From: Asparagopsis taxiformis
Lineage: Eukaryota > Rhodophyta > Florideophyceae > Bonnemaisoniales > Bonnemaisoniaceae
Direction: 5' to 3'
Length of the DNA stretch: 64,000 bases
NCBI GenBank assembly: GCA_030407315.1
Contig: JALQPE010001848.1
Span: 1-64,000 of the forward strand
Part shown: positions 1-64,000 of the stretch, one piece after another
Layout of the letters: each line of letters opens with the position of its first letter
How positions within the stretch are numbered: position 1 is the stretch's first letter
Translations under genes and position numbers: made by a program
The notes under the pieces: generated by a model
Told to the model about the DNA's origin: nothing
The model's input: only the letters and a program-made list of their open reading frames with translations
The model's database searches: none

Positions 1-3000
1 GACCCTCCAGTGGAGGCACGAAGCACCCTGCTCGCTCCAACGTCACACGAAGCTACTACGCAGGACGTAAACGAAGTGGACGACGAACCGGAGGGGCGGA
101 AAGCATTCGTGAGCAGCAGGGGACGCAAATTACGGTGCCCAAGTTTTGTGACGTCGGATTACGTCGGAGAAGGAGCGACTGTGCTGGTGAGGCAGCTAGT
201 GGAACCGGCCGTGACCCTTCGGATGTGAAAGAAGACCACGTGGAGGACCTGCGCAACAATATGTTGGCTGTGGGGTATGTGAAGCTCTTCGCGTATCACT
301 GTGACGGTGCTGAGGTCGCAGAACACGCATCTGCCCGCCGACACGCTCTGTTCCAGAATGGCAAATTCCATGCCAATGCGAACGGTTGACCGTGATCGAC
401 GGACTGCATCGTCTCAATGCTATGCATAGCATTGCCGATGACTTCACGCGCCTCACCCGTATGCACAGAACCAAGCTGCCACAGGACGCAAACCGCTTGC
501 GCTGGGTTACTCAGCCCTCTGGATGTGTACTACCTTCGCCGCAAGGACAACAGTGATCTTCAGCCTCATGAGATCATCCACAAGAGTGCAGAGTCGAACC
601 ATACGACTGGGACGCAACTGACGGAGCGCTCCCTGGTTCGAATCTTGTCGTCTATCCAGCAGTTCATCCGTACGATTGAGGTTGCAAATAACGTGGAAAA
701 CGCTGGCGACTTGCGTGAGTCTGATGTCATCCGAACATTGTTCGAGGCGCAGTTCATGGGGATGATGAATTCAACGAACACGGCCCGGCGGTGGACGCGT
801 TTGGCTATAGCAACGCTGAAGCATCCTGTTTTCTCGACGAAGTGTTTGCGTGAGCTGAACAATTCCGAGCGCCGCAACGAGATTGGGATAACGCACCTGG
901 ACCACAAGATAGTGCGCGAGTTGCTGGAAGAAAACTTTTGTCTTCGTCTTGCGTGTCTTTCGGAGTACTTGAACCCTGCTCATGGTGGACGTCCGGATGG
1001 ACGCTTTGACGTGAACGACTTCTATACATACGTCCGTCGCGTGACTGCAATAGCAAATTCTCTGTACGCCTGCGTTTGGGTGCCCAAAGAGTATTATGCG
1101 CAAGTCATTTCTGAGCACAGAGATGGCAATTGGGTCGGTTAAGCAGCCGAAGGAGTTGCAATGGCATCTCACCAATGCCATTGCCATGTATAGAAGGGGA
1201 CGACCGGAGCAGTGAGGTTCGAATGCGACGGGAGCCACGCGTTTACAGGATTTGGAAACGAACTTGAAAGAGTTTTTCAATCCGACATTGAAGAAGAGAC
1301 TAAGGCTCGACGCAACGCCGCCCTTCTGCTGCCAATGTGAGACTCACTCACAAGAAGCAGCGGAATGTCGAACATGGCCGCTTCGCATGGCATCCGCCGC
1401 CGTTCACAGCGACTTCGCTCGACGGGGAGCACACGCCTCGAGGAAGAAGAGCCGGTTGTGGTACAACAATCCGCCGGGGAAGAAGAACAGGCCGTTGTTG
1501 ATAAACCCACCGATCAACAACAAGCCACTGCTCCGGTTGATGAGGTTGACGAAGACTCCGCCCGTTCCCCCCGATTCTGCCGTTGAGATTGTCCCCAAGA
1601 TAACCAAAGGCTTGGGTGCGACTCCCTCCAACCAAGAATCTGTCCATAACGTTTCGGACGCGGAAGAAAAACACAACAGTGCAGACGAGGCCAAGTCGAA
1701 AGCAAGGGGGTCCGCGAAGTGACATTACACTCACTGTTCCGGAAGGAGTCGAAGTCGATGAAGACGGTTACATCGTTCGTGACTCTCCTTCTGAACACGA
1801 ACCTCCTGTTCGACGACCGGATGCCATCTCTTCCGACGATTCGAAGTCAAAGACCGAGCTGAAGGGCATCATCTGGCGCAGCGTCCCGCGGACGTCATCG
1901 CATCGGTGAGGGTTGTGTCTGCCCCCGATGAGCTCAGGTTGTTATTGGAGAGTGTGGAAATCGATGAGGAGGGCAGAGAGGTGAGGTATTTGAAGCAAGT
2001 GGCGATGGACCCTGTGTTGAGGGGCTGCATATTCCGGAACAACATCGGGCTCGTCATCTTGTTTTCGAGATCGACACCATCTATCCGATGTTTTTCGCAG
2101 CGTGGAAGATGGCTGCCAAGGCGATGTGTGAGCCTACATCGACGTTTCTACCCTCGAGGCTGGACTTCGCCCAGGTTGCGCGAATGTCTACAAGCTGGAA
2201 GGATTCGTATGAGGCCGGCACTGGTATGGCGTACTTCCACAAATTGCCGAACGGAAATCAACGAGCGAGGGTATACGGTGATGCACAATTTCGCGGATGT
2301 AAGCTACCTCGATGCGTCGGACAAGTTCCCATTTGACTTGGGTCTCATGGAAGAAATTCCTATCCAGGAATTGTTTCGGTACTTTTTGGGAACGTGGGAG
2401 GGGAGAGGAGGTGCACAAGGACCCTGGGAACCGGCAGCTGTGGAGTCCCATTGTCAATACGGGGGACGATGAAACGATGAGAAGAACCGGAATGAGGGGA
2501 GGGCTCGCTTCACGTCTACGCGCCACTGCCTGGTTGACTATGCGAGAACGATGAGACGCATATCGACCCGGTTCAAGTTTGTGACGCGGCGAGCCCTGCT
2601 GGATGTGTGGTTGGGAATCCTTGTCGGCTGATAGGGCGGAGGAGTGCGGTTTACGGGAGAAAAAACTTGTCATGCCGGCATCTGGGGGACGGTTTTTGAT
2701 AACGGGAAAGGGGTGTCCTCGGCAGGTCCCACCACAATGATTTCCCTGTTCCTCCTCGCGACCGCAAAGATCAACTTCCGGGTTACTTTGTTATTGCCAA
2801 CGGAGATGACCCATTCCCTATCTGGGTGTGTCCAGGGTCCCACAAGTACGTCTTTTCCAAAGCGCTGGAATTAGATATGTACGCCAAGACGATGAAGCTG
2901 AAGAAGGTAATCGTTCCGCCACGTTCAGTCTTCATCGGTCACGGCTATTACACATGCGGGGCAAGGCATGTCAGGGGGGCATGGGGACAGAGTTGTGTCA

Positions 3001-3393
3001 CACACGACAACGAGGTATCACACGTATTTCAGGAATGCGTCGTATCCGATTCCCGACAATGTTTCGTTTGGTTCATCAGGCGGTTGGGATTCGAAGAAGA
3101 AGTAATCCCCAATGCTCCGCGCCGGTCTGCCAGGCAAAAGTCAACCGGCACCTGTCAATGTTCGCCACAAGACAGTTGTTCCCATCCCGGTCAAGAAAGA
3201 TCGTAGGCCGAAGACAGGGCAACGGAATCATGCGGATGAAGACGACAGAAGCTCCCAAGAAGAGAACTCTCACAGCGGGTCAAAAATTCATCTTGAGCAG
3301 ATCAACTCCACAGTTGCCGATAAAACGCCTATTCTGCCGGGAGATCCTGAATATGAGGAGGGACGAAGACGAAGAACATTTTCCGACGGCTAG
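1..3393 (+). pseudogene. ParB-like / 2OG dioxygenase-like gene, copy 1 (5' end outside window, many frameshifts)
   Basis: This is the left copy of the duplicated gene whose other copy begins at 5107. The window starts inside it, at the base equivalent to 5684. The reading frame shifts many times. A ParB/sulfiredoxin-like segment ends in the motif VIDGLHRLNAM at 392-424. A helical region follows at about 540-1140, then a Lys/Arg-rich and acidic low-complexity stretch at about 1270-1720. The dioxygenase-like C-terminus lies at about 2690-3100, where the frame through VPPRDRKDQLPGYFVIANGD and CPGSHKYV is uninterrupted. Differences from copy 2 are mostly one- or two-base insertions or deletions, often in short homopolymers. 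It is either a decaying pseudogene or a real gene with uncorrected consensus errors; the sequence alone cannot decide. The function is inferred only from fold-level motifs. Confidence 0.6.
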
Positions 3394-3663
3394 ATAGCTT
3401 AACAACTACTACTTTGGTAAACAATTATCGAGAATATAATCATCTCCTTTATCACTTCCAATCTATGAACCTAGTATAATGTACTTCCGTTCCATGCTTT
3501 CAAACTAGATTGTCCATTCCCTCGTGGGTTGGAGCATGATTTCCAGGACGATTCCCTCACATCTCTAGACTCGATGGTCTATGCTAGAAATAGCAGAACA
3601 ATTGGGTATGTACGTGCTTCATCGCCTACTTGCTTCCGGTAATGTGTGGACGTGCACGATACA
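3394..3663. other. 3' flank of copy 1
   Basis: AT-rich non-coding sequence follows the last recognisable codons. It is repeated at about 9067-9336 almost without change and holds no supportable gene. It leads directly into the tandem tail repeats. Confidence 0.6.
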
Positions 3664-4345
3664 CGATCAACCTGAAATGGACGTCCGGTGGATGTCCAGC
3701 TCAGATGCATTGCTGCCCAGCCCAGAAATTCTACAATTTCGGGCACAAAAAAATATTGCAAAAAACATCGATTTCAGCGGGTGGATTGTGCCGTACGGCA
3801 CCACCCCCATCTCAAAAACATGTTCACATGTGCATGTTTTGAGAATAGCCCAAATTTTAATTCAAATCAGGGTGTCTAATTTGGCCAGAACGGCCCCAGG
3901 AACCGGCCGCCGCCCCGAGTGGGGTTGTCACTGGCTTCTGTAAGCACTAACTGTAAGGCTAAATGGGCGTCTCACGACGGGTCGATTTCAGGCTCAACAC
4001 GTCAGGGACAGGTCTTGGTCCTTGTTCCATCATGGTCCCGCCTGCACTCTCACCGACCAACCTGAAATGGACGTCCGGTGGATGTCGAGCTCAGATGCAT
4101 TGCTGGCCAGCCCAGGAAATTCTAAAATTTCGGGCAAAAAAAATCTTGCAAAAAATCAACGATTTGGGCGGGTTCGATTGTGCCGTACGGCACACCCCCA
4201 TCTCAAAAACATGTTCACATGTGCATGTTTTTGAGAATAGCCCAAATTTTAATTCCAAATCAGGGTGTCTAATTTGGCCAGAACGGCCCCAGGGCACCGG
4301 CCGCCGCCCCGAGCGGGTCATCACTGGCTTCTGTAAGCACAACTG
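3664..4345. repeat. ~390-bp tandem non-coding repeat, array A (two units)
   Basis: Two direct units start at about 3664 and 4058. Each begins near AACCTGAAATGGACGTCCGG and continues through an AATTTCGGGC segment. Each contains the palindrome GTGCCGTACGGCAC and the near-palindrome ACATGTTCACATGT. Unit spacing is about 394 bp. The short overlapping open frames inside are not conserved as proteins and are not called as genes. The same unit recurs at 4556, 9337, 9727 and 10178. Confidence 0.85.
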
Positions 4346-5106
4346 TGAGGCTAAATGGCGCCGAAGATGGGTCGATCCAGGCTTCAAGCCTAAGTTATGC
4401 TAGGTACGCATCTTCTTCCGTGTTTCATAATGGTCCCGCCTTACTCCCTCAACACAAACACTACTCACCCATCACGTTACTCATATTCCGTGCACTTTAT
4501 ATTAGTAGTGAACCCGCCTGTTTAGTTGCTGCATGCGTGGATGTAGGCAGCACACGATCAACCTGAAATGGACGTCCGGTGGATGTCCAGCTCAGATGCA
4601 CTGCTGGCCAGCCCAGAAATTCTACAATTTCGGGCACAAAAAATCTTGCAACAATCAACGATTTGGGGGGTCGATTGTGCCGTACGGCACACCCCCATCT
4701 CAAAAACATGTCACATGTGCATGTTTTTGAGAATAGCCCAAATTTTAACTCAAATCAGGGTGTTCCCCGGATAAAGGGGTGCTCGCAGCCGCCCCAAAAG
4801 CCGCCTAGCTTGACAGCTGTAATTTTAACACATTACACATCAAGGACACTGCCTGCTTCACGCCACCTCGTCAGGTTTCGAGAGCCCGACTCGGGCCCGT
4901 TCCGAACGGACACTCACATCTCGATTGCCTGTCTTGCATTCCAGCGGTCACGATAGGTGTGTACCTAACAAAATTTCGGTTGTATTGTGTTATTATTTCC
5001 AGCGATTGGCGTTCACGACCATTCTTCAAGCAACGTGAAACCTACCATCCACATCACTCGAATACGTCAACGTCAACCATCTCTTTTACTTTCCAACTCA
5101 ACAATC
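4346..5106. other. Spacer between the duplicated genes, with a partial tail repeat and the presumed copy-2 promoter
   Basis: A partial copy of the tail repeat lies at about 4556-4766, ending after GGGTGT. The remaining DNA up to the ATG at 5107 is presumed promoter and leader. A T-rich tract ending in TTATTTCCAG at about 5000 resembles a splice acceptor and could close a 5' leader intron. No gene was recognised here. Confidence 0.45.
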
Positions 5107-8100
5107 ATGGCGGATACGCATTTCAGCAGTTTGTTTTCAACGGTTTGCGGCGATCAAGTGAGCGCGTCAGCGGAGTCGCGCGGACTCAAGCGCGGCGTCG
5201 ATGTCAATTTGTTTGCGGACGTGGACGGTGCGGCTGTGCATATTGGGACGGCTTCGGTGAGCACTGCTGGTGGCGATGTTGGCCTTCCGCGCACGCTGCA
5301 CAACCACCAGCTGCCGGAAAAACCGACGAGGCGGACTATATCGTCGTGCACAACATTGCGACTAAGGACAAGTTCAAGGACCTCCCGTTCCCGTACATGT
5401 TTGATGGCGCCGAGGGACCGCCGGAGACGATGGGTGGAGCATACCGCGCGGCGTTTTACCCTTGGGATACTCGGATGATGCGCCCCGCTGCGGAGGATGG
5501 CCCTAGCGACATTCGTACCCCTGCTGCAGCGTCAAACTTCAACGCAGCGACGAACCAGGCCAGCTCGGGACGGATGCCCAGTACCGGTCCGGCAGGCGAA
5601 ATCACTGGTTCGGGGGGTACGAAGCATCCAGCACGCTCCACTCCGGTTTCGGGAGGCACGAAAGCGCCCTGCTCGCTCTGCAAGACCCTCCAGTGGAGGC
5701 ACGAAGCACCCTGCTCGCTCCAACGTCACCGAAGCTACTACGCAGGACGTAACCGAAGGTGGACGACGAACCGGAGGTGGCGGAAAGCATTCGTGAGCAG
5801 CAGGGGACGCAAATTACGGTGCCCAAGTTTGTGACGTCGGATTACGTCGGAGAAGGAGCGACTGTGCTGGTGAGGCAGCTAGTGGAACCGGCCGTGACCC
5901 TTCGGGATGTGTGAAAGAAGACCACGTGGAGGACCTGCGCAACAATATGTTGGCTGTGGGGTATGTGAGCTCTTCGCGTATCACTGTGACGGTGCTGAGG
6001 TCGCAGAACACGCATCTGCCCGCCGACACGCGTCTGTTCCAGAATGGCAAATTCCATGCCAATGCGAACGTGACCGTGATCGACGGACTGCATCGTCTCA
6101 ATGCTATGCATAGCATTGCCGATGACTTCACGCGCCTCACCCGTATGCACAGAACCAAGCTGCCACAGGACGCAAACCGCTTGCGCTGGGTTACTCAGCC
6201 TCTGGATGTGTACTACCTTCGCCGCAAGGACAACAGTGATCTTCAGCCTCATGAGATCATCCACAAGAGTGCAGAGTCGAACCATACGACTGGGACGCAA
6301 CTGACGGAGCGCTCCCTGGTTCGAATCTTGTCGTCCATCCAGCAGTTCATCCGTACGATTGCTGTTGCAAATAACGTGGAAAACGCTGGCGACTTGCGTG
6401 AGTCTGATGTCATCCGAACATTGTTCGAGGCGCAGTTCATGGGGATGATGAATTCAACGAACACGGCCCGGCGGTGGACGCGTTTGGCTATAGCAACGCT
6501 GAAGCATCCTGTTCTCGACGAAGTGTTGCGTGAGCTGAACAATCCGAGCGCCGCAACGAGATTGGGATAACGCACCTGGACCACAAGATAGTGCGCGAGT
6601 TGCTGGAAGAAAACTTTGTCTTCGTCTTGCGTGGTCTTTCGGAGTACTTGAACCCTGCTCATGGTGGACGTCCGGATGGACGCTTTGACGTGAACGACTT
6701 CTATACATACGTCCGTCGCGTGACTGCAATAGCAAATTCTCTGTACGCTGCGTTTGGGTGCCCAAAGAGTATTATGCGCAAGTCATTTCTGAGCACAGAG
6801 ATGGCAATTGGGTCGGTTAAGCAGCCGAAGGAGTTGCAATGGCATCTCACCAATGCCATTGCAATGTATAGAGGGACGACCGGAGCAGTGAGGTTCGAAT
6901 GCGACGGAGAGCCACGCGTTTACAGGATTTGGAAACGAACTTGAAAGAGTTTTTCAATCCGACATTGAAGAAGAAGACTAAGGCTCGACGCAAACGCCGC
7001 CCTTCTGCTGCCAATGTGAGACTCACTCACAAGAAGCAGCGGAATGTCGAACATGAGCCTGCTTCGCATGGCATCCGCCGCCGTTCACAGCGACTTCGCT
7101 CGACGGGGAGCACACGCCTCGAGGAAGAAGAGCCGGTTGTGGTACAACAATCCGCCGGGGAAGAAGAACAGGCCGTTGTTGATAAACCCACCGATCAACA
7201 ACAAGCCACTGCTTCCGGTGATGAGGTTGACGAAGACTCCGCCCGTTCCCCCGATTCTGCCGTTGAGATTGTCCCCCAAGATAACCAACGTGCTGGTGCG
7301 ACTCCCTCCAACCAAGAATCTGTCCATAACGTTTCGGACGAGGAGAAAACAACAGTGCAGACGAGGGCCAAGTCGAAAGCAAGGGGGTCCGCGAAGTGAC
7401 AATTACACTCACTGTTCCGGAAGAGGAGTCGAAGTCGATGAAGACGGTTACATCGTTCGTGACTCTCCTTCTGAACACGACCTCCTGTTCGACGACCGGA
7501 TGCCATCTCTTCCCGACGATTTCGAAGTCAAAGACCGAGCTGAAGGGCATCATCTGGCGCAGCGTCCCGCGGACGTCATCGCATCGGTGAGGGTTTTGTC
7601 TGCCCCCGATTGAGCTCAGGTTGTTATTGGAGAGTGTGGAAATCGATGAGGAGGGCAGAGAGGTGAGGTATTTGAAAGCAAGTGGCGATGGACCCTGTGT
7701 TTGAGGGGCTGCATATCCGGAACAACATCGGGCTCGTCATCTTGTTTTCGAGATCGACACCATCTATCCGATGTTTTTCGCAGCGTGGAAGATGGCTGCC
7801 AAGGCGATGTGTGAGCCTACATCGACGTTTCTACCCTCGAGGCTGGACTTCGCCCAGGTTGCGCGAATGTCTACAAGCTGGAAGGATTCGTATGAGGCCG
7901 GCACTGGTATGGCGTACTTCCACAATTGCCGAACGGAAATCAACGAGCGAGGGTATACGGTGATGCACAATTTCGCGGATGTAAGCTACCTCGATGCGCG
8001 GTCGGACAAGTTCCATTTGACTTGGGTCTCATGGAAGAAATTCCTATCCAGGAATTGTTTCGGTACTTTTTGGGAACGTGGGAGGGGGAGGAGGTGCACA

Positions 8101-9066
8101 AGGACCCTGGGAACCGGCAGCTGTGGAGTCCCATTGTCAATACGGGGGACGATGAAACAGATGAGAAGAACCGGAATGAGGGGAGGGCTCGCTTCACGTC
8201 TACGCGCCACTGCCTGGTTGACTATGCCGAGAAACGATGACGCATATCGACCGGTTCAAGTTTGTGACGCGGCGAGCCCTGCTGGATGTGTGGTTGGGAA
8301 TCCTTGTCCGGCTGATAGGGCTGGAGGAGTGCGGTTTACCGGGAGAAAAACTTGTCATGCCGGCATCTGGGGGACGGTTTTTGATAACGGGAAAGGGGGT
8401 GTCCTCGGCAGGTCCACACAATGATTTCCCTGTTCCTCTCTCGCGACCGCAAAGATCAACTTCCGGGTTACTTTGTTATTGCCAACGGAGATGACCCATT
8501 CCCTATCTGGGTGTGTCCAGGGTCCCACAAGTACGTCTTTTCCAAAGCGCTGGAATTAGATATGTACGCCAAGACGATGAAGCTGAAGAAGGTAATCGTT
8601 CCGCCACGTTCAGTCTTCATCGGTCACGGCTATGTACAACATGCCGGGGCAGGGCATGTCGACAGAGTTGTGTCACACACGACAACGAGGTATCACACGT
8701 ATTTCAGGAATGCGTCGTATCCGATTCCCGACAATGTTTCGTTTGGTTTCATCAGGCGGTTGGGATTCGAAGAAGAAGTAATCCCCAATGCTCCGCGCCG
8801 GTCTGCCAGGCAAAGTCAACCGGCACCTGTCAATGTTCGCCACAAGACAGTTGTTCCCATCCCGGTCAAGAAAGATCGTAGGCCGAAGACAGGGCAACTC
8901 GGAATCATGCGGATGAAGACGACAGAAGCTCCCAAGAAGAGAGAACCTCACGCGGGTCAAAATTCATCTTGAGCAGATTCACTCCACAGTTGCCGATAAC
9001 GCCTATTCTGCCGGAGATCCTGAATATGATGAGGACGAAGACAAGAAGAACAATTTCCGACGGCTA
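5107..9066 (+). pseudogene. ParB-like / 2OG dioxygenase-like gene, copy 2 (5' end present, many frameshifts)
   Basis: The gene starts at the ATG at 5107 (MADTHFSSLF). Order of parts: an N-terminal region with a DEADYIVVHN segment; a Gly/Ser/Pro-rich linker; a ParB/sulfiredoxin-like domain at about 5895-6120 ending in VIDGLHRLNAM (6076-6108); a long helical frame to about 6570 continuing, shifted, to about 6940; a basic and acidic disordered middle at about 6950-7400; and a dioxygenase-like C-terminus. The last part shows an iron-ligand-like HND at 8417-8425, the PhyH-type CPGSHK at about 8518-8535, and HGYVQHAG with the distal His at about 8640. A following RYHTYF could supply the 2-oxoglutarate-binding Arg. 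Frames shift at least a dozen times, at places that often differ from copy 1. If intact, the product would be a roughly 1,300-residue nuclear-looking protein. Domain calls rest on motifs read by eye. Confidence 0.55.
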
Positions 9067-9336
9067 GATAGCTTAACAACTACTACTTTGGTAAACAATT
9101 ATCGAGAATATAATCATCTCCTTTATCACTCCAATCTATGAACCTAGTATAATGTACTTCCGTTCCATGCTTTCAAACTAGATTGTCCATTCCCTCGTGG
9201 GTTGGAGCATGATTTCCAGGACGATTCCCTCACATCTCTAGACTCGATGGTCTATGCTAGAAATAGCAGAACAATTGGGTATGTACGTGCTTCATCGCCT
9301 ACTTGCTTCCGGTAATGTGTGGACGTGCACGATACA

Positions 9337-10260
9337 CGATCAACCTGAAATGGACGTCCGGTGGATGTCCAGCTCAGATGCATTGCTGCCCAGCCCAGAA
9401 ATTCTACAATTTCGGGCACAAAAAAAATTGCAAAAAACATCGATTTCAGCGGGTGGATTGTGCCGTACGGCACACCCCCCATCTCAAAAACATGTTCACA
9501 TGTGCATGTTTTTGAGAATAGCCCAAATTTTAATTCAAATCAGGGTGTCTAATTTGGCCAGACGGCCCCAGGAACCGGCCGCCGCCCCGAGTGGGGTTGT
9601 CACTGGCTTCTGTAAGCACTAACTGTAAGGCTAAATGGCGTCTCACGACGGGTCGATTTCAGGCTCAACACGTCAGGGACAGGTCTTGGTCCTTGTTCCA
9701 TCATGGTCCCGCCTCACTCTCTCACGACCAACCTGAAATGGACGTCCGGTGGATGTCGAGCTCAGATGCATTGCTGGGCCAGCCCAGAAATTCTAAAATT
9801 TCGGGCAAAAAAAATCTTGCAAAAATCAACGATTTGGGCGGGTCGATTGTGCCGTACGGCACACCCCCATCTCAAAAACATGTTCACATGTGCATGTTTT
9901 TGAGAATAGCCCAAATTTTAATTCAAATCAGGGTGTCTAATTTGGCCACAACGGCCCCAGGAACCGACCGTCGGCCCGATCGGGGCTATACTGGCGTCTG
10001 GAAGCACCAACTGTAAGCCGGGAACCGTTCACCGCCCGATCGGGGCTATCACTGGCTTCTACAAGCACCAACTGTATGGCTAAATGGCGTCTCACGAAGG
10101 GTCGATTTCAGGCTCAATACGCCTGTGACAGGTCTTGGTCCTTGTTTCATCATGGGTCCCGCCCCACTCTCTCACGACCAACCTGAAATGGACGTCCGGC
10201 GGATGTCCAGCTCGATTGCGTTGCTGGCCAGCCCAGAAATTCTAAAATTTCCGAAAAATC
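9337..10260. repeat. ~390-bp tandem non-coding repeat, array B (two units plus a fragment)
   Basis: This is the same unit as at 3664, starting at about 9337 and 9727, with a truncated third unit at about 10175-10250. The palindrome GTGCCGTACGGCAC and the ACATGT inverted pair are retained in the first two units. A short extra duplication of the segment with GATCGGGGCTAT lies at about 9965-10050. The array is non-coding. Confidence 0.85.
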
Positions 10261-10383
10261 AATTTGGTGGCCCAGCATCTCCTGTGCCGAAAATTCCCGC
10301 ACTCACTTCTGATATACGTCTAGACGTGTGTTTCGCACTTGTACGCATCAGGGAAGGCGTCACGGAAGGTTGAGACTCAGTCT

Positions 10384-10440
10384 CAGACAACGCGGTACAC
10401 AAGTAGCATAGCCTATGCTACTTGTGTACCGCGTCGTCTG
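10384..10440. repeat. 57-bp near-perfect palindrome
   Basis: Arms 10384-10411 and 10413-10440 are 28 bp each and are reverse complements except for one mismatch (A at 10389 against G at 10436). Only one unpaired base (10412) separates them. The sequence would fold into a long hairpin or cruciform. It sits about 130 bp beyond the last tail repeat, and no gene overlaps it. Confidence 0.9.
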
Positions 10441-10669
10441 AAATAGCGAGTAGTGTTTGTTGTATAGTTGTGGAGTATGCGTCTGGTGGTTTGTAAAGCT
10501 TGCAGAACGGGATAGGGATGTGGGTGGCCCTATTTTATGAATACATGAATACAAATATTCAGGGTTGACAAAGCGGAAAGGCATACGCTCATACATGTTT
10601 GAGATTGCATAGTGGAGAAAATATTTACATCGAAATTTACATGGAGCTGATGGAGGTTTTAAGGATGAT

Positions 10670-11370
10670 GTATGGGAGGAAGAAAATTCTTCTTTGGTAT
10701 GAGGATGTGTTCTGTAGGGGGGGGTTGGATGGAATCTTGGGATGGTACAGGGGGAGGTGGGAAATGTACGGAGTGCGGTTTAGACTGGAATGTGATTCGG
10801 AGAGGAGTGCTGACGAGCATATTATGGGGATTAGAGAGACGCTGCGGGGTGTTGGGGGTAGTGAGGGCGGAGAGGTGTTTAGGTGGGACCGTAGGAGGTG
10901 TGGTTGAAGGCGCCGAGAGGAGGGGGTTTTAGGAAAGTGAGGAGAAAGAGGGGGAGGGGGGTGGCGTCTGTTCTGGCTGTGGTGAGTGGGGATGTGATGG
11001 AGAAGAGGGGGTTATTGTATTTGGGGAGGGAGGGGAGTGGGAGGAAGGGTGCGAAGAGTGGGGGGTTCAACCCTTATCAAGTTGATATGTGGCTCAGAGA
11101 GAGGATGTTACTGAGGAGACGGGGCGGGGAGCGGGAGGTGGGCCGGTGGTGGTGCTTTATACGGTATCTAAGATGCGGATGGCGTGGGGGCATGAGCAGC
11201 TGAGGGAGGGAGGGGATGGAGCAGGTCGGGCACGGGATGGGGAGTGAGAGGTTTTCGAAGAGTAAGCTGCAGGGGAAGTTTGTGGAGAGGGCGAAGGAGA
11301 GGGGTTGAAGGTAGAGGAGAGAGGGTATTAGAACAATACGTTGCAAAGGTGATGGGGGAGAGCATGGTCG
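10670..11370. other. Strongly G-rich, purine-biased block without a recognised gene
   Basis: The plus strand is very rich in G and A, with many GGGGAGG-like runs. Open frames on both strands are long only because of this bias, and none resembles a known protein. It may be a decayed gene, a simple-sequence-rich spacer or a quadruplex-forming region. Confidence 0.4.
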
Positions 11371-11639
11371 AGGAGTTAGGGTGTTTTTTTCCTTATTCTG
11401 AGGTAGTATGAGGACTGGTTATACGAAATCTGTACGGTAAAGCCGAAAAGTAGGTATGGAATGGAGGTGTGCACCGTGGAAGCGGGGACAGGTAGCTGAA
11501 AATGCGCGCTAGAGTGGTATTGGGGGTGTTTGAGGTACAGTACGGGGGAGTGAGCACCAACAGGAAGGGGGTGTGAGCGAGAGGATGAAAAAATTAAAGA
11601 CGAAATTGGAGTCGACCGACAAAGGAAAATTAGAGTGGT

Positions 11640-11930
11640 CGCCGTGATGGATGCGGACATCCATGTCGAGCACGGCGGCAGAAATTTCTGGGGTCGAAAT
11701 TTTTGAATTTCTGAACCGGCGCCCGTCCTAGCGGGACATAGACATGGTGAAGTCCATCCCGAGGAGGACATCCGTGGTACTAGAAACAATGAATGTCGTC
11801 CTAGTAATACTAGACGTACTAGACCGCATGGACGTCCGGTTCTAGGCGGACATCCAAAAATACTGGACAACATGGACGTCCGCCTAGTAATACTAGGTGT
11901 ACTAGAGGTTGTGGACGTCCGCGTCCATTT
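11640..11930. repeat. Short direct repeats with nested palindromes
   Basis: Two direct copies of a roughly 40-bp sequence lie at 11800-11837 and 11883-11922. Each begins CCTAGTAATACTAG, continues GTACTAGA and ends TGGACGTCCG. The segment also holds several GGACGTCC palindromes and CTAG inverted pairs. TGGACGTCCG also occurs at the start of each tail-repeat unit at 3664 and 9337, which may indicate common origin. Confidence 0.6.
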
Positions 11931-13865
11931 CCGAGAACACAGACGTTGACCCAAACGCATGCAAAGCGCAACAACACCTTAAATTCACAGCAATGGCTAC
12001 TGACCATAGCTACTGAATTAGCTTAGTTTCATACAACATGTTTCAACTTAGCAGATGCTGACAGGTTACATGCGTGGTGAAGAGATGCACAGCAGCAGCA
12101 ATTAAGAGTTCTGGCTCTATTGTTATAGGACTAGCTCTGAAGCATACAAGAAACGTAGCCTCTGCAGACACACACAGGTCTTGATTCTAAAGCTGTTATT
12201 ATTCGAACAATTCATCGCTGCACTGTGTTGTGACATTAAGAATGGCACAAATGCAAATTCTTACATGCTTGCATACATGTCTATAGACATAGCATACTGT
12301 GTAATGTACATTGGGCAAGTGAAATAATCGCGGAGATACACTAACCATTGAGAATTTTATACAATCGAGATATGCGCCAAAACTTATATTCATTTGCTGA
12401 AGCACATTTCTCGGTGTATTGGCACATATTCATATGATCAGTCAAAAACATTCAAGATTCAAGACCCTGGCACATCGAACAGATACCAGTGCATTGGCAT
12501 GTTCTCTAATCGTTTCCAACTTCCCCACATGCGAGGAGTGGAGAATCATTTCCGTTCTCAGTTTTCTCTCGGTTTGATTCGAATTGCAACATTTAGCTAA
12601 TGGAGTTTCCAGACTGGAATAAACTTGGAACATCAGGCGAATGGAAATAGCAGGTGGATACTTTGGAGTCGAGCTGGATAACAGTCCACGGAGAATGACG
12701 AGAGGAAGTTTGCGTTATCTTATCATTTACGTTTCTAATGAAGCATTACTATCGTAGTCATTGACATACATGAAGTTGGTGCTGGTCCTTGAACCATCCT
12801 CGAGAAAACAGAAATGATATATTGATCGAGTTTATTCAAGTATGGGCAGAGAGGACGCTACCTTTTCCTCCATTCTTGTCTTTATGTGAAGCTCGAAACC
12901 ATTCATAGATACTGTATTATTTGTTATTGTTTGTATCCATGTAAACCACTGAGTTTTCTGCATCTCTTTTGCCATTCTGAAACGCAAGCATCAGCTTACA
13001 ATCATTGAAAGGAAGCAGTGGTAATCTATATTTTACCTTTCAGAGGAGTTGGAAAGATGATATCATCAGCAGCAGAACTGTTAATGATTTGACTGATTAT
13101 CATGCTCATACAGTAGTGCTGTCGGTATGGTATACCTTTGATCTATCCCCTCATTCTGATATGTCCCGCATCCCAGGCGTAGAAGCTATCCGTAATATCA
13201 CCTAGGGTGGAAGGAGCCTCATCTGTTCCGGGACATGGGTACGTATAAGGAAGGCTAAGATTCTCTGGAAGTATGGTTACTCTCCATATTACTACAAGAC
13301 ACTGCCCAGGCGCACTCAATTCATTGAGATCGGACCCATGCAATGTTCTTCTGACCAGAGTCTGTTCTCCTTGAGCAGGAAGCGAAGCTCAGCTGTACCT
13401 ACGCAGACTCCGTCAACTAGGAGTTCTACGGTCTTGCCGGGTGTGAGATGATTGCATCCACTCTCGTTCTTGGTTACCACGCTCCCTGTTGAAGCACTGG
13501 AATTGGCCCTGAGGGGCTCAATTACGTGAGAAAACTTTGACCCTCAATTTCTCCTAGAAGGAGTGCTCTATGCGCTCCGAAACCTATCTCATCGTGTTCA
13601 GCGTGCCCGAATTAGTCGGGTAGCAACTTCTCCGAAGCTTCTACGACCTTTCTTCACGGAGATAATAGCGTCTGAAGTTTCAATTTGTTTGTTATACTTT
13701 CAATTGGTAATTAGAAATGCGAGGATGGGCTGCCATCATGGCACAGGGTAATGTTATGATTAGTGTACACGTGTGGACGATATGATAGAGAAGCCCACGT
13801 GTACCAGATTGGGAGCGGGTGCTTACCAGGACAGACTGTCAGTGACAGACTGTCTGGAGCAGCTA
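11931..13865. other. Intergenic DNA, no gene recognised
   Basis: The composition is more AT-rich than the retrotransposon to its right. No open frame on either strand resembles a protein family. Near the right end, at about 13830-13885, there are short inverted pairs (GACAGACTGTC and AGGCTGTCCTTA) next to the truncated end of the retrotransposon. Confidence 0.5.
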
Positions 13866-14560
13866 TTAACAGGCTGTCCTTAGCACCGCCGGCGCACCTC
13901 GGCGAGAATACAAATAATGTAGTGAGCTCGCAGATTCAATAAACGCTCGGTAAGCGACCATTTCGTTCCAACAGTCGTACATGCGTCGAGCGCCCGGGTG
14001 TCCTGCAGTTACCGCGTAATGGTTAGCTCGCAAAATGCGCCCCTTAATCGCTCCGGGCACGACTATCTGCGTGGCGCCGTCGAGCGGCGCGGTCCTCATG
14101 AGTATCCCATCGGGGGACAGATGAAAGCGCGATTGCGGCGCGGTTTCGACGTCGCGTTTCGCGTTTTGGCAGAATTCGTCCGTCGCTTGCTCGCGAATCC
14201 ACTCGTCAGTGGACACGGGCGGTTCGATGCACGACCGAGTTGCCAGTAGGCAGTCTAGACTTGGGTAGTATTCTGCGTAGTCGCATAGTAGCGCGGCATC
14301 GGTTCGAGCGAAAGCGTTCGCGTGCGGTTCGACGATGTTCGCGGCGTCGAAGCAGGGTATCTCGTCAGGTATTTCCGTCTCGTCGCCGCTTCGCGTGGCC
14401 ATTCGCGAGAGCGCGTCGGCGATAACATGGCGTTTACCCTTTTTATATTCGACGTCGAACTCGAACTCGGCGAGTCGCAACCGCCAGCGCGCGAGTCGTC
14501 CTTCCGCAGAGGTCATGTTTAGAATCCAGCGCGGCGAATTGTGGAATTGTGGTCCGTGCG
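13866..14560 (-). pseudogene. Retrotransposon RNase H C-terminus and truncated integrase zinc-binding region
   Basis: This frame carries the end of RNase H: the TSAEGRLARWRLRLAEFEF segment and then YKKGKRHVIADALSRM, the usual end of the Ty3/gypsy RNase H domain. After a linker it enters the integrase N-terminus with a GHPGARRMYDCW motif, the second half of the HHCC zinc finger. The CxxC pair and the DDE core are missing. The coding sequence then runs into unrelated DNA. It is offset by one frame from the RT frame to its right, with the shift at about 14540-14560. Confidence 0.85.
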
Positions 14561-15890
14561 AACCGTGAACCTCCGTCCTTCTAGATACGCCCGTAGTAGC
14601 AAAACTCCCCACACTACTGCGAGGCATTCGCGTTCCGTCGTCGAATAATTGCGCTCCGCGTCGTTAAGCGTGCGCGAGCAGTATCCGACTGGATGTAGTA
14701 CGTCGTCGCCCGCGTCTAGCTGTAGTAACGCGCATCCGATTTGGCCTTGCGACGCGTCGGTGTCGAGCACATACGGGTGCCCTTCGCGCGGTAGACGGAG
14801 GATAGGCGGAGATAGCATCGCTTGTCGCAATGATTCGAACGCGCGCGTTTGCTCCGGCGTCGGCGCGGGTAAGCTGTCTCCTTGGTCCTTCTTCAGCAAC
14901 TGCGTAAGCGGCGCGGCTACGAACGCGAATTTTTCGACGAATCGGCGAGATACTTTGCACGTCCCCAAGAAGCTACGTAGTTGCGTTTTCGTCGTCGGAT
15001 ACGTCGCATCGCGCAGCGCGTCGCATTTCGTCGTCGGCACGGATAGCTTTCCAGGCGAAATAGTATGTCCCAGGTAGTCTACTGAGCGCTTGAAGAACTC
15101 GGTCTTCGCGAATTTAAGCGAAACGCCAGCGCATCCGAGGATTCCTAGTATCTCGTCGACGTGGTGCACGTGCGCATTTACGTCGGCGGAGAAGATTATT
15201 ACGTCATCCAGGTAGACCAGGCAATGCTGCCATTTCACGTTTGCGAGCAAAATATCGAGCGCGCGCTGAAACGTCGCGGGCGCGTTCGAGAGTCCAAAAG
15301 GCATGCGGCGGAAGCGATACGTACCAACGTGCGACGTAAACGTAGTCTTATCGCGGTCGGCGTGCGCTACTGGGATCTGCCAGTATCCCGAATTGCAGTC
15401 CAGCGTAGTGAAAACCGTCGCGTTACCGAGCGAGTCGACGCAATCGTCCATGCGCGGGATCGGATACGCGTCCTTTACGGTAGTGGCGTTTAGGCGGCGG
15501 TAGTCGATGCAGAAGCGAGAAGTCCCGTCCTTCTTGGGTACGACTACGACCGGGCTTGCCCATTCCGACGTAGCAGGTTCGATTACTCCAGCGCGGAGCA
15601 TCTTCTCCACTTGCGTACGGATAATTTCGCGCGACGCGTGTCCGGCGTGGTACGGTGGTTGGTTAACGGGGGTCGCCCCCGGAACCAGTTCAATGCGGTG
15701 TTCCGTGGCGTGGATGGCTCCAAGCGTGCCGTTCCACATCCGCTCGTGCTTACGTAACATCTCGATAATTTGCGCGTGTAGGTCGTCGTCTACTCGCTCG
15801 TCGCGCAGCGTCGTGCGTAAGAGATCTTCCCAATGCGGCGTCGCGTTCGCAATCCCGTCGGTTTTGTAGTAGGTAGAAAATCCGCAAACG
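14519..15890 (-). pseudogene. Retrotransposon reverse transcriptase and RNase H
   Basis: This is a classic Ty3/gypsy reverse transcriptase read on the minus strand. Visible motifs are ASPVVVVPKKDGTSRFCIDY, LDCNSGYWQIPVA, MPFGLSNAPATFQ, the catalytic LVYLDDVIIFS and LGHTISPGK. The RNase H start (VLDTDASQGQIGCAL) and YSTTERECLAVVWG follow. The last codons (RTDHNSTIRR) lose the frame, so RNase H continues in another frame at about 14560-13866. Sequence between about 15890 and the upstream stop is open but not RT-like, so I do not include it. Confidence 0.92.
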
Positions 15891-16576
15891 GCAAACACCC
15901 TACAGGGTGTCCCGAGCCTCGGAGGTGTGGGTAGAGCAAGCGAATCTTGCGTCAACGCCAATGGCGAGTATACCACGAAAGGTCTGCCGGTAATACCGGG
16001 TGAAGGTTGGGGTGGCTCACGCACGAAGTGCGTATTGATGGAGCGAAAGACGTAAACCCGTCGAGCTGTATAGCTAAAGCTAATTCGTCCTGGAAGGATG
16101 AATAGAGCAATGCAAACACTGTTCAGTGGAGTCGTAAATTCCACGTGCGTTTACGTTACCTCTAAAGGTTAAGCACCCTGGCTATCCAGAGGCATTTTAT
16201 ACTAAACTAAGTTACTGTAAAACAGTTAGGGTAGGTAGGACAGTTAGGAATAAATATCCTTATGTGCACCAATCAGATCCCTGATTATGGCGACTGCGGG
16301 AGCCCGCGAGATCACCGACTGTTAGTGTTACAGTGTAAAGTTAGCTGAGTCAGCTTAGTTAAAATTGCCCCTTGTGGGGTCTTTAGTTGTCCCATGGGTC
16401 CCTCTCCATCACTGGTCTGAGGTACAGCGAGGCTGTTTCCATTGGTTATTCCCGAACCGGGGTCGTCCAATAGGATGTCGACACGACCCCACCAGGGCAG
16501 ACCACTCCGTGCTATGACAGGTTTCACGCAGTTCCGGCGGGTTCGTCGCGTTGCGTGGCGTCGCATCGTCGGGCGG
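15890..16576 (-). other. Non-homologous stretch between protease and RT
   Basis: The protease frame stops at 16577 and recognisable RT-linker sequence begins only at about 15870. The DNA between is more AT-rich than the flanking pol sequence, has no retroviral motif and holds several stops. It could be a small insertion inside pol, or an unusual linker. I could not define clear ends or a target duplication. Confidence 0.45.
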
Positions 16577-17391
16577 TCAGTCTTGCGGAGTCGGCGCCTC
16601 TTGTGAAACTTGTAGGCAACCTACGGGGTTGGGCACCGCGGCGCCCAGCTTCATGCCTTTGGGCAATACCTGTAGGCGGGTGCCGGCGTTGTGCACATGC
16701 ACACTGAAGGGCACGTTCCTTTTAACCTGCGTTTCACCATTGGCTAGACGCAGCAACTTCTGTCCGTAGAGGTCGGTTGCGGGTATCGTGATGCAGCGTC
16801 CGTCAGCGCCCGTGGTGACTTCGATAGCTCGCGTCGCGTGCGGCGGAATCGACGTGCGACGCGCGACGCGGACAGGCGTGAAATCTGTTGTTCGAGTGGT
16901 CTTGGGGGTCGATGCGCGGCGCGGTTTCGTCGGCGTGTGCGGGAGCATCGGAACGTGGTCTCCATAGCGGGTTCGCAACGCGCGCTGCGGCCCAGTATAG
17001 ATCATCCGAACCACACGGTCGATGAAGTCTGCTCCCAAAATGCAAGGGACGGATAAGCGCGGCACCACCAGGAAAGTTTGAAGGTGCGCGCGGGCACCTA
17101 GAAGAACGCTAAGTCGCAGCGACGCGTTAGGCGCGAGGCGTCGTCCGTTCGCGTCGATAATCGCGCAGCGCAGCGTCGGCGGCGTAGCGTGGCGCTTCCA
17201 ATCAGCGCCTAATACGTTCTCGCGAATGAGGCTCGGGCCTGCGCCAGTATCAAGCACGGCGTCACCGCGGTGGCCGTGCGTAGATTATATCCGACGCGTA
17301 TCTCGAGTTTGTAGTTCGCGGTAGGGGTCTGAAACAGGACCACTGTTTCGGGTGGTAACGGAGGCGGTCTTTCGCGCGGCGGTTGCATCAT
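16577..17391 (-). pseudogene. Retrotransposon aspartic protease (frameshifted)
   Basis: The active-site motif is LDTGAGPSLIREN at about 17253-17215, the D-T-G of retropepsins, and SVPCILGADFIDR serves as the later LLG-type signature. The product would cleave the gag-pol polyprotein. The preceding residues (about 17391-17260) are in another frame. One shift just before the catalytic Asp therefore separates the N-terminal strand from the active site. A long basic and Pro/Thr-rich tail follows and ends at the stop at 16577. Confidence 0.8.
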
Positions 17392-17579
17392 CGCGCGTCG
17401 CGTGTCCGTTGAGTGGAGAGGAGTCGGCCCACCCGCTACGACTCCTCGTAGGCGTTTCCCGGGTCTTCCGCGAAGCGAACCGAGTGGGGCGTGAGCTGCT
17501 CGCCGTCGTGCGCGTCGTCTTCGCGTGTGCGTTCGCTTTCGCGCTCGCGTGCTTCATCGTCCGCGGAAACTTCGAAAAC

Positions 17580-19109
17580 CTAAACGTTGCGCTGCAGGTT
17601 CAGTTCTTCGGGCGTTAGGCGCGCGTGACTATGCATCTCGCGAATTGCGGCCTGTTGCTCGGATGAGAGCAGCGGGCAGCTTACCATGGGGTGTCCAAAC
17701 TTCCGGCATATCAGACATCGGAACGCCGCTGTGCGAGACGTGTCAGCCGGTGCCGTCTGTCTCACGGTGGGCGGTGGGTAAGTTGCGCGCGGTATGTGCG
17801 CCGTGTACGGTCCCGCGCGTTCGCTTTCTCGGTCGTCGTTATGCGCAAAGCGGCGCGAACGGTTGGCGGGCGAGGCGTCGCGAGAGCGTGGCGTGCGATA
17901 ATTCGACGAAGGGGTTCCAAGCGAGGTCGGACTTCGCATGGGGCTCGGTGTCGAGAACTTCCGTTCGCGCGGAGCGTGTGGCGTCGCGGCGGAGGTTGAG
18001 ACGTTTGGCGATGAGAAGCCTGATGGCGGGGTATGCCCCACGGTCAGCGCCTGCAGCGTCGGTGTCTCGTCCTCCTCCACGTAGAGCGCAGGAGTTCGCC
18101 GTAATAACGGTCGCGCGCTCGTCGTCGGCGTCATCGCTCGGTGCGTGTCCCCGTGGCTCTGCGCCATAGAGACTAGCTCTCGAAAGGTGTATCGACGCGG
18201 GTCGCGAAACAGCGCGTCCCGCACGAGGTGTTGCGCATAGGGTCGTAGGCCATCGACGAAAATAGAAACAAGCGTTCGCTCGCTAAACGCATCGCCGCAG
18301 CGCAGCGCGCGGCGTCGCAGTCTCGTAGCGAACTGCGTTTCGGTTTCCTTCGGGTCTTGCGTTTGTTGCGCCACGTCACGGTAAGCTTGCGCAACGTCGC
18401 CTTCGCGCGCGTAGGTTATCAGGAGCCATTGAACTGCTTCCGCGTAGCACGTAATCGAATCGACGCCCGCGCGCGCTCCTCGGAACGTTCGTCCCACGTA
18501 CGTCTGGAACGTGTCGCGCGCCTCGTCGGCCAGGAAATACTTGAGAATCGGCAACGCTGCGCCTTCGGATACGCCGGTGTCGTCGCATGCGCTCTTGAAA
18601 TACTTCAGGAACGATAGCACGGCGATTCCGTCAGCGCCCGTGAAATTCTCCCCTTGCATCGAATGGCGCACCATTTTCGCGGTGTTAGCTAGTTCGCTCG
18701 CAATTGCTCGGTTAAACGCGCGGTCCGTATTACGCAAGCGGTACGTGTGATACGAAAGCGCGCGCGTGAACAGCTCGTTCAACGGCTGGATTTCTACCAG
18801 CCCGGGATGCGCGGGTCCATTGTCGTTGTCCGAATGCGGGTGGTCATCGAATGACAGGTCCTGGCGCGCCAGTTCCAGCCATCCTTCGGGACCCACGTCG
18901 CGTGCGTAGTTCGTGGGAGTCGCGCGCGTTGCGGTCCGCGTTCGGTTTTCGCGCGCCGCAACGTTCGCGCGGTCAATATTGTGCTCCTCGCGGGAGTCCA
19001 TCGTAGTGACGATTAGGTTGTGGACTTGTGCCCTCATCTGAGCCGTCAATCCACGTGATTGGCCCTTGATAGCGCGGTCCACCGCAGCTCGTACTTCAGC
19101 CTGGAGCAT
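17580..19109 (-). CDS. gag: Retrotransposon gag protein
   Basis: This is a continuous frame of about 509 residues from the ATG at 19109; the frame is open back to a stop just beyond 19133. It has a retrotransposon gag capsid-like helical region with FLKYFKSACDD, QFATRLRRRALRCG and YTFRELVSMAQSHG. A disordered Ser/Arg/Pro-rich part and a C-terminal CCHC zinc knuckle follow (CLICRKFGHPMVSC, spacing C-x2-C-x3-GH-x4-C). The product would package element RNA in virus-like particles. It is intact as an open frame although the element downstream is truncated. Confidence 0.88.
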   Translation of the reverse strand: MLQAEVRAAVDRAIKGQSRGLTAQMRAQVHNLIVTTMDSREEHNIDRANVAARENRTRTATRATPTNYARDVGPEGWLELARQDLSFDDHPHSDNDNGPAHPGLVEIQPLNELFTRALSYHTYRLRNTDRAFNRAIASELANTAKMVRHSMQGENFTGADGIAVLSFLKYFKSACDDTGVSEGAALPILKYFLADEARDTFQTYVGRTFRGARAGVDSITCYAEAVQWLLITYAREGDVAQAYRDVAQQTQDPKETETQFATRLRRRALRCGDAFSERTLVSIFVDGLRPYAQHLVRDALFRDPRRYTFRELVSMAQSHGDTHRAMTPTTSARPLLRRTPALYVEEDETPTLQALTVGHTPPSGFSSPNVSTSAATPHAPRERKFSTPSPMRSPTSLGTPSSNYRTPRSRDASPANRSRRFAHNDDRESERAGPYTAHIPRATYPPPTVRQTAPADTSRTAAFRCLICRKFGHPMVSCPLLSSEQQAAIREMHSHARLTPEELNLQRNV

Positions 19110-19986
19110 GCATTGGAACGTAGGGTCGTCCACTACTTATCGAACCAAGCTCGGGAGCGTTGCGGACGGCATAGCGTGCACGTCGGAAACGCGGAACTCG
19201 GCCTCGCGCTTCGTTGCGGCGCCATCGTCGGACGTTTGCGCGTCTTCATCGATGCTCGCGAGCGCTTGCGTCGGTAACGGCGGCCAGGGGGAAGCGGTAG
19301 GGTCAGGGACATGCGAAGCGACCAGTGCATCGACTGCGTGCGTTTGCGACGCGCCTGGCGGCGGTTCGGTCGGCGCGTTCGATCGCTCGGGCGCGGATGG
19401 GTCCATCGGCGCGGTTGCGTTCGATCGTCGCTTAGGGAAAAGGGAAAAAGGGATGATGGGGAAGGAGAAAGGGGAATTCGGCGCGCGTCAAAATCTCGCG
19501 TCGGCGCGTCGAAAAATTGGCAAGTAAAAAGGGAAGCGCTTCCCGAAAATTGTCTGCGTATCGGGCGCGCGTAGTAAGGGTGAGGGGGACGAGTTCGCTC
19601 GCAGGAGGGCTTCTTCCTCGCTCGGAACGCGCAAAGACGGGTCTCGATCGTCCGCGAACCCAATATTTTCGGCACCGCCGAACCCGCGTTAGGGTTGCGA
19701 ACTAGCACGCGCACGCGCTGCGTCTTCGATCGCGTCGTTCCGCGCGGCGAATCGTCGTAGTAGAGATAGGGTAGTTATACAAAGACCAGAGAGGCTGTAG
19801 CACCGCTTCCGGGATAGCGATACGCGCGCAGGCGTCAATCGCCCTCGCTGTCGCGCACGACGAACGGAGAAAGGGAAAATTAGAGTAAGCGATAGGTTTT
19901 GGCTTCCCGTGTTTTCCCCAAGCGGAGTTTCTGTCCTTCGCTGAGTTTGCACGTCGGTTCGCGCAATTCTAGGTCGAGAGACCAGT
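19110..19986 (-). other. Retrotransposon 5' leader with candidate primer-binding site
   Basis: This is untranslated sequence between the LTR and gag. Read on the minus strand, TGGTCTCTCGACC begins two bases after the LTR end (plus-strand 19984 downward). It starts with TGG, as a site complementary to a tRNA 3' CCA end should. The priming tRNA was not identified. Confidence 0.5.
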
Positions 19987-20748
19987 TGTAGGACCATCCG
20001 GGGTGGCGATCGCTAAGGGAGTTCCAGAATTGCAGCCGTGTCAGGGCGAGGTGAACCATAACGCGCTGGTTGAACTTGCGTTCGCGCCGTCGCTCTGTCG
20101 CGCTGGCGAACGGGTGGTACAACGGCGGAACGCGTAGGGAACGATCGCAACACGGGATTCGCGGGCCGGCGCAAGCCGTGATCTCAGGGCGAGATCACCG
20201 AGTAAACTCGAGCACAACGCGATCCACACAGGGGTAGTAAATCCCTGGCCTAGTGACGTGAGACGCAACGCGCGCTATCGCGGTGCGACGCGGTTCGACG
20301 ATCGGTTTATGCGCAGCGCGCACGCGAACGTCGGCGATCGTGAGCAACCCGCACGCAACGTTTCAACGCAATCGGTCCTCGCGATTCGCTAAACGCTTAA
20401 CTCGTAGCTGCGAAGATGCTGGCTGTTTATTGGTAAGTGTTACGCAATTTATTTCGTCGACGCGCGCGCGTTCGCTGCGATTGCGTCGGGATGAATTCGC
20501 ATGCATCTATCTTAGTTAGTTAGTAAGCGAGCGTACGCGTGGCGTTTTGATTACGTGTCACGGGGCGTCGATGCGAGCGCGTGCGCGCGTACGTTGCCAC
20601 GAAACCGCGAGCCCGGCGCCACGTGTAGCGCTTTTTACGAATTTCCCTTTTATTTCCCTTTTTGGGTTTTTTATGACGAAAGTCTTTTTCCCAAATATTT
20701 CCCTTTTTGCGTGCGAGCGAGCGGCCGCCGGCTGGCCGCATAAGGACA
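19987..20748 (-). repeat. 5' LTR of the truncated Ty3/gypsy element
   Basis: On the minus strand it starts TGTCCTTATG at 20748 and ends CCTACA at 19987, 762 bp long, with an AATAAA that could serve as polyadenylation signal at about 20427. The 3' end is defined because homology to the inverted partner at 20795-21245 stops exactly after TACA. The 5' end rests on the TGT start and the abutting TGTCC of the partner. Confidence 0.7.
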
Positions 20749-20751
20749 GCC

Positions 20752-21245
20752 TGTCCTTTAGTAGTTAGCTATTAATGGTCGTTCTGCTTCGCACCTTACC
20801 AATAAACAGCCAGCATCTTCGCAGCTACGAGTTAAGCGTTTAGCGAATCGCGAGGACCGATTGCGTTGAAACGTTGCGTGCGGGTTGCTCACGATCGCCG
20901 ACGTTCGCGTGCGCGCTGCGCATAAACCGATCGTCGAACCGCGTCGCACCGCGATAGCGCGCGTTGCGTCTCACGTCACTAGGCCAGGGATTTACTACCC
21001 CTGTGTGGATCGCGTTGTGCTCGAGTTTACTCGGTGATCTCGCCCTGAGATCACGGCTTGCGCCGGCCCGTGAATCCCGTGTTGCGATCGTTCCCTACGC
21101 GTTCCGCCGCTGTACCACCCGTTCGCCAGCGCGACAGAGCGACGCGCGAAACACAAGTTCAACCAGCGCGTTATGGTTCACCTCGCCCTGACACGGCTGC
21201 AATTCTGGAACTCCCTTAGCGATCGCCGCCCCGGCTGGTCCTACA
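20752..21245 (+). repeat. Second LTR fragment, opposite orientation, head to head with the first
   Basis: The stretch 20795-21245 is the reverse complement of 19987-20437, 451 bp in each arm, with a few substitutions and small differences. The segment 20752-20794 starts TGTCCTTTA but then differs from the first LTR, so its U3 part is replaced or deleted. It ends in CCTACA and is followed by unrelated sequence. It is a solo or broken LTR of the same family in plus orientation, only three bases from the start of the other LTR. Confidence 0.75.
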
Positions 21246-23103
21246 CGTGCCACCCGTGGTGCACGTGCCCACTCACCCTTTTCCACCTACCTAGTACCCT
21301 CATCTGCTTGGTAGACCACTATTCACGCTATATCAGCTCCCCTTCGTTTCCTTCTCGACCGTTTGTCATTCCCCTCACACACTAAGTGTCCGTTGACACC
21401 CGTTGTATCACCCTCACACACTACCTCTTCAGTGTACCACTAATCCAGTGCTTGCGCTATCCCTTCTACCCCTTTAGGGCTGGCCTGACAAGCCAACCTC
21501 TCACCTGCATAGCAGCATCACTTGAACCAAGATTCTCGACGTATCCTCTGTGTGGCCTTACAACCCACAGTCAAGCTCGCGATCCGCCTTAGCTCTACCA
21601 TCTCTACCCTGAGCCTGACTGCCGATACAGGAGGTCTCTAACACCTCGCAGTGCTTAGCTGAATCGGCTCACTACACTAAGCCGAATCGACAGCTCGCTC
21701 ATTGCACCACATAACGACTTTTTTGACCACCGTGATGAGGTTGTGTGGTGTATCGTCGAGAGGCTTTGGAGGTATTTTAGATGATACATCTAGGGGTAGG
21801 CTCTGTTGGATGGTGGCGCGCACTTTGGTTTGTTTCAGTATCATTTCTTTTGCGCTGTCTCCAGTCGCTGGACGGTTAGGGTTTGTGGAGAACAATTTGG
21901 TGGCGTTCAGCAGTGCGCCGTTTGTTTTGAGATTATTGTACTATATCGGGAAGTAGTTAGAGTCGAGTGTTCGTTGTTCGAGCTCACCGATGGTGGACAT
22001 TTTGGGTTGCTGTTGATGTGGGAGTATGAGTGCGCGGTGGATAGTTTCGGTGTTGGAATGACTATTGGAGTGTGTGCCGATGTTGGTAGGGAGTTTTGTG
22101 AGGTCAGGTGGGATCAAGTTTGGTGGTGTGGGGCTGGTGATCGCTAGGATGGAGGAGGGGAGGGAGGATGCGGGGTTCAATGGTTTATGATGGAGCGTGC
22201 TGGGCTTTTAACCTGTCAAGATAAAACCTCTTACCTACGTCTCATGTGAGACGACGGCGAGTGGTTTTTTAATATAGGTGCGGTTCGCTTACAGTATGTG
22301 TACACGTGATGGTACTTGACATTAGGCAAAGTGGGTAGTTTTTGTGAAATTACCGAGGATTTAATTCATCAAAGGTCAAGTGGGATGACAAGTGGCCTCT
22401 CATGGAGCCACTTGTCCGGTAGACACTGGAACGTTGTTGTATGGTATGACAGTATGCTCAATTTGAAAACCCTAAATGTCCAGTTTGGGGTCAAATTGAA
22501 ACCTCTCTTTCCTAGCTGGAATCCAGTCATCGGAGATGAATCTTATCATTGCTGGAAAAATCATCATACGGAAGCAATTCTACTGTAGAAAGCTGACAAG
22601 GGCTAAGGAGGACCTGGAATTGGTCTGATTGATGAGATGTTCAGAGGTGCTCGACGGGAGCCGACGATGGTAAGAATCTAACATGTCATCGTCAACTTTG
22701 GTGTCAATACAAATTCGTCACTGATGATGAGACGTTCTGTGAATGTGGAAATACAGTAGAGAGAGAAATTTTAACCAGTTGGAGGAGGTGTCATGAATGT
22801 CCAAAAATGGAAAACTGACCATGAGTTGCTCCGTCGTGATGGAATTGCTTGGATATGGCTGGTGCTGCAACATTGATGTCCTTTTCTCCGCTATCATGCA
22901 GTCCACAACAATGTTTTGATCGTTCGAAAACAATAATGACCTTGTTTCCTTTCTTGAAACGCCCCCTACAGGCCGGAGGTTCAGAAAAGTTTGGTCACTT
23001 ATATTAAAGAGCGAGTGGAAGTATCGCCTTACTCGTCGTCTTGCCACGTTCAGAGGACCTTCACATTGCCCTCTGATTTGTGCGGTCGGAAAAATCGTTG
23101 GAG
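21246..23103. other. Gene-poor region upstream of the vWA genes
   Basis: No gene can be supported. Two minus-strand frames at about 21677-21895 and 21941-22180 could be pieces of one decayed or spliced gene, but they match nothing I recognise. The last few hundred bases presumably hold the promoter of the gene at 23104. Confidence 0.35.
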
Positions 23104-23778
23104 ATGAAAGCCTTTTCTGTGTTGCTCACGTTCATCTTGGTCGCTGTTCACTATGGTGCTGCGGAAGTCATCAGTCGCCGCGGACCGCTTGCAAACAATA
23201 ACCTTCTAACGAGTGCAAATTTAAGAATTTTCCGACGTGTCCAACGCAATTTATCGTGTCCGAAGAACATTTGCTTCGCCCTGGACGGGTCTGAGGCGGT
23301 TTCGCGGCAGGAATATGGGCGGATTGTATCATTTGCGCAAGTAGTTGCCGCAATTATTAGAGGTGATGAGCGGTCGCAGTTTGCAGCGGTTCAGTATGGA
23401 CTGCGCAACATAGAGATTGCATCGCTTGGGCGACGTGGATTTTTGAGATCACTGGGACGATCGCGGGCGGCTGGAGCGCAGCGGACATTTACAAGCGCTG
23501 GACTGGGGTTTTGCATCAATGAATTGCGCGGGAGTTTGAGGGAATCTAGTGTGATTGTGATAGGTGATGGGCGGTCAAACTTTGGAACGGACCCGCGTTT
23601 GTTGGTAGAAAGATTTTTCAACGACGACATGCGACTGGTGTCTGTCGGAGTTGGATTCGGGAGTCGAGCACGCTTGAGAGAGGCTTTGGGTGGTCGTGAT
23701 AATGTCATATCTTTGAATGATTACAGCTCACTGCAGAGATCAGTTGTTCGCGTAGTTCGTGCTGCCTGTTCCTCCTAG
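23104..23778 (+). CDS. Secreted von Willebrand factor A domain protein (1)
   Basis: A 224-residue protein starting at the ATG at 23104; the frame is open upstream but has no earlier ATG nearby. Residues 1-20 (MKAFSVLLTFILVAVHYGAA) form a signal peptide. The rest is a single vWA domain, a Rossmann-like fold that binds ligands through a metal site. The MIDAS motif is degenerate: D61-x-S63-x-A65 where a third Ser is usual. T128 or T130 and D155 (GDGRSNFG) are the other candidate ligands. It shares the layout and the DGRSNFG signature with the next gene, so the two are tandem paralogues. The missing MIDAS Ser may mean weakened metal binding. Role unknown; an extracellular or wall adhesion function is inferred. 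Confidence 0.85.
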   Translation: MKAFSVLLTFILVAVHYGAAEVISRRGPLANNNLLTSANLRIFRRVQRNLSCPKNICFALDGSEAVSRQEYGRIVSFAQVVAAIIRGDERSQFAAVQYGLRNIEIASLGRRGFLRSLGRSRAAGAQRTFTSAGLGFCINELRGSLRESSVIVIGDGRSNFGTDPRLLVERFFNDDMRLVSVGVGFGSRARLREALGGRDNVISLNDYSSLQRSVVRVVRAACSS

Positions 23779-25036
23779 CTGTGCTGGAATGCAGCGGGGA
23801 GGATGCTCGCCAGCAATGTCGGAGACATTTAAAAAAAAGATTTTTATAGTGGCGAGTTGGTGGTAAACTTGGAATCAATCCCACTGCGCTGTGATTGACC
23901 ACAAGTTTTGTTGGTGACCTGAGCATTACTGGAATCGACAGTATCGTGCTGTAGAGAGTATGAAACGGCAGAAGCAATTGTTAACTAAATTAATTTGTCG
24001 AGACGGAGTGTTGTAAATTTCTACCATACATGTTGAGCGCCTTACTACGGCACCGCGCGGTAGTAAGTTGTGCCGATGAGCCGATGAGGAAAAAAGCGAG
24101 CGCGCGTTCCCTAATGGTACGACTTGGTCTTATTGAAGAAGACGTCAGCGTGCTTTCGAGTCCTTGTGAGATATCGAAACAAGATTTTCCCCACGCAAGA
24201 GTGGAGATTACGATGGAGCTCAGTTGGGCAAGAAGTTGACGTCACCCACATAGAAGCTCCATCCAATATTGCGAGCGTCCACTACGAGTAGATATACGTT
24301 GCACGATTCTACTGGACAGCAGGGCACTGTAAGTAGACACGTTGAATAATAGCACCAAACAGCAGTGCTATCTTGATGTTACACGCTTGCTCGGCAAAAT
24401 AGGCAAGGAGGCTCAGGTCCAATCACTGATGAAGCCTACGCTGACGTTGTCCATGGAGACGTCAACATTAAGGGAGAGCGCCTCTTGGAGAGCTACCGAG
24501 TAACTTGCAAGTAATTTCCTACCCTTTCATCGTTGCTTCTTCTTGCTCGTCATACATCTACCGATCCCTGCCAAGTCTTGATCAATTCGGCAGCTGTAAG
24601 TTGCGCGTGTAGCACCGCCTGCATGATGAGGCCATGTTTTCCGTGCAGCAAAACAATTTTTCCAGCATATTTCCTTATCATCTCGCGTTATGTCACGACC
24701 TGTGATAAATTTGTTAACTTGTTCTGTTATCGTTTGCAATTATTCAACGCTGCACCACGCGCTTCCCCTCTCACCCAGATCGCCGCCCCTCCCCAAGCCC
24801 AGCGCACCTTTGCATCGCATACCCTATGCATGCAGCCACTCTATCACATCAATGCAGCAAATTTCAAAATGCCCTGTTGGGCCCAACAAATATGAGCTAT
24901 CTTGCTGCGTTCGCTGTACATTCCAACTCTACTATTCCTATTTAACCACCACTTCCCCACCCGCCACACCCGGCTAACCATCATCACCATCATCAATTCC
25001 ACACATTCAGCCTCAGTCTAACCAACAACCTGCACA
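23779..25036. other. Spacer between the two vWA genes
   Basis: No supportable gene. The final part (24900-25036) is CT- and CA-rich with a TATTTAA box at about 24940, about 95 bp upstream of the ATG at 25037, and probably carries the promoter of the second vWA gene. Confidence 0.4.
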
Positions 25037-25768
25037 ATGAAAACTTTCTTCGCAACCGTTCTTTCCTTCACTCTCTTCGCCCTTGTCGCCGCCCAAGAAG
25101 AGGATGCTTTCCAGACACTCATTGACAGAGGCAACAGGTTCGCCACCGATCCGGAAGCGCTTCTCAGAGCTCGTGCCCTTCGCCAGGACGTTATCAACCA
25201 GGGTGGATGCAATCTCAATGTCTGTTTCGCTATCGATCTGAGCAACAGTGTGTCTGAAATTGACTTTATCTTTCAGCGAGAGTTTGTTCAGTTTATCCTA
25301 GCCATTGCCGGTGCCAGTGGTAGTGAAGATACCGAGAACACTGCCTTTGCTGCAGCCTCCTACGGCCTAAGCATTCGCGAGATTTCGCCGCTGACCAACG
25401 ATGTCGAGGCACTTCTACTGAAGATTGACGAAGCTGAATTCATTACAGCACCGACCTCTTTCCTTGCCGCTCCTATCGGATACTGTGGTCAGGAGCTTCG
25501 CGCACGCCAAGAAGATGTCAACAAGATGGTGCTGTTTACTGATGGAAGATCCAACTTTGGAGGTAACCCGGTACCCATTGCTCGCAGCCTGCGAAGGAGA
25601 GACGGCATTAACATCTGTGCGGTCGGTATTGGCTTCCAGGACAACCTCGTTCTCCGTCAAATTACTGGTGATAGGAACCTTGTTTTGGAACTAGACAGCT
25701 TCTTCGAACTTTTGGACATTCTTGAGGCTTTGGTCGCACAGGTGTGCAGTCTGGAAACGTCGTCATAA
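25037..25768 (+). CDS. Secreted von Willebrand factor A domain protein (2)
   Basis: A 243-residue protein with a signal peptide (residues 1-19, ending LVAAQ) and one vWA domain. The MIDAS is complete: D67-x-S69-x-S71 (DLSNSVS), a Thr around 138-140 and D169 (FTDGRSNFGG). Cysteines near residues 58, 63, 150 and 236 could form disulfides, as expected for a secreted protein. It follows the first vWA gene in the same orientation about 1.26 kb downstream. The two share the YGLxxxEI, GxCxxELR and DGRSNFG blocks and so arose by tandem duplication. Ligand and location outside the cell are not evident. Confidence 0.88.
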   Translation: MKTFFATVLSFTLFALVAAQEEDAFQTLIDRGNRFATDPEALLRARALRQDVINQGGCNLNVCFAIDLSNSVSEIDFIFQREFVQFILAIAGASGSEDTENTAFAAASYGLSIREISPLTNDVEALLLKIDEAEFITAPTSFLAAPIGYCGQELRARQEDVNKMVLFTDGRSNFGGNPVPIARSLRRRDGINICAVGIGFQDNLVLRQITGDRNLVLELDSFFELLDILEALVAQVCSLETSS

Positions 25769-26127
25769 ATTGGTGGAGCACGAGTGACCGATAATTTGTG
25801 TGGTGATGCATGAGTCGGTCGCATTGCATGGGCAGCTGCTAACCGTGTGGCAAGCGTTGTACACACAATTTTTTTTCATGCAGCTGGAACGCCTTTGCTA
25901 GGTAGATTGTTGTTCTTAATCACCTATAGTATTGAGGAACAATAGTGGTTTGATTGAGTATCCTCAGAAGCTATCTTTACTAATCTCCTCGCGGAAGAAA
26001 TGATGCAAGGAATACTGAAGTAAAACTCTAACACTTTTGGCAAATTGCGTCACGCGTTTACAGTAGTAGTGCAGCACTGTACAGTATAATGATCATACAG
26101 ACAACTTTATACAGATAACATACGGTA
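25769..26127. other. Convergent 3' spacer
   Basis: AT-rich DNA between the stop codons of the second vWA gene and the sulfotransferase gene. It presumably holds both polyadenylation sites; nothing else was seen. Confidence 0.5.
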
Positions 26128-27186
26128 TTAGCGTACTTGATATGGGAACTGGTATCCGAACATCGAGATGTCCTCCAAATAGTAATCGCGAACGTAGCGC
26201 TCGCACTCGCGACACTGCTCATAAAAGCTGCTGTATCGGTCGCTCGATTGTCGATTGAGATCGATAGCGGCTTGAGAAAACTTTGGCAGAGGCGCTACAT
26301 TGGCCGATCGACGTTTATTAATTTCAGCCACGACTTGGTCCATCATGAGCGTGATGTTGGCGGTATCCACGATATAATCCACGGCACAGTTCATACCCGA
26401 CGCGTCACAAAGCTCGGGCATCAACGGGTCCCAATGGGTGTACGGCAATCTGCGGTCCTCATGACGGGTGGTTCCACCGCACGTTCCACGAAAGTCGCCC
26501 GGGTTACGCGCAAATTGTTCAAAGGTACCGAAGCGTTCCAACTCGCAATACGTGTAGGAGCTGACGGCACGTTGGTACGGATTTCGTACGGCTGCAAAAA
26601 TAAAGTACTGCTCCAGCGTCTTCCACGGAATGGACGACAGCGGCGGCGGAAACTTGGCGCTTTTGGATTCGTACAATGACTCGATGGTTGGCGAAATAAT
26701 ATCAGGCGAGCAATTGGCACGAATGGGAATCTTGCTCACCTTGCGCCACCAATGGTGCACGGCGGTGTCGCCGGGACGTATCGGGCAGAGTGTCGGTCGG
26801 AGAAAGCCGTTGAGTAGTGTAGAACCGGCGGTTTTGCGCGTCTTGATAAAGATAAATTTATACTCGTGCGATACGGCCACCTGTGTGGCGATGGGGAGCA
26901 TGCCCAGTCGGAGACGTTTCTTTACAAAGCCGAGCAGTGGGCGGCACGGGCGCGAGTGCGAGTGCATGAAGCATCGGTTGGTGATGTTGTCCGGCACGGA
27001 GAGCGGGAGATGGTGTGGAATAGATTGAGATTGGACGGCGATGTGTGGAGCGCTTTGAAGCGTGCTAGGGACGGATGGGAAGAATGGGGCGGCAAGGGCG
27101 AATATGATCACGAATAGTGTGACGAGGAGAAGGGATAGTGCGAGGTTTCTGGCTCGGCTTGTTCTGTGATGAGTGGACGACTTCAT
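26128..27186 (-). CDS. Carbohydrate sulfotransferase (type II membrane protein)
   Basis: Transfers sulfate from PAPS to a glycan, presumably in the Golgi. From the ATG at 27186 it is 352 residues with a short basic N-terminus and one transmembrane anchor at about residues 14-36 (LALSLLLVTLFVIIFALAA). The PAPS 5'-phosphosulfate loop is KTRKTAGST (residues 115-123) and the 3'-phosphate site is AAVRNPYQRAVSSY (about 198-211), as in the Sulfotransfer_2 group. A longer frame begins at an ATG at 27264. However, a TATATA box lies at 27241-27249, between the two ATGs, so the inner start is preferred. It is divergent from the RINT1-like gene. In a red alga it may sulfate galactans, but the substrate cannot be read from the sequence. 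Confidence 0.88.
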   Translation of the reverse strand: MKSSTHHRTSRARNLALSLLLVTLFVIIFALAAPFFPSVPSTLQSAPHIAVQSQSIPHHLPLSVPDNITNRCFMHSHSRPCRPLLGFVKKRLRLGMLPIATQVAVSHEYKFIFIKTRKTAGSTLLNGFLRPTLCPIRPGDTAVHHWWRKVSKIPIRANCSPDIISPTIESLYESKSAKFPPPLSSIPWKTLEQYFIFAAVRNPYQRAVSSYTYCELERFGTFEQFARNPGDFRGTCGGTTRHEDRRLPYTHWDPLMPELCDASGMNCAVDYIVDTANITLMMDQVVAEINKRRSANVAPLPKFSQAAIDLNRQSSDRYSSFYEQCRECERYVRDYYLEDISMFGYQFPYQVR

Positions 27187-27240
27187 GGTGGACGAGAGCG
27201 CGTCGAAGGATGGCGGAATGGTCGGACGCTGGTACCAGGT

Positions 27241-27249
27241 ATATATAAA
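27241..27249 (-). promoter_or_regulatory. TATA box of the sulfotransferase gene
   Basis: ATATATAAA on the plus strand, TTTATATAT on the minus strand, about 55 bp upstream of the ATG at 27186. Its position decides against the upstream ATG at 27264. Confidence 0.65.
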
Positions 27250-27603
27250 GTGTATTGTCGACATGACTTGATCGTGGCGGCGAAAAGTGAAGTGTTGCAG
27301 CGGCAGCGGCGGTGGTCAAGTGCGCGATGTAAAGTCGAGTGATGGATGATCGACGGATAGTCTGTTGTGGTTGGCTCCCGTTTGACTTGTTCGTCAATCA
27401 CGTAAGATGTGATCACATGTCATCTCAACACGATTTCAATGACAGCGCTATCCACGTGTATACGTACAAACTTTACTGAATTCCAATTGATTTTCATCCC
27501 AAATTGTATTTTTCACTCCGCTACATCCCACTCCGTCTCTTCCCTTCCCTGCGCTTCGCTTCGTCACCCACCGCTCCAACTCTCCCCTGCTCGTGCCACC
27601 GTC

Positions 27604-30096
27604 ATGCACCACGACTTGGATCTTGCAGCCGCCGTGCTCGCAGCTGGTAGCGCTACCGCCTTTCTATCTCAGCATGTCCGCGATACCGTATGTACAACTC
27701 GTCCGTTTCTCCATACTATCCCCCGCTTCGCAATCTAACCGCTCCGTTCCGCCCAGTCATCCCTTCGTAACATCCGAGCACTCTCCGACCAGTGCGACTT
27801 TCAACGACAGCGAGCGATCGCCCTGTCCGCAGATCTCGACCCCCAAGCGTCCCTCCAAACCGCCGCACGCACCGCCCTTTCCCATTCCCACCATCGTCTC
27901 CAAGAGATCAAGCAGCGCTCCCAAACCACCATCGCCGATTATAATGCCACAACTGAAAAGCTCAACACTCTTCTGCAAACTTTCCAACAACTCAACCTAG
28001 CTTCCAAACAATACGCAGCCGTCACAACATGTCGCACTATTGCCGATGCCTACATCAAAGCCCTTCGTCCTCTCATGCTCCAAAAGAGGCACGGCTCAAC
28101 AGCCGATATTGAAACTGTTGCCGCTAATATCGATGCCCTCATCCATCATGTAGACGCTGTCCGACGAAAGGGTTCCAAATGCTTATTTGCCGACCATCCG
28201 CAAACCAATCAACGCATCATCACATCCATAGAGAACCGCGCAGTGGACGCAGTCATCAAAGCGCGTGCTGCCTTTGTCAATGTACTCGATAATCATTTTC
28301 GCCAATTCGGCTGGCCCATGAACGTCCCACATCCAGACAAGCACATGCCCGTAATTCACGCCGTCAATTTCTACGTCAAGCAACTTGCCCATCTTCAGAA
28401 GGTCGCAAGTGACGGTGATTATGTTCCGCAAAGGACCAAATGGCACAGCGCTCTCTCAGATTCCTGGGCTATTGCCGCGATTTTACGCGCACCACTCGCA
28501 CGCTTCAAATACCATTTCCTGGAGACCTTTCGAATGGATGATTCTGAGCCACACTCTCACAACACTTCTAGTACTTCTCGCTTCGATAGACCCGAATGGG
28601 CTGCCGAGTTTGCACTCAATCGCATCCAGGAAGCCACTCCGTTTCTCTCCAATGTTGCCATAGATGGTCCCTCGACAGCTGATGTGAAATTTGCTGAAGG
28701 TTTCTGTAGGGTGTTTGCCGATAAAATTGCCTACGATTGTGAACTTGCACTGAGGACGTCGACCAATGACGCAGATGCAGATGTTCTCATTGCCCATGCC
28801 TCGGAGACTGCTAAACAATTCGATTCCAAATTGCGATCAGGCGTTATTCAAGTGAACAACCCTTCAATATCCGATTCATCTTCACAACCCACCTTTCTTT
28901 CGTCTCTTCACTTGCTCAGCTTGAATGAATGGTTTTTAACGACGTGGGCAAGCTCGGAATTGCGGCTAGCCGAGGCTCAAGTCAACAAGCTCTTATCAAC
29001 AGTTTTTTCAGCCGAAGATGATGCCCTGGCTGTGACGTCCCTCTCGAGGAATGATCTCGAACTGCTGTGTCAAGAAACGGTCAATAACATTGGCGCCGCA
29101 AGTCACAAGTGCCGTTCATTGGAATCCCATGAAAGAGTTTCAACATTTTTGAAGCTCACTGAATTGCCATTGCTCAGAATGGTTCGCTCATTGTTGAAGG
29201 ATGAAGTTCAGATAGATGATGTCACCGCTCCGACACCAGCTCAGATTGAGAAGGCAGCCAGGTCTAGTTTCTGTGCAGAACTAGTCGCAGACGCACTTGA
29301 AGATCGTTCATGTGATCCCTTCTACGTTCACCTAGAGAAAACCACAGGTAGTGGATTTTATCAAGAAGAAATGGATCGTTTACGCGCGTTTCATTCGACC
29401 ACCAGTCAAATTCTCGCCGAGGCGATATCCCGAATTTTCGCCGATGACGTTCGAAGCAACTATATGGACCAAGTCCATTTTGGCGAAATCACCGCCCCAG
29501 ATGCTGCCGTTGTTCTAACACATGATCTATCTGAGCCGTTGGTTGGCTCCTTAACCACATTAGAGGGTTCTCTAGCCGCTGTTGCCAGAGCCATACCCTC
29601 TAGGAAAACAGCAGCAGCAATTTGGAGGCCGGTTGCCGACACGCTCGATCGTTTCTTTTTCGACGAAATCATCCTCCAAAGTTTTGCGGGAGGGAGCAGA
29701 AATGCAATGGCAGCTGCCTCCGCCTCTAACAATTATTTAAAGCCAGCGAGCGCAGCTCGAATGGCCAGACAGCTCGCTCATGATGCAGAGACATTTGTTT
29801 CAACGTTCAGTGCGGTTACTGCGAAACCAAAACAATTTGTTCCGCTCTGTTCCGATTGCACAACTATCTTACGAATTGGTTCCTCAAAGGTCTTACTGCG
29901 CGTGGATCCTACGAAGGAGAAGCATACGGAATTTATTGATGCCATCAAGGCGATTTCAGGAACTAACGATGAAAATGTGGTTGAGACGGCAAGAGCTGTG
30001 ATGAATTCCAAGCTTGGTATTGAAGCACTCTCGCCCCGGGAAGCGCTTGAGCTGTTGGCCATTTGTGGTTTGAAATTTGCTATTCCCTTCATGTAG
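27604..30096 (+). CDS. RINT1/Tip20-like vesicle tethering protein (one intron)
   Basis: A subunit of the Dsl1/NRZ (syntaxin 18) complex that tethers Golgi-derived vesicles at the ER, by family. Exon 1 is 27604-27687 (28 codons) and exon 2 is 27757-30096. Splicing keeps the frame and gives 807 residues, close to human RINT1 at about 790. The N-terminus is helical and leucine-rich (LQEIKQRSQTT, KLNTLLQTFQQLN), as in the family. The family hallmark follows in exon 2: a LARFKYHFL segment, then RFDRPEWAAEFAL, matching the RPEW motif of RINT1/TIP1 proteins. Without the intron the first 106 exon-2 codons have no start, which supports the model. It runs convergent with the NT-C2 gene, 99 bp apart. 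Confidence 0.85.
27688..27756 (+). other. Spliceosomal intron in the RINT1-like gene (69 bp)
   Basis: Donor GTATGT at 27688, branch-like CTAAC at about 27735 and acceptor CGCCCAG ending at 27756. Removal joins codon 28 to an exon-2 frame open to the stop at 30096. The intron lies in phase 0 near the 5' end of the gene. Confidence 0.85.
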
Positions 30097-30195
30097 CTAG
30101 ATTTCAAGGAAAGCAGCGCATGGGATGTTAAATATACTTATACACATAGCTAGGTAGTCTTGTGTTTATATGAATGTCAAGTGCCAGCACCATTA

Positions 30196-31635
30196 TCATG
30201 GTCTTATTGAAGACAGGGGGGCATGTGACTGTAACGCAAACAAGGCTTGTTCTTTCTCCATTTCGGCGAGGGCTAGAGATACTTTGGCAATCTTAAGTTC
30301 ATGCACAACTTCAAGGTACTGTGGCTCTCGCCTGAGCGCAGTTTCGAGATCTTCAACCTTCTTCTTCAGAATTTTCTCGCGAGCACTGAACTCCCTGGGA
30401 CGACCCGACTTTTCACTTTCCAATTCCTCCAGCTCTTCGAGCAGATCATCGTTCAGAGCTTCTAATTCCTCAACGCGCCGCATCATCTCTTGCAACTTTT
30501 TTGTCGTTGAACTATCCCTTACTTTCGTTGAGCCACCGCCACCTGCTTGCAGCTGATTTTCTGCCTCCTCCAGCGCTGCTTCACATGCGTCAAGATCAGT
30601 ACGAAGAGCTTCGAGCTCCTCCATGGCTGCATTCTTGGATGCCCTCAGTTTGGCATTCTCCTTCTTCAATGATTCTATGCACGCCTTGAGCTCTGCATTC
30701 TGCGAATCACTTGATGACGAGTTTTTGCTTCCTCTTGAGAAAAGACTGGGTGATTTTTGAGCCTCCTTCGCCTTCTTAACTGTCTTCTTGCTCCTCAATT
30801 TATCTTTGAGGGATATACTGTGTCCCAACATAATTTCATCTTTGGTTTTCTTCACGCTTTTCTTCGTGAAGAACGCATCGGTGGACATTGCGGATTTGAA
30901 CGGCACAGAATCTTCATGAGCCTCTGATTTCATAGAAAGCTTGCGTGTTATAGGCGGGATGTCGGAAGGTTTCGGCGAAGCACTTACATTTGAGAGAGGA
31001 CTTGACGTTGTCAAAAGCTCAACATCTCCCATTTCATTATCCTCATCGCCAAACACGGAATCATTTTCTATGCTGTTGCCATCAGTCATTTCCGAACGTC
31101 CGTCGCCATCATTTGTACTGCCCTTCTTTTTCTTACCCAAGTGGAGAAGTGTTGCATCAAGCTTGGCGACTATTATAGAGCCATTGGAAAGCTTCAAATC
31201 GAACAGTTTTGATGTCGTCGGCCCTTTGATGTGATCAGCAAGATTAAAGACTATTTTTCCGATCGACTTGGCGTCTGCCGAGCCTTTTTTCAACAGCAGC
31301 TTTATTCTTTTCTCATCGAATTGAAGTTCTTCTGCAGGTACTATTGGAGTACCCTTGTTTGTCGAAGATCTTCGAAACATCGTCAAATCCATTGTAAGAG
31401 CATGACGAACATTAGCCCTCCCATTCTGTACCTTAATAACAGGTGTGGCTTGTTCTTTTCCTTTTCTTTCCCACACTACACAGGCCTCTGTTGCGTTTTT
31501 CACATTGTCAACGTAGGAAAGAAAGAGGTCCACCTTGAATGTATAAGGAGTACTTCCAATGTGCGACATAGACCCTTTGGTGATATGCAACCTGGAGCCA
31601 GAACGTTTTGCCAAATCTCGCACTCGATCAGCCAT
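30196..31635 (-). CDS. NT-C2 domain protein with C-terminal coiled coil
   Basis: A 479-residue protein. Residues about 25-165 match the N-terminal C2 (NT-C2) fold of the EEIG1/EHBP1 group: FKVDLFLSYVDNV, ACVVWERKGKE, NGRANVRHALTMDLTMF and then IGKIVFNLADHIKG. This fold is thought to bind membranes. A Ser-rich, charged linker follows (about 170-300). A long coiled coil at about 305-470 (ELKACIESLKKENAKL, ELEALNDDLLEELEELE) suggests dimerisation. The start is the first ATG after an upstream stop. The product may link membranes to the cytoskeleton or vesicle traffic, as its relatives do; the exact role is unknown. It is convergent with the RINT1-like gene. Confidence 0.8.
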   Translation of the reverse strand: MADRVRDLAKRSGSRLHITKGSMSHIGSTPYTFKVDLFLSYVDNVKNATEACVVWERKGKEQATPVIKVQNGRANVRHALTMDLTMFRRSSTNKGTPIVPAEELQFDEKRIKLLLKKGSADAKSIGKIVFNLADHIKGPTTSKLFDLKLSNGSIIVAKLDATLLHLGKKKKGSTNDGDGRSEMTDGNSIENDSVFGDEDNEMGDVELLTTSSPLSNVSASPKPSDIPPITRKLSMKSEAHEDSVPFKSAMSTDAFFTKKSVKKTKDEIMLGHSISLKDKLRSKKTVKKAKEAQKSPSLFSRGSKNSSSSDSQNAELKACIESLKKENAKLRASKNAAMEELEALRTDLDACEAALEEAENQLQAGGGGSTKVRDSSTTKKLQEMMRRVEELEALNDDLLEELEELESEKSGRPREFSAREKILKKKVEDLETALRREPQYLEVVHELKIAKVSLALAEMEKEQALFALQSHAPLSSIRP

Positions 31636-33158
31636 TTTGGCACTGAACGTCGTATGGAACGTTTAGTGTTTGGAATGTTCGCGTGTTTGAAGTGTGAAAC
31701 TATTCTTTCAGAACAAGCTTGGAACAATTGTCTGAAGTATAGTAGGCGGGCAGGCGGAGTGAATATGACGTGATAATGTGCTTCATCGTGAATAAAGATA
31801 GGTGAGTACAACTGGGAAAATGATGAAAGCTCAGTCATGGCGGAAGGTCGAGCTACCAATTGACCTATGCGGTGAATCCATGAAATAGAAAGAAGTGAAA
31901 ATGGACGAGGATTTTATGGGAGAGTGAAAGATTATCGGGTGAAGTGCGTTGAAGGTGTGATGGATATTTGGGCGCAGAACAAGAGTCACCGCTCGATTGA
32001 GTACCACGCAATTTTGTATCATGGAAGGTGCGTGCTGAAGAATTGTTGATTGGTGGATATTGTGCGCCAATGCACAGCGTTGAGGTATCCAGAAGCATTT
32101 GATTTGTAAGACGCTGCCAAGTACACATGGAAGGCAATTTCTCGTTAGGTTGACGGCAAAGTTTGGCATACTGTTCATTACAAAGGAAACTGCAATGCGC
32201 AAGGCATGCACATGGAGCTATAATGGTCATCGATGGATGCAGAAACGTTGGTATATCGGGGCCGGAAAGGGTGAATATAGTTTACAGTTACAGATTATCG
32301 TCAATGGATGGAAGGTGGTCATGACTGGGCGTGGTGGAAATGGGTGTAAACAAGGAGAGACTGCGGCATGTTTCTTCGAAGGTGTTTCCGATTGCACGGC
32401 ACCTGCGGCGGGCGGGTTTGCAGAAGAGGATGGTGGCACGGCTACAAAGCAAGGACCAATTCGAGGGCTGGGAATGATCGGACACGAGACGAATTCATTG
32501 GAATAATTTGTCGAAAGTGGCGGTGAAAGTTTGGCCGAGTGGCGCGAGAAGGGGGACGAATTAAAAGAGGGTGCGATCTATGGTGAGGTGAATCAGCTTG
32601 GCGGTTGGTAAATGTGCTGCAAGTCCAGCAGCGCAGGGTTTGGGCGTGACACGTGCCGAGCTGCATCCAACAACGGACAAGTGGATATGACGTTGCGACC
32701 AAAGGAGCAGCTGTGTGGGTTGCAAGTGGTGTCAGCGCGCGCCGAATATGGAGCAATTAATGAAGATTCGGCCCGTGGAAGCAGGCAAAGATTGCGACGC
32801 GCACATTGCAATCGGACGTGAACCAAGACGGAGCGGCGGCGTCTGGTTTGTCGCGTTGAGGCTCGGTTAGAGAAGAATACTTGGCAACGTTCACGAGAGT
32901 TTGCTCGTCTAAACAGTTCGTTTTCGCCCAATTGGCCCGCAGCCACACATTACTCCGTTACTGTACTATCGTTGCAAGCGCCCAACACTCGTCGTCCACT
33001 TGTCCATTCCCGTTATGTAAGCGTCCCATTGGCATCAGTTTTCACATTCATTCGTGCTGCTTCCATTGCTAACACTTTTACGCACATAACAAACCAACGC
33101 AAAGCCTTGAACAAGCTATCGTTTTTTCTGCACCAATTGTCGCTCAACGCAATCAACA
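31636..33158. other. Divergent intergenic region without a recognised gene
   Basis: Separates the minus-strand NT-C2 gene from the plus-strand GDP-mannose pyrophosphorylase gene. Short frames such as 32099-32506 show no domain and no codon pattern that I can support. A CAACAA-rich leader precedes the ATG at 33159. At 1.5 kb it is long compared with neighbouring spacers, so a non-coding RNA or an unrecognised short gene is possible. Confidence 0.4.
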
Positions 33159-34235
33159 ATGAAGGCTCTCATTCTCGTCGGCGGCTATGGAACTCGTCTC
33201 CGCCCTCTAACGCTGTCCTGCCCAAAACCACTCGTCGATTTTTGCAACAAGGCAATCATCCTCCATCAAATTGAGGCTTTGGTCAAAGTTGGCGTCACTC
33301 ATGTCGTTCTCGCCGTCAATTATCAACCTGAGAAGATGCGATCCTTCCTGGCCGAGCAGGAGAAACAACTCGGTATCACAATTTCCACCAGTCAAGAAGA
33401 CGAGCCCCTCGGCACTGCTGGGCCTATCAAGCTCGCAGAAAAGTTTCTCAACGACGGTGAACCCTTTTTCGTCCTCAATTCAGACGTATCATGTGAGTAC
33501 CCGTTCGAACAGATGATCGCATTTCAAAAAAAGACCAATGCCGGCGGCGTACTCCTCGCAACGCCCGTGGAAGACCCGTCCAAGTTTGGTGTCATCCTGT
33601 ACGATGATCAGGGAAAGATCAAGAGCTTTGTTGAAAAACCGCAAAAGTTCATCTCCAGTTTTATCAACGCCGGAATCTACTACCTCACACCCGCCATATT
33701 TGACCGCATCCAACTCAAGCCGACGTCGATCGAGAAGGAAATCTTCCCTACCATGGCCGATGAAGGCCTTCTCTACGTTATGGAACTCAAGGGTTTCTGG
33801 GCCGACATTGGTCAGCCCAAGGATTATCTCGCCGGTCAAACAATGCGTTTGGCCGCATTCGCCGAACAGGATCCCGATTTTCTCGCAACCGGCCCGGGCT
33901 ATGTCGGTAATGTACTTGTACACAAGTCGGCCATCGTTGCTGAAGGTTGTCTCATTGGCCCCAACGTCGTTGTTGGACCAGGTTGCGTTATCGGCTCTGG
34001 TAGTCGCATTCAGGGTTCTACCTTGTTGAAGGGTACCAAGGTTGGCGACCATTCCTACATCTCCAACTCAATTATTGGCTGGCACAGCAACATCGGCAAG
34101 TGGGTTCGTATTGAAAACAATTCAGTGTTCGGCGAAGACGTGACTGTGGGCTCGGAACTGCACGTGGACCAGTCTATTATTCTGCCACATAAAGGCGTCA
34201 AGAAAAACCTGAATGCTGGTACCATCATCCTGTAA
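33159..34235 (+). CDS. GMPP: GDP-mannose pyrophosphorylase (mannose-1-phosphate guanylyltransferase)
   Basis: Makes GDP-mannose from mannose-1-phosphate and GTP in the cytosol. GDP-mannose is the donor for N-glycans, GPI anchors and, in algae, GDP-galactose-derived wall polymers and floridoside-related sugars. The 358-residue length is typical of the beta/Vtc4-sized enzyme. The nucleotide-binding signature GGYGTRLRPLT is at residues 8-18 and the product-site KPLVDF follows. D109 (LNSDVS) and D216 (FWADIG) are the metal-binding acids, and EDEPLGTAGPI is conserved. The C-terminal third is a left-handed beta-helix of hexapeptide repeats (GCVIGSGSRI, STLLKGTKVG). No frameshift; starts at the first ATG. 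Convergent with the LSM12-like gene. Confidence 0.97.
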   Translation: MKALILVGGYGTRLRPLTLSCPKPLVDFCNKAIILHQIEALVKVGVTHVVLAVNYQPEKMRSFLAEQEKQLGITISTSQEDEPLGTAGPIKLAEKFLNDGEPFFVLNSDVSCEYPFEQMIAFQKKTNAGGVLLATPVEDPSKFGVILYDDQGKIKSFVEKPQKFISSFINAGIYYLTPAIFDRIQLKPTSIEKEIFPTMADEGLLYVMELKGFWADIGQPKDYLAGQTMRLAAFAEQDPDFLATGPGYVGNVLVHKSAIVAEGCLIGPNVVVGPGCVIGSGSRIQGSTLLKGTKVGDHSYISNSIIGWHSNIGKWVRIENNSVFGEDVTVGSELHVDQSIILPHKGVKKNLNAGTIIL

Positions 34236-34337
34236 CTTGTAAACTCTTTTTTCGGATTGCACATGTTTTCAGCTTACCATTTCCCTCACTTTGAATGAGT
34301 AATCAATGTAACACATAAAGAGTTGAAAATGAGCATG

Positions 34338-34790
34338 CTAACCTTGACGTATCTGTTCGCAAATCTGTTCAACAACGGTTCGAACGCGCCGCAGCACACT
34401 TTCATTCTCACTACGACACGTTTGTGGTCCGAATGGTTTGTGCACAAAAGCGGCACCGCCGAGTACACATATTCTGTCCGGATGGTTGGGGTCAACGTCA
34501 GCTTGCATGCGCCTCTGTCGCAACGCGTCGAGTAATTGGGCGCAGGGAACGCCGTCAGATGAGGCTGTGCATGTCGGAAGGCTGGGCGGTTGTGATTGTA
34601 AAACAGTTTTGGTCACCTCAAAAACCGTGTCCGGACTCAACAAATGTAGATGTGTCGCGGTTTGCAAAGCGAGCGTACCCGTCTCTGGGTCCACTGCATG
34701 CAGATAACCCACATGAGTTTGGTTGGTGTGGGTGCGGACGGAAACGGCTGTATTCTCGAACGGCACGAGGTCTTCGTAGCTGGAACACAT
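34338..34790 (-). CDS. LSM12-like protein (LSM plus AD domain)
   Basis: About 150 residues from the ATG at 34790. An Sm-like fold at about residues 10-60 (AVSVRTHTNQTHVGYLHAVD then LALQTATHLHLL) is followed by an anticodon-binding-associated (AD) domain ending RVRTVVEQICEQI, the helix typical of LSM12. Relatives bind RNA-associated or ataxin-2 complexes. An ATG at 34886 would add 32 residues. However, a TATATTAAAG box at about 34831-34842 lies between the two, so the shorter start is chosen. It shares a 249-bp divergent promoter region with the KHDC4-like gene. A Gemin6-like assignment is the main alternative. Confidence 0.6.
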   Translation of the reverse strand: MCSSYEDLVPFENTAVSVRTHTNQTHVGYLHAVDPETGTLALQTATHLHLLSPDTVFEVTKTVLQSQPPSLPTCTASSDGVPCAQLLDALRQRRMQADVDPNHPDRICVLGGAAFVHKPFGPQTCRSENESVLRRVRTVVEQICEQIRQG

Positions 34791-34830
34791 GACGCAACTG
34801 TGTGCAGGGGAAACGAACAAGGCGAAGCGC

Positions 34831-34842
34831 GCTTTAATATAC
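34831..34842 (-). promoter_or_regulatory. TATA-like box of the LSM12-like gene
   Basis: GTATATTAAAGC read on the minus strand, about 45 bp upstream of the ATG at 34790. It supports that start over the ATG at 34886. Confidence 0.5.
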
Positions 34843-35039
34843 AAAACTCTAAAATGGATGGCTACATCAACGGCAACGCTTTGCAATGACCGTACATGAA
34901 TAATATGCTACTTGGTTGATATTTTTTTGAGGCAACAAACAAACACACTTGATTTGACCGTCGCAGTCGAACGTGTCAACCGCCGTAACAAGTCGGCAGC
35001 AGGCAGAGATTGTGCGTCGCGGTACGCGCACACGACGCG

Positions 35040-36023
35040 ATGGAAGCGGGAGGGTCTGACGCGGGTCGACGCAAACGCAAATGGGACGAAGGGGCGCCGT
35101 CGCCGTCCAAGGCGACGACGGATGCGGCGGCGGCGGCAGCAATAGCGGCGGCGAATCTGTCTCGTCTAGTGGCGTCGAAGAACGTCGCGCAACGCAAATC
35201 ACAAGGCGAGGGCGTGGTGCGTGAGTTTGAAATCAACGACCATCCAGGCCGTCGTTTCGCGATGATGTCGGTGAATCTCAAGGCGGTCGAAACGCGCACA
35301 GGGGTGGTGATCGTCTCGAAAGGACGCTACATCGCGTCTGGCACAACGGCGCCGGACAATGCCGGCGAGAGCGATCGTAAATTGTTCCTCAAGATCAAGG
35401 GCCCGTCCGAACAGGCGGTGGCGGACGCGGTGGATATGCTGCAGAAAATTATGACGCGCGACGGCAAGGGAGATGCGGACCGCGTGTGGTGCGACATGGA
35501 CGTCGCGTCAGCGCCGGGCTTTGATACGCTCGAGAGAATCTGCGGGCCGGACCGCGAGTATCTCAAGTATATCGAGCGCGAAAGTGGCGCGGAGATTTCG
35601 CTCACTGGAAAGGGAACGGTGGGGTATACGGGGCGGGATAATCTGCATCTGGCTGTTCATGCGCCAAATGTGGCGGCGCTGGGGAAGGCTATGACTTTGT
35701 GTTCGTCGCTGGTGCGAACGGTGCGTCCGGTGTTTAATGAGTATCGTACAAAGTATTTGGGGGAACGCGCTCGGGGACGAGGTATGGGCAGAGGATATGG
35801 TGGTCGAAGCGGTTGGTACAATGGTGGCGCTGCGTATGGCGCGCAGCAGTACCAACATGGCGATCAGCGTGGCGGAACACTTGTTGCCGAAGCGGCGCCT
35901 GCGTCTGCATCGGGCGGGATGTTTGGACAGGAAGCTCCGCCGCCACCTCCACCACCACCGGGTTTGCCTCCGCCACCACCGCCCCCTATGGCGCCGCCGC
36001 CACCACCTCCGCCACCGGGGTGA
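35040..36023 (+). CDS. KHDC4/BLOM7-like KH-domain RNA-binding protein
   Basis: A 327-residue protein from the ATG at 35040; the frame is open further upstream but only with a non-ATG codon. The N-terminal RRKRKWDEGAPSP matches the RRSKWDQPAP-type start of KHDC4. Two KH-type folds follow. The first (about 62-140) begins EFEINDHPGRRFAMMS and contains TGVVIVSKGRYI. The second (about 160-235) has ICGPDREYLKYIERESGA then ISLTGKG. An RGRG/Gly-Tyr-rich segment follows, then a poly-proline tail (residues 296-326) that may bind WW or EVH1/SH3 domains. Relatives bind RNA and take part in pre-mRNA splicing. The adjacent minus-strand LSM12-like gene may be co-regulated. Confidence 0.85.
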   Translation: MEAGGSDAGRRKRKWDEGAPSPSKATTDAAAAAAIAAANLSRLVASKNVAQRKSQGEGVVREFEINDHPGRRFAMMSVNLKAVETRTGVVIVSKGRYIASGTTAPDNAGESDRKLFLKIKGPSEQAVADAVDMLQKIMTRDGKGDADRVWCDMDVASAPGFDTLERICGPDREYLKYIERESGAEISLTGKGTVGYTGRDNLHLAVHAPNVAALGKAMTLCSSLVRTVRPVFNEYRTKYLGERARGRGMGRGYGGRSGWYNGGAAYGAQQYQHGDQRGGTLVAEAAPASASGGMFGQEAPPPPPPPPGLPPPPPPPMAPPPPPPPPG

Positions 36024-36374
36024 GGGCGTGTATGTTTGCATTTGCTAGTTGGCGTAGAGAGGAGAAGAAATTGTTACAAGTGATTGCGACATGAATTGAA
36101 GAGACGTCATTGTAAAGAGTGGCCAATGGGCATCTGGCATGCAAATCGTTTGGTAGAAAAATCACGTTTTTCCGACACACGTACCAATCAAAGTACGACT
36201 ATCAAATTCAAAACTGTCTCGACCACCTGAATGTCGCAACCGCCAACGAGACCACATGACGCAGCCCCGTTCACATGTGCAACAAATCGCATTGCATGAC
36301 ATACTTAACATCCTTCCACGCCACCACCGTCGTTCGCCCGCCCGCCCTCCCGCCCATCATCCACACCCCAAATC

Positions 36375-37360
36375 ATGCTTCCACAAGCCCCAATTACCGT
36401 TTGCCTCACCGGTGCCGCCGGCCAAATCTCCTACGCCCTCCTCCCACAACTGCTTAATGGCTCCATTTTCGGCAAGTCCCAACCGATCAACCTCCACCTC
36501 CTCGAAATTCCCCCCGCCCTCCCGGCGCTGGCCGGCGTCGTCATGGAGCTCGAAGACTGCGTCTATCCCTGCTCAACTCGGTCCTCCAAACCGACGACGC
36601 CTCGCTCGCATTCAAGGGCGCCAATGTCGCCATTCTCATCGGCGCTTTCCCGCGCAAAAAGGGCATGGAACGCACCGATCTGTTGGAGAGAAATGCGCGC
36701 ATCTTCCAAACCCAAGGCGCCGCCATTAATCAAGTCGCAGATCCCAATATTAAAATTCTCGTCGTCGGCAATCCCGCAAATACAAATGCACTCATCCTCC
36801 GTTACTTTGCCCCCAACATTCCGGACACCAATATCACCGCCCTCACAAGATTGGACCACAATCGCACCGTCGCCCAAATCGCAAAGCAGTTGAGTGTCTC
36901 CGTTTCCGACGTGTCCGGTGTGTGCATCTGGGGAAATCATTCCGCCACTCAGTATCCTGATGTCACCCGTGCGCAGGTCGCCGGTAGTCCCGTCTTGCCC
37001 CAATTGGGTGGTGAGGAGTTTCTCGCCGAGAAACTCATCCCGACCATTCAGAAACGTGGAGCCTCCGTCATCGCCGCTCGTGGACTCAGCTCCGCCTTGT
37101 CCGCCGCTACCGCAATTGCCGATCATCTGAGATCGTGGCTTATGGGCGATGATCAGGTCGTCAGTATGGCCGTTATTTCAGATGGAAGCTATGCAATTGA
37201 GAAAGGACTTTACTTTTCATTCCCCGTCAGATGTACTGGCAATGCAAACTATCAAATCGTGCAGGACATTGAAATCTCGGATTTCTCGATGCGCTATCTC
37301 CAAGCTACTTCTGCCGAACTGTGCTCCGAGAGAGAAGAGGCGCTCAAACTGCTGTCATAA
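36375..37360 (+). CDS. MDH: Malate dehydrogenase, cytosolic type (one frameshift)
   Basis: Interconverts malate and oxaloacetate with NAD(H). The start is the ATG at 36375. The nucleotide-binding loop [13 protein letters not shown] is at residues about 10-22 and ELEDCVYP belongs to the cytosolic MDH group. After about 36569 the frame must shift: the homologous sequence resumes one frame over ([20 protein letters not shown]) and continues to [20 protein letters not shown] (substrate Arg and Asp) and the catalytic His in [14 protein letters not shown]. The break is a single missing base in the CCC run at 36567-36569. All catalytic residues are preserved on both sides, so a one-base sequencing or assembly error is likelier than decay. 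The gene ends at 37360, about 155 bp from the convergent NDUFA6-like gene. Confidence 0.9.
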
Positions 37361-37514
37361 CTGCACATGTATCGTATCTCGTTCAACAACGCGCCAATTT
37401 TGCTCCAACTGCGCTTGTACAATGTGTGCCCTCAACTCCCTCCCCAGTCTACCTTTTGATAAAGTCGAGTGAATTCAACATTCATTTACGCCTCTCCTCA
37501 TATATCCATCTACA

Positions 37515-38189
37515 CTACATGATAGCACACGTCCCGCCCGCTTTCCCGCCTCGTTCCAACTGTTCGTTAGTGAAAATTTTGTTATCAACCGCGAATGAAG
37601 CAAACTTGGCCTCCTCTTCCTCCCTCCATCTCAAGTACTGCGGCCACGTCTGCAATTCACCGGGAATCAATCCGCGCTGTTTCCACGCATGCAGCAACGC
37701 GCTATGCTTGGCAGCCTCCTGATCTCCTTCACTACTGCCCGTGGCACGCACGACCTCATCCACACGCAGCTTATCTTTGTACGCCAAGATGTACTTGTAG
37801 ACATGATGACGGCTCTTCCATTGTTCGCGGATCTCACGCAGCTCCTGACGCGCCTTGAACACCAGCATGTCGACGATGGCCGGGTCGCGCACGTCTGCAT
37901 GCGCATGGAATAGATCGCGGATCACGCCGCGTACCAACTGCTCTTCCTCGACAATTGTAAAATTGGCACGCATGGACGGCACATTACGCAGCGCTTGACG
38001 ATATGTACGTACCGCCAGTTTGGACGCTTCCGCAAGCGATTTGGATTGAACGGTGGCATCTTCTCCGCTACCACCCGTCGCCGTGTACCCCGATGTGTCC
38101 GCTCCGTATGTCCCCACCGCGACGCGTGCTCGCAGCGCCGGCGCCGCCGTTGATAACGTGCGCGATAAATTCTTTACGGGCGCCGCCAT
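37515..38189 (-). CDS. NDUFA6/LYRM6-like mitochondrial complex I subunit
   Basis: A 224-residue protein. The N-terminus (MAAPVKNLSRTLSTAAPALRA) is basic and Ser/Ala-rich like a mitochondrial presequence. The central part (about 58-140) follows the complex I B14 LYR fold: AVRTYRQALRNVPSM, then ADVRDPAIVDMLVFKARQEL (compare the conserved DPRVVDLLV block) and WKSRHHVYKYIL. In this family an acyl-carrier protein docks onto the LYR helices. The C-terminus is longer than in animal NDUFA6 and ends GGTCAIM, a CaaX-like tetrapeptide, which is odd for a matrix protein. It lies head to tail with the Sel1 gene, 178 bp apart. Confidence 0.8.
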   Translation of the reverse strand: MAAPVKNLSRTLSTAAPALRARVAVGTYGADTSGYTATGGSGEDATVQSKSLAEASKLAVRTYRQALRNVPSMRANFTIVEEEQLVRGVIRDLFHAHADVRDPAIVDMLVFKARQELREIREQWKSRHHVYKYILAYKDKLRVDEVVRATGSSEGDQEAAKHSALLHAWKQRGLIPGELQTWPQYLRWREEEEAKFASFAVDNKIFTNEQLERGGKAGGTCAIM

Positions 38190-38367
38190 TTCGATGGATT
38201 GCGAGCAGATGGTGGGAGAAACGGCAGTGCGATCGATCCCTTCTCTGCATGTAAATCATGTTCATCACATCTGCTACTCAGCGTTTTTGAAAATATTTTT
38301 AAATATTTTAAATAACTTTGCAGCACACAGCTTTTCAACTCTCGCAGCAACTTTGCCGTTCTCACTG

Positions 38368-40245
38368 TCAGATCAAAGTCATCTCCACCAGCCCATCTAC
38401 CTGTTCACGGCCGTCTTCATCTATCTCAAACTCTGCCACAGCTCGCTCTGTCAGTAACAGAAGATCTATTATTGCGCTCTCGTTACCCTCTTCATAAACT
38501 GATTTTCTATACAGCTGTTCAGCTACCGAGGCATCTGCTTTCAGTCCCGGTGCACCATAATTGAACAAAAGCGCAAGCTGGCATAACGCGCTGCAATCAT
38601 TGCTTCTCTTCACAATTCCACATTTTTCAAACAGCTCGAGAGCACGAATCGCATCGACTTCCACTCCATCTACGCCCTTGCTCAATAGCACAGCAAGATT
38701 GAACGTTGCGTCGCTGCGACCATACAACTTACTTGCTTTCTCGTACAACTCTACAGCCCGAGCTGGATCAGGCCTTACTCCATCTGCACCGTTTTCGAGT
38801 AGCACTGCTAAGTTGAATGATGCCTCACAGTTGTCATAATAACGAACAACTTCTTCATATAGCTCTACAGCTCTAGCTGCATCCGGCCTAACTCCATCGG
38901 CGCCCCTGCTCAGCAGCACTGCGAGATCGAACATCGCATCACTTCGACCATGATCTTCTATGGCTCGTTCATAACATTTTACAGCCCGGGCAGCATTAGG
39001 TTTCACTCCGTCTGCACCATTTTCGAGCAGCACAGCTAGGTTGTATGACGCATCATAGTGATCATAATAGGCAACAACTTCTTCGTACAGTTCCACAGCT
39101 CGAGCTTTATCGACCTCCACCCCATCTGCACCGTTTTCAAGTAGCACTGCGAGGTTGAATGATGCATCACAGTGGTCATAATCATGAACAACTTCTTCAT
39201 ATAGCTCCACGGCGCGAGCTTTATCGACCTCCACTCCATCTGCTCCATTTTCCAGTAGCAAAGCTAAATTGAACAATGCGTCCATGCTATTAGAAATTTC
39301 TATAGCTTCCTCATATAAATCCACAGCTCGAGCTGCATCGGGCTGCACTTCATTTGCGCCGGTTTCAAGGAGTTTGGCTAGATTTACCATTGCTTGGATG
39401 TGGTCTAGACTGATTGCCCGTTCATATAGTGCCACAGCTCGACTTGCATCAGGCTGCACTTCATTTGCGCCGGTTTCAAGGAGTTTGGCTAGATTTACCA
39501 TTGCTTCGATGTGGTCCAGACTGATTGCCCGTTCATATAGTGCCACAGCTCGACTTGTATCAGGTTGCACTTCATTTGCGCCGGTTTCAAGTAATTCGGC
39601 GAGGTTAAACATTGCATCATCGTGTCCCAATGTAGAAGCCCATTCTAAAAGTTCCACTGCTCGAGGTGCATCGGCTTTCACTCCATAGCCACTAATCATG
39701 ATCATGGCAAGCTGATTCATGGCATCACAGTGAGAGTTTACCGCAATGTTTTTCTCATGCAACTCTACAGCCCTAGCTATATTGCGCTTTATCCCTGACG
39801 CATAATTTCCAAACAAGTTTGCAAGTCTGAACATAGCGTCTCCGTGATTGACGTCAGCAATAACAGACTCGAAAAGATTGACAGCCCGAACATTATTCTC
39901 CCGTTTTCCACATCCATCTTCTTGCAGTAGACATGCCAACCGATACTTTGCACTATGATGATCATTTTCCGCGATACACATACCATATAAATCAGCTGCT
40001 TTGCGCACATCTTGCTCGACCTGTTCACTGCCATGTTCTAGCTCCAGCGCATAATGATACATGGTTGCGTCGCGGAATTTGGTCGACAGCGAGATTGAGA
40101 GTCGGACTGAGGAAAAGAAGCGAAGCGGCGTGCGCAAATGAACTACAGTTGTATCTCGGACATAGATTGGCAATTTACATAATTCGCAACGACGGGCTGG
40201 GGCTTTGAGATGTCCTACACAGAAGCCGTAGGAGTGATGACACAT
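38368..40245 (-). CDS. Sel1-repeat (TPR-like) protein
   Basis: A 625-residue protein built from about 14 helical repeats of 36-39 residues between about residues 65 and 585. The repeat core is NLAxLLExGAxxVxxDxxRAVxLYExA, the Sel1-like consensus, so it forms an alpha-solenoid for protein binding. Several adjacent repeats are nearly identical (ANEVQPD twice or more, ADGVEVDKARAVELYEEVV twice), showing recent internal duplication. The first 30 residues (CHHSYGFC then CELCKLPIY) look like the C-terminal half of a RING-type zinc finger. An upstream exon with the other Cys pair is therefore possible, although an in-frame stop lies 36 bp before this ATG. The acidic C-terminus ends VDGLVEMTLI. The Harbinger element begins 211 bp upstream of the start codon. 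Confidence 0.85.
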   Translation of the reverse strand: MCHHSYGFCVGHLKAPARRCELCKLPIYVRDTTVVHLRTPLRFFSSVRLSISLSTKFRDATMYHYALELEHGSEQVEQDVRKAADLYGMCIAENDHHSAKYRLACLLQEDGCGKRENNVRAVNLFESVIADVNHGDAMFRLANLFGNYASGIKRNIARAVELHEKNIAVNSHCDAMNQLAMIMISGYGVKADAPRAVELLEWASTLGHDDAMFNLAELLETGANEVQPDTSRAVALYERAISLDHIEAMVNLAKLLETGANEVQPDASRAVALYERAISLDHIQAMVNLAKLLETGANEVQPDAARAVDLYEEAIEISNSMDALFNLALLLENGADGVEVDKARAVELYEEVVHDYDHCDASFNLAVLLENGADGVEVDKARAVELYEEVVAYYDHYDASYNLAVLLENGADGVKPNAARAVKCYERAIEDHGRSDAMFDLAVLLSRGADGVRPDAARAVELYEEVVRYYDNCEASFNLAVLLENGADGVRPDPARAVELYEKASKLYGRSDATFNLAVLLSKGVDGVEVDAIRALELFEKCGIVKRSNDCSALCQLALLFNYGAPGLKADASVAEQLYRKSVYEEGNESAIIDLLLLTERAVAEFEIDEDGREQVDGLVEMTLI

Positions 40246-40456
40246 GTCAGTAATATGGATATTTTGATTTTCTTGCTGTCATGCGTTCATTGGCTGTGCC
40301 CCTTGACTATGCCACAAATATTCACTCCATTCAACATAAATTGACCAATCCCCAATTGATGTTCAACTCACGAGTTGTAACTCGCTCGCATTGCTGGCAC
40401 AATGCAATCTCCCGAATGGCCACTTTACACCACTGTTAAACATATCACTCTCCTCA

Positions 40457-40541
40457 GGGCCGTTCCCAGGAAAAATTTTGCACGGGAAATTTGTATGCAC
40501 GTGCACGAAACGATGGAATAGAGACTTTTGATTGGCTCCAT
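40457..40541 (+). repeat. Left terminal inverted repeat of the Harbinger element
   Basis: 85 bp, an exact reverse complement of 46232-46316. Weaker inverted similarity continues inward to about 40770, including a segment coding for a similar short peptide start (MPRSGRIL against MPWSGRIL). The two arms therefore share promoter and leader sequence. Confidence 0.92.
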
Positions 40542-40683
40542 ATGTTAATATGTTAAACTACTTTTATTGAACTACTGAACTCCTGATCTCTGCATGCGCG
40601 CCACTTGTAAGTAGTACGATGGGGAATCACTGAGGTATCCTGAGTGCTAGCTTGTTCTTTTCGGTATCCTAGCATAGCGGAGG

Positions 40684-42405
40684 ATGCCAAGGAGCGGCCG
40701 GATCCTCGATCGGACCACGAGTACCCGCCTGTACTTGACCCGATCATACCGGGTCAGAAGATCCTCGTACGTTGTAAAGCTTCCAAACCTCACGTCTAAC
40801 GCCCATCCCCAGCATTCTCTGTATCTAAGCAGATTGGCACAAGTTCAAACGGTCTACTCATGCGCTCTAATGGAAAGGCGTCCATCCAATCTACCTACAA
40901 CCGCGTTAATCTCTCCCCCCAGTGGGGAACACAGCAAGCAAAATTTAGAAGATGCGCCTTCCATCGGCAGTGTAGAAGATCAGTCACCATCTCGTGACAA
41001 TTTGAAGCAGCCGATGACATGTCCGGAGGTTCGAAGGCATGGAAGTGGAACTTTGGATGAGGTTTATTCTTTCTTGCAGTTCTGCAAGCATGGAGAGTTG
41101 CGAAACATGAATAAGAGCTGGGGAATGAATGTAGGAGGAAAGAAAGAGGTTTTAGTTGCACGTGCTATGTTGCGAATACTGTCTATAGCTCGGAAGGGAC
41201 AAGATATTCATGATGTTCTGGTAAAGAACCAATATGTACCTTCACTGGACACGTTCTGGGAAAACAGACGTGTAAAAAAAGACTTAGTTCGAACATTCCC
41301 CGGCAAGGAAGAGCTACTCAAGGTTTTAGATGAAAGAGAAAGAAGAACTGTGGAAAGGATGTTTTGTGTTTCTGTGAAGAGAAGAATATTACAACCGGAA
41401 GAGTGCAAAGATGCTGCACAAAACAATGCGAAAGACGGAGAAAATACAGGGACAAAACAGAATTGCGGAAAAGGTAACAGGGAAGGGAGCATTCAGTTCT
41501 CACTAGGTGAATTTGCAAGACTAATGCTTGTTATCCGCGACGATCAAGTTGCCAAATCTGCAGTTTTGCAGGCAACAGAAGAGGAGCTCAGTAAGCGGGA
41601 TATGGATATAGGAAGAACAAGAGACTCATTCTGGAAAATTGTTGAAATTCGGTTCAACACAGCTGTTATCACTGAAGGAATAGATCTCAGTGGTCGTGTG
41701 GACAACGTGGACGCAACAGCGCCACCATTAGTTCCGAGAAATGCAGCAAAGTTGAGGGCTGTGTATACTGACGCGAAATCAGATTTCACAGAAGCAATGG
41801 CGAGGTATAATAGATCAGGTCAGTCTGATCCAGGTCGTTTTCCAAAGTTCTTGAGCTACCTCCAAAATGGAGAGCTTTCCCAAGAATCAAAGAGGGTTTA
41901 CATCATTTTTTCTGCTGCAGGAGTAGGTTCAAGAACGCAAAACGATGATTTCATCCGTCTCATGTCGAAAAGTATCGATCCGAATGGCTCAGACACTCGT
42001 GGTTACGAAGAAGGAATGGATATGAATCCTTCACAATACACACCCGTCTCATCTCCTCCCAGTTCTAGTTTCTGGGGAAAGCGCCGTAGAAGCTCCGACC
42101 AGGCCAGCTCCTCTGGAATGCTACATATTTTCCAAAATGTGGTCCAAGACTACAGTCGCCTTCAGCGGATGAAGCTAGATACTGCCAGCAATAATTCACA
42201 TTTATCTCCTACAGAATCTGCAACAAGAGAAAGGTGTTCAGGTGTACTTTCGAACGCAGTGGAAAAGGAAAAGTTGATGGAGCTGGTGAAAAATGCGGCG
42301 ACTACGTTGGAGACTGCCAAAGAAACTAGTAATCAAAGCTTCCAGGATGTAGCGCAAGAACACTATGAAGACATGCTGAAGAAGTATAAGGAGTTCTCAA
42401 AGTAA
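40684..42405 (+). CDS. Harbinger accessory protein with SAP-like and Myb-like regions
   Basis: An open frame of 573 residues; a second ATG at 40870 would give about 511 and avoid translation of TIR-derived sequence. Residues about 119-160 (FLQFCKHGELRNMNKSWG then GGKKEVLVARAMLRI) resemble a SAP DNA-binding helix-turn-helix. Residues about 310-410 (DSFWKIVEIRFN and YNRSGQSDPGRFPKFLSYLQNG) resemble the trihelix Myb/MADF-type proteins that partner Harbinger transposases. Such partners carry the transposase to the nucleus and to target DNA. Its place opposite the transposase within the same TIRs supports this role. No frameshift. Confidence 0.6.
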   Translation: MPRSGRILDRTTSTRLYLTRSYRVRRSSYVVKLPNLTSNAHPQHSLYLSRLAQVQTVYSCALMERRPSNLPTTALISPPSGEHSKQNLEDAPSIGSVEDQSPSRDNLKQPMTCPEVRRHGSGTLDEVYSFLQFCKHGELRNMNKSWGMNVGGKKEVLVARAMLRILSIARKGQDIHDVLVKNQYVPSLDTFWENRRVKKDLVRTFPGKEELLKVLDERERRTVERMFCVSVKRRILQPEECKDAAQNNAKDGENTGTKQNCGKGNREGSIQFSLGEFARLMLVIRDDQVAKSAVLQATEEELSKRDMDIGRTRDSFWKIVEIRFNTAVITEGIDLSGRVDNVDATAPPLVPRNAAKLRAVYTDAKSDFTEAMARYNRSGQSDPGRFPKFLSYLQNGELSQESKRVYIIFSAAGVGSRTQNDDFIRLMSKSIDPNGSDTRGYEEGMDMNPSQYTPVSSPPSSSFWGKRRRSSDQASSSGMLHIFQNVVQDYSRLQRMKLDTASNNSHLSPTESATRERCSGVLSNAVEKEKLMELVKNAATTLETAKETSNQSFQDVAQEHYEDMLKKYKEFSK

Positions 42406-44350
42406 ACGTATACCGATATTTAGTAACACAACAGAAACTCTTTGCTTCCTTCTCTGCTTTCTTCTTCGCACTACGCTCAGCTTGGACTCGTTTCCTCTCT
42501 ATTGCGGCATCCAACAATTCAACTTCCTCATCCAATTCAATCTCAAGCACGCTCTCCGCGCCCTTTCGCAAACTCACACATACACCCTCGCGAGCAACGT
42601 ACGGACTATGTGGCCCTATTGCCGTCTGAACTTCCTAACCACTGCTGTGATGTTTTCCGAGCACGCGTGGTAAACTCAACAGCTTACACGCAACCTCCAA
42701 TGTTACTTCACTGACATCCATTCCGGGAAGTAATCCACACCTCTTCGGTTTCTTGCCTTCTACGGCGTCCTCGTCACGCCCTAATTGCACGTACGGTCCA
42801 TAACGGCTTGTCTTCAAAAGAACTGGCAGTCCTGACTCGCTGTCTACCCCCAATTGCGGATCTTGCGCCATGTGTAGCTCTTTTTCCACATGCTCCCCAC
42901 ATAATTCATCCGCCAGAGTTGCTTTTGGTAGCGACGCTACCACACTTTTCGACAGCAAATGCAGTTAGACTAGGCACAAGTGATTTCGATGACACAGACT
43001 TGCCTTCACCGAATGTACTGCCGCGATACGCATACCCTCTCTGAATCAATTTTTCTGTAATGCTCACACATGTGCTAGGTCGTCCAATTCCTATTTCTTC
43101 TAGCTCTTTTACTAGTGATGCATCATTATATCGTGCAGGTGGTTTTGTTTCATGCCTCACTACCGTAATATCACTTGCTCCCAACGCATCACCGTCTTTC
43201 ATCGCCGGTAAATATGAAGAAGTGTTCGAAATATCGTCACCGGTATGCTCGTAGAAAACCAGGATCAACCACTACGTTTCCCGTTGCCTTGAATTCAGCC
43301 ACATCTGCTTCGCATGGAACAGTGATTTTTACAGCAGTTTGGTCCAGTAGTGCAGGAACCATTTGCGTCGCCAAAGTCCACCGATGAATTAGTGAGTATA
43401 CTGCTTGTTCATCTGCTTCAAGCTCAGTCAATTCCTCCGGCCTACGAAACGATGTCCCGGCTGGTCGAATAGCTTCGTGTGCAGCCTGCGCTGCCTTGGG
43501 CTTTGAGCCGCGTTTGCCACTCGCCCCCTTCCGTAACGTATCAGCACCGTAGAGGTCTTTGAATGCTTCCCGACACGCCTTTACTGCCTGCCCGCTCAGC
43601 GATGGGTTGTCCGTCCGCATATAAGTAATATGCCCGTTTTCGTAGAGCTTTTGCGCCACACGCATGCAACGTCCTGCCCCCATTCCAAGTTTATTCCCAC
43701 ATTCTTTTTGTAGTGTGGAAGTAATTAACGGTACAGGAGGATTGCGCGTTGTCCGTTTCTTCTCAACAGTTGATACTTTCGCGCTTTCACATTGCAGCCT
43801 GCTTACAAGCTGCTTCATTCCTTTCTCATCAAATAGTCTCAAGCCCTTTTTCTCTGCCGCAGCAGAGAGTTTCCCAGTTTCATCTTCAAAATCGCTACCT
43901 CGGAGCAGTCGTACACCATTGACAGCAGCGAGAGTACCAACAAACTTTTTGCCATTATCGGAAGTAAAATGAACAGTGCAATAGTGGTATTCTGCCCTTA
44001 GGAAACGCAAACGCTCCAGTTCGCGGTGCAAAACAACTGACATGGCAACACTTTGTACACGACCAGCGCTAAGGCCACGTGCAATTTTCTTCCATAACAA
44101 TGGTGACATAGTGTATCCCGCAAGTCTATCGAGCACGCGGCGTGTTTCCTGTGCCTGGACGAGGTTGAGGTCAATTTCCCTGCAACTTGAGAAGGCATGT
44201 TCAATGGCTTCTGGAGTAATTTCGTGAAAGACGGCACGTTTGATAGGGATGGAAGGTTTTAGAACTTCAGTCAAATGCCATGAGATAGCTTCGCCTTCTC
44301 GATCCTCATCTGTGGCCAAAATGAGTTCATCACTTTCTTTGAGCTCTGCT
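42330..44350 (-). pseudogene. Bacterial-type DNA topoisomerase IA fragment, broken
   Basis: Type IA topoisomerases relax DNA by cutting one strand through a Tyr. Recognisable in order on the minus strand: the end of the TOPRIM domain with ELILATDEDREGEAISWHL (about 44330-44275); VLDRLAGYTMSPLLWKKI; the catalytic Tyr in HITYMRTDNPSLS (about 43620); HEAIRPAGTSFRRPEEL; and, after a frameshift near 43255, ELEEIGIGRPSTCVSITEKL. Then, in other frames, come C-terminal repeats with SGLPVLLKTSRYGPYVQLG and SPYVAREGVCVSLRKG. Missing: the N-terminal start of TOPRIM, where an in-frame stop lies at about 44355, and the segment between AFAV (about 42975) and the C-terminal repeats. The gene is therefore non-functional. 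Organelle topoisomerases of plants and algae are the nearest relatives by type. It lies wholly inside the Harbinger element. Confidence 0.85.
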
Positions 44351-44626
44351 TTGAGCTGGGATCATGCTCTGCATCTGCGACGAGAACGGCCGGCGCGGCT
44401 GTGCCTTGCGGCAGATTCAGTTCTGCTATCAGTGCGCGTAGACGCGTGTCGGATCGGCCTGCAATGGCTAGACGGAGATGCGCGTGCTGACGGATGGCTG
44501 AACATTCACTGATTTGGACGATCGATCGTCAGTTGGTACAGGCATTTTTCGAAAAATGCCTACACCAACTGGTCTGGAGAATACAAAGAAATTTCTACGA
44601 GAGTAATCTCTTTTACTTCAGTTCTA

Positions 44627-45841
44627 CTACACCTTTCGTAAATCCCATACCAAATCTCTCAGTTTGTCCCTTTTTATTGAACGAGCAGGTGACCTCGTTC
44701 TCGAAAAGGATTGAGATGATTGTCTATGTTCTTTGGCCTCCTCGTACCATGCCTGCACTTCTTCCACAGTACCTCCATGCGAATTCAATTCATTTCTTAC
44801 AGAATCAAAACTCTCGCCTTGTTCAATACAAAGATTGTGTAGTTTCATGCATGCACATACGACTCGTATGTTTCGACTTAGAGAAAATTCCAAACCACCA
44901 TTCAGAACACGCCACCTAGCCACCAAGTGCCCGAACGCCTGCTCGATATGGACCCGGTGAGAGGAGAGAAAGAAGTTGAAATACTTTTCTTTGTCGTTGC
45001 ACTGACTTCTTGCGTAAGGAGTAATCAACCAATTTCTGCATTCGTACGCCTCGTCTCCACAAATCCAAAACTCTTCCTGCAAGCCTCCTTGAGATAGATA
45101 GGCTCCCAATTCTGACACAGAATGTGCTAAAGCATCGTGTGTGGCACCTACACACCGAGCGGAATAGCAGAGAAACCTGTAATTGGCGTCTACGAGTGCC
45201 TGTACTGGGATTGCGTAATACCCTTTTCTGCAAAAGTACGCTGCTGGTCGCTCGTTACATCCTGGTTTTGCAATTTGTATGGCAATTCCATCGAGTGCAC
45301 CGACACATCCGCTTAATGGATTTGTGAATCTTCTTGACAATTTAAATTCTATAGATGCCCTGTGCAGATCTTCCCAGCTTCTTGAAATTCCTGGAAGCCG
45401 AAGTGCTTCCATTATTGCTTGGCATGTGTCATGAAAAATGCGATAAATGGAACTAACAGAGACATTGAAACACAACCTTAGATCCAAATAACTGGCCCCA
45501 GCTAGCATCCGAAGTGTAATTGCCAGGCGGCTGTCTGCTGCAACCTTAGTTCCAGTGTTGTGAACGCAGCTTACACTTTCAAAAACTATTCCACCGAGAA
45601 GAAGCGACAATAACCGGTAAAAGGAATTCCGTGACAGTCTGTAAGTTCTTGTGAAGTCTTCTTCGTTTAGCATAGAACTTATGCAAATAAACTGCCTACA
45701 CTGCCGCCTGCAGGGAGATTGCAGAAATGTTTCCTCTAGGAGAACCATCAAATACCCCATAAAAACCACGATACCGAATTCATCATCTTCTGAAGCGAAT
45801 ACCTCGCTTATTTGACGGGTTAGAAGACTAGAACCACTCAT
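44627..45841 (-). CDS. PIF/Harbinger transposase (DDE_Tnp_4 type)
   Basis: A 404-residue frame from the ATG at 45841; it is open upstream to about 45910 without another ATG. The helix-turn-helix-like N-terminal part contains DFTRTYRLSRNSFYRLLSLL and LRLCFNVSVSSIYRIFHD. The catalytic acids are the Asp in CVGALDGIAIQI, the Asp in FWICGDEAYECRNWL and the Glu in HRVHIEQAFGHLVARW, the standard Harbinger spacing. The product would excise and insert the element at TNA-like trinucleotides. It is apparently intact, convergent with the SAP-like ORF, and may still be active given the perfect TIRs. Confidence 0.9.
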   Translation of the reverse strand: MSGSSLLTRQISEVFASEDDEFGIVVFMGYLMVLLEETFLQSPCRRQCRQFICISSMLNEEDFTRTYRLSRNSFYRLLSLLLGGIVFESVSCVHNTGTKVAADSRLAITLRMLAGASYLDLRLCFNVSVSSIYRIFHDTCQAIMEALRLPGISRSWEDLHRASIEFKLSRRFTNPLSGCVGALDGIAIQIAKPGCNERPAAYFCRKGYYAIPVQALVDANYRFLCYSARCVGATHDALAHSVSELGAYLSQGGLQEEFWICGDEAYECRNWLITPYARSQCNDKEKYFNFFLSSHRVHIEQAFGHLVARWRVLNGGLEFSLSRNIRVVCACMKLHNLCIEQGESFDSVRNELNSHGGTVEEVQAWYEEAKEHRQSSQSFSRTRSPARSIKRDKLRDLVWDLRKV

Positions 45842-46231
45842 GCGATTACGTTCGGAGTACCACGCGCTGTTTTGATGTTCTATTTCTCTCCTGGTGCCCA
45901 ATACCTCCAATATGTTGATCAGTGCATCGTCTATACGTGTGTATACGGAGCGTTACAGATCCGGGAAGATCAAATTTGGAGTTCCCGGTTGTTCTTACCC
46001 GTTACAATCGGGTCAAGTAAAGGCGTGTAATAGTGGTCCACTCCAAGATTCGTCCGCTCCATGGCATCCTCCGCTATGAGAGGTTACTGAAGAGAAAAAG
46101 CTAGCACTCGGGATACCTCAGTGATCCCCCATCGTATAACTTACAAGTGGCGCACATGCAGAGATTTTGAGTTTTAAACTTATCATCTCGGTACGTTTTC
46201 GGGCTGTGCAAGGTGTCTCACTCACTTCTAC

Positions 46232-46316
46232 ATGGAGCCAATCAAAAGTCTCTATTCCATCGTTTCGTGCACGTGCATACAAATTTCCCGTGCAAAATTT
46301 TTCCTGGGAACGGCCC
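46232..46316 (-). repeat. Right terminal inverted repeat of the Harbinger element
   Basis: Exact reverse complement of 40457-40541, followed by the TCA target duplication at 46317. Inverted similarity to the left end, interrupted, continues to about 45990. A GGTAAGAA donor-like site at about 45995-46003 on the minus strand may mark a 5' exon of the transposase gene. Confidence 0.92.
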
Positions 46317-46940
46317 TCAATCGCTTCCTTTGCATATCAAAATAACGTTATCCATCCCTGACTATACAATCATGACGATCCTCTGCTTTCTATCTCTTCA
46401 CATACTAGATCTGTATTTACCAAAATCGTCCGCCTGTTTATCTGTTGCATGTTGCCATTGTAGTTAATCGTGGTTTGAGTTTTTGTTGAGGTGGTTTTTT
46501 CCTGCCTCCTTTACTTCTACTCTCTGGTACCTGCGTTTAAATACACTCGATATCTCCCTAGCTATGTTTTCTGTTTCATTGACTATGTCCAATTCCCAGC
46601 GATAAACAGCTTGCACCGCCAAAGTTTCCTAGTTAGCCAGTCAAAAAGAAAAGGTCTTCCATTAATTGGGTAGCATTTGGCTGCGCCAAACGGAGTATTG
46701 AGAGGAAATACAGGAAAGATGATAATGGGCATAATAGAACCGAATTTGGGATCTCCATTTGAATCGCATTATTTGGAATGCGTGACAGCCATTTTCATTT
46801 GTAGTAACCTCTCTATACAGTTCCAGGGCGAGCACTTCACCAACATCCTCTCGTTCTACTCACTTTTTTGCGAATAGTACTTCGTATGAAATCTTGAGTA
46901 CTGCGCAAAGCATCTCAATTTTCCATGCAGATACTTCCGG
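46317..46940. other. Spacer between the Harbinger element and the LTR retrotransposon
   Basis: About 620 bp of AT-rich DNA starting with the TCA duplication and ending with GTAC. No gene recognised. Confidence 0.5.
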
Positions 46941-46944
46941 GTAC

Positions 46945-47342
46945 TGTAGACCGGCGAAACCTGGTCCAACAGAATTGGCAAATAGCATTGAATGATTGGG
47001 GTAAGTTGTTTTCAGTGCCGGATTACTGATATATGGATCTCCAATTAATAACATTATTCAATGTCGTTAATTAACGGGAGAATAATGGCCTATTCAATAT
47101 ACACTGGAGTTCGGTACCATTCAGCATGCGTCTATGCTGAATGACTATTACAGCAGCTGAAACGATCCCGGAATCAGTACAGCACACTGCTTGTCATCAC
47201 AAGCACCTCGCGGCAGTAGTAGAAGATGTTCGGGGTATAAATACACCAAGGTAGCGATGGTAGTAGGAGAATAGAAGCTAAGCGGGCTCAGGAGCCCTAA
47301 CAGACGGATTAAAGGAACACGGCTAAGGCTGTTCCAGCTATA
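46945..47342 (+). repeat. 5' LTR of the chromodomain retrotransposon
   Basis: 398 bp, starting TGTAGACCGG and ending CAGCTATA. Contains a TATAAATA box at 47236-47243 and a hairpin (10-bp stem CATTCAGCAT at 47118-47143). Homology to the 3' LTR ends exactly at both borders. Confidence 0.93.
47236..47243 (+). promoter_or_regulatory. TATA box in the 5' LTR
   Basis: TATAAATA, in the right half of the LTR, about 150 bp before the gag-pol ATG. The same box occurs in the 3' LTR at about 61624-61631. Confidence 0.7.
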
Positions 47343-47393
47343 GTGATCACTAGCAAGTGAACATCCGGTATTTCCATCCAGTCTGGTAATACA

Positions 47394-50300
47394 ATGGGAT
47401 CAGAAGGTGAAGCACAGAGCAGTACGACACTGTTCGCACCACTCAAGCACCCAGAACTACGGAGGCTGGGAAGCAAGTCGATCCAAACTTTTCTCGCACA
47501 GCGAGAACAATATTTGCTCAGGGCAAAGGATGCTGAAGAGCAAGGAAGCACATTCAAACCGATATCACTTACTAACTCAGTTGATTTCAAACTGTTGAAG
47601 GCACTAGTGCAATTAGGAACATTTGAAGGAGTACAGCAAGTGTCAGAGCTGTCAGATGTTTCTCTAAAGAAGTGGTTGGAATTGCAATTGGAAGATGCGC
47701 TGGAGAATGTCACTGCAGAGGAGCTGCAGTCGATGCTTAAAAAGAAAGTTCGAACAGACATGGCTGAAACCGATCCGAAGCTGAGGATCATAGCTCTGTT
47801 CACGGACTATATATCATTCCTGGAGGAATATAAACTACAAGAAATAATTGAAAGTAATCCAAAGCTAGCCGTACAGCACATATGCAAGGTTTTGCGGCCA
47901 GCAGCACTCAAGAATAAGGTCGAGAATGACCTGGAACTGCATAAGACTGATTTGAGGAAGGACTGGAAAGGGTTCTTCGATTATGTAGTCGAGAAGGCTA
48001 TTGTATGTGAAGAGTTTCACAAGGTATCGGACAATGGAAATAATGAAACGTCCGGTATGACAACCAAACAGGGATCATCATCATCATCTTCACGAAGCGG
48101 CTTCAAAGTTAAAGGGAAGCCGTGGAAGAGACAGTCTGTTACCAAAGACAGACAAATTGAGACCAGACGCACAGCGGAAAAAGATGTTGTAAGTGATCCA
48201 AACCTGGCCAGACCAGCATCATCGGCTCCATTCTGCCTCAATACCATAACGTGTCCAGGAGAGAGACACTATATAAGGTGGTGTACAAAATCTACTGCCG
48301 AACAGAAGCGTAAGCTTTTGGAGGACTTTAGGCGGAAGAGCTCAGGGGCATCAATTAAGCGCGTGCGCATGGAAAATGATACCCAGTCAGGTGACCATAT
48401 GAAAAGCGATAAAAAGGCTCATAAGAAGGGTCGAATCAATGCCGTATTGGCTGACAAAGTTGAAGTTGTCGTTTCCGGGGACTACGGAGCAGATCATGCT
48501 GCACTCTCAGAGGAACATTTGAAGATGTTGGCAAAGGAAAACATATATGTGTCTATGTTGCCACTCAATGATCCAATTGTGATGCGATTGGCTGTTGACG
48601 GTTATGATGATGCAATGACTATCACGGCACATTCTAAAGCGAGAATTTCAACGACTCTATCAACCTTGGAAGGCCCATTCAGGTTGCGCAATGTTGAATA
48701 CTTAGTGTTCAAGGAGCCTATGGATGAGGTGCTGTTATCGCGACCAGTATTGCAGACACTTGGATTTGATCTAGATCAACACCTCTTGCGTGTACGTGCG
48801 AAATACAATGACGTAGATATGACGGGTATCTCTTTTGAACCAGAAAGTGGCTTGCAAGAAAATGAAATCGAGCCTGCTGGATCTTTGTCACAGCTTGTGA
48901 CGGCAGAGTCGAGTGGGACTGCGATATACTTGGACGAACATACGGAGAAGAAAGGTTCTATCATAGAGCGAATTGATGCATATGCGTCAACAGATCAGTA
49001 TGCTGCAACTTGCCACGACCTTGACATTGATAAGGCAATGGATGTTGGACTGCATAACCCTAATGGTGTCAATGTACATTTAAAGCGGATGTATGACGAG
49101 GCTATGGAAGCGGGATTGCCCGTAAATTTGGGGCCACGTATGCAGCATATACTAACACATCATGCTGATATATTCCGACTGCGATTGGGATCTGACCCAC
49201 CCGTAAGCATCGAGCCGATGCAGATCAGGCTGCAGCCGAATGCAGTCCCGGTACGAGTAAGGCTACGTCGCTACACGCAGCAACAGCATGATTTTTTGAC
49301 CAAAAAGGTGTCTCAACTGGAGCAACTTGGTTTGGTTCGGAAGAATAACCAAAGTGCATGGGCATGCGCTCCTCTTCTGGTACCCAAGAAGGGCCCAGAA
49401 ATGTTTCGGTTCACTACAGACTTGCGGCCAGTCAACAAAGTAACCATTCCATACGCATGGCCTATGCCAAACGTTGAGAGCGTTTTGGCCAGACTGGCCG
49501 ATAGAAGGTGCTTCGCGACTATTGACTTGTGCCAGGGTTATTGGCAGTTGCCTTTGGCGGAAGACGCACAAGAATGCCAGAGCTTTATCACTCCGGATGG
49601 AGTTTACACACCCACTCGGGTCATGCATGGACAGCGCAATGCTGTAGCCTATTGTCAAAGCTCTGTGCAACACATTTGCGAACCAATCATGGAGAATCTG
49701 CTTCTTTGGTTGGACGATATACTGCTTCATGCCACAACAGCAAGTGAGCTGTTGGATGTCATGGAACGATTTTTTGCTTTGTGTAAGCAATTCAATCTGA
49801 AGTTGCATGCCGCAAAGTGTCATCTATTCATGACAAAAGTACGCTGGTGTGGACGAATTATCAGTATCAACGGTGTTAAGATGGATCCATCAAGGATGGA
49901 AGCGTTACTACGCATGCCATATCCAAAGACATGTGATCAGCTGCAACAGTTCATTTGTGCAGCCGGATGGATGCGCACTGGAATACCACAGTTCACAACT
50001 GTAATTGAACCACTGGCTGTGCTTATGGAGGAAATTTATAAGATTGCAGGTACAAGGAAGAAGCGCAGACTAACAAAGTACGCCTTAGATGCTAATGGAT
50101 GGAATCATACTCACAGAGAGGCTTTCGAAAATGTGAAGCAAGCTTTGGCAAAGTCTGTTGTGTTGGCGCACCCCTCTGCATCAAAACTGATATGTTTATT
50201 CACTGATGCCAGTGACAAACACTGGTCAGGAATCCTGACGCAAGTTCCACCCAATGACATTGATTTACCGTTTGCGGAACAGAAACATCAACCGTTGGCA

Positions 50301-52011
50301 TTCTTATCTGGATCATTTCACGGCGCAAGTTCAAGGTGGTCAACTCCTGAAAAGGAAGCAGCAGCTATCATATACAGTGTACAGAGGTTGGACTATCTAT
50401 TATTGAGACCTGAAGGGTTTCATATATTTACAGATCACAGCAATTTGATCTTTATGTTCAATCCAGAGACAGCAGCCACGAGGCTAAACAGGGCCAGTTT
50501 CTCCAAAGTACAGAGATGGGGTATGATACTCGCACAGTATCAATATACTATCATACATATATCAGGCGAGCAGAACTGTTGGGCCGACTTACTATCACGC
50601 TGGGGTGCAACAGAACTTAGAAACAAGGACGCTGAGCAAGAGCATATGCGAGTAGCATCCTTGTGTCGTGCTCCCCTTTCTCCAGAGTATGATCCCGACT
50701 TTACATGGCCGAATAAGGAAGACTTTTTAGCTTCGCAAGCCGCTGTTGATGATGCAGAGAAGCTGACAAACGTCTTGAGCATACAGGATGGACTTCTGAA
50801 GACTAATTCTGGTGCAATATTCATACCTTCTAATGATACGCACATGCAATTACGAGTTTGTGTGGTTGGTCATTGCGGGAAGGCGGGGCATCGTGGATTC
50901 GATAGCACGTATGAATCAATCAAGAGTTGTTTCTATTGGCCGTCTTTGCGAGCAGACGTCAGGCATTTCTGCAAATCGTGTCTGCACTGTCTGGCAACAT
51001 CAGGAAGCCAAAGAATTGAGCGCCCAAGAGGACATGCTATACATGCAACCAAGGTCAACGAGGTAATACATTTTGACTTCTTATATATGGGTGCGAGTGA
51101 CACAAAGGACCAATACGTCATGATCATCAAGGATGATTTGTCGAACTATACATGGTTACAAGCATCAAGGGAAGCTGATGCATTTTCTGCGTCAATTGCA
51201 TTGCTGAAATGGTTCGCTGCTCTTGGGACGCCGCGAATATGGGTAAGTGATCGAGGATCACACTTCAAAAATAAGTTGGTTGATTATATTAATCGAGCTA
51301 TGCATTGTCAACACCACTTTACCACACCTAATACTCCTCATGCTAATGGAACTGTTGAACGAGTATGCAGAGAAGTCCTGAGGTGTTGCAGAGCGCTCCT
51401 ATCCGAGTTCAGGCTGAAGGAAACAGAGTGGCCGCATGTTCTGCACATTGTGCAATCGGTGCTCAACAACTCTGTAGTTGCAAGCTTGGGAAATCGAGCT
51501 CCGATAACTGTGTTTACAGGAAGAGAGCCAGACAGTCCTTTAAAGTTCCTCTTACCGCCTGCTGTTGCAAAGCCAAGGGCAATTGCAGAGGTGAAGCTAC
51601 TACAATCAATCAAGATTGAAGGACTACACAAGTCATTGGAGGCCATACATCGCGATGTTACAGAGCGAAAAACGAAGCAAAGGTGTGCAGATGTAAAAAG
51701 GCATAATGCAAAAACGTTTGTACATGAAACCAACTTTGATGTTGGCGACTTTGTTTTGGTAGCGAAGCGACTGAATAAGGATGGGCATAAGTTGCAGATG
51801 CAGTGGTTGGGACCCCAGCGAGTTTTGCGGGAGGAGTCGGAATGGGTATATGAGTGTGAGGATTTAATCAATGGAAAGGTTTCATTGGTACACGCGAACA
51901 GGTTGAAATTCTATGCAGACTCACAGCTCAATGTTACACAAGAACTACTGGATACTATAGACCACAATGATCGGCATTATAATACTGTGTCCAGACTTCT
52001 GGATTTGCGTT
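47394..52011 (+). CDS. gag-pol: Gag-pol polyprotein of the chromodomain retrotransposon (interrupted)
   Basis: A single frame from the ATG at 47394. As far as the insertion point it contains, by residue: a gag-like helical part (1-250) with a loose CCHC-like knuckle (CLNTITCPGERHYIRWC, about 282); a protease-like region near 395-470; reverse transcriptase (FTTDLRPVNK at about 670, LDLCQGYWQLPLA, catalytic LLWLDDILLH at about 770); RNase H (LFTDASDKHWSG at about 934); and integrase. The integrase shows the HHCC finger GHCGKAGHRG then CKSCLHCL at about 1158-1200 and acidic residues in HFDFLY (about 1225), VSDRGSHF (about 1283) and NGTVERVCRE (about 1318). A GPY/F-like module WLGPQRV sits at about 1470. 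The frame runs 128 bp into the nested transposon and stops at 52139. It would otherwise continue in phase into the chromodomain at 61131 (1,623 residues in all). Confidence 0.93.
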
Positions 52012-55000
52012 GGGGAGCACTTAATCTACCGCCGGTAGAGACGGTAAGATTTCAGCCAATCGGACGAACTCGTCAAGCTGTTTTGACCAATCGCAGAAAC
52101 TTGTCAAGCGCCTGGCCCGGTTATCTCCGTGGCCCGTAGATGCACCAATCACAAAAACTCGTCAACCAAATATGATAAATTTTGGCGAATACGGCCTTTT
52201 CATTGGTTGAAAACAGCCTGGATCCAGGAAAGCTGGAAAAAGTACCGCTAGCGCAACATGCGAAAACAGCTGCTCTGAGAGGGTTCGCACCGCCCGTCGC
52301 TCCGCGTGACAAACTCAACCATTTTCGCGTGACTCGAACTTTCAACTTTCTCGTTCACCGAAATTCAATTTCCCATTTTCGCCGCCGCCAATTATTGGAA
52401 ATGGCGGGTAATCCAAATCTCGAAATCTCTCGCCGCGCGGCACCGGCAGATAGGACCGCCCCGCAGTGGTCCGCTCCTCTCGAGACCCCATGACATCGTC
52501 ATCTACCCCCGTGCCACCACCGCGGCTACTGCCGCGATATCGACACCACTGTCAACATTCCCGCCCGGTTTCTATGCGCGTTGACGTCTTCTACACGCAG
52601 TTATCGATATTTTTGCGCGCCAGACAAGACCATTCACTTCCTGTGTGAGTGAAACGAACCGAGCTAAAACATTTATGCAGAACAGCAGATAAAGGAGCGA
52701 GAATACCTGCATGACTAGCACCAGTATTGCTGCAGTCTTCTCACACTTCTGCATGCTTTCAACATTGCAGTACTCTTTCTGATCTCTCGTTCATTGTCTT
52801 ACCCGGTTCTCATCGCAGGTCTGCGAATTTGAAATTGCCTTTGCTGGGAACTGTCTTTCTCGTAGATAACAACGGAACGAATTAGTTTACTGTTCTCTGT
52901 TAACAAAAAGAGGGACGCGATCCGCCGGTTTCTTCCTTCAATTAAGTTCTGAAGCGCTAACATTGTATTGCAGTTTCTGAAAAACCGCCAAGACGCTGTC
53001 ATGAGCTCATCCAATCATCAATGGGAACTTCTGGCGGATGAATCCGGAAGCTCTAACACATTGGAAGAGTGTTTGGAAAAGCGCATAGAAGAATTTATGG
53101 AAATGGTGAAAGTGGATGGCATGATTTTAACGGAAAGACAGTGGAACTCTCTTCACATACATCTGAATGAGTCGTTTGCATCATTCAAATCGTGTGACGA
53201 CACAAAACCGTGGTTTGAGCACGCGAAACCAGAATGCATGCTTGACGACCATTTGTTGCTTGCCGGACTGTCCGAACTAACAATGGCCGATAATTTCATA
53301 ATATTCGGCTGCAACTCAGGGCAGCATTTTATGGCAGGTGCAGGGAGGGCTGGAAATGGCGTTCGAGAAGAGGATGGGATGTTTGACAACATTCGAAACA
53401 TTGTTCTGCAAGCATGGGTCGATTCCGATGTCGCTCCTAGCTTTATTATTCCGGTAAATATCAGGAGATCGCACTGGGGTGCTGTGTTCGGTGTCAACGA
53501 CCCAGAAGATGAAACGCATGGAATTGTTTACTGGGGTGACAGTTTGAGACACCCCTGCCCTCATAACCTTCTCGAGTTCGTGACCAGTTTCTTCGAGGAT
53601 ACGTGCATGAACACGGTGTGGACGACAAGTGGAGATAACTACATCCTAGACGTACTATCATTTAAAATGCAGCTCGATGCATACAGCTGTGGATTTTATG
53701 TTCTCAGCGCAGCAACAAGTCTCTCGGAATACTCTGGAAATATGCCGAAACAAACTTTCAAGACGCAGTACTCTGCAGAACTTACGGAGGATATCCGGAA
53801 ATGCTGTACTATGCGATACGTGAGGGCTGTGTTGGAGTTGTGTGATTGTGATGAATTTTCGAATGGCAAGCCTACCGACTTAGATGTGTGCAGATATTTG
53901 ATATCATTCCTACCCGGAAATCAGTGCCCCAGCGAACGTGTCTATGACGAAGCTCCGGTAATAACAATTGAAATGGACCCTACAGTTTCTCAGAGCAGAA
54001 TAGTGCAGCCAGGTGATGTCGAATATGACTGGAGCGAGAGCACAGAAGGGAGTAGAGCGTTTGATGGAAGTGACGGAAAGAGTATGTTCGAATGGTACAA
54101 TGAAATGGATGCTAAAAGCACAAAGAAGGATACGTTGGCTGCTACTAAATGTTCTCCAGCTCAGACTGAGATCGACGTGCTGCCCGATGAAGAAGACTTT
54201 GAGCCTGCTCCGCCCGCGCAGCTTCAGAAGAACGTAAATACGGACGCTCTAGTCAAGGCTAGAAGGGAAAAATCTACGATCGAGGCGCGAATACAACGCC
54301 CCGGAAGGGGATCTCGAATGCTGTCCTCAGCTGGGCCAGAGAGACTTGGCACAGAGCTGCACGGTCCACGGGGCATGGAGGCGGATCCTGAGAAACACGA
54401 CGCATTAATGGCCCGGCACACTGCTAGTACCAGTGTGACACGCGCCGGCAGTGCTGGTACCTGCCCAACTGTCTCTCCGGCGCCGCCGGCTTCAATACCT
54501 TGTCCCGGACCAAGTGAGTTGCCAGAATCTCACAGTCATGTTTTCGCATGTAATGATGGAAGAAACGAAGGGGAAGGAATTGCCGTCGATGAAGAGTGCG
54601 CACGTGAGTCATCTGCCATAACTGGTGTACATACCTATGTTCAGGACTCATTGAAGCCTGTGGAGCCACTTACAATAGAAGAGTGCATCGTTGTCAGAGG
54701 GTCAGTTCTGCATTACTTGGACCAGTGCCATGCAAAAGGCGTGCACTACGGTGCAGTCACAACAATTTTGCGGCGGAGTAACGAGACAAGACCAGGTGAT
54801 CCTCTCAGCTTTATTGGAAGCATACGGCTCCGGTGCGTAGAGCGCCGTCGTGCATCAAATTGCCCAGTGGAATTGTTAGCATGGAGATCGAGGGACGAAT
54901 GCCAGTGGCTCGTGAAACCACCGACTACAAGCCACACACACGAAAAGAGCCCCAGCTCCAAACCGTCCCAACGCCACAAGTCTACCATTCGCACTATTTA

Positions 55001-55035
55001 TGACTTCGAGAAAGAGCTCTGCACTATCTCCCGTT
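52012..55035 (+). repeat. Left 3,024-bp terminal inverted repeat
   Basis: Reverse complement of 58097-61120 with equal length and so no net indel. By eye I found one substitution (52661 against 60471). It contains the leader, start codon and first 678 codons or so of the main ORF. Coordinates in the two arms sum to 113132. Confidence 0.93.
52056..52168. repeat. Subterminal direct repeats of the Mutator-like element
   Basis: Three related copies of about 24 bp begin CCAATC and end in a GTCAA core, at 52056, 52087 and 52145. An inverted CATTGGTTGA lies near 52200. They are mirrored at about 60964-61076. Clustered subterminal repeats are typical transposase-binding sites, but binding is inferred. 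Confidence 0.6.
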
Positions 55036-57905
55036 CATGCAGAAGAGCATGCTTTGCTTACTACGCCGAACGAAAATCGAAAATTGGAAGCGGTGTGATC
55101 TCTAGAAATGAGAAGGGGCTTGGCAAACAGAAGCTGAATACATTACAATCCAACCACAAAAAAACTGATTCCCTGCTTGCTTCCCGTTCCGATCACCTCC
55201 GAAATCCCAAGTATGACGCCCCGCTTATGACAGATACCGAAGGGCAGTGCGATGTCACTCGGGAAGACGGTGGTGAAACTAATAAGCAGATGAACTCTAA
55301 CTTGGAACAAATATCAATGATTGAAATCCCATCCAGCAATGACGAGCGTGGAAGTCTTCCGGAAGGGCAGGAATCAACAACTCATCAAGCAGATATCGAT
55401 AGTGTGAAAAACACGGTACCAGAGGCCATGAAAAGCGTTGCTCGCAAATACGATGGCTTTGACAGCAACGGTCTTCTCCCCTCACTACGCCATGTTTCGG
55501 AAAGCTATGGTTACAAACTCAAGATCAGACGTTCCATCTATTATGATGAAGATCGCCAGTACGTGAATAACGTGACACTCTCATGCACACATGCCCATCG
55601 CGGATGTCAGTTTCAATGCCGCGTCAGAGGTTTCCTTTCTGATGCATACATTAGTGATCAAAATGCGTCAGGAAACGATCCGAGATTGAGTACCGGGAGT
55701 CGTATGTTTGAGATTAGGCATGTGCTTCGCTTTTGGCACAAATTTCATAACCACGACCCGTCACCTACTATTGTAAAGGGTGCTGTCCCACCGGAGGCCT
55801 TGAAGACTGCAGAGAATATGAGAAATGTTTCATTTATGCGTTGTCGAGACATTACAAGATATATTGAGGACACTTACAAGATCTGCGTGAGTCGCACATA
55901 CCTTCGCAATTACCTTTTCTACCGTTATCGCAGCGCAAATCCTATCGAACAGGACAGCATGCGCCTCATTCGAAACCTGGTTTCTTTACAACAGAAAAAC
56001 TGTAGGACGTACTTCACAATTCGATTGACTGGCGACAACAGGCTTCACTCTATCGTTTGGTCCTTACCACTTTGGAGAGACATGTACCACCTCAACGGAA
56101 TTCTTCCTGGAGTTTCAGTTGACTGTAAGTCAATATCAAATATCTATGGTCTACCACTCATCGCTTTTTCTGGAAGGACAAATGAAGGGAAAGTTTGTTT
56201 CTTTATGATGGGTGTCCTGCATGACCAAACGGAAGAAAGCTTGGAATGGGCTATGAGAGAATTTGACAATATGGTACCAGCTACACCAAATATCGTCGCT
56301 CTCGACCAGGATGCGGCTGGAATAAACGCTGCGAAAAAAGTTTGGCCGTTTTCATATCATCTACTAGATGACTGGCACATTAACCAAAACCAACTCAAGA
56401 ACGTTGCCTCTTTTATTAACAAATGTGGCATCACGGCCCTAGCAAATCGTATATCTGTTGGGTCTTCTTTGTTTCCAAGACGACGCAGAACCGAACATGA
56501 TCATTCAGCGGCAATACCAAATTCGTACTCGGATATGTGCTCCGACTTGTACGCGTTGCGCAGAAGCCCAACCGAGGCCGTATTCCTGGAGAGGCGAGAA
56601 TCGTTCGAGAGCATATATTTTGAGGGAGTTGAACCACCGAGATGGTATACGACGCTTTACAAGAAGCTACCAGAGATGGTCATTCAGTGCTATAACCGGA
56701 CTCGGTGTGGATTGCGGTTCCTTTTCCAAGGTACCACTCATACTGAATCATTCAACTCGATATATAAATCTTCCATCTTGGACAGGAATGTCCCGTTGGG
56801 AGAGGTTCCGATAGAAATGAACCGTGTAACTACTACACTCGATGAAGAACGTATCAGAGATGTCAACAAAGTCTCGAGGGTGCTCAGGCTGCAAATGAAA
56901 GGAACTGACTTCTTTCCTACCACAGAATTGTTGGACCAATTTATGCTATCATTCACCAACTATTCTATTTCTTCTTTCCTTAATCTGAGCTATTCTGGAT
57001 CATCTGAGTGGCACATTGCCGGATTTATTCTTGTGCCACAACTTTCGACCGTTCCAGCAAACGCAACTAGTACTGTTTTTGGATCGATAGAATCGGACGC
57101 CTCCTACTTCAAGCATGTGAAATTTTTTCTTGAGTTTGGCGAAGAGAACAACCGCAGAACAGTTGATGTTAAAATATGGAATAGAATGTCCCAAAACAAA
57201 ACTGATGTTATGGGATTGCATGCAACATGTTCCTGTCCATTCTACAGATCAGCTGGAATACCCTGTCGTCATCTAACTCGAGTGGCATTTCAATATGCCG
57301 ACTACACAAAAACAAACCCGACTATCAAAGAGTATTTGGGAACCAAAGAATCGCTGAATCTGAGCTCCATGTTTCACAAGTACTGGAGGCGGAATAGAAC
57401 GTCATGGCGCGATGAAGTAATACGTTCACGGTTCACAACAACGACAGACCAATCGGTGGGCTTATCTACGAATGTTAATGAAGGAGAGCAAGTCAATGTA
57501 GCTGGTGCACCAAACCCAATCGAGAAGGATGTGAGATATAGCAACTGCAAGGCTGTATTTGACCAGATTTTCCGGCACGTGGAATGCCAAGGAGCATATG
57601 CTTCTTCAGTTTTCAAAAGCGCTCTTGATGCTATGCTCGCACAATCTACGAGAGGTGGGCTGCCTGGCTCGGGAATAGATTTAGACCGCCCACTAGACCT
57701 AGAAATTGCTCCAAACAATCAAGATTTCATTCGCAGCGAGGGCAACAATATCGTCATTAACGGCGAGATTGGTAATCCCACTGTGAGGAGAGCGGGAAAC
57801 CGAGGATCCAACAAGAGAAAACGTTCATTCCTGGAGAGAGGTGGGCGAAAGTCATTACGTATCAAACGAGGTCTTGCAGCACCTCGCAAAGTAGAACACA
57901 AGTGA
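53001..57905 (+). CDS. Ulp1-type cysteine protease fused to MULE transposase with SWIM zinc finger
   Basis: 1,634 residues from the ATG at 53001. The frame is open further upstream, but only non-ATG codons and a splice-acceptor-like TTGCAG at 52973 are there. The N-terminal Ulp1/C48 domain has the triad H158 (RRSHWGAV), D180 (YWGDS) and C230 with oxyanion Q224 (MQLDAYSCGFY), the SUMO-protease pattern. A long polar linker runs from about 330 to 830. A FAR1/FLYWCH-like zinc region (CTHAHRGCQFQC and HNHD) lies at about 850-925. The MULE transposase core has Asp in SVDCKS (about 1040), Asp in IVALDQDAAG (about 1103) and Glu in HTESFNSIYKSS (about 1248). The SWIM motif CSCPFYRSAGIPCRHL is at about 1410, followed by a basic tail. 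All catalytic residues are present, so the element may be autonomous. Confidence 0.92.
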   Translation: MSSSNHQWELLADESGSSNTLEECLEKRIEEFMEMVKVDGMILTERQWNSLHIHLNESFASFKSCDDTKPWFEHAKPECMLDDHLLLAGLSELTMADNFIIFGCNSGQHFMAGAGRAGNGVREEDGMFDNIRNIVLQAWVDSDVAPSFIIPVNIRRSHWGAVFGVNDPEDETHGIVYWGDSLRHPCPHNLLEFVTSFFEDTCMNTVWTTSGDNYILDVLSFKMQLDAYSCGFYVLSAATSLSEYSGNMPKQTFKTQYSAELTEDIRKCCTMRYVRAVLELCDCDEFSNGKPTDLDVCRYLISFLPGNQCPSERVYDEAPVITIEMDPTVSQSRIVQPGDVEYDWSESTEGSRAFDGSDGKSMFEWYNEMDAKSTKKDTLAATKCSPAQTEIDVLPDEEDFEPAPPAQLQKNVNTDALVKARREKSTIEARIQRPGRGSRMLSSAGPERLGTELHGPRGMEADPEKHDALMARHTASTSVTRAGSAGTCPTVSPAPPASIPCPGPSELPESHSHVFACNDGRNEGEGIAVDEECARESSAITGVHTYVQDSLKPVEPLTIEECIVVRGSVLHYLDQCHAKGVHYGAVTTILRRSNETRPGDPLSFIGSIRLRCVERRRASNCPVELLAWRSRDECQWLVKPPTTSHTHEKSPSSKPSQRHKSTIRTIYDFEKELCTISRSCRRACFAYYAERKSKIGSGVISRNEKGLGKQKLNTLQSNHKKTDSLLASRSDHLRNPKYDAPLMTDTEGQCDVTREDGGETNKQMNSNLEQISMIEIPSSNDERGSLPEGQESTTHQADIDSVKNTVPEAMKSVARKYDGFDSNGLLPSLRHVSESYGYKLKIRRSIYYDEDRQYVNNVTLSCTHAHRGCQFQCRVRGFLSDAYISDQNASGNDPRLSTGSRMFEIRHVLRFWHKFHNHDPSPTIVKGAVPPEALKTAENMRNVSFMRCRDITRYIEDTYKICVSRTYLRNYLFYRYRSANPIEQDSMRLIRNLVSLQQKNCRTYFTIRLTGDNRLHSIVWSLPLWRDMYHLNGILPGVSVDCKSISNIYGLPLIAFSGRTNEGKVCFFMMGVLHDQTEESLEWAMREFDNMVPATPNIVALDQDAAGINAAKKVWPFSYHLLDDWHINQNQLKNVASFINKCGITALANRISVGSSLFPRRRRTEHDHSAAIPNSYSDMCSDLYALRRSPTEAVFLERRESFESIYFEGVEPPRWYTTLYKKLPEMVIQCYNRTRCGLRFLFQGTTHTESFNSIYKSSILDRNVPLGEVPIEMNRVTTTLDEERIRDVNKVSRVLRLQMKGTDFFPTTELLDQFMLSFTNYSISSFLNLSYSGSSEWHIAGFILVPQLSTVPANATSTVFGSIESDASYFKHVKFFLEFGEENNRRTVDVKIWNRMSQNKTDVMGLHATCSCPFYRSAGIPCRHLTRVAFQYADYTKTNPTIKEYLGTKESLNLSSMFHKYWRRNRTSWRDEVIRSRFTTTTDQSVGLSTNVNEGEQVNVAGAPNPIEKDVRYSNCKAVFDQIFRHVECQGAYASSVFKSALDAMLAQSTRGGLPGSGIDLDRPLDLEIAPNNQDFIRSEGNNIVINGEIGNPTVRRAGNRGSNKRKRSFLERGGRKSLRIKRGLAAPRKVEHK

Positions 57906-58082
57906 TGGAGTAAATCAAAGCCCCCTTCCCTTACATAACTCCCATTGTGTGTCAAATCTGTTCACATCACTACACAGGGTTCGATCTTTGCATAGAATAA
58001 AAAAAATCAAGTAAAGAGTTGTGTATCATAGTGAGCGCTGAATGACCTATATTTATCACAACTTAACCCATTTCAATGCAGT

Positions 58083-60131
58083 TCAATGTAGACAGCAACG
58101 GGAGATAGTGCAGAGCTCTTTCTCGAAGTCATAAATAGTGCGAATGGTAGACTTGTGGCGTTGGGACGGTTTGGAGCTGGGGCTCTTTTCGTGTGTGTGG
58201 CTTGTAGTCGGTGGTTTCACGAGCCACTGGCATTCGTCCCTCGATCTCCATGCTAACAATTCCACTGGGCAATTTGATGCACGACGGCGCTCTACGCACC
58301 GGAGCCGTATGCTTCCAATAAAGCTGAGAGGATCACCTGGTCTTGTCTCGTTACTCCGCCGCAAAATTGTTGTGACTGCACCGTAGTGCACGCCTTTTGC
58401 ATGGCACTGGTCCAAGTAATGCAGAACTGACCCTCTGACAACGATGCACTCTTCTATTGTAAGTGGCTCCACAGGCTTCAATGAGTCCTGAACATAGGTA
58501 TGTACACCAGTTATGGCAGATGACTCACGTGCGCACTCTTCATCGACGGCAATTCCTTCCCCTTCGTTTCTTCCATCATTACATGCGAAAACATGACTGT
58601 GAGATTCTGGCAACTCACTTGGTCCGGGACAAGGTATTGAAGCCGGCGGCGCCGGAGAGACAGTTGGGCAGGTACCAGCACTGCCGGCGCGTGTCACACT
58701 GGTACTAGCAGTGTGCCGGGCCATTAATGCGTCGTGTTTCTCAGGATCCGCCTCCATGCCCCGTGGACCGTGCAGCTCTGTGCCAAGTCTCTCTGGCCCA
58801 GCTGAGGACAGCATTCGAGATCCCCTTCCGGGGCGTTGTATTCGCGCCTCGATCGTAGATTTTTCCCTTCTAGCCTTGACTAGAGCGTCCGTATTTACGT
58901 TCTTCTGAAGCTGCGCGGGCGGAGCAGGCTCAAAGTCTTCTTCATCGGGCAGCACGTCGATCTCAGTCTGAGCTGGAGAACATTTAGTAGCAGCCAACGT
59001 ATCCTTCTTTGTGCTTTTAGCATCCATTTCATTGTACCATTCGAACATACTCTTTCCGTCACTTCCATCAAACGCTCTACTCCCTTCTGTGCTCTCGCTC
59101 CAGTCATATTCGACATCACCTGGCTGCACTATTCTGCTCTGAGAAACTGTAGGGTCCATTTCAATTGTTATTACCGGAGCTTCGTCATAGACACGTTCGC
59201 TGGGGCACTGATTTCCGGGTAGGAATGATATCAAATATCTGCACACATCTAAGTCGGTAGGCTTGCCATTCGAAAATTCATCACAATCACACAACTCCAA
59301 CACAGCCCTCACGTATCGCATAGTACAGCATTTCCGGATATCCTCCGTAAGTTCTGCAGAGTACTGCGTCTTGAAAGTTTGTTTCGGCATATTTCCAGAG
59401 TATTCCGAGAGACTTGTTGCTGCGCTGAGAACATAAAATCCACAGCTGTATGCATCGAGCTGCATTTTAAATGATAGTACGTCTAGGATGTAGTTATCTC
59501 CACTTGTCGTCCACACCGTGTTCATGCACGTATCCTCGAAGAAACTGGTCACGAACTCGAGAAGGTTATGAGGGCAGGGGTGTCTCAAACTGTCACCCCA
59601 GTAAACAATTCCATGCGTTTCATCTTCTGGGTCGTTGACACCGAACACAGCACCCCAGTGCGATCTCCTGATATTTACCGGAATAATAAAGCTAGGAGCG
59701 ACATCGGAATCGACCCATGCTTGCAGAACAATGTTTCGAATGTTGTCAAACATCCCATCCTCTTCTCGAACGCCATTTCCAGCCCTCCCTGCACCTGCCA
59801 TAAAATGCTGCCCTGAGTTGCAGCCGAATATTATGAAATTATCGGCCATTGTTAGTTCGGACAGTCCGGCAAGCAACAAATGGTCGTCAAGCATGCATTC
59901 TGGTTTCGCGTGCTCAAACCACGGTTTTGTGTCGTCACACGATTTGAATGATGCAAACGACTCATTCAGATGTATGTGAAGAGAGTTCCACTGTCTTTCC
60001 GTTAAAATCATGCCATCCACTTTCACCATTTCCATAAATTCTTCTATGCGCTTTTCCAAACACTCTTCCAATGTGTTAGAGCTTCCGGATTCATCCGCCA
60101 GAAGTTCCCATTGATGATTGGATGAGCTCAT
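58083..60131 (-). CDS. Second, protease-only ORF in the right inverted repeat
   Basis: 682 residues on the minus strand. It is identical by eye to the first 678 or so residues of the 53001 gene because it lies in the mirrored arm. It ends four codons past the arm border (after CTISR it reads CCLH then stop). It has the full Ulp1-like domain with the H, D, Q and C residues but none of the transposase. The same promoter and leader precede it, so it is probably co-expressed with the full-length protein. It could act as a free deSUMOylating-type protease, or it may simply be a by-product of the long arms. Confidence 0.8.
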   Translation of the reverse strand: MSSSNHQWELLADESGSSNTLEECLEKRIEEFMEMVKVDGMILTERQWNSLHIHLNESFASFKSCDDTKPWFEHAKPECMLDDHLLLAGLSELTMADNFIIFGCNSGQHFMAGAGRAGNGVREEDGMFDNIRNIVLQAWVDSDVAPSFIIPVNIRRSHWGAVFGVNDPEDETHGIVYWGDSLRHPCPHNLLEFVTSFFEDTCMNTVWTTSGDNYILDVLSFKMQLDAYSCGFYVLSAATSLSEYSGNMPKQTFKTQYSAELTEDIRKCCTMRYVRAVLELCDCDEFSNGKPTDLDVCRYLISFLPGNQCPSERVYDEAPVITIEMDPTVSQSRIVQPGDVEYDWSESTEGSRAFDGSDGKSMFEWYNEMDAKSTKKDTLAATKCSPAQTEIDVLPDEEDFEPAPPAQLQKNVNTDALVKARREKSTIEARIQRPGRGSRMLSSAGPERLGTELHGPRGMEADPEKHDALMARHTASTSVTRAGSAGTCPTVSPAPPASIPCPGPSELPESHSHVFACNDGRNEGEGIAVDEECARESSAITGVHTYVQDSLKPVEPLTIEECIVVRGSVLHYLDQCHAKGVHYGAVTTILRRSNETRPGDPLSFIGSIRLRCVERRRASNCPVELLAWRSRDECQWLVKPPTTSHTHEKSPSSKPSQRHKSTIRTIYDFEKELCTISRCCLH

Positions 60132-61120
60132 GACAGCGTCTTGGCGGTTTTTCAGAAACTGCAATACAATGTTAGCGCTTCAGAACTTAATTGAAGGAAG
60201 AAACCGGCGGATCGCGTCCCTCTTTTTGTTAACAGAGAACAGTAAACTAATTCGTTCCGTTGTTATCTACGAGAAAGACAGTTCCCAGCAAAGGCAATTT
60301 CAAATTCGCAGACCTGCGATGAGAACCGGGTAAGACAATGAACGAGAGATCAGAAAGAGTACTGCAATGTTGAAAGCATGCAGAAGTGTGAGAAGACTGC
60401 AGCAATACTGGTGCTAGTCATGCAGGTATTCTCGCTCCTTTATCTGCTGTTCTGCATAAATGTTTTAGCTAGGTTCGTTTCACTCACACAGGAAGTGAAT
60501 GGTCTTGTCTGGCGCGCAAAAATATCGATAACTGCGTGTAGAAGACGTCAACGCGCATAGAAACCGGGCGGGAATGTTGACAGTGGTGTCGATATCGCGG
60601 CAGTAGCCGCGGTGGTGGCACGGGGGTAGATGACGATGTCATGGGGTCTCGAGAGGAGCGGACCACTGCGGGGCGGTCCTATCTGCCGGTGCCGCGCGGC
60701 GAGAGATTTCGAGATTTGGATTACCCGCCATTTCCAATAATTGGCGGCGGCGAAAATGGGAAATTGAATTTCGGTGAACGAGAAAGTTGAAAGTTCGAGT
60801 CACGCGAAAATGGTTGAGTTTGTCACGCGGAGCGACGGGCGGTGCGAACCCTCTCAGAGCAGCTGTTTTCGCATGTTGCGCTAGCGGTACTTTTTCCAGC
60901 TTTCCTGGATCCAGGCTGTTTTCAACCAATGAAAAGGCCGTATTCGCCAAAATTTATCATATTTGGTTGACGAGTTTTTGTGATTGGTGCATCTACGGGC
61001 CACGGAGATAACCGGGCCAGGCGCTTGACAAGTTTCTGCGATTGGTCAAAACAGCTTGACGAGTTCGTCCGATTGGCTGAAATCTTACCGTCTCTACCGG
61101 CGGTAGATTAAGTGCTCCCC
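58097..61120 (-). repeat. Right 3,024-bp terminal inverted repeat
   Basis: Mirror of 52012-55035. The inner border is where CCCGTT in both arms gives way to different sequence. Holds a second copy of the protease half of the gene on the minus strand. Confidence 0.93.
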
Positions 61121-61130
61121 GATTTGCGTT

Positions 61131-61384
61131 ATAATCGCGGCAAGAAATGCTACGAAGTGCAAGTATCATGGAAAGGGTTTAGTCATGAAGAGCCGACGTG
61201 GGAGCCAATTTATAATATGGAAGAGGACATACCTGATATGCTGCGCAAGTTTCTGGAAAGCTATCCAGACAAAGGAAAAGTGCAGAGAGCATTGAGTTCT
61301 CTCGCGGGAGTAGCTCGCACTGAAAGAGAGGAGTGTAGACCGGCGAAACCTGGTCCAACAGAATTGGCAAATAGCATTGAATGA
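61131..61384 (+). pseudogene. Severed C-terminal chromodomain of gag-pol
   Basis: Continues the gag-pol frame directly after the right target duplication. The chromodomain core is KCYEVQVSWKGFSHEEPTWE then DMLRKFLESY, as at the C-terminus of chromovirus integrases, where it steers integration to heterochromatin marks. It ends at 61384, about 50 bp inside the 3' LTR. Cut off from its start by the nested element, so not expressed as part of pol. Confidence 0.88.
61322..61333 (+). promoter_or_regulatory. Polypurine tract
   Basis: GAAAGAGAGGAG, twelve purines immediately before the 3' LTR start, the usual plus-strand primer site. It also lies inside the chromodomain coding frame. Confidence 0.75.
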
Positions 61385-61730
61385 TTGGGTAAGTTGTTTT
61401 CAGTGCCGGATTACTGATATATGGATCTCCAATTAATAACATTATTCAATGTCGTTAATTAACGGGAGAATAATGGCCTATTCAATATACACTGGAGTTC
61501 GGTACCATTCAGCATGCGTCTATGCTGAATGACTATTACAGCAGCTGAAACGATCCCGGAATCAGTACAGCACACTGCTTGTCATCACAAGCACCTCGCG
61601 GCAGTAGTAGAAGATGTTCGGGGTATAAATACACCAAGGTAGCGATGGTAGTAGGAGAATAGAAGCTAAGCGGGCTCAGGAGCCCTAACAGACGGATTAA
61701 AGGAACACGGCTAAGGCTGTTCCAGCTATA
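61334..61730 (+). repeat. 3' LTR of the chromodomain retrotransposon
   Basis: 397 bp. Matches the 5' LTR apart from one base in a G run (GGGG at about 46998 against GGG). Followed by the GTAC target duplication. Confidence 0.93.
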
Positions 61731-61734
61731 GTAC

Positions 61735-62957
61735 GAAGCTATACTCAACAGGAAGGTAACTATTAATTGTGGAATCTAGCACCCTAAACTACCTTGTTTG
61801 ATTCAACTTCTTTTCTTTCGCAAAAAACTGCCTAGTATAATTGTCGCCACTGCATAAATTACCACAAATCTCGGAGTTTAGGTGAAACCATGCTTTCGCA
61901 CACCTAAACACCGAATCTAGCCAGAAATTGAATATGATTTATGGCTCGCAAGGAAGATATCCCTGATCTGAGCCTCGTAGTGAAACCTAGGAGGAGTGCC
62001 ATTCCGAAGGAGGTCGTAAGCAAAGCGCTCGCGTGAGCAGTCTTTCAACCGAACCTATAGATAATTTAGTGCATCAAGGGAAATTGAATTTCTGAAAGAC
62101 ATTAGCTTTGCATACGGGAACCATTGTGCCCCTTGCTTATTCTACGAGAAGAAATGCCCCCATGGATCCACGCAACGTTTTTCTACTTTCACAACCTTTT
62201 TATTCTTGTTTGTATTCTATCAACCTCTGCTTTCCATGTCAAACCTGAGCGAGTCACAATGTCTGCGCGTCATTGCAGACTCTCCTTTGGACCCAATCCA
62301 CCTTCCTCCGGATTATACCATCGTCCATTTCAGTTACATCTACTATTTCTGGTCATAGATGCAAGCCTGACAGTAAATCCCTCAAACATTCCAATCCGAT
62401 CCGTTCGGCACCCCTCATATGAATACCCGGCCTTCGCGTCTGTTTGTCATACTTTAAGAAATTATGATTTTGACTGGCTCCGAGTCAGTCGGTCCAGAAC
62501 ATGAAAATAAGAAAAACGTGTCCACGTCGTACACAGCGTATCGATATAAATCCAACCGCTTACTACCCGCGGCTCACGCGACAGTAGAGGTCTCGTAATG
62601 TCGTCCCGCAGCAAGCAGCGGTGCAACCGCATCATTGATTCATATGCTGAGATTGCGCAATGGAAACATACCTTTGACTCACGTAACATTGCTGTCATGA
62701 ATCTTATTTCCTTCACGTCGCAAACAGAATCGGACACGCGCCTAACAGTACCAGTGCATCATCCGACAGGAAATTAATTCAACAAGAGGCAAGGTTTGCC
62801 CAGCAACTTGAATCTATTTACCAACCACAACCTCCAAGAAGGGTCACCCCTGCCAATAGATCATTTAAGCACGCCTAATACGACACAAACTAGACGAATT
62901 AAGATAACGTCGATCTCCCTCTGCAACATAACTCCAAAGTTGAACAAAACGGCATCA
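61735..62957. other. Intergenic DNA right of the LTR element
   Basis: AT-rich. A plus-strand frame at 62124-62504 is open but resembles nothing recognised. No RNA gene or repeat seen. Confidence 0.4.
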
Positions 62958-63785
62958 CTACTTATACGTCAAAGATTCCGGCGACATAGCGCGCTTCGTG
63001 TTCATAGTCTTCAACGACATGCCCAACCTCTTCGGTAGAAACCTGAGCAAAGAAATCGCCATGGTATTCCGTCTACCCGGCGTCGTTCTCAACCTATTGC
63101 GCGCGAGACACTTCAACGTCACACCCGCACATCTCTCCGCCGACTGTTTCGGCATACCAAATTTCTTAAAATCAACATCATCCACACCGGCACTCATCTC
63201 GCTCTCCACTAATCCCGGCTCGAGCGCCAGAACAGACACGCCCTTATCGGCGAGTTCACTGCGGAGCGCGTATGACATGGTGGACACAAAGCTCTTCGTA
63301 GCCGTGTAGGTAGCCGTCCACGGCAGGGCGTCAGCGCCTACGCTACTAACGAAGATGATACCGCCGCGATTCTTGTCGGCGAAGCGTCTTCCGAAGCGGT
63401 ATGCCAGGGTTGTTACCGCGCACACATTCACGTTTATGACCTGCTGATGTTTTTCGAGCTCTTGACGGAACATGCTGCCGTGGACTTCAATGGCGGCATT
63501 GTTGATCAATAGGCCGACATCGAGATCAGCGGTTTGCGAGGCGATTTGTTCCGGACCCTCGGCAGTGGAGAGATCAGCGATGATTACACGCGTTTCGATG
63601 TTGTGTTCTTTTGCGAGCGACTCGGCGAGCTTTTTGAGCCGATCTTCGCGACGGGCGGTGAACACGACGGAGAGCCCGTTGGCGGCAAGGATTTTTGCAA
63701 AGGCTTCTCCAATGCCGGATGAAGCGCCGGTTACGACGGCCCACGGGCCGAATTTCAACTTGAAGTCTTTTGAGAGCTTGACCAT
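62958..63785 (-). CDS. Short-chain dehydrogenase/reductase (ketoacyl reductase-like)
   Basis: A 275-residue NAD(P)H-dependent oxidoreductase of the classical SDR type. The cofactor loop TGASSGIG is at residues 19-26 and the LLINNAA structural motif at about 92-98. The catalytic Ser is in IFVSSVGAD and Tyr/Lys in YTATK (about 160-164), followed by EPGLVESEM in the substrate loop. An Arg after the second strand (TARREDRL) suggests NADPH. The layout recalls ER or microsomal 3-ketoacyl-CoA reductases and hydroxysteroid dehydrogenases, but no clear membrane anchor is visible, so the substrate is unknown. Starts at the ATG at 63785 and is complete in the window. Confidence 0.92.
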   Translation of the reverse strand: MVKLSKDFKLKFGPWAVVTGASSGIGEAFAKILAANGLSVVFTARREDRLKKLAESLAKEHNIETRVIIADLSTAEGPEQIASQTADLDVGLLINNAAIEVHGSMFRQELEKHQQVINVNVCAVTTLAYRFGRRFADKNRGGIIFVSSVGADALPWTATYTATKSFVSTMSYALRSELADKGVSVLALEPGLVESEMSAGVDDVDFKKFGMPKQSAERCAGVTLKCLARNRLRTTPGRRNTMAISLLRFLPKRLGMSLKTMNTKRAMSPESLTYK

Positions 63786-64000
63786 TTCGATGCACGACGT
63801 AACGTGACGATCGGGATATCGAACAATGGGGGGGCTTGAGGTGATGACTATTTACGACCGATGGCAATGTTGGTAACCTACTACTGAGGTGACTTGGTGA
63901 GAGGTGTGATGTGGATTTGTTGTGCACGAATGAACAGAATACAAGTGGATGGGTCGGACATAACAGTAGGCATGATTGGGCACATTACGTACGGAATCTG

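Follow-up and report, generated by a model that had tools for sequence, protein, structure and literature searches.

The window, a stretch of 64,000 nucleotides from the red alga Asparagopsis taxiformis, carries at 52012-61120 a Mutator-like element (MULE) in which a large part of the transposase gene lies within the terminal inverted repeats (TIRs), and this raises the question of how such arms arise and how their two copies stay alike. The answer that we favor, at a probability of about two in three, is that the two arms of this apparently intact MULE are linked in their evolution and behave as a single sequence, repair between the arms keeping them alike and sometimes copying past the arm boundary into the gene.

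Structure and precise insertion of the element

When 52012-55035 was aligned with the reverse complement of 58097-61120, 3024 bases paired with 3024 bases with one mismatch (52661, G versus T), and the pairing ended at the inner and outer limits of both arms. The earlier note on this DNA had claimed arms of equal length and near identity, which this alignment confirms. Chance does not account for an inverted pair of 3 kb with a single mismatch, and this arm pair is the longest among the three inverted pairs of the window (minimum length 60). The 10-bp sequence GATTTGCGTT flanks the element on either side. The left arm holds the start codon and 678 of the 1,634 codons of the main open reading frame (ORF), i.e., about two fifths of the transposase gene, close to the 680 codons given in the earlier note, and the right arm holds in mirror image the same 678 codons together with the 989-bp upstream region. 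This region is presumed to act as promoter and leader, by analogy with known MULE TIRs. The features are as follows.

52002..52011, no strand: left target-site duplication, GATTTGCGTT (flank comparison, empty sites)
52012..55035, plus strand: left arm, terminal inverted repeat of 3,024 bp (alignment)
52012..53000, plus strand: tip to start codon, 989 bp, presumed promoter and leader (computed distance)
53001..57905, plus strand: main ORF of 1,634 aa with Ulp1-like peptidase part, MULE domain, and SWIM finger
53241..53930, plus strand: Ulp1-like (C48) part, approximate limits (family alignment, PDB profile and structure matches)
56136..56390, plus strand: Pfam MULE domain, aa 1046-1130 (Pfam)
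57219..57287, plus strand: SWIM zinc finger, aa 1407-1429 (Pfam)
55036..58096, plus strand: unique middle, 3,061 bp (alignment and inverted-repeat listing)
57906..58096, plus strand: spacer from stop codon to right arm, 191 bp
58097..61120, minus strand: right arm, mirror of the left arm (alignment)
58083..60131, minus strand: mirror ORF of 682 aa, Ulp1-like N-terminal part, with its stop four codons past the arm
61121..61130, no strand: right target-site duplication, GATTTGCGTT (flank comparison, empty sites)
47394..52011, plus strand: interrupted Ty3-like retroelement ORF, resuming after 61130 (ORF, Pfam, repeats, empty sites)

The element interrupts the ORF of a Ty3-like retroelement with RT, RNase H, and integrase domains (Pfam) and repeated ends. 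With the left flank as query, 14 other places were found in the genome that the window comes from, an assembly of 141.5 Mb in 3,156 contigs, and the right flank matched the same 14 places over its full length. The matches of the two flanks overlap by exactly 10 bp at every one of these places (overlaps determined by hand), which sets the limits of the element at 52012-61120. The site is empty, i.e., uninterrupted, in all 14 of the other Ty3-like copies found, among which haplotype duplicates are possible. The insertion is precise, and the clean 10-bp duplication claimed in the earlier note is borne out by GATTTGCGTT on both sides and by the 14 empty sites. A duplication of 10 bp fits the target-site duplication of 8-11 bp that marks MULEs; exact duplications of 9-10 bp were seen by hand at 13 of the 15 elements with both ends read, the other two being C666 (one mismatch) and C2593 (unclear, in a run of G).

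The outer 600 bp as query detected further loci of the same family (family 1) in the genome. Four of them on other contigs, C2045, C441, C422, and C569, have the same two arms around the same middle, with flanks and duplications of their own; in C422 and C569 one arm has its outer portion displaced by additional DNA. Three more (C399, C1795, and C476/C814) show one side alone within the stretch examined. An open main ORF is retained in the copies of the window, C2045, and C569 (in the last with an altered C-terminus), and the frame is disrupted in C441 and C422. That copies are 0.1% apart, together with the empty sites, suggests recent movement. Family 2 is about 74% identical to family 1 over the terminal 275 bp and about 66% in the middle, and has arms of about 2,628 bp with a boundary of their own; the arms of seven related families measure about 0.53 to 2.63 kb. 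A search for other copies and a comparison of their arm lengths had been proposed in the earlier note, which regarded a mirrored arm in this copy alone, with short TIRs elsewhere, as an argument against its own reading. What was found is a family that shares the arms of the window at four other loci, with related families of 0.53-2.63 kb. A recent formation of the window element, also considered there, is not borne out, because the arms are common to the family and long arms occur in related families; a one-off duplication was rejected because family 2 and other families are also long-armed.

Protein searches of the genome, in which the best 55 of 190 and the best 65 of 244 candidates were scored, so that counts are lower bounds, located the N-terminal part on both sides of the transposase core in opposite directions at C276 and C699, both probably of family 2. 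With the arm-coded part as query, the same arrangement was found at C1795:57-64 kb and C232, two more places with coding sequence in the arm as judged by protein matches alone. As a separate observation on this host, the gene content marks it as a red alga: phycobiliprotein genes lie mostly on contig C469, and genes for phycobilisome linkers are spread over C469 and nine further contigs.

The main ORF and its Ulp1-like part

The claim that the element is Mutator-like is well founded, since the main ORF contains the Pfam MULE domain (PF10551, E 1.3e-09, 38.8 bits against a cut-off of 27.6) and a SWIM finger, both above the Pfam cut-offs. With this transposase domain, the target-site duplication, and the terminal inverted repeats, the element has these three marks of a MULE.

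In the N-terminal part, H158, D180, Q224, and C230 are invariant in all eight families aligned, which we take to be the catalytic His, Asp, Gln, and Cys of Ulp1/C48 peptidases. A profile of the eight families had yeast Ulp1 as its top match in PDB (E 0.0023), aligned across the His, Asp, Gln, and Cys motifs; the single-sequence query gave E 0.039. At E up to 1 and 10, Pfam C48 had no match in the window proteins, but it was called in a relative, P0003. A structure model of the N-terminal part of moderate confidence (pLDDT 66.5, built from 4 sequences) had six PDB matches at E ≤ 0.001, all of them OtDUB, SENP1, or Ulp1, with low TM values of about 0.3-0.5. Judging from the motifs and the profile match, the N-terminus of the main ORF is Ulp1-like (C48).

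Three relatives of the transposase core were found in the protein database. The mirror protein had one relative, P0004, among 3,378 candidates, and for the full protein's peptidase part 1,413 candidates included none at E ≤ 0.001. Within the family, dN/dS was 0.66 between the window and C814 (272 codons) and 0.56 between the window and C1795 (572 codons, mostly of the middle); the value of 1.43 for 300 arm codons of the window and C1795 reflects 13 changes only. In three comparisons between families dS was saturated.

Homogenized arms and movable boundaries

Arm differences within copies of family 1 were 1/3024 (window), 0/3024 (C2045), 1/3023 (C441), 5/2648 (C422), and 0/2743 (C569), and between these five copies the arms differ at 2 to 19 sites, or at just 2 to 4 sites among the window, C2045, and C441. 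In family 2 the corresponding values are 5/2628 (C666), 0/2617 (C1938), and 28/2433 (C2839); the left arm of C2839 equals that of C1938 (0/2625 differ), and its right arm, at the contig end, deviates. Seven of the eight copies have two arms that resemble each other no less than arms from different copies do. Among 13 pairs of elements (10 in family 1 and 3 in family 2), not one site differs between the arms in both elements, while up to 14 sites in family 1 and up to 24 in family 2 separate two elements in both arms alike, so that substitutions reach both arms. Substitutions private to C569 and to C422 are likewise present in both of their own arms. The arms of a copy are homogenized in family 1 and in two of the three family-2 copies compared, C2839 being an exception that speaks against it. 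Read polishing could exaggerate the likeness of the arms, but could hardly create it. Of the recent formation or ongoing conversion suggested in the earlier note, exchange between the arms stands on these shared substitutions, and the recent formation of the window element is unsupported; recency as the sole cause of arm identity was rejected because of the shared substitutions.

The test of homogenization covers families 1 and 2, and the counts exclude C399, C1795:82196, and C476/C814, of which one side lies in the stretch examined, and, in family 2, L021 (taken to be one insertion with L024), L028 and L029 (taken to be one insertion with L030), and L022, L023, L026, and L027, which have no second arm in the stretch examined. 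The arms of L029, 96.7% identical, are the least alike observed. For the other families, the alignments made show arm identities of 97-100%, C1997 having many small gaps. The inner boundary of the arm lies at a different place in each family, as follows.

Family 1: arm of 3,024 bp, 678 codons inside
Family 2: arm of about 2,628 bp, about 600 codons inside
C1997: arm of 1,298 bp, 104 codons inside
C1596: arm of 1,245 bp, 110 codons inside
C356/C689: arm of 1,078 bp, stops 146 bp before the ATG (distance by hand)
C1888: arm of 889 bp, stops 40 bp before the ATG (distance by hand)
Family 3 (C597; C266 partly aligned): arm of 762 bp, stops 108 bp before the ATG (by hand)
C2336/C2593: arm of about 530 bp, stops 165 bp before the ATG in C2336 (by hand)

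Of these eight families, all read as DNA, four have an arm that extends into the coding sequence and four an arm that stops 40-165 bp short of the start codon, which means that the boundary is movable. When mapped on a transposase-core tree of 10 rows, 8 of them labeled, coding sequence in the arm requires four changes, at least three of which are forced by well-supported branches, and this label clusters no more than shuffled labels do. A single clade of families 1 and 2 is not rejected on this tree (p 0.0588) and C1596 and C1888 are long branches that meet, so that fewer independent extensions are possible; a smaller tree agrees with the larger one in grouping family 2 with family 3. Between the stop codon and the right arm, the four families whose arms contain coding sequence have spacers of 191, 111, 127, and 493 bp; the spacers of the four families whose arms lack it measure 682, 1,145, and 1,469 bp and, in C1888, about 720-860 bp (by hand, 71 bp lying outside the stretch examined). 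This comparison, made post hoc among related families, agrees with a longer arm replacing the sequence behind the gene.

Repair between the arms would account for both properties. A break within one arm or next to it, as might follow excision, may be mended with the other arm as the template, and the arms would stay alike. Copying past the old inner boundary would bring the beginning of the gene to the opposite side, where the overrun copy would replace the sequence between the 3' end of the gene and the old right arm, and the arm would grow. On this reading, a protein with the Ulp1 part alone might be expressed from the mirrored promoter, and a read-through transcript might form a long hairpin. 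The repair and overrun steps are inferred rather than shown directly: the loci examined include none whose boundary is intermediate within its family, and growth or repair in progress was never observed among the copies.

Other origins of the arms have to be weighed against such repair. A fold-back or mis-join of the assembly might be suspected, because the C2839 contig ends inside an arm and the data are at the level of the assembly; we rejected it and find it scarcely credible in the face of five loci that differ in their flanks and have exact duplications, of the unique middle, and of the 14 empty sites. Hardly more credit is due to a single chance inverted duplication that was recently spread by transposition, with arms that are alike since they are young. 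The small number of differing arm sites among the window, C2045, and C441 is what such a history would leave, but the private substitutions of C569 and C422 occur in both arms, and family 2, with its divergent middle, has its own boundary. Less easily dismissed, and still improbable, is that one end serves to remake the arms whenever the element transposes or replicates, for instance through self-priming of a folded single strand, instead of repair between two arms already present. The arms of the window, C2045, C569, and C1938 are identical or nearly so over the compared length, as such renewal would have it, while those of C422, C666, and C2839 differ, which later mutation could explain. MULEs are established DDE cut-and-paste elements, and we know of no such arm renewal for them.

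The long arms might also be kept since the mirrored half gene is useful, as a short Ulp1 protein or as a self-tuning RNA. In favor of such a use are the 682-aa mirror ORF, which four of the five family-1 copies keep open, and the catalytic residues, invariant in all eight families aligned. The host genome has three matches to the Piwi domain (Argonaute-type), one with an internal stop, and a frame of 2,446 aa in which two RNase III domains occur (Dicer-like), which makes hairpin silencing of the element possible. Against this, an open mirror frame is expected from homogenization with the main gene, half of the families have no coding sequence in the arm, and the mirror product varies from 606 aa in family 2 to 130 aa in C1997 and 120 aa in C1596, the last two too short for a peptidase. 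A conserved short mirror protein is unsupported, its end varying between families. We therefore consider usefulness an unlikely reason for the long arms. Similarly improbable is a broader idea, namely that arm growth into the gene is recurrent and useful, the built-in half gene yielding a Ulp1-only protein and a hairpin RNA against the element's own transposase; each apparently intact element might then carry its own equivalent of Mu killer, the maize MuDR silencer, limiting its own spread and thereby aiding its persistence.

Related families within this single genome span arm lengths of about 0.53 to 3.02 kb, the two arms of a copy being mostly 97-100% identical, with boundaries on either side of the start codon, so that one organism offers a test of how long inverted arms grow, how they are maintained, and what they cost. 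Short-read assemblies are expected to break such elements at the arms, and the elements may therefore be under-counted.

Comparison with known systems

The text of a MULE survey gives TIRs of 14-500 bp and regards the cause of the wide variation in TIR length as unclear, and its table lists TIRs of 192, 500, 244, and 640 bp for red-algal MULE-Cc groups (PMC6446971). The arms of 3,024 bp exceed these lengths, as the earlier note had stated for Mutator TIRs in general; TIR length in the survey is a described range and not a defining mark. The element resembles MuDR and red-algal MULE-Cc, as far as these are described in the sources, in its MULE domain, SWIM finger, duplications of 9-10 bp, and upstream region within the TIRs, and differs from the surveyed MULEs in arms of about 0.53 to 3.02 kb, coding sequence inside the arms of several families, and an in-frame Ulp1-like domain. 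An undescribed class of MULE, as proposed in the earlier note, is too strong a term for an element with an ordinary MULE transposase domain, SWIM finger, and 9-10 bp duplications. What is unusual here is the length of the arms, the presence of the gene within them, and a boundary that can move; the freely accessible journal literature searched showed no case of coding sequence within the TIRs of a MULE.

Ulp1-type domains within MULEs are shared with KI-MULEs and Kaonashi elements. As far as the sources describe them, Arabidopsis KI-MULEs are non-TIR elements whose Ulp1 part runs in reverse orientation or belongs to a gene of its own, and some grapevine Ulp1-bearing MULE families have it in the transposase frame. 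The window element differs in its long TIRs, with the Ulp1-like part in frame at the head of the transposase ORF. The Tm1 Mutator/Foldback elements of root-knot nematodes have TIRs of short repeated motifs and a 496-aa transposase (PMC3169594). Tm1 is similar in its MULE-type transposase, variable foldback-like TIRs, and 9-bp duplications, and differs in that its description places no transposase gene inside the arms (PMC3169594).

Galileo of Drosophila mojavensis, a member of the P superfamily, has variable TIRs of 18-1,250 bp that recruit internal sequence, and growth of its TIRs by repair from the other TIR was proposed in the Discussion of that report, in which the copies with the longest TIRs were never nearly complete (PMC3573991). 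The likeness thus extends from long, variable TIRs that take in internal sequence to the proposed growth mechanism; the window element differs in having a MULE domain and not a P-type transposase.

The geometry matches that of Mu killer in maize, in which the TIR and the first part of the transposase gene are mirrored, with 1.298 kb of mudrA in both halves, and which is described as a single internally deleted derivative that silences MuDR (PMC3440606). The window element likewise mirrors a TIR and the 5' part of a transposase gene. In contrast to Mu killer as described, it keeps the full gene in the middle with the 1,634-aa ORF open, and the mirrored form is family-wide, so that a Mu killer-like geometry is found here in apparently intact elements and not in a broken derivative.

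A PIF/Harbinger-type element and its topoisomerase-like ORF

Features of the element (window positions):
40457-46316, PIF/Harbinger-type element, with TIRs, a 3-bp duplication and a DDE_Tnp_4 ORF
43237-44319, type IA topoisomerase-like ORF inside the element (Topoisom_bac, 4.1e-67)
44627-45910, the DDE_Tnp_4 ORF

The element is bounded by TIRs of 86 bp, which were detected by a repeat search of the window, and its 3-bp duplication, read by hand, is TCA. The topoisomerase stretch was found near full length in nine places, the window included, at 97-100% identity, and the end of the element lies 2,944 bp away from it in seven of these, among them the window.

Other repeats in the window

387-10300, long direct duplication, period ~5.68 kb
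19987-21245, fold-back, two 451-nt arms and a 357-nt spacer
38368-39643, tandem repeats, unit 111-114 bp, within a 625-aa ORF

The long direct duplication contains short repeats. The arms of the fold-back show 98% complementarity, and no flanking duplication was seen there on inspection by eye.

Relatives of the Mutator-like arms

A single-sided relative of the family-1 arm (the 3,024-bp inverted repeat), with 93% identity over ~1,991 bp, is present at the same locus on contigs C476 (L019) and C814 (L020), with no second arm within the 10 kb fetched. In two copies of the related family 3, L036 (C597) and L039 (C266), one arm is interrupted by retroelement-like ORFs.
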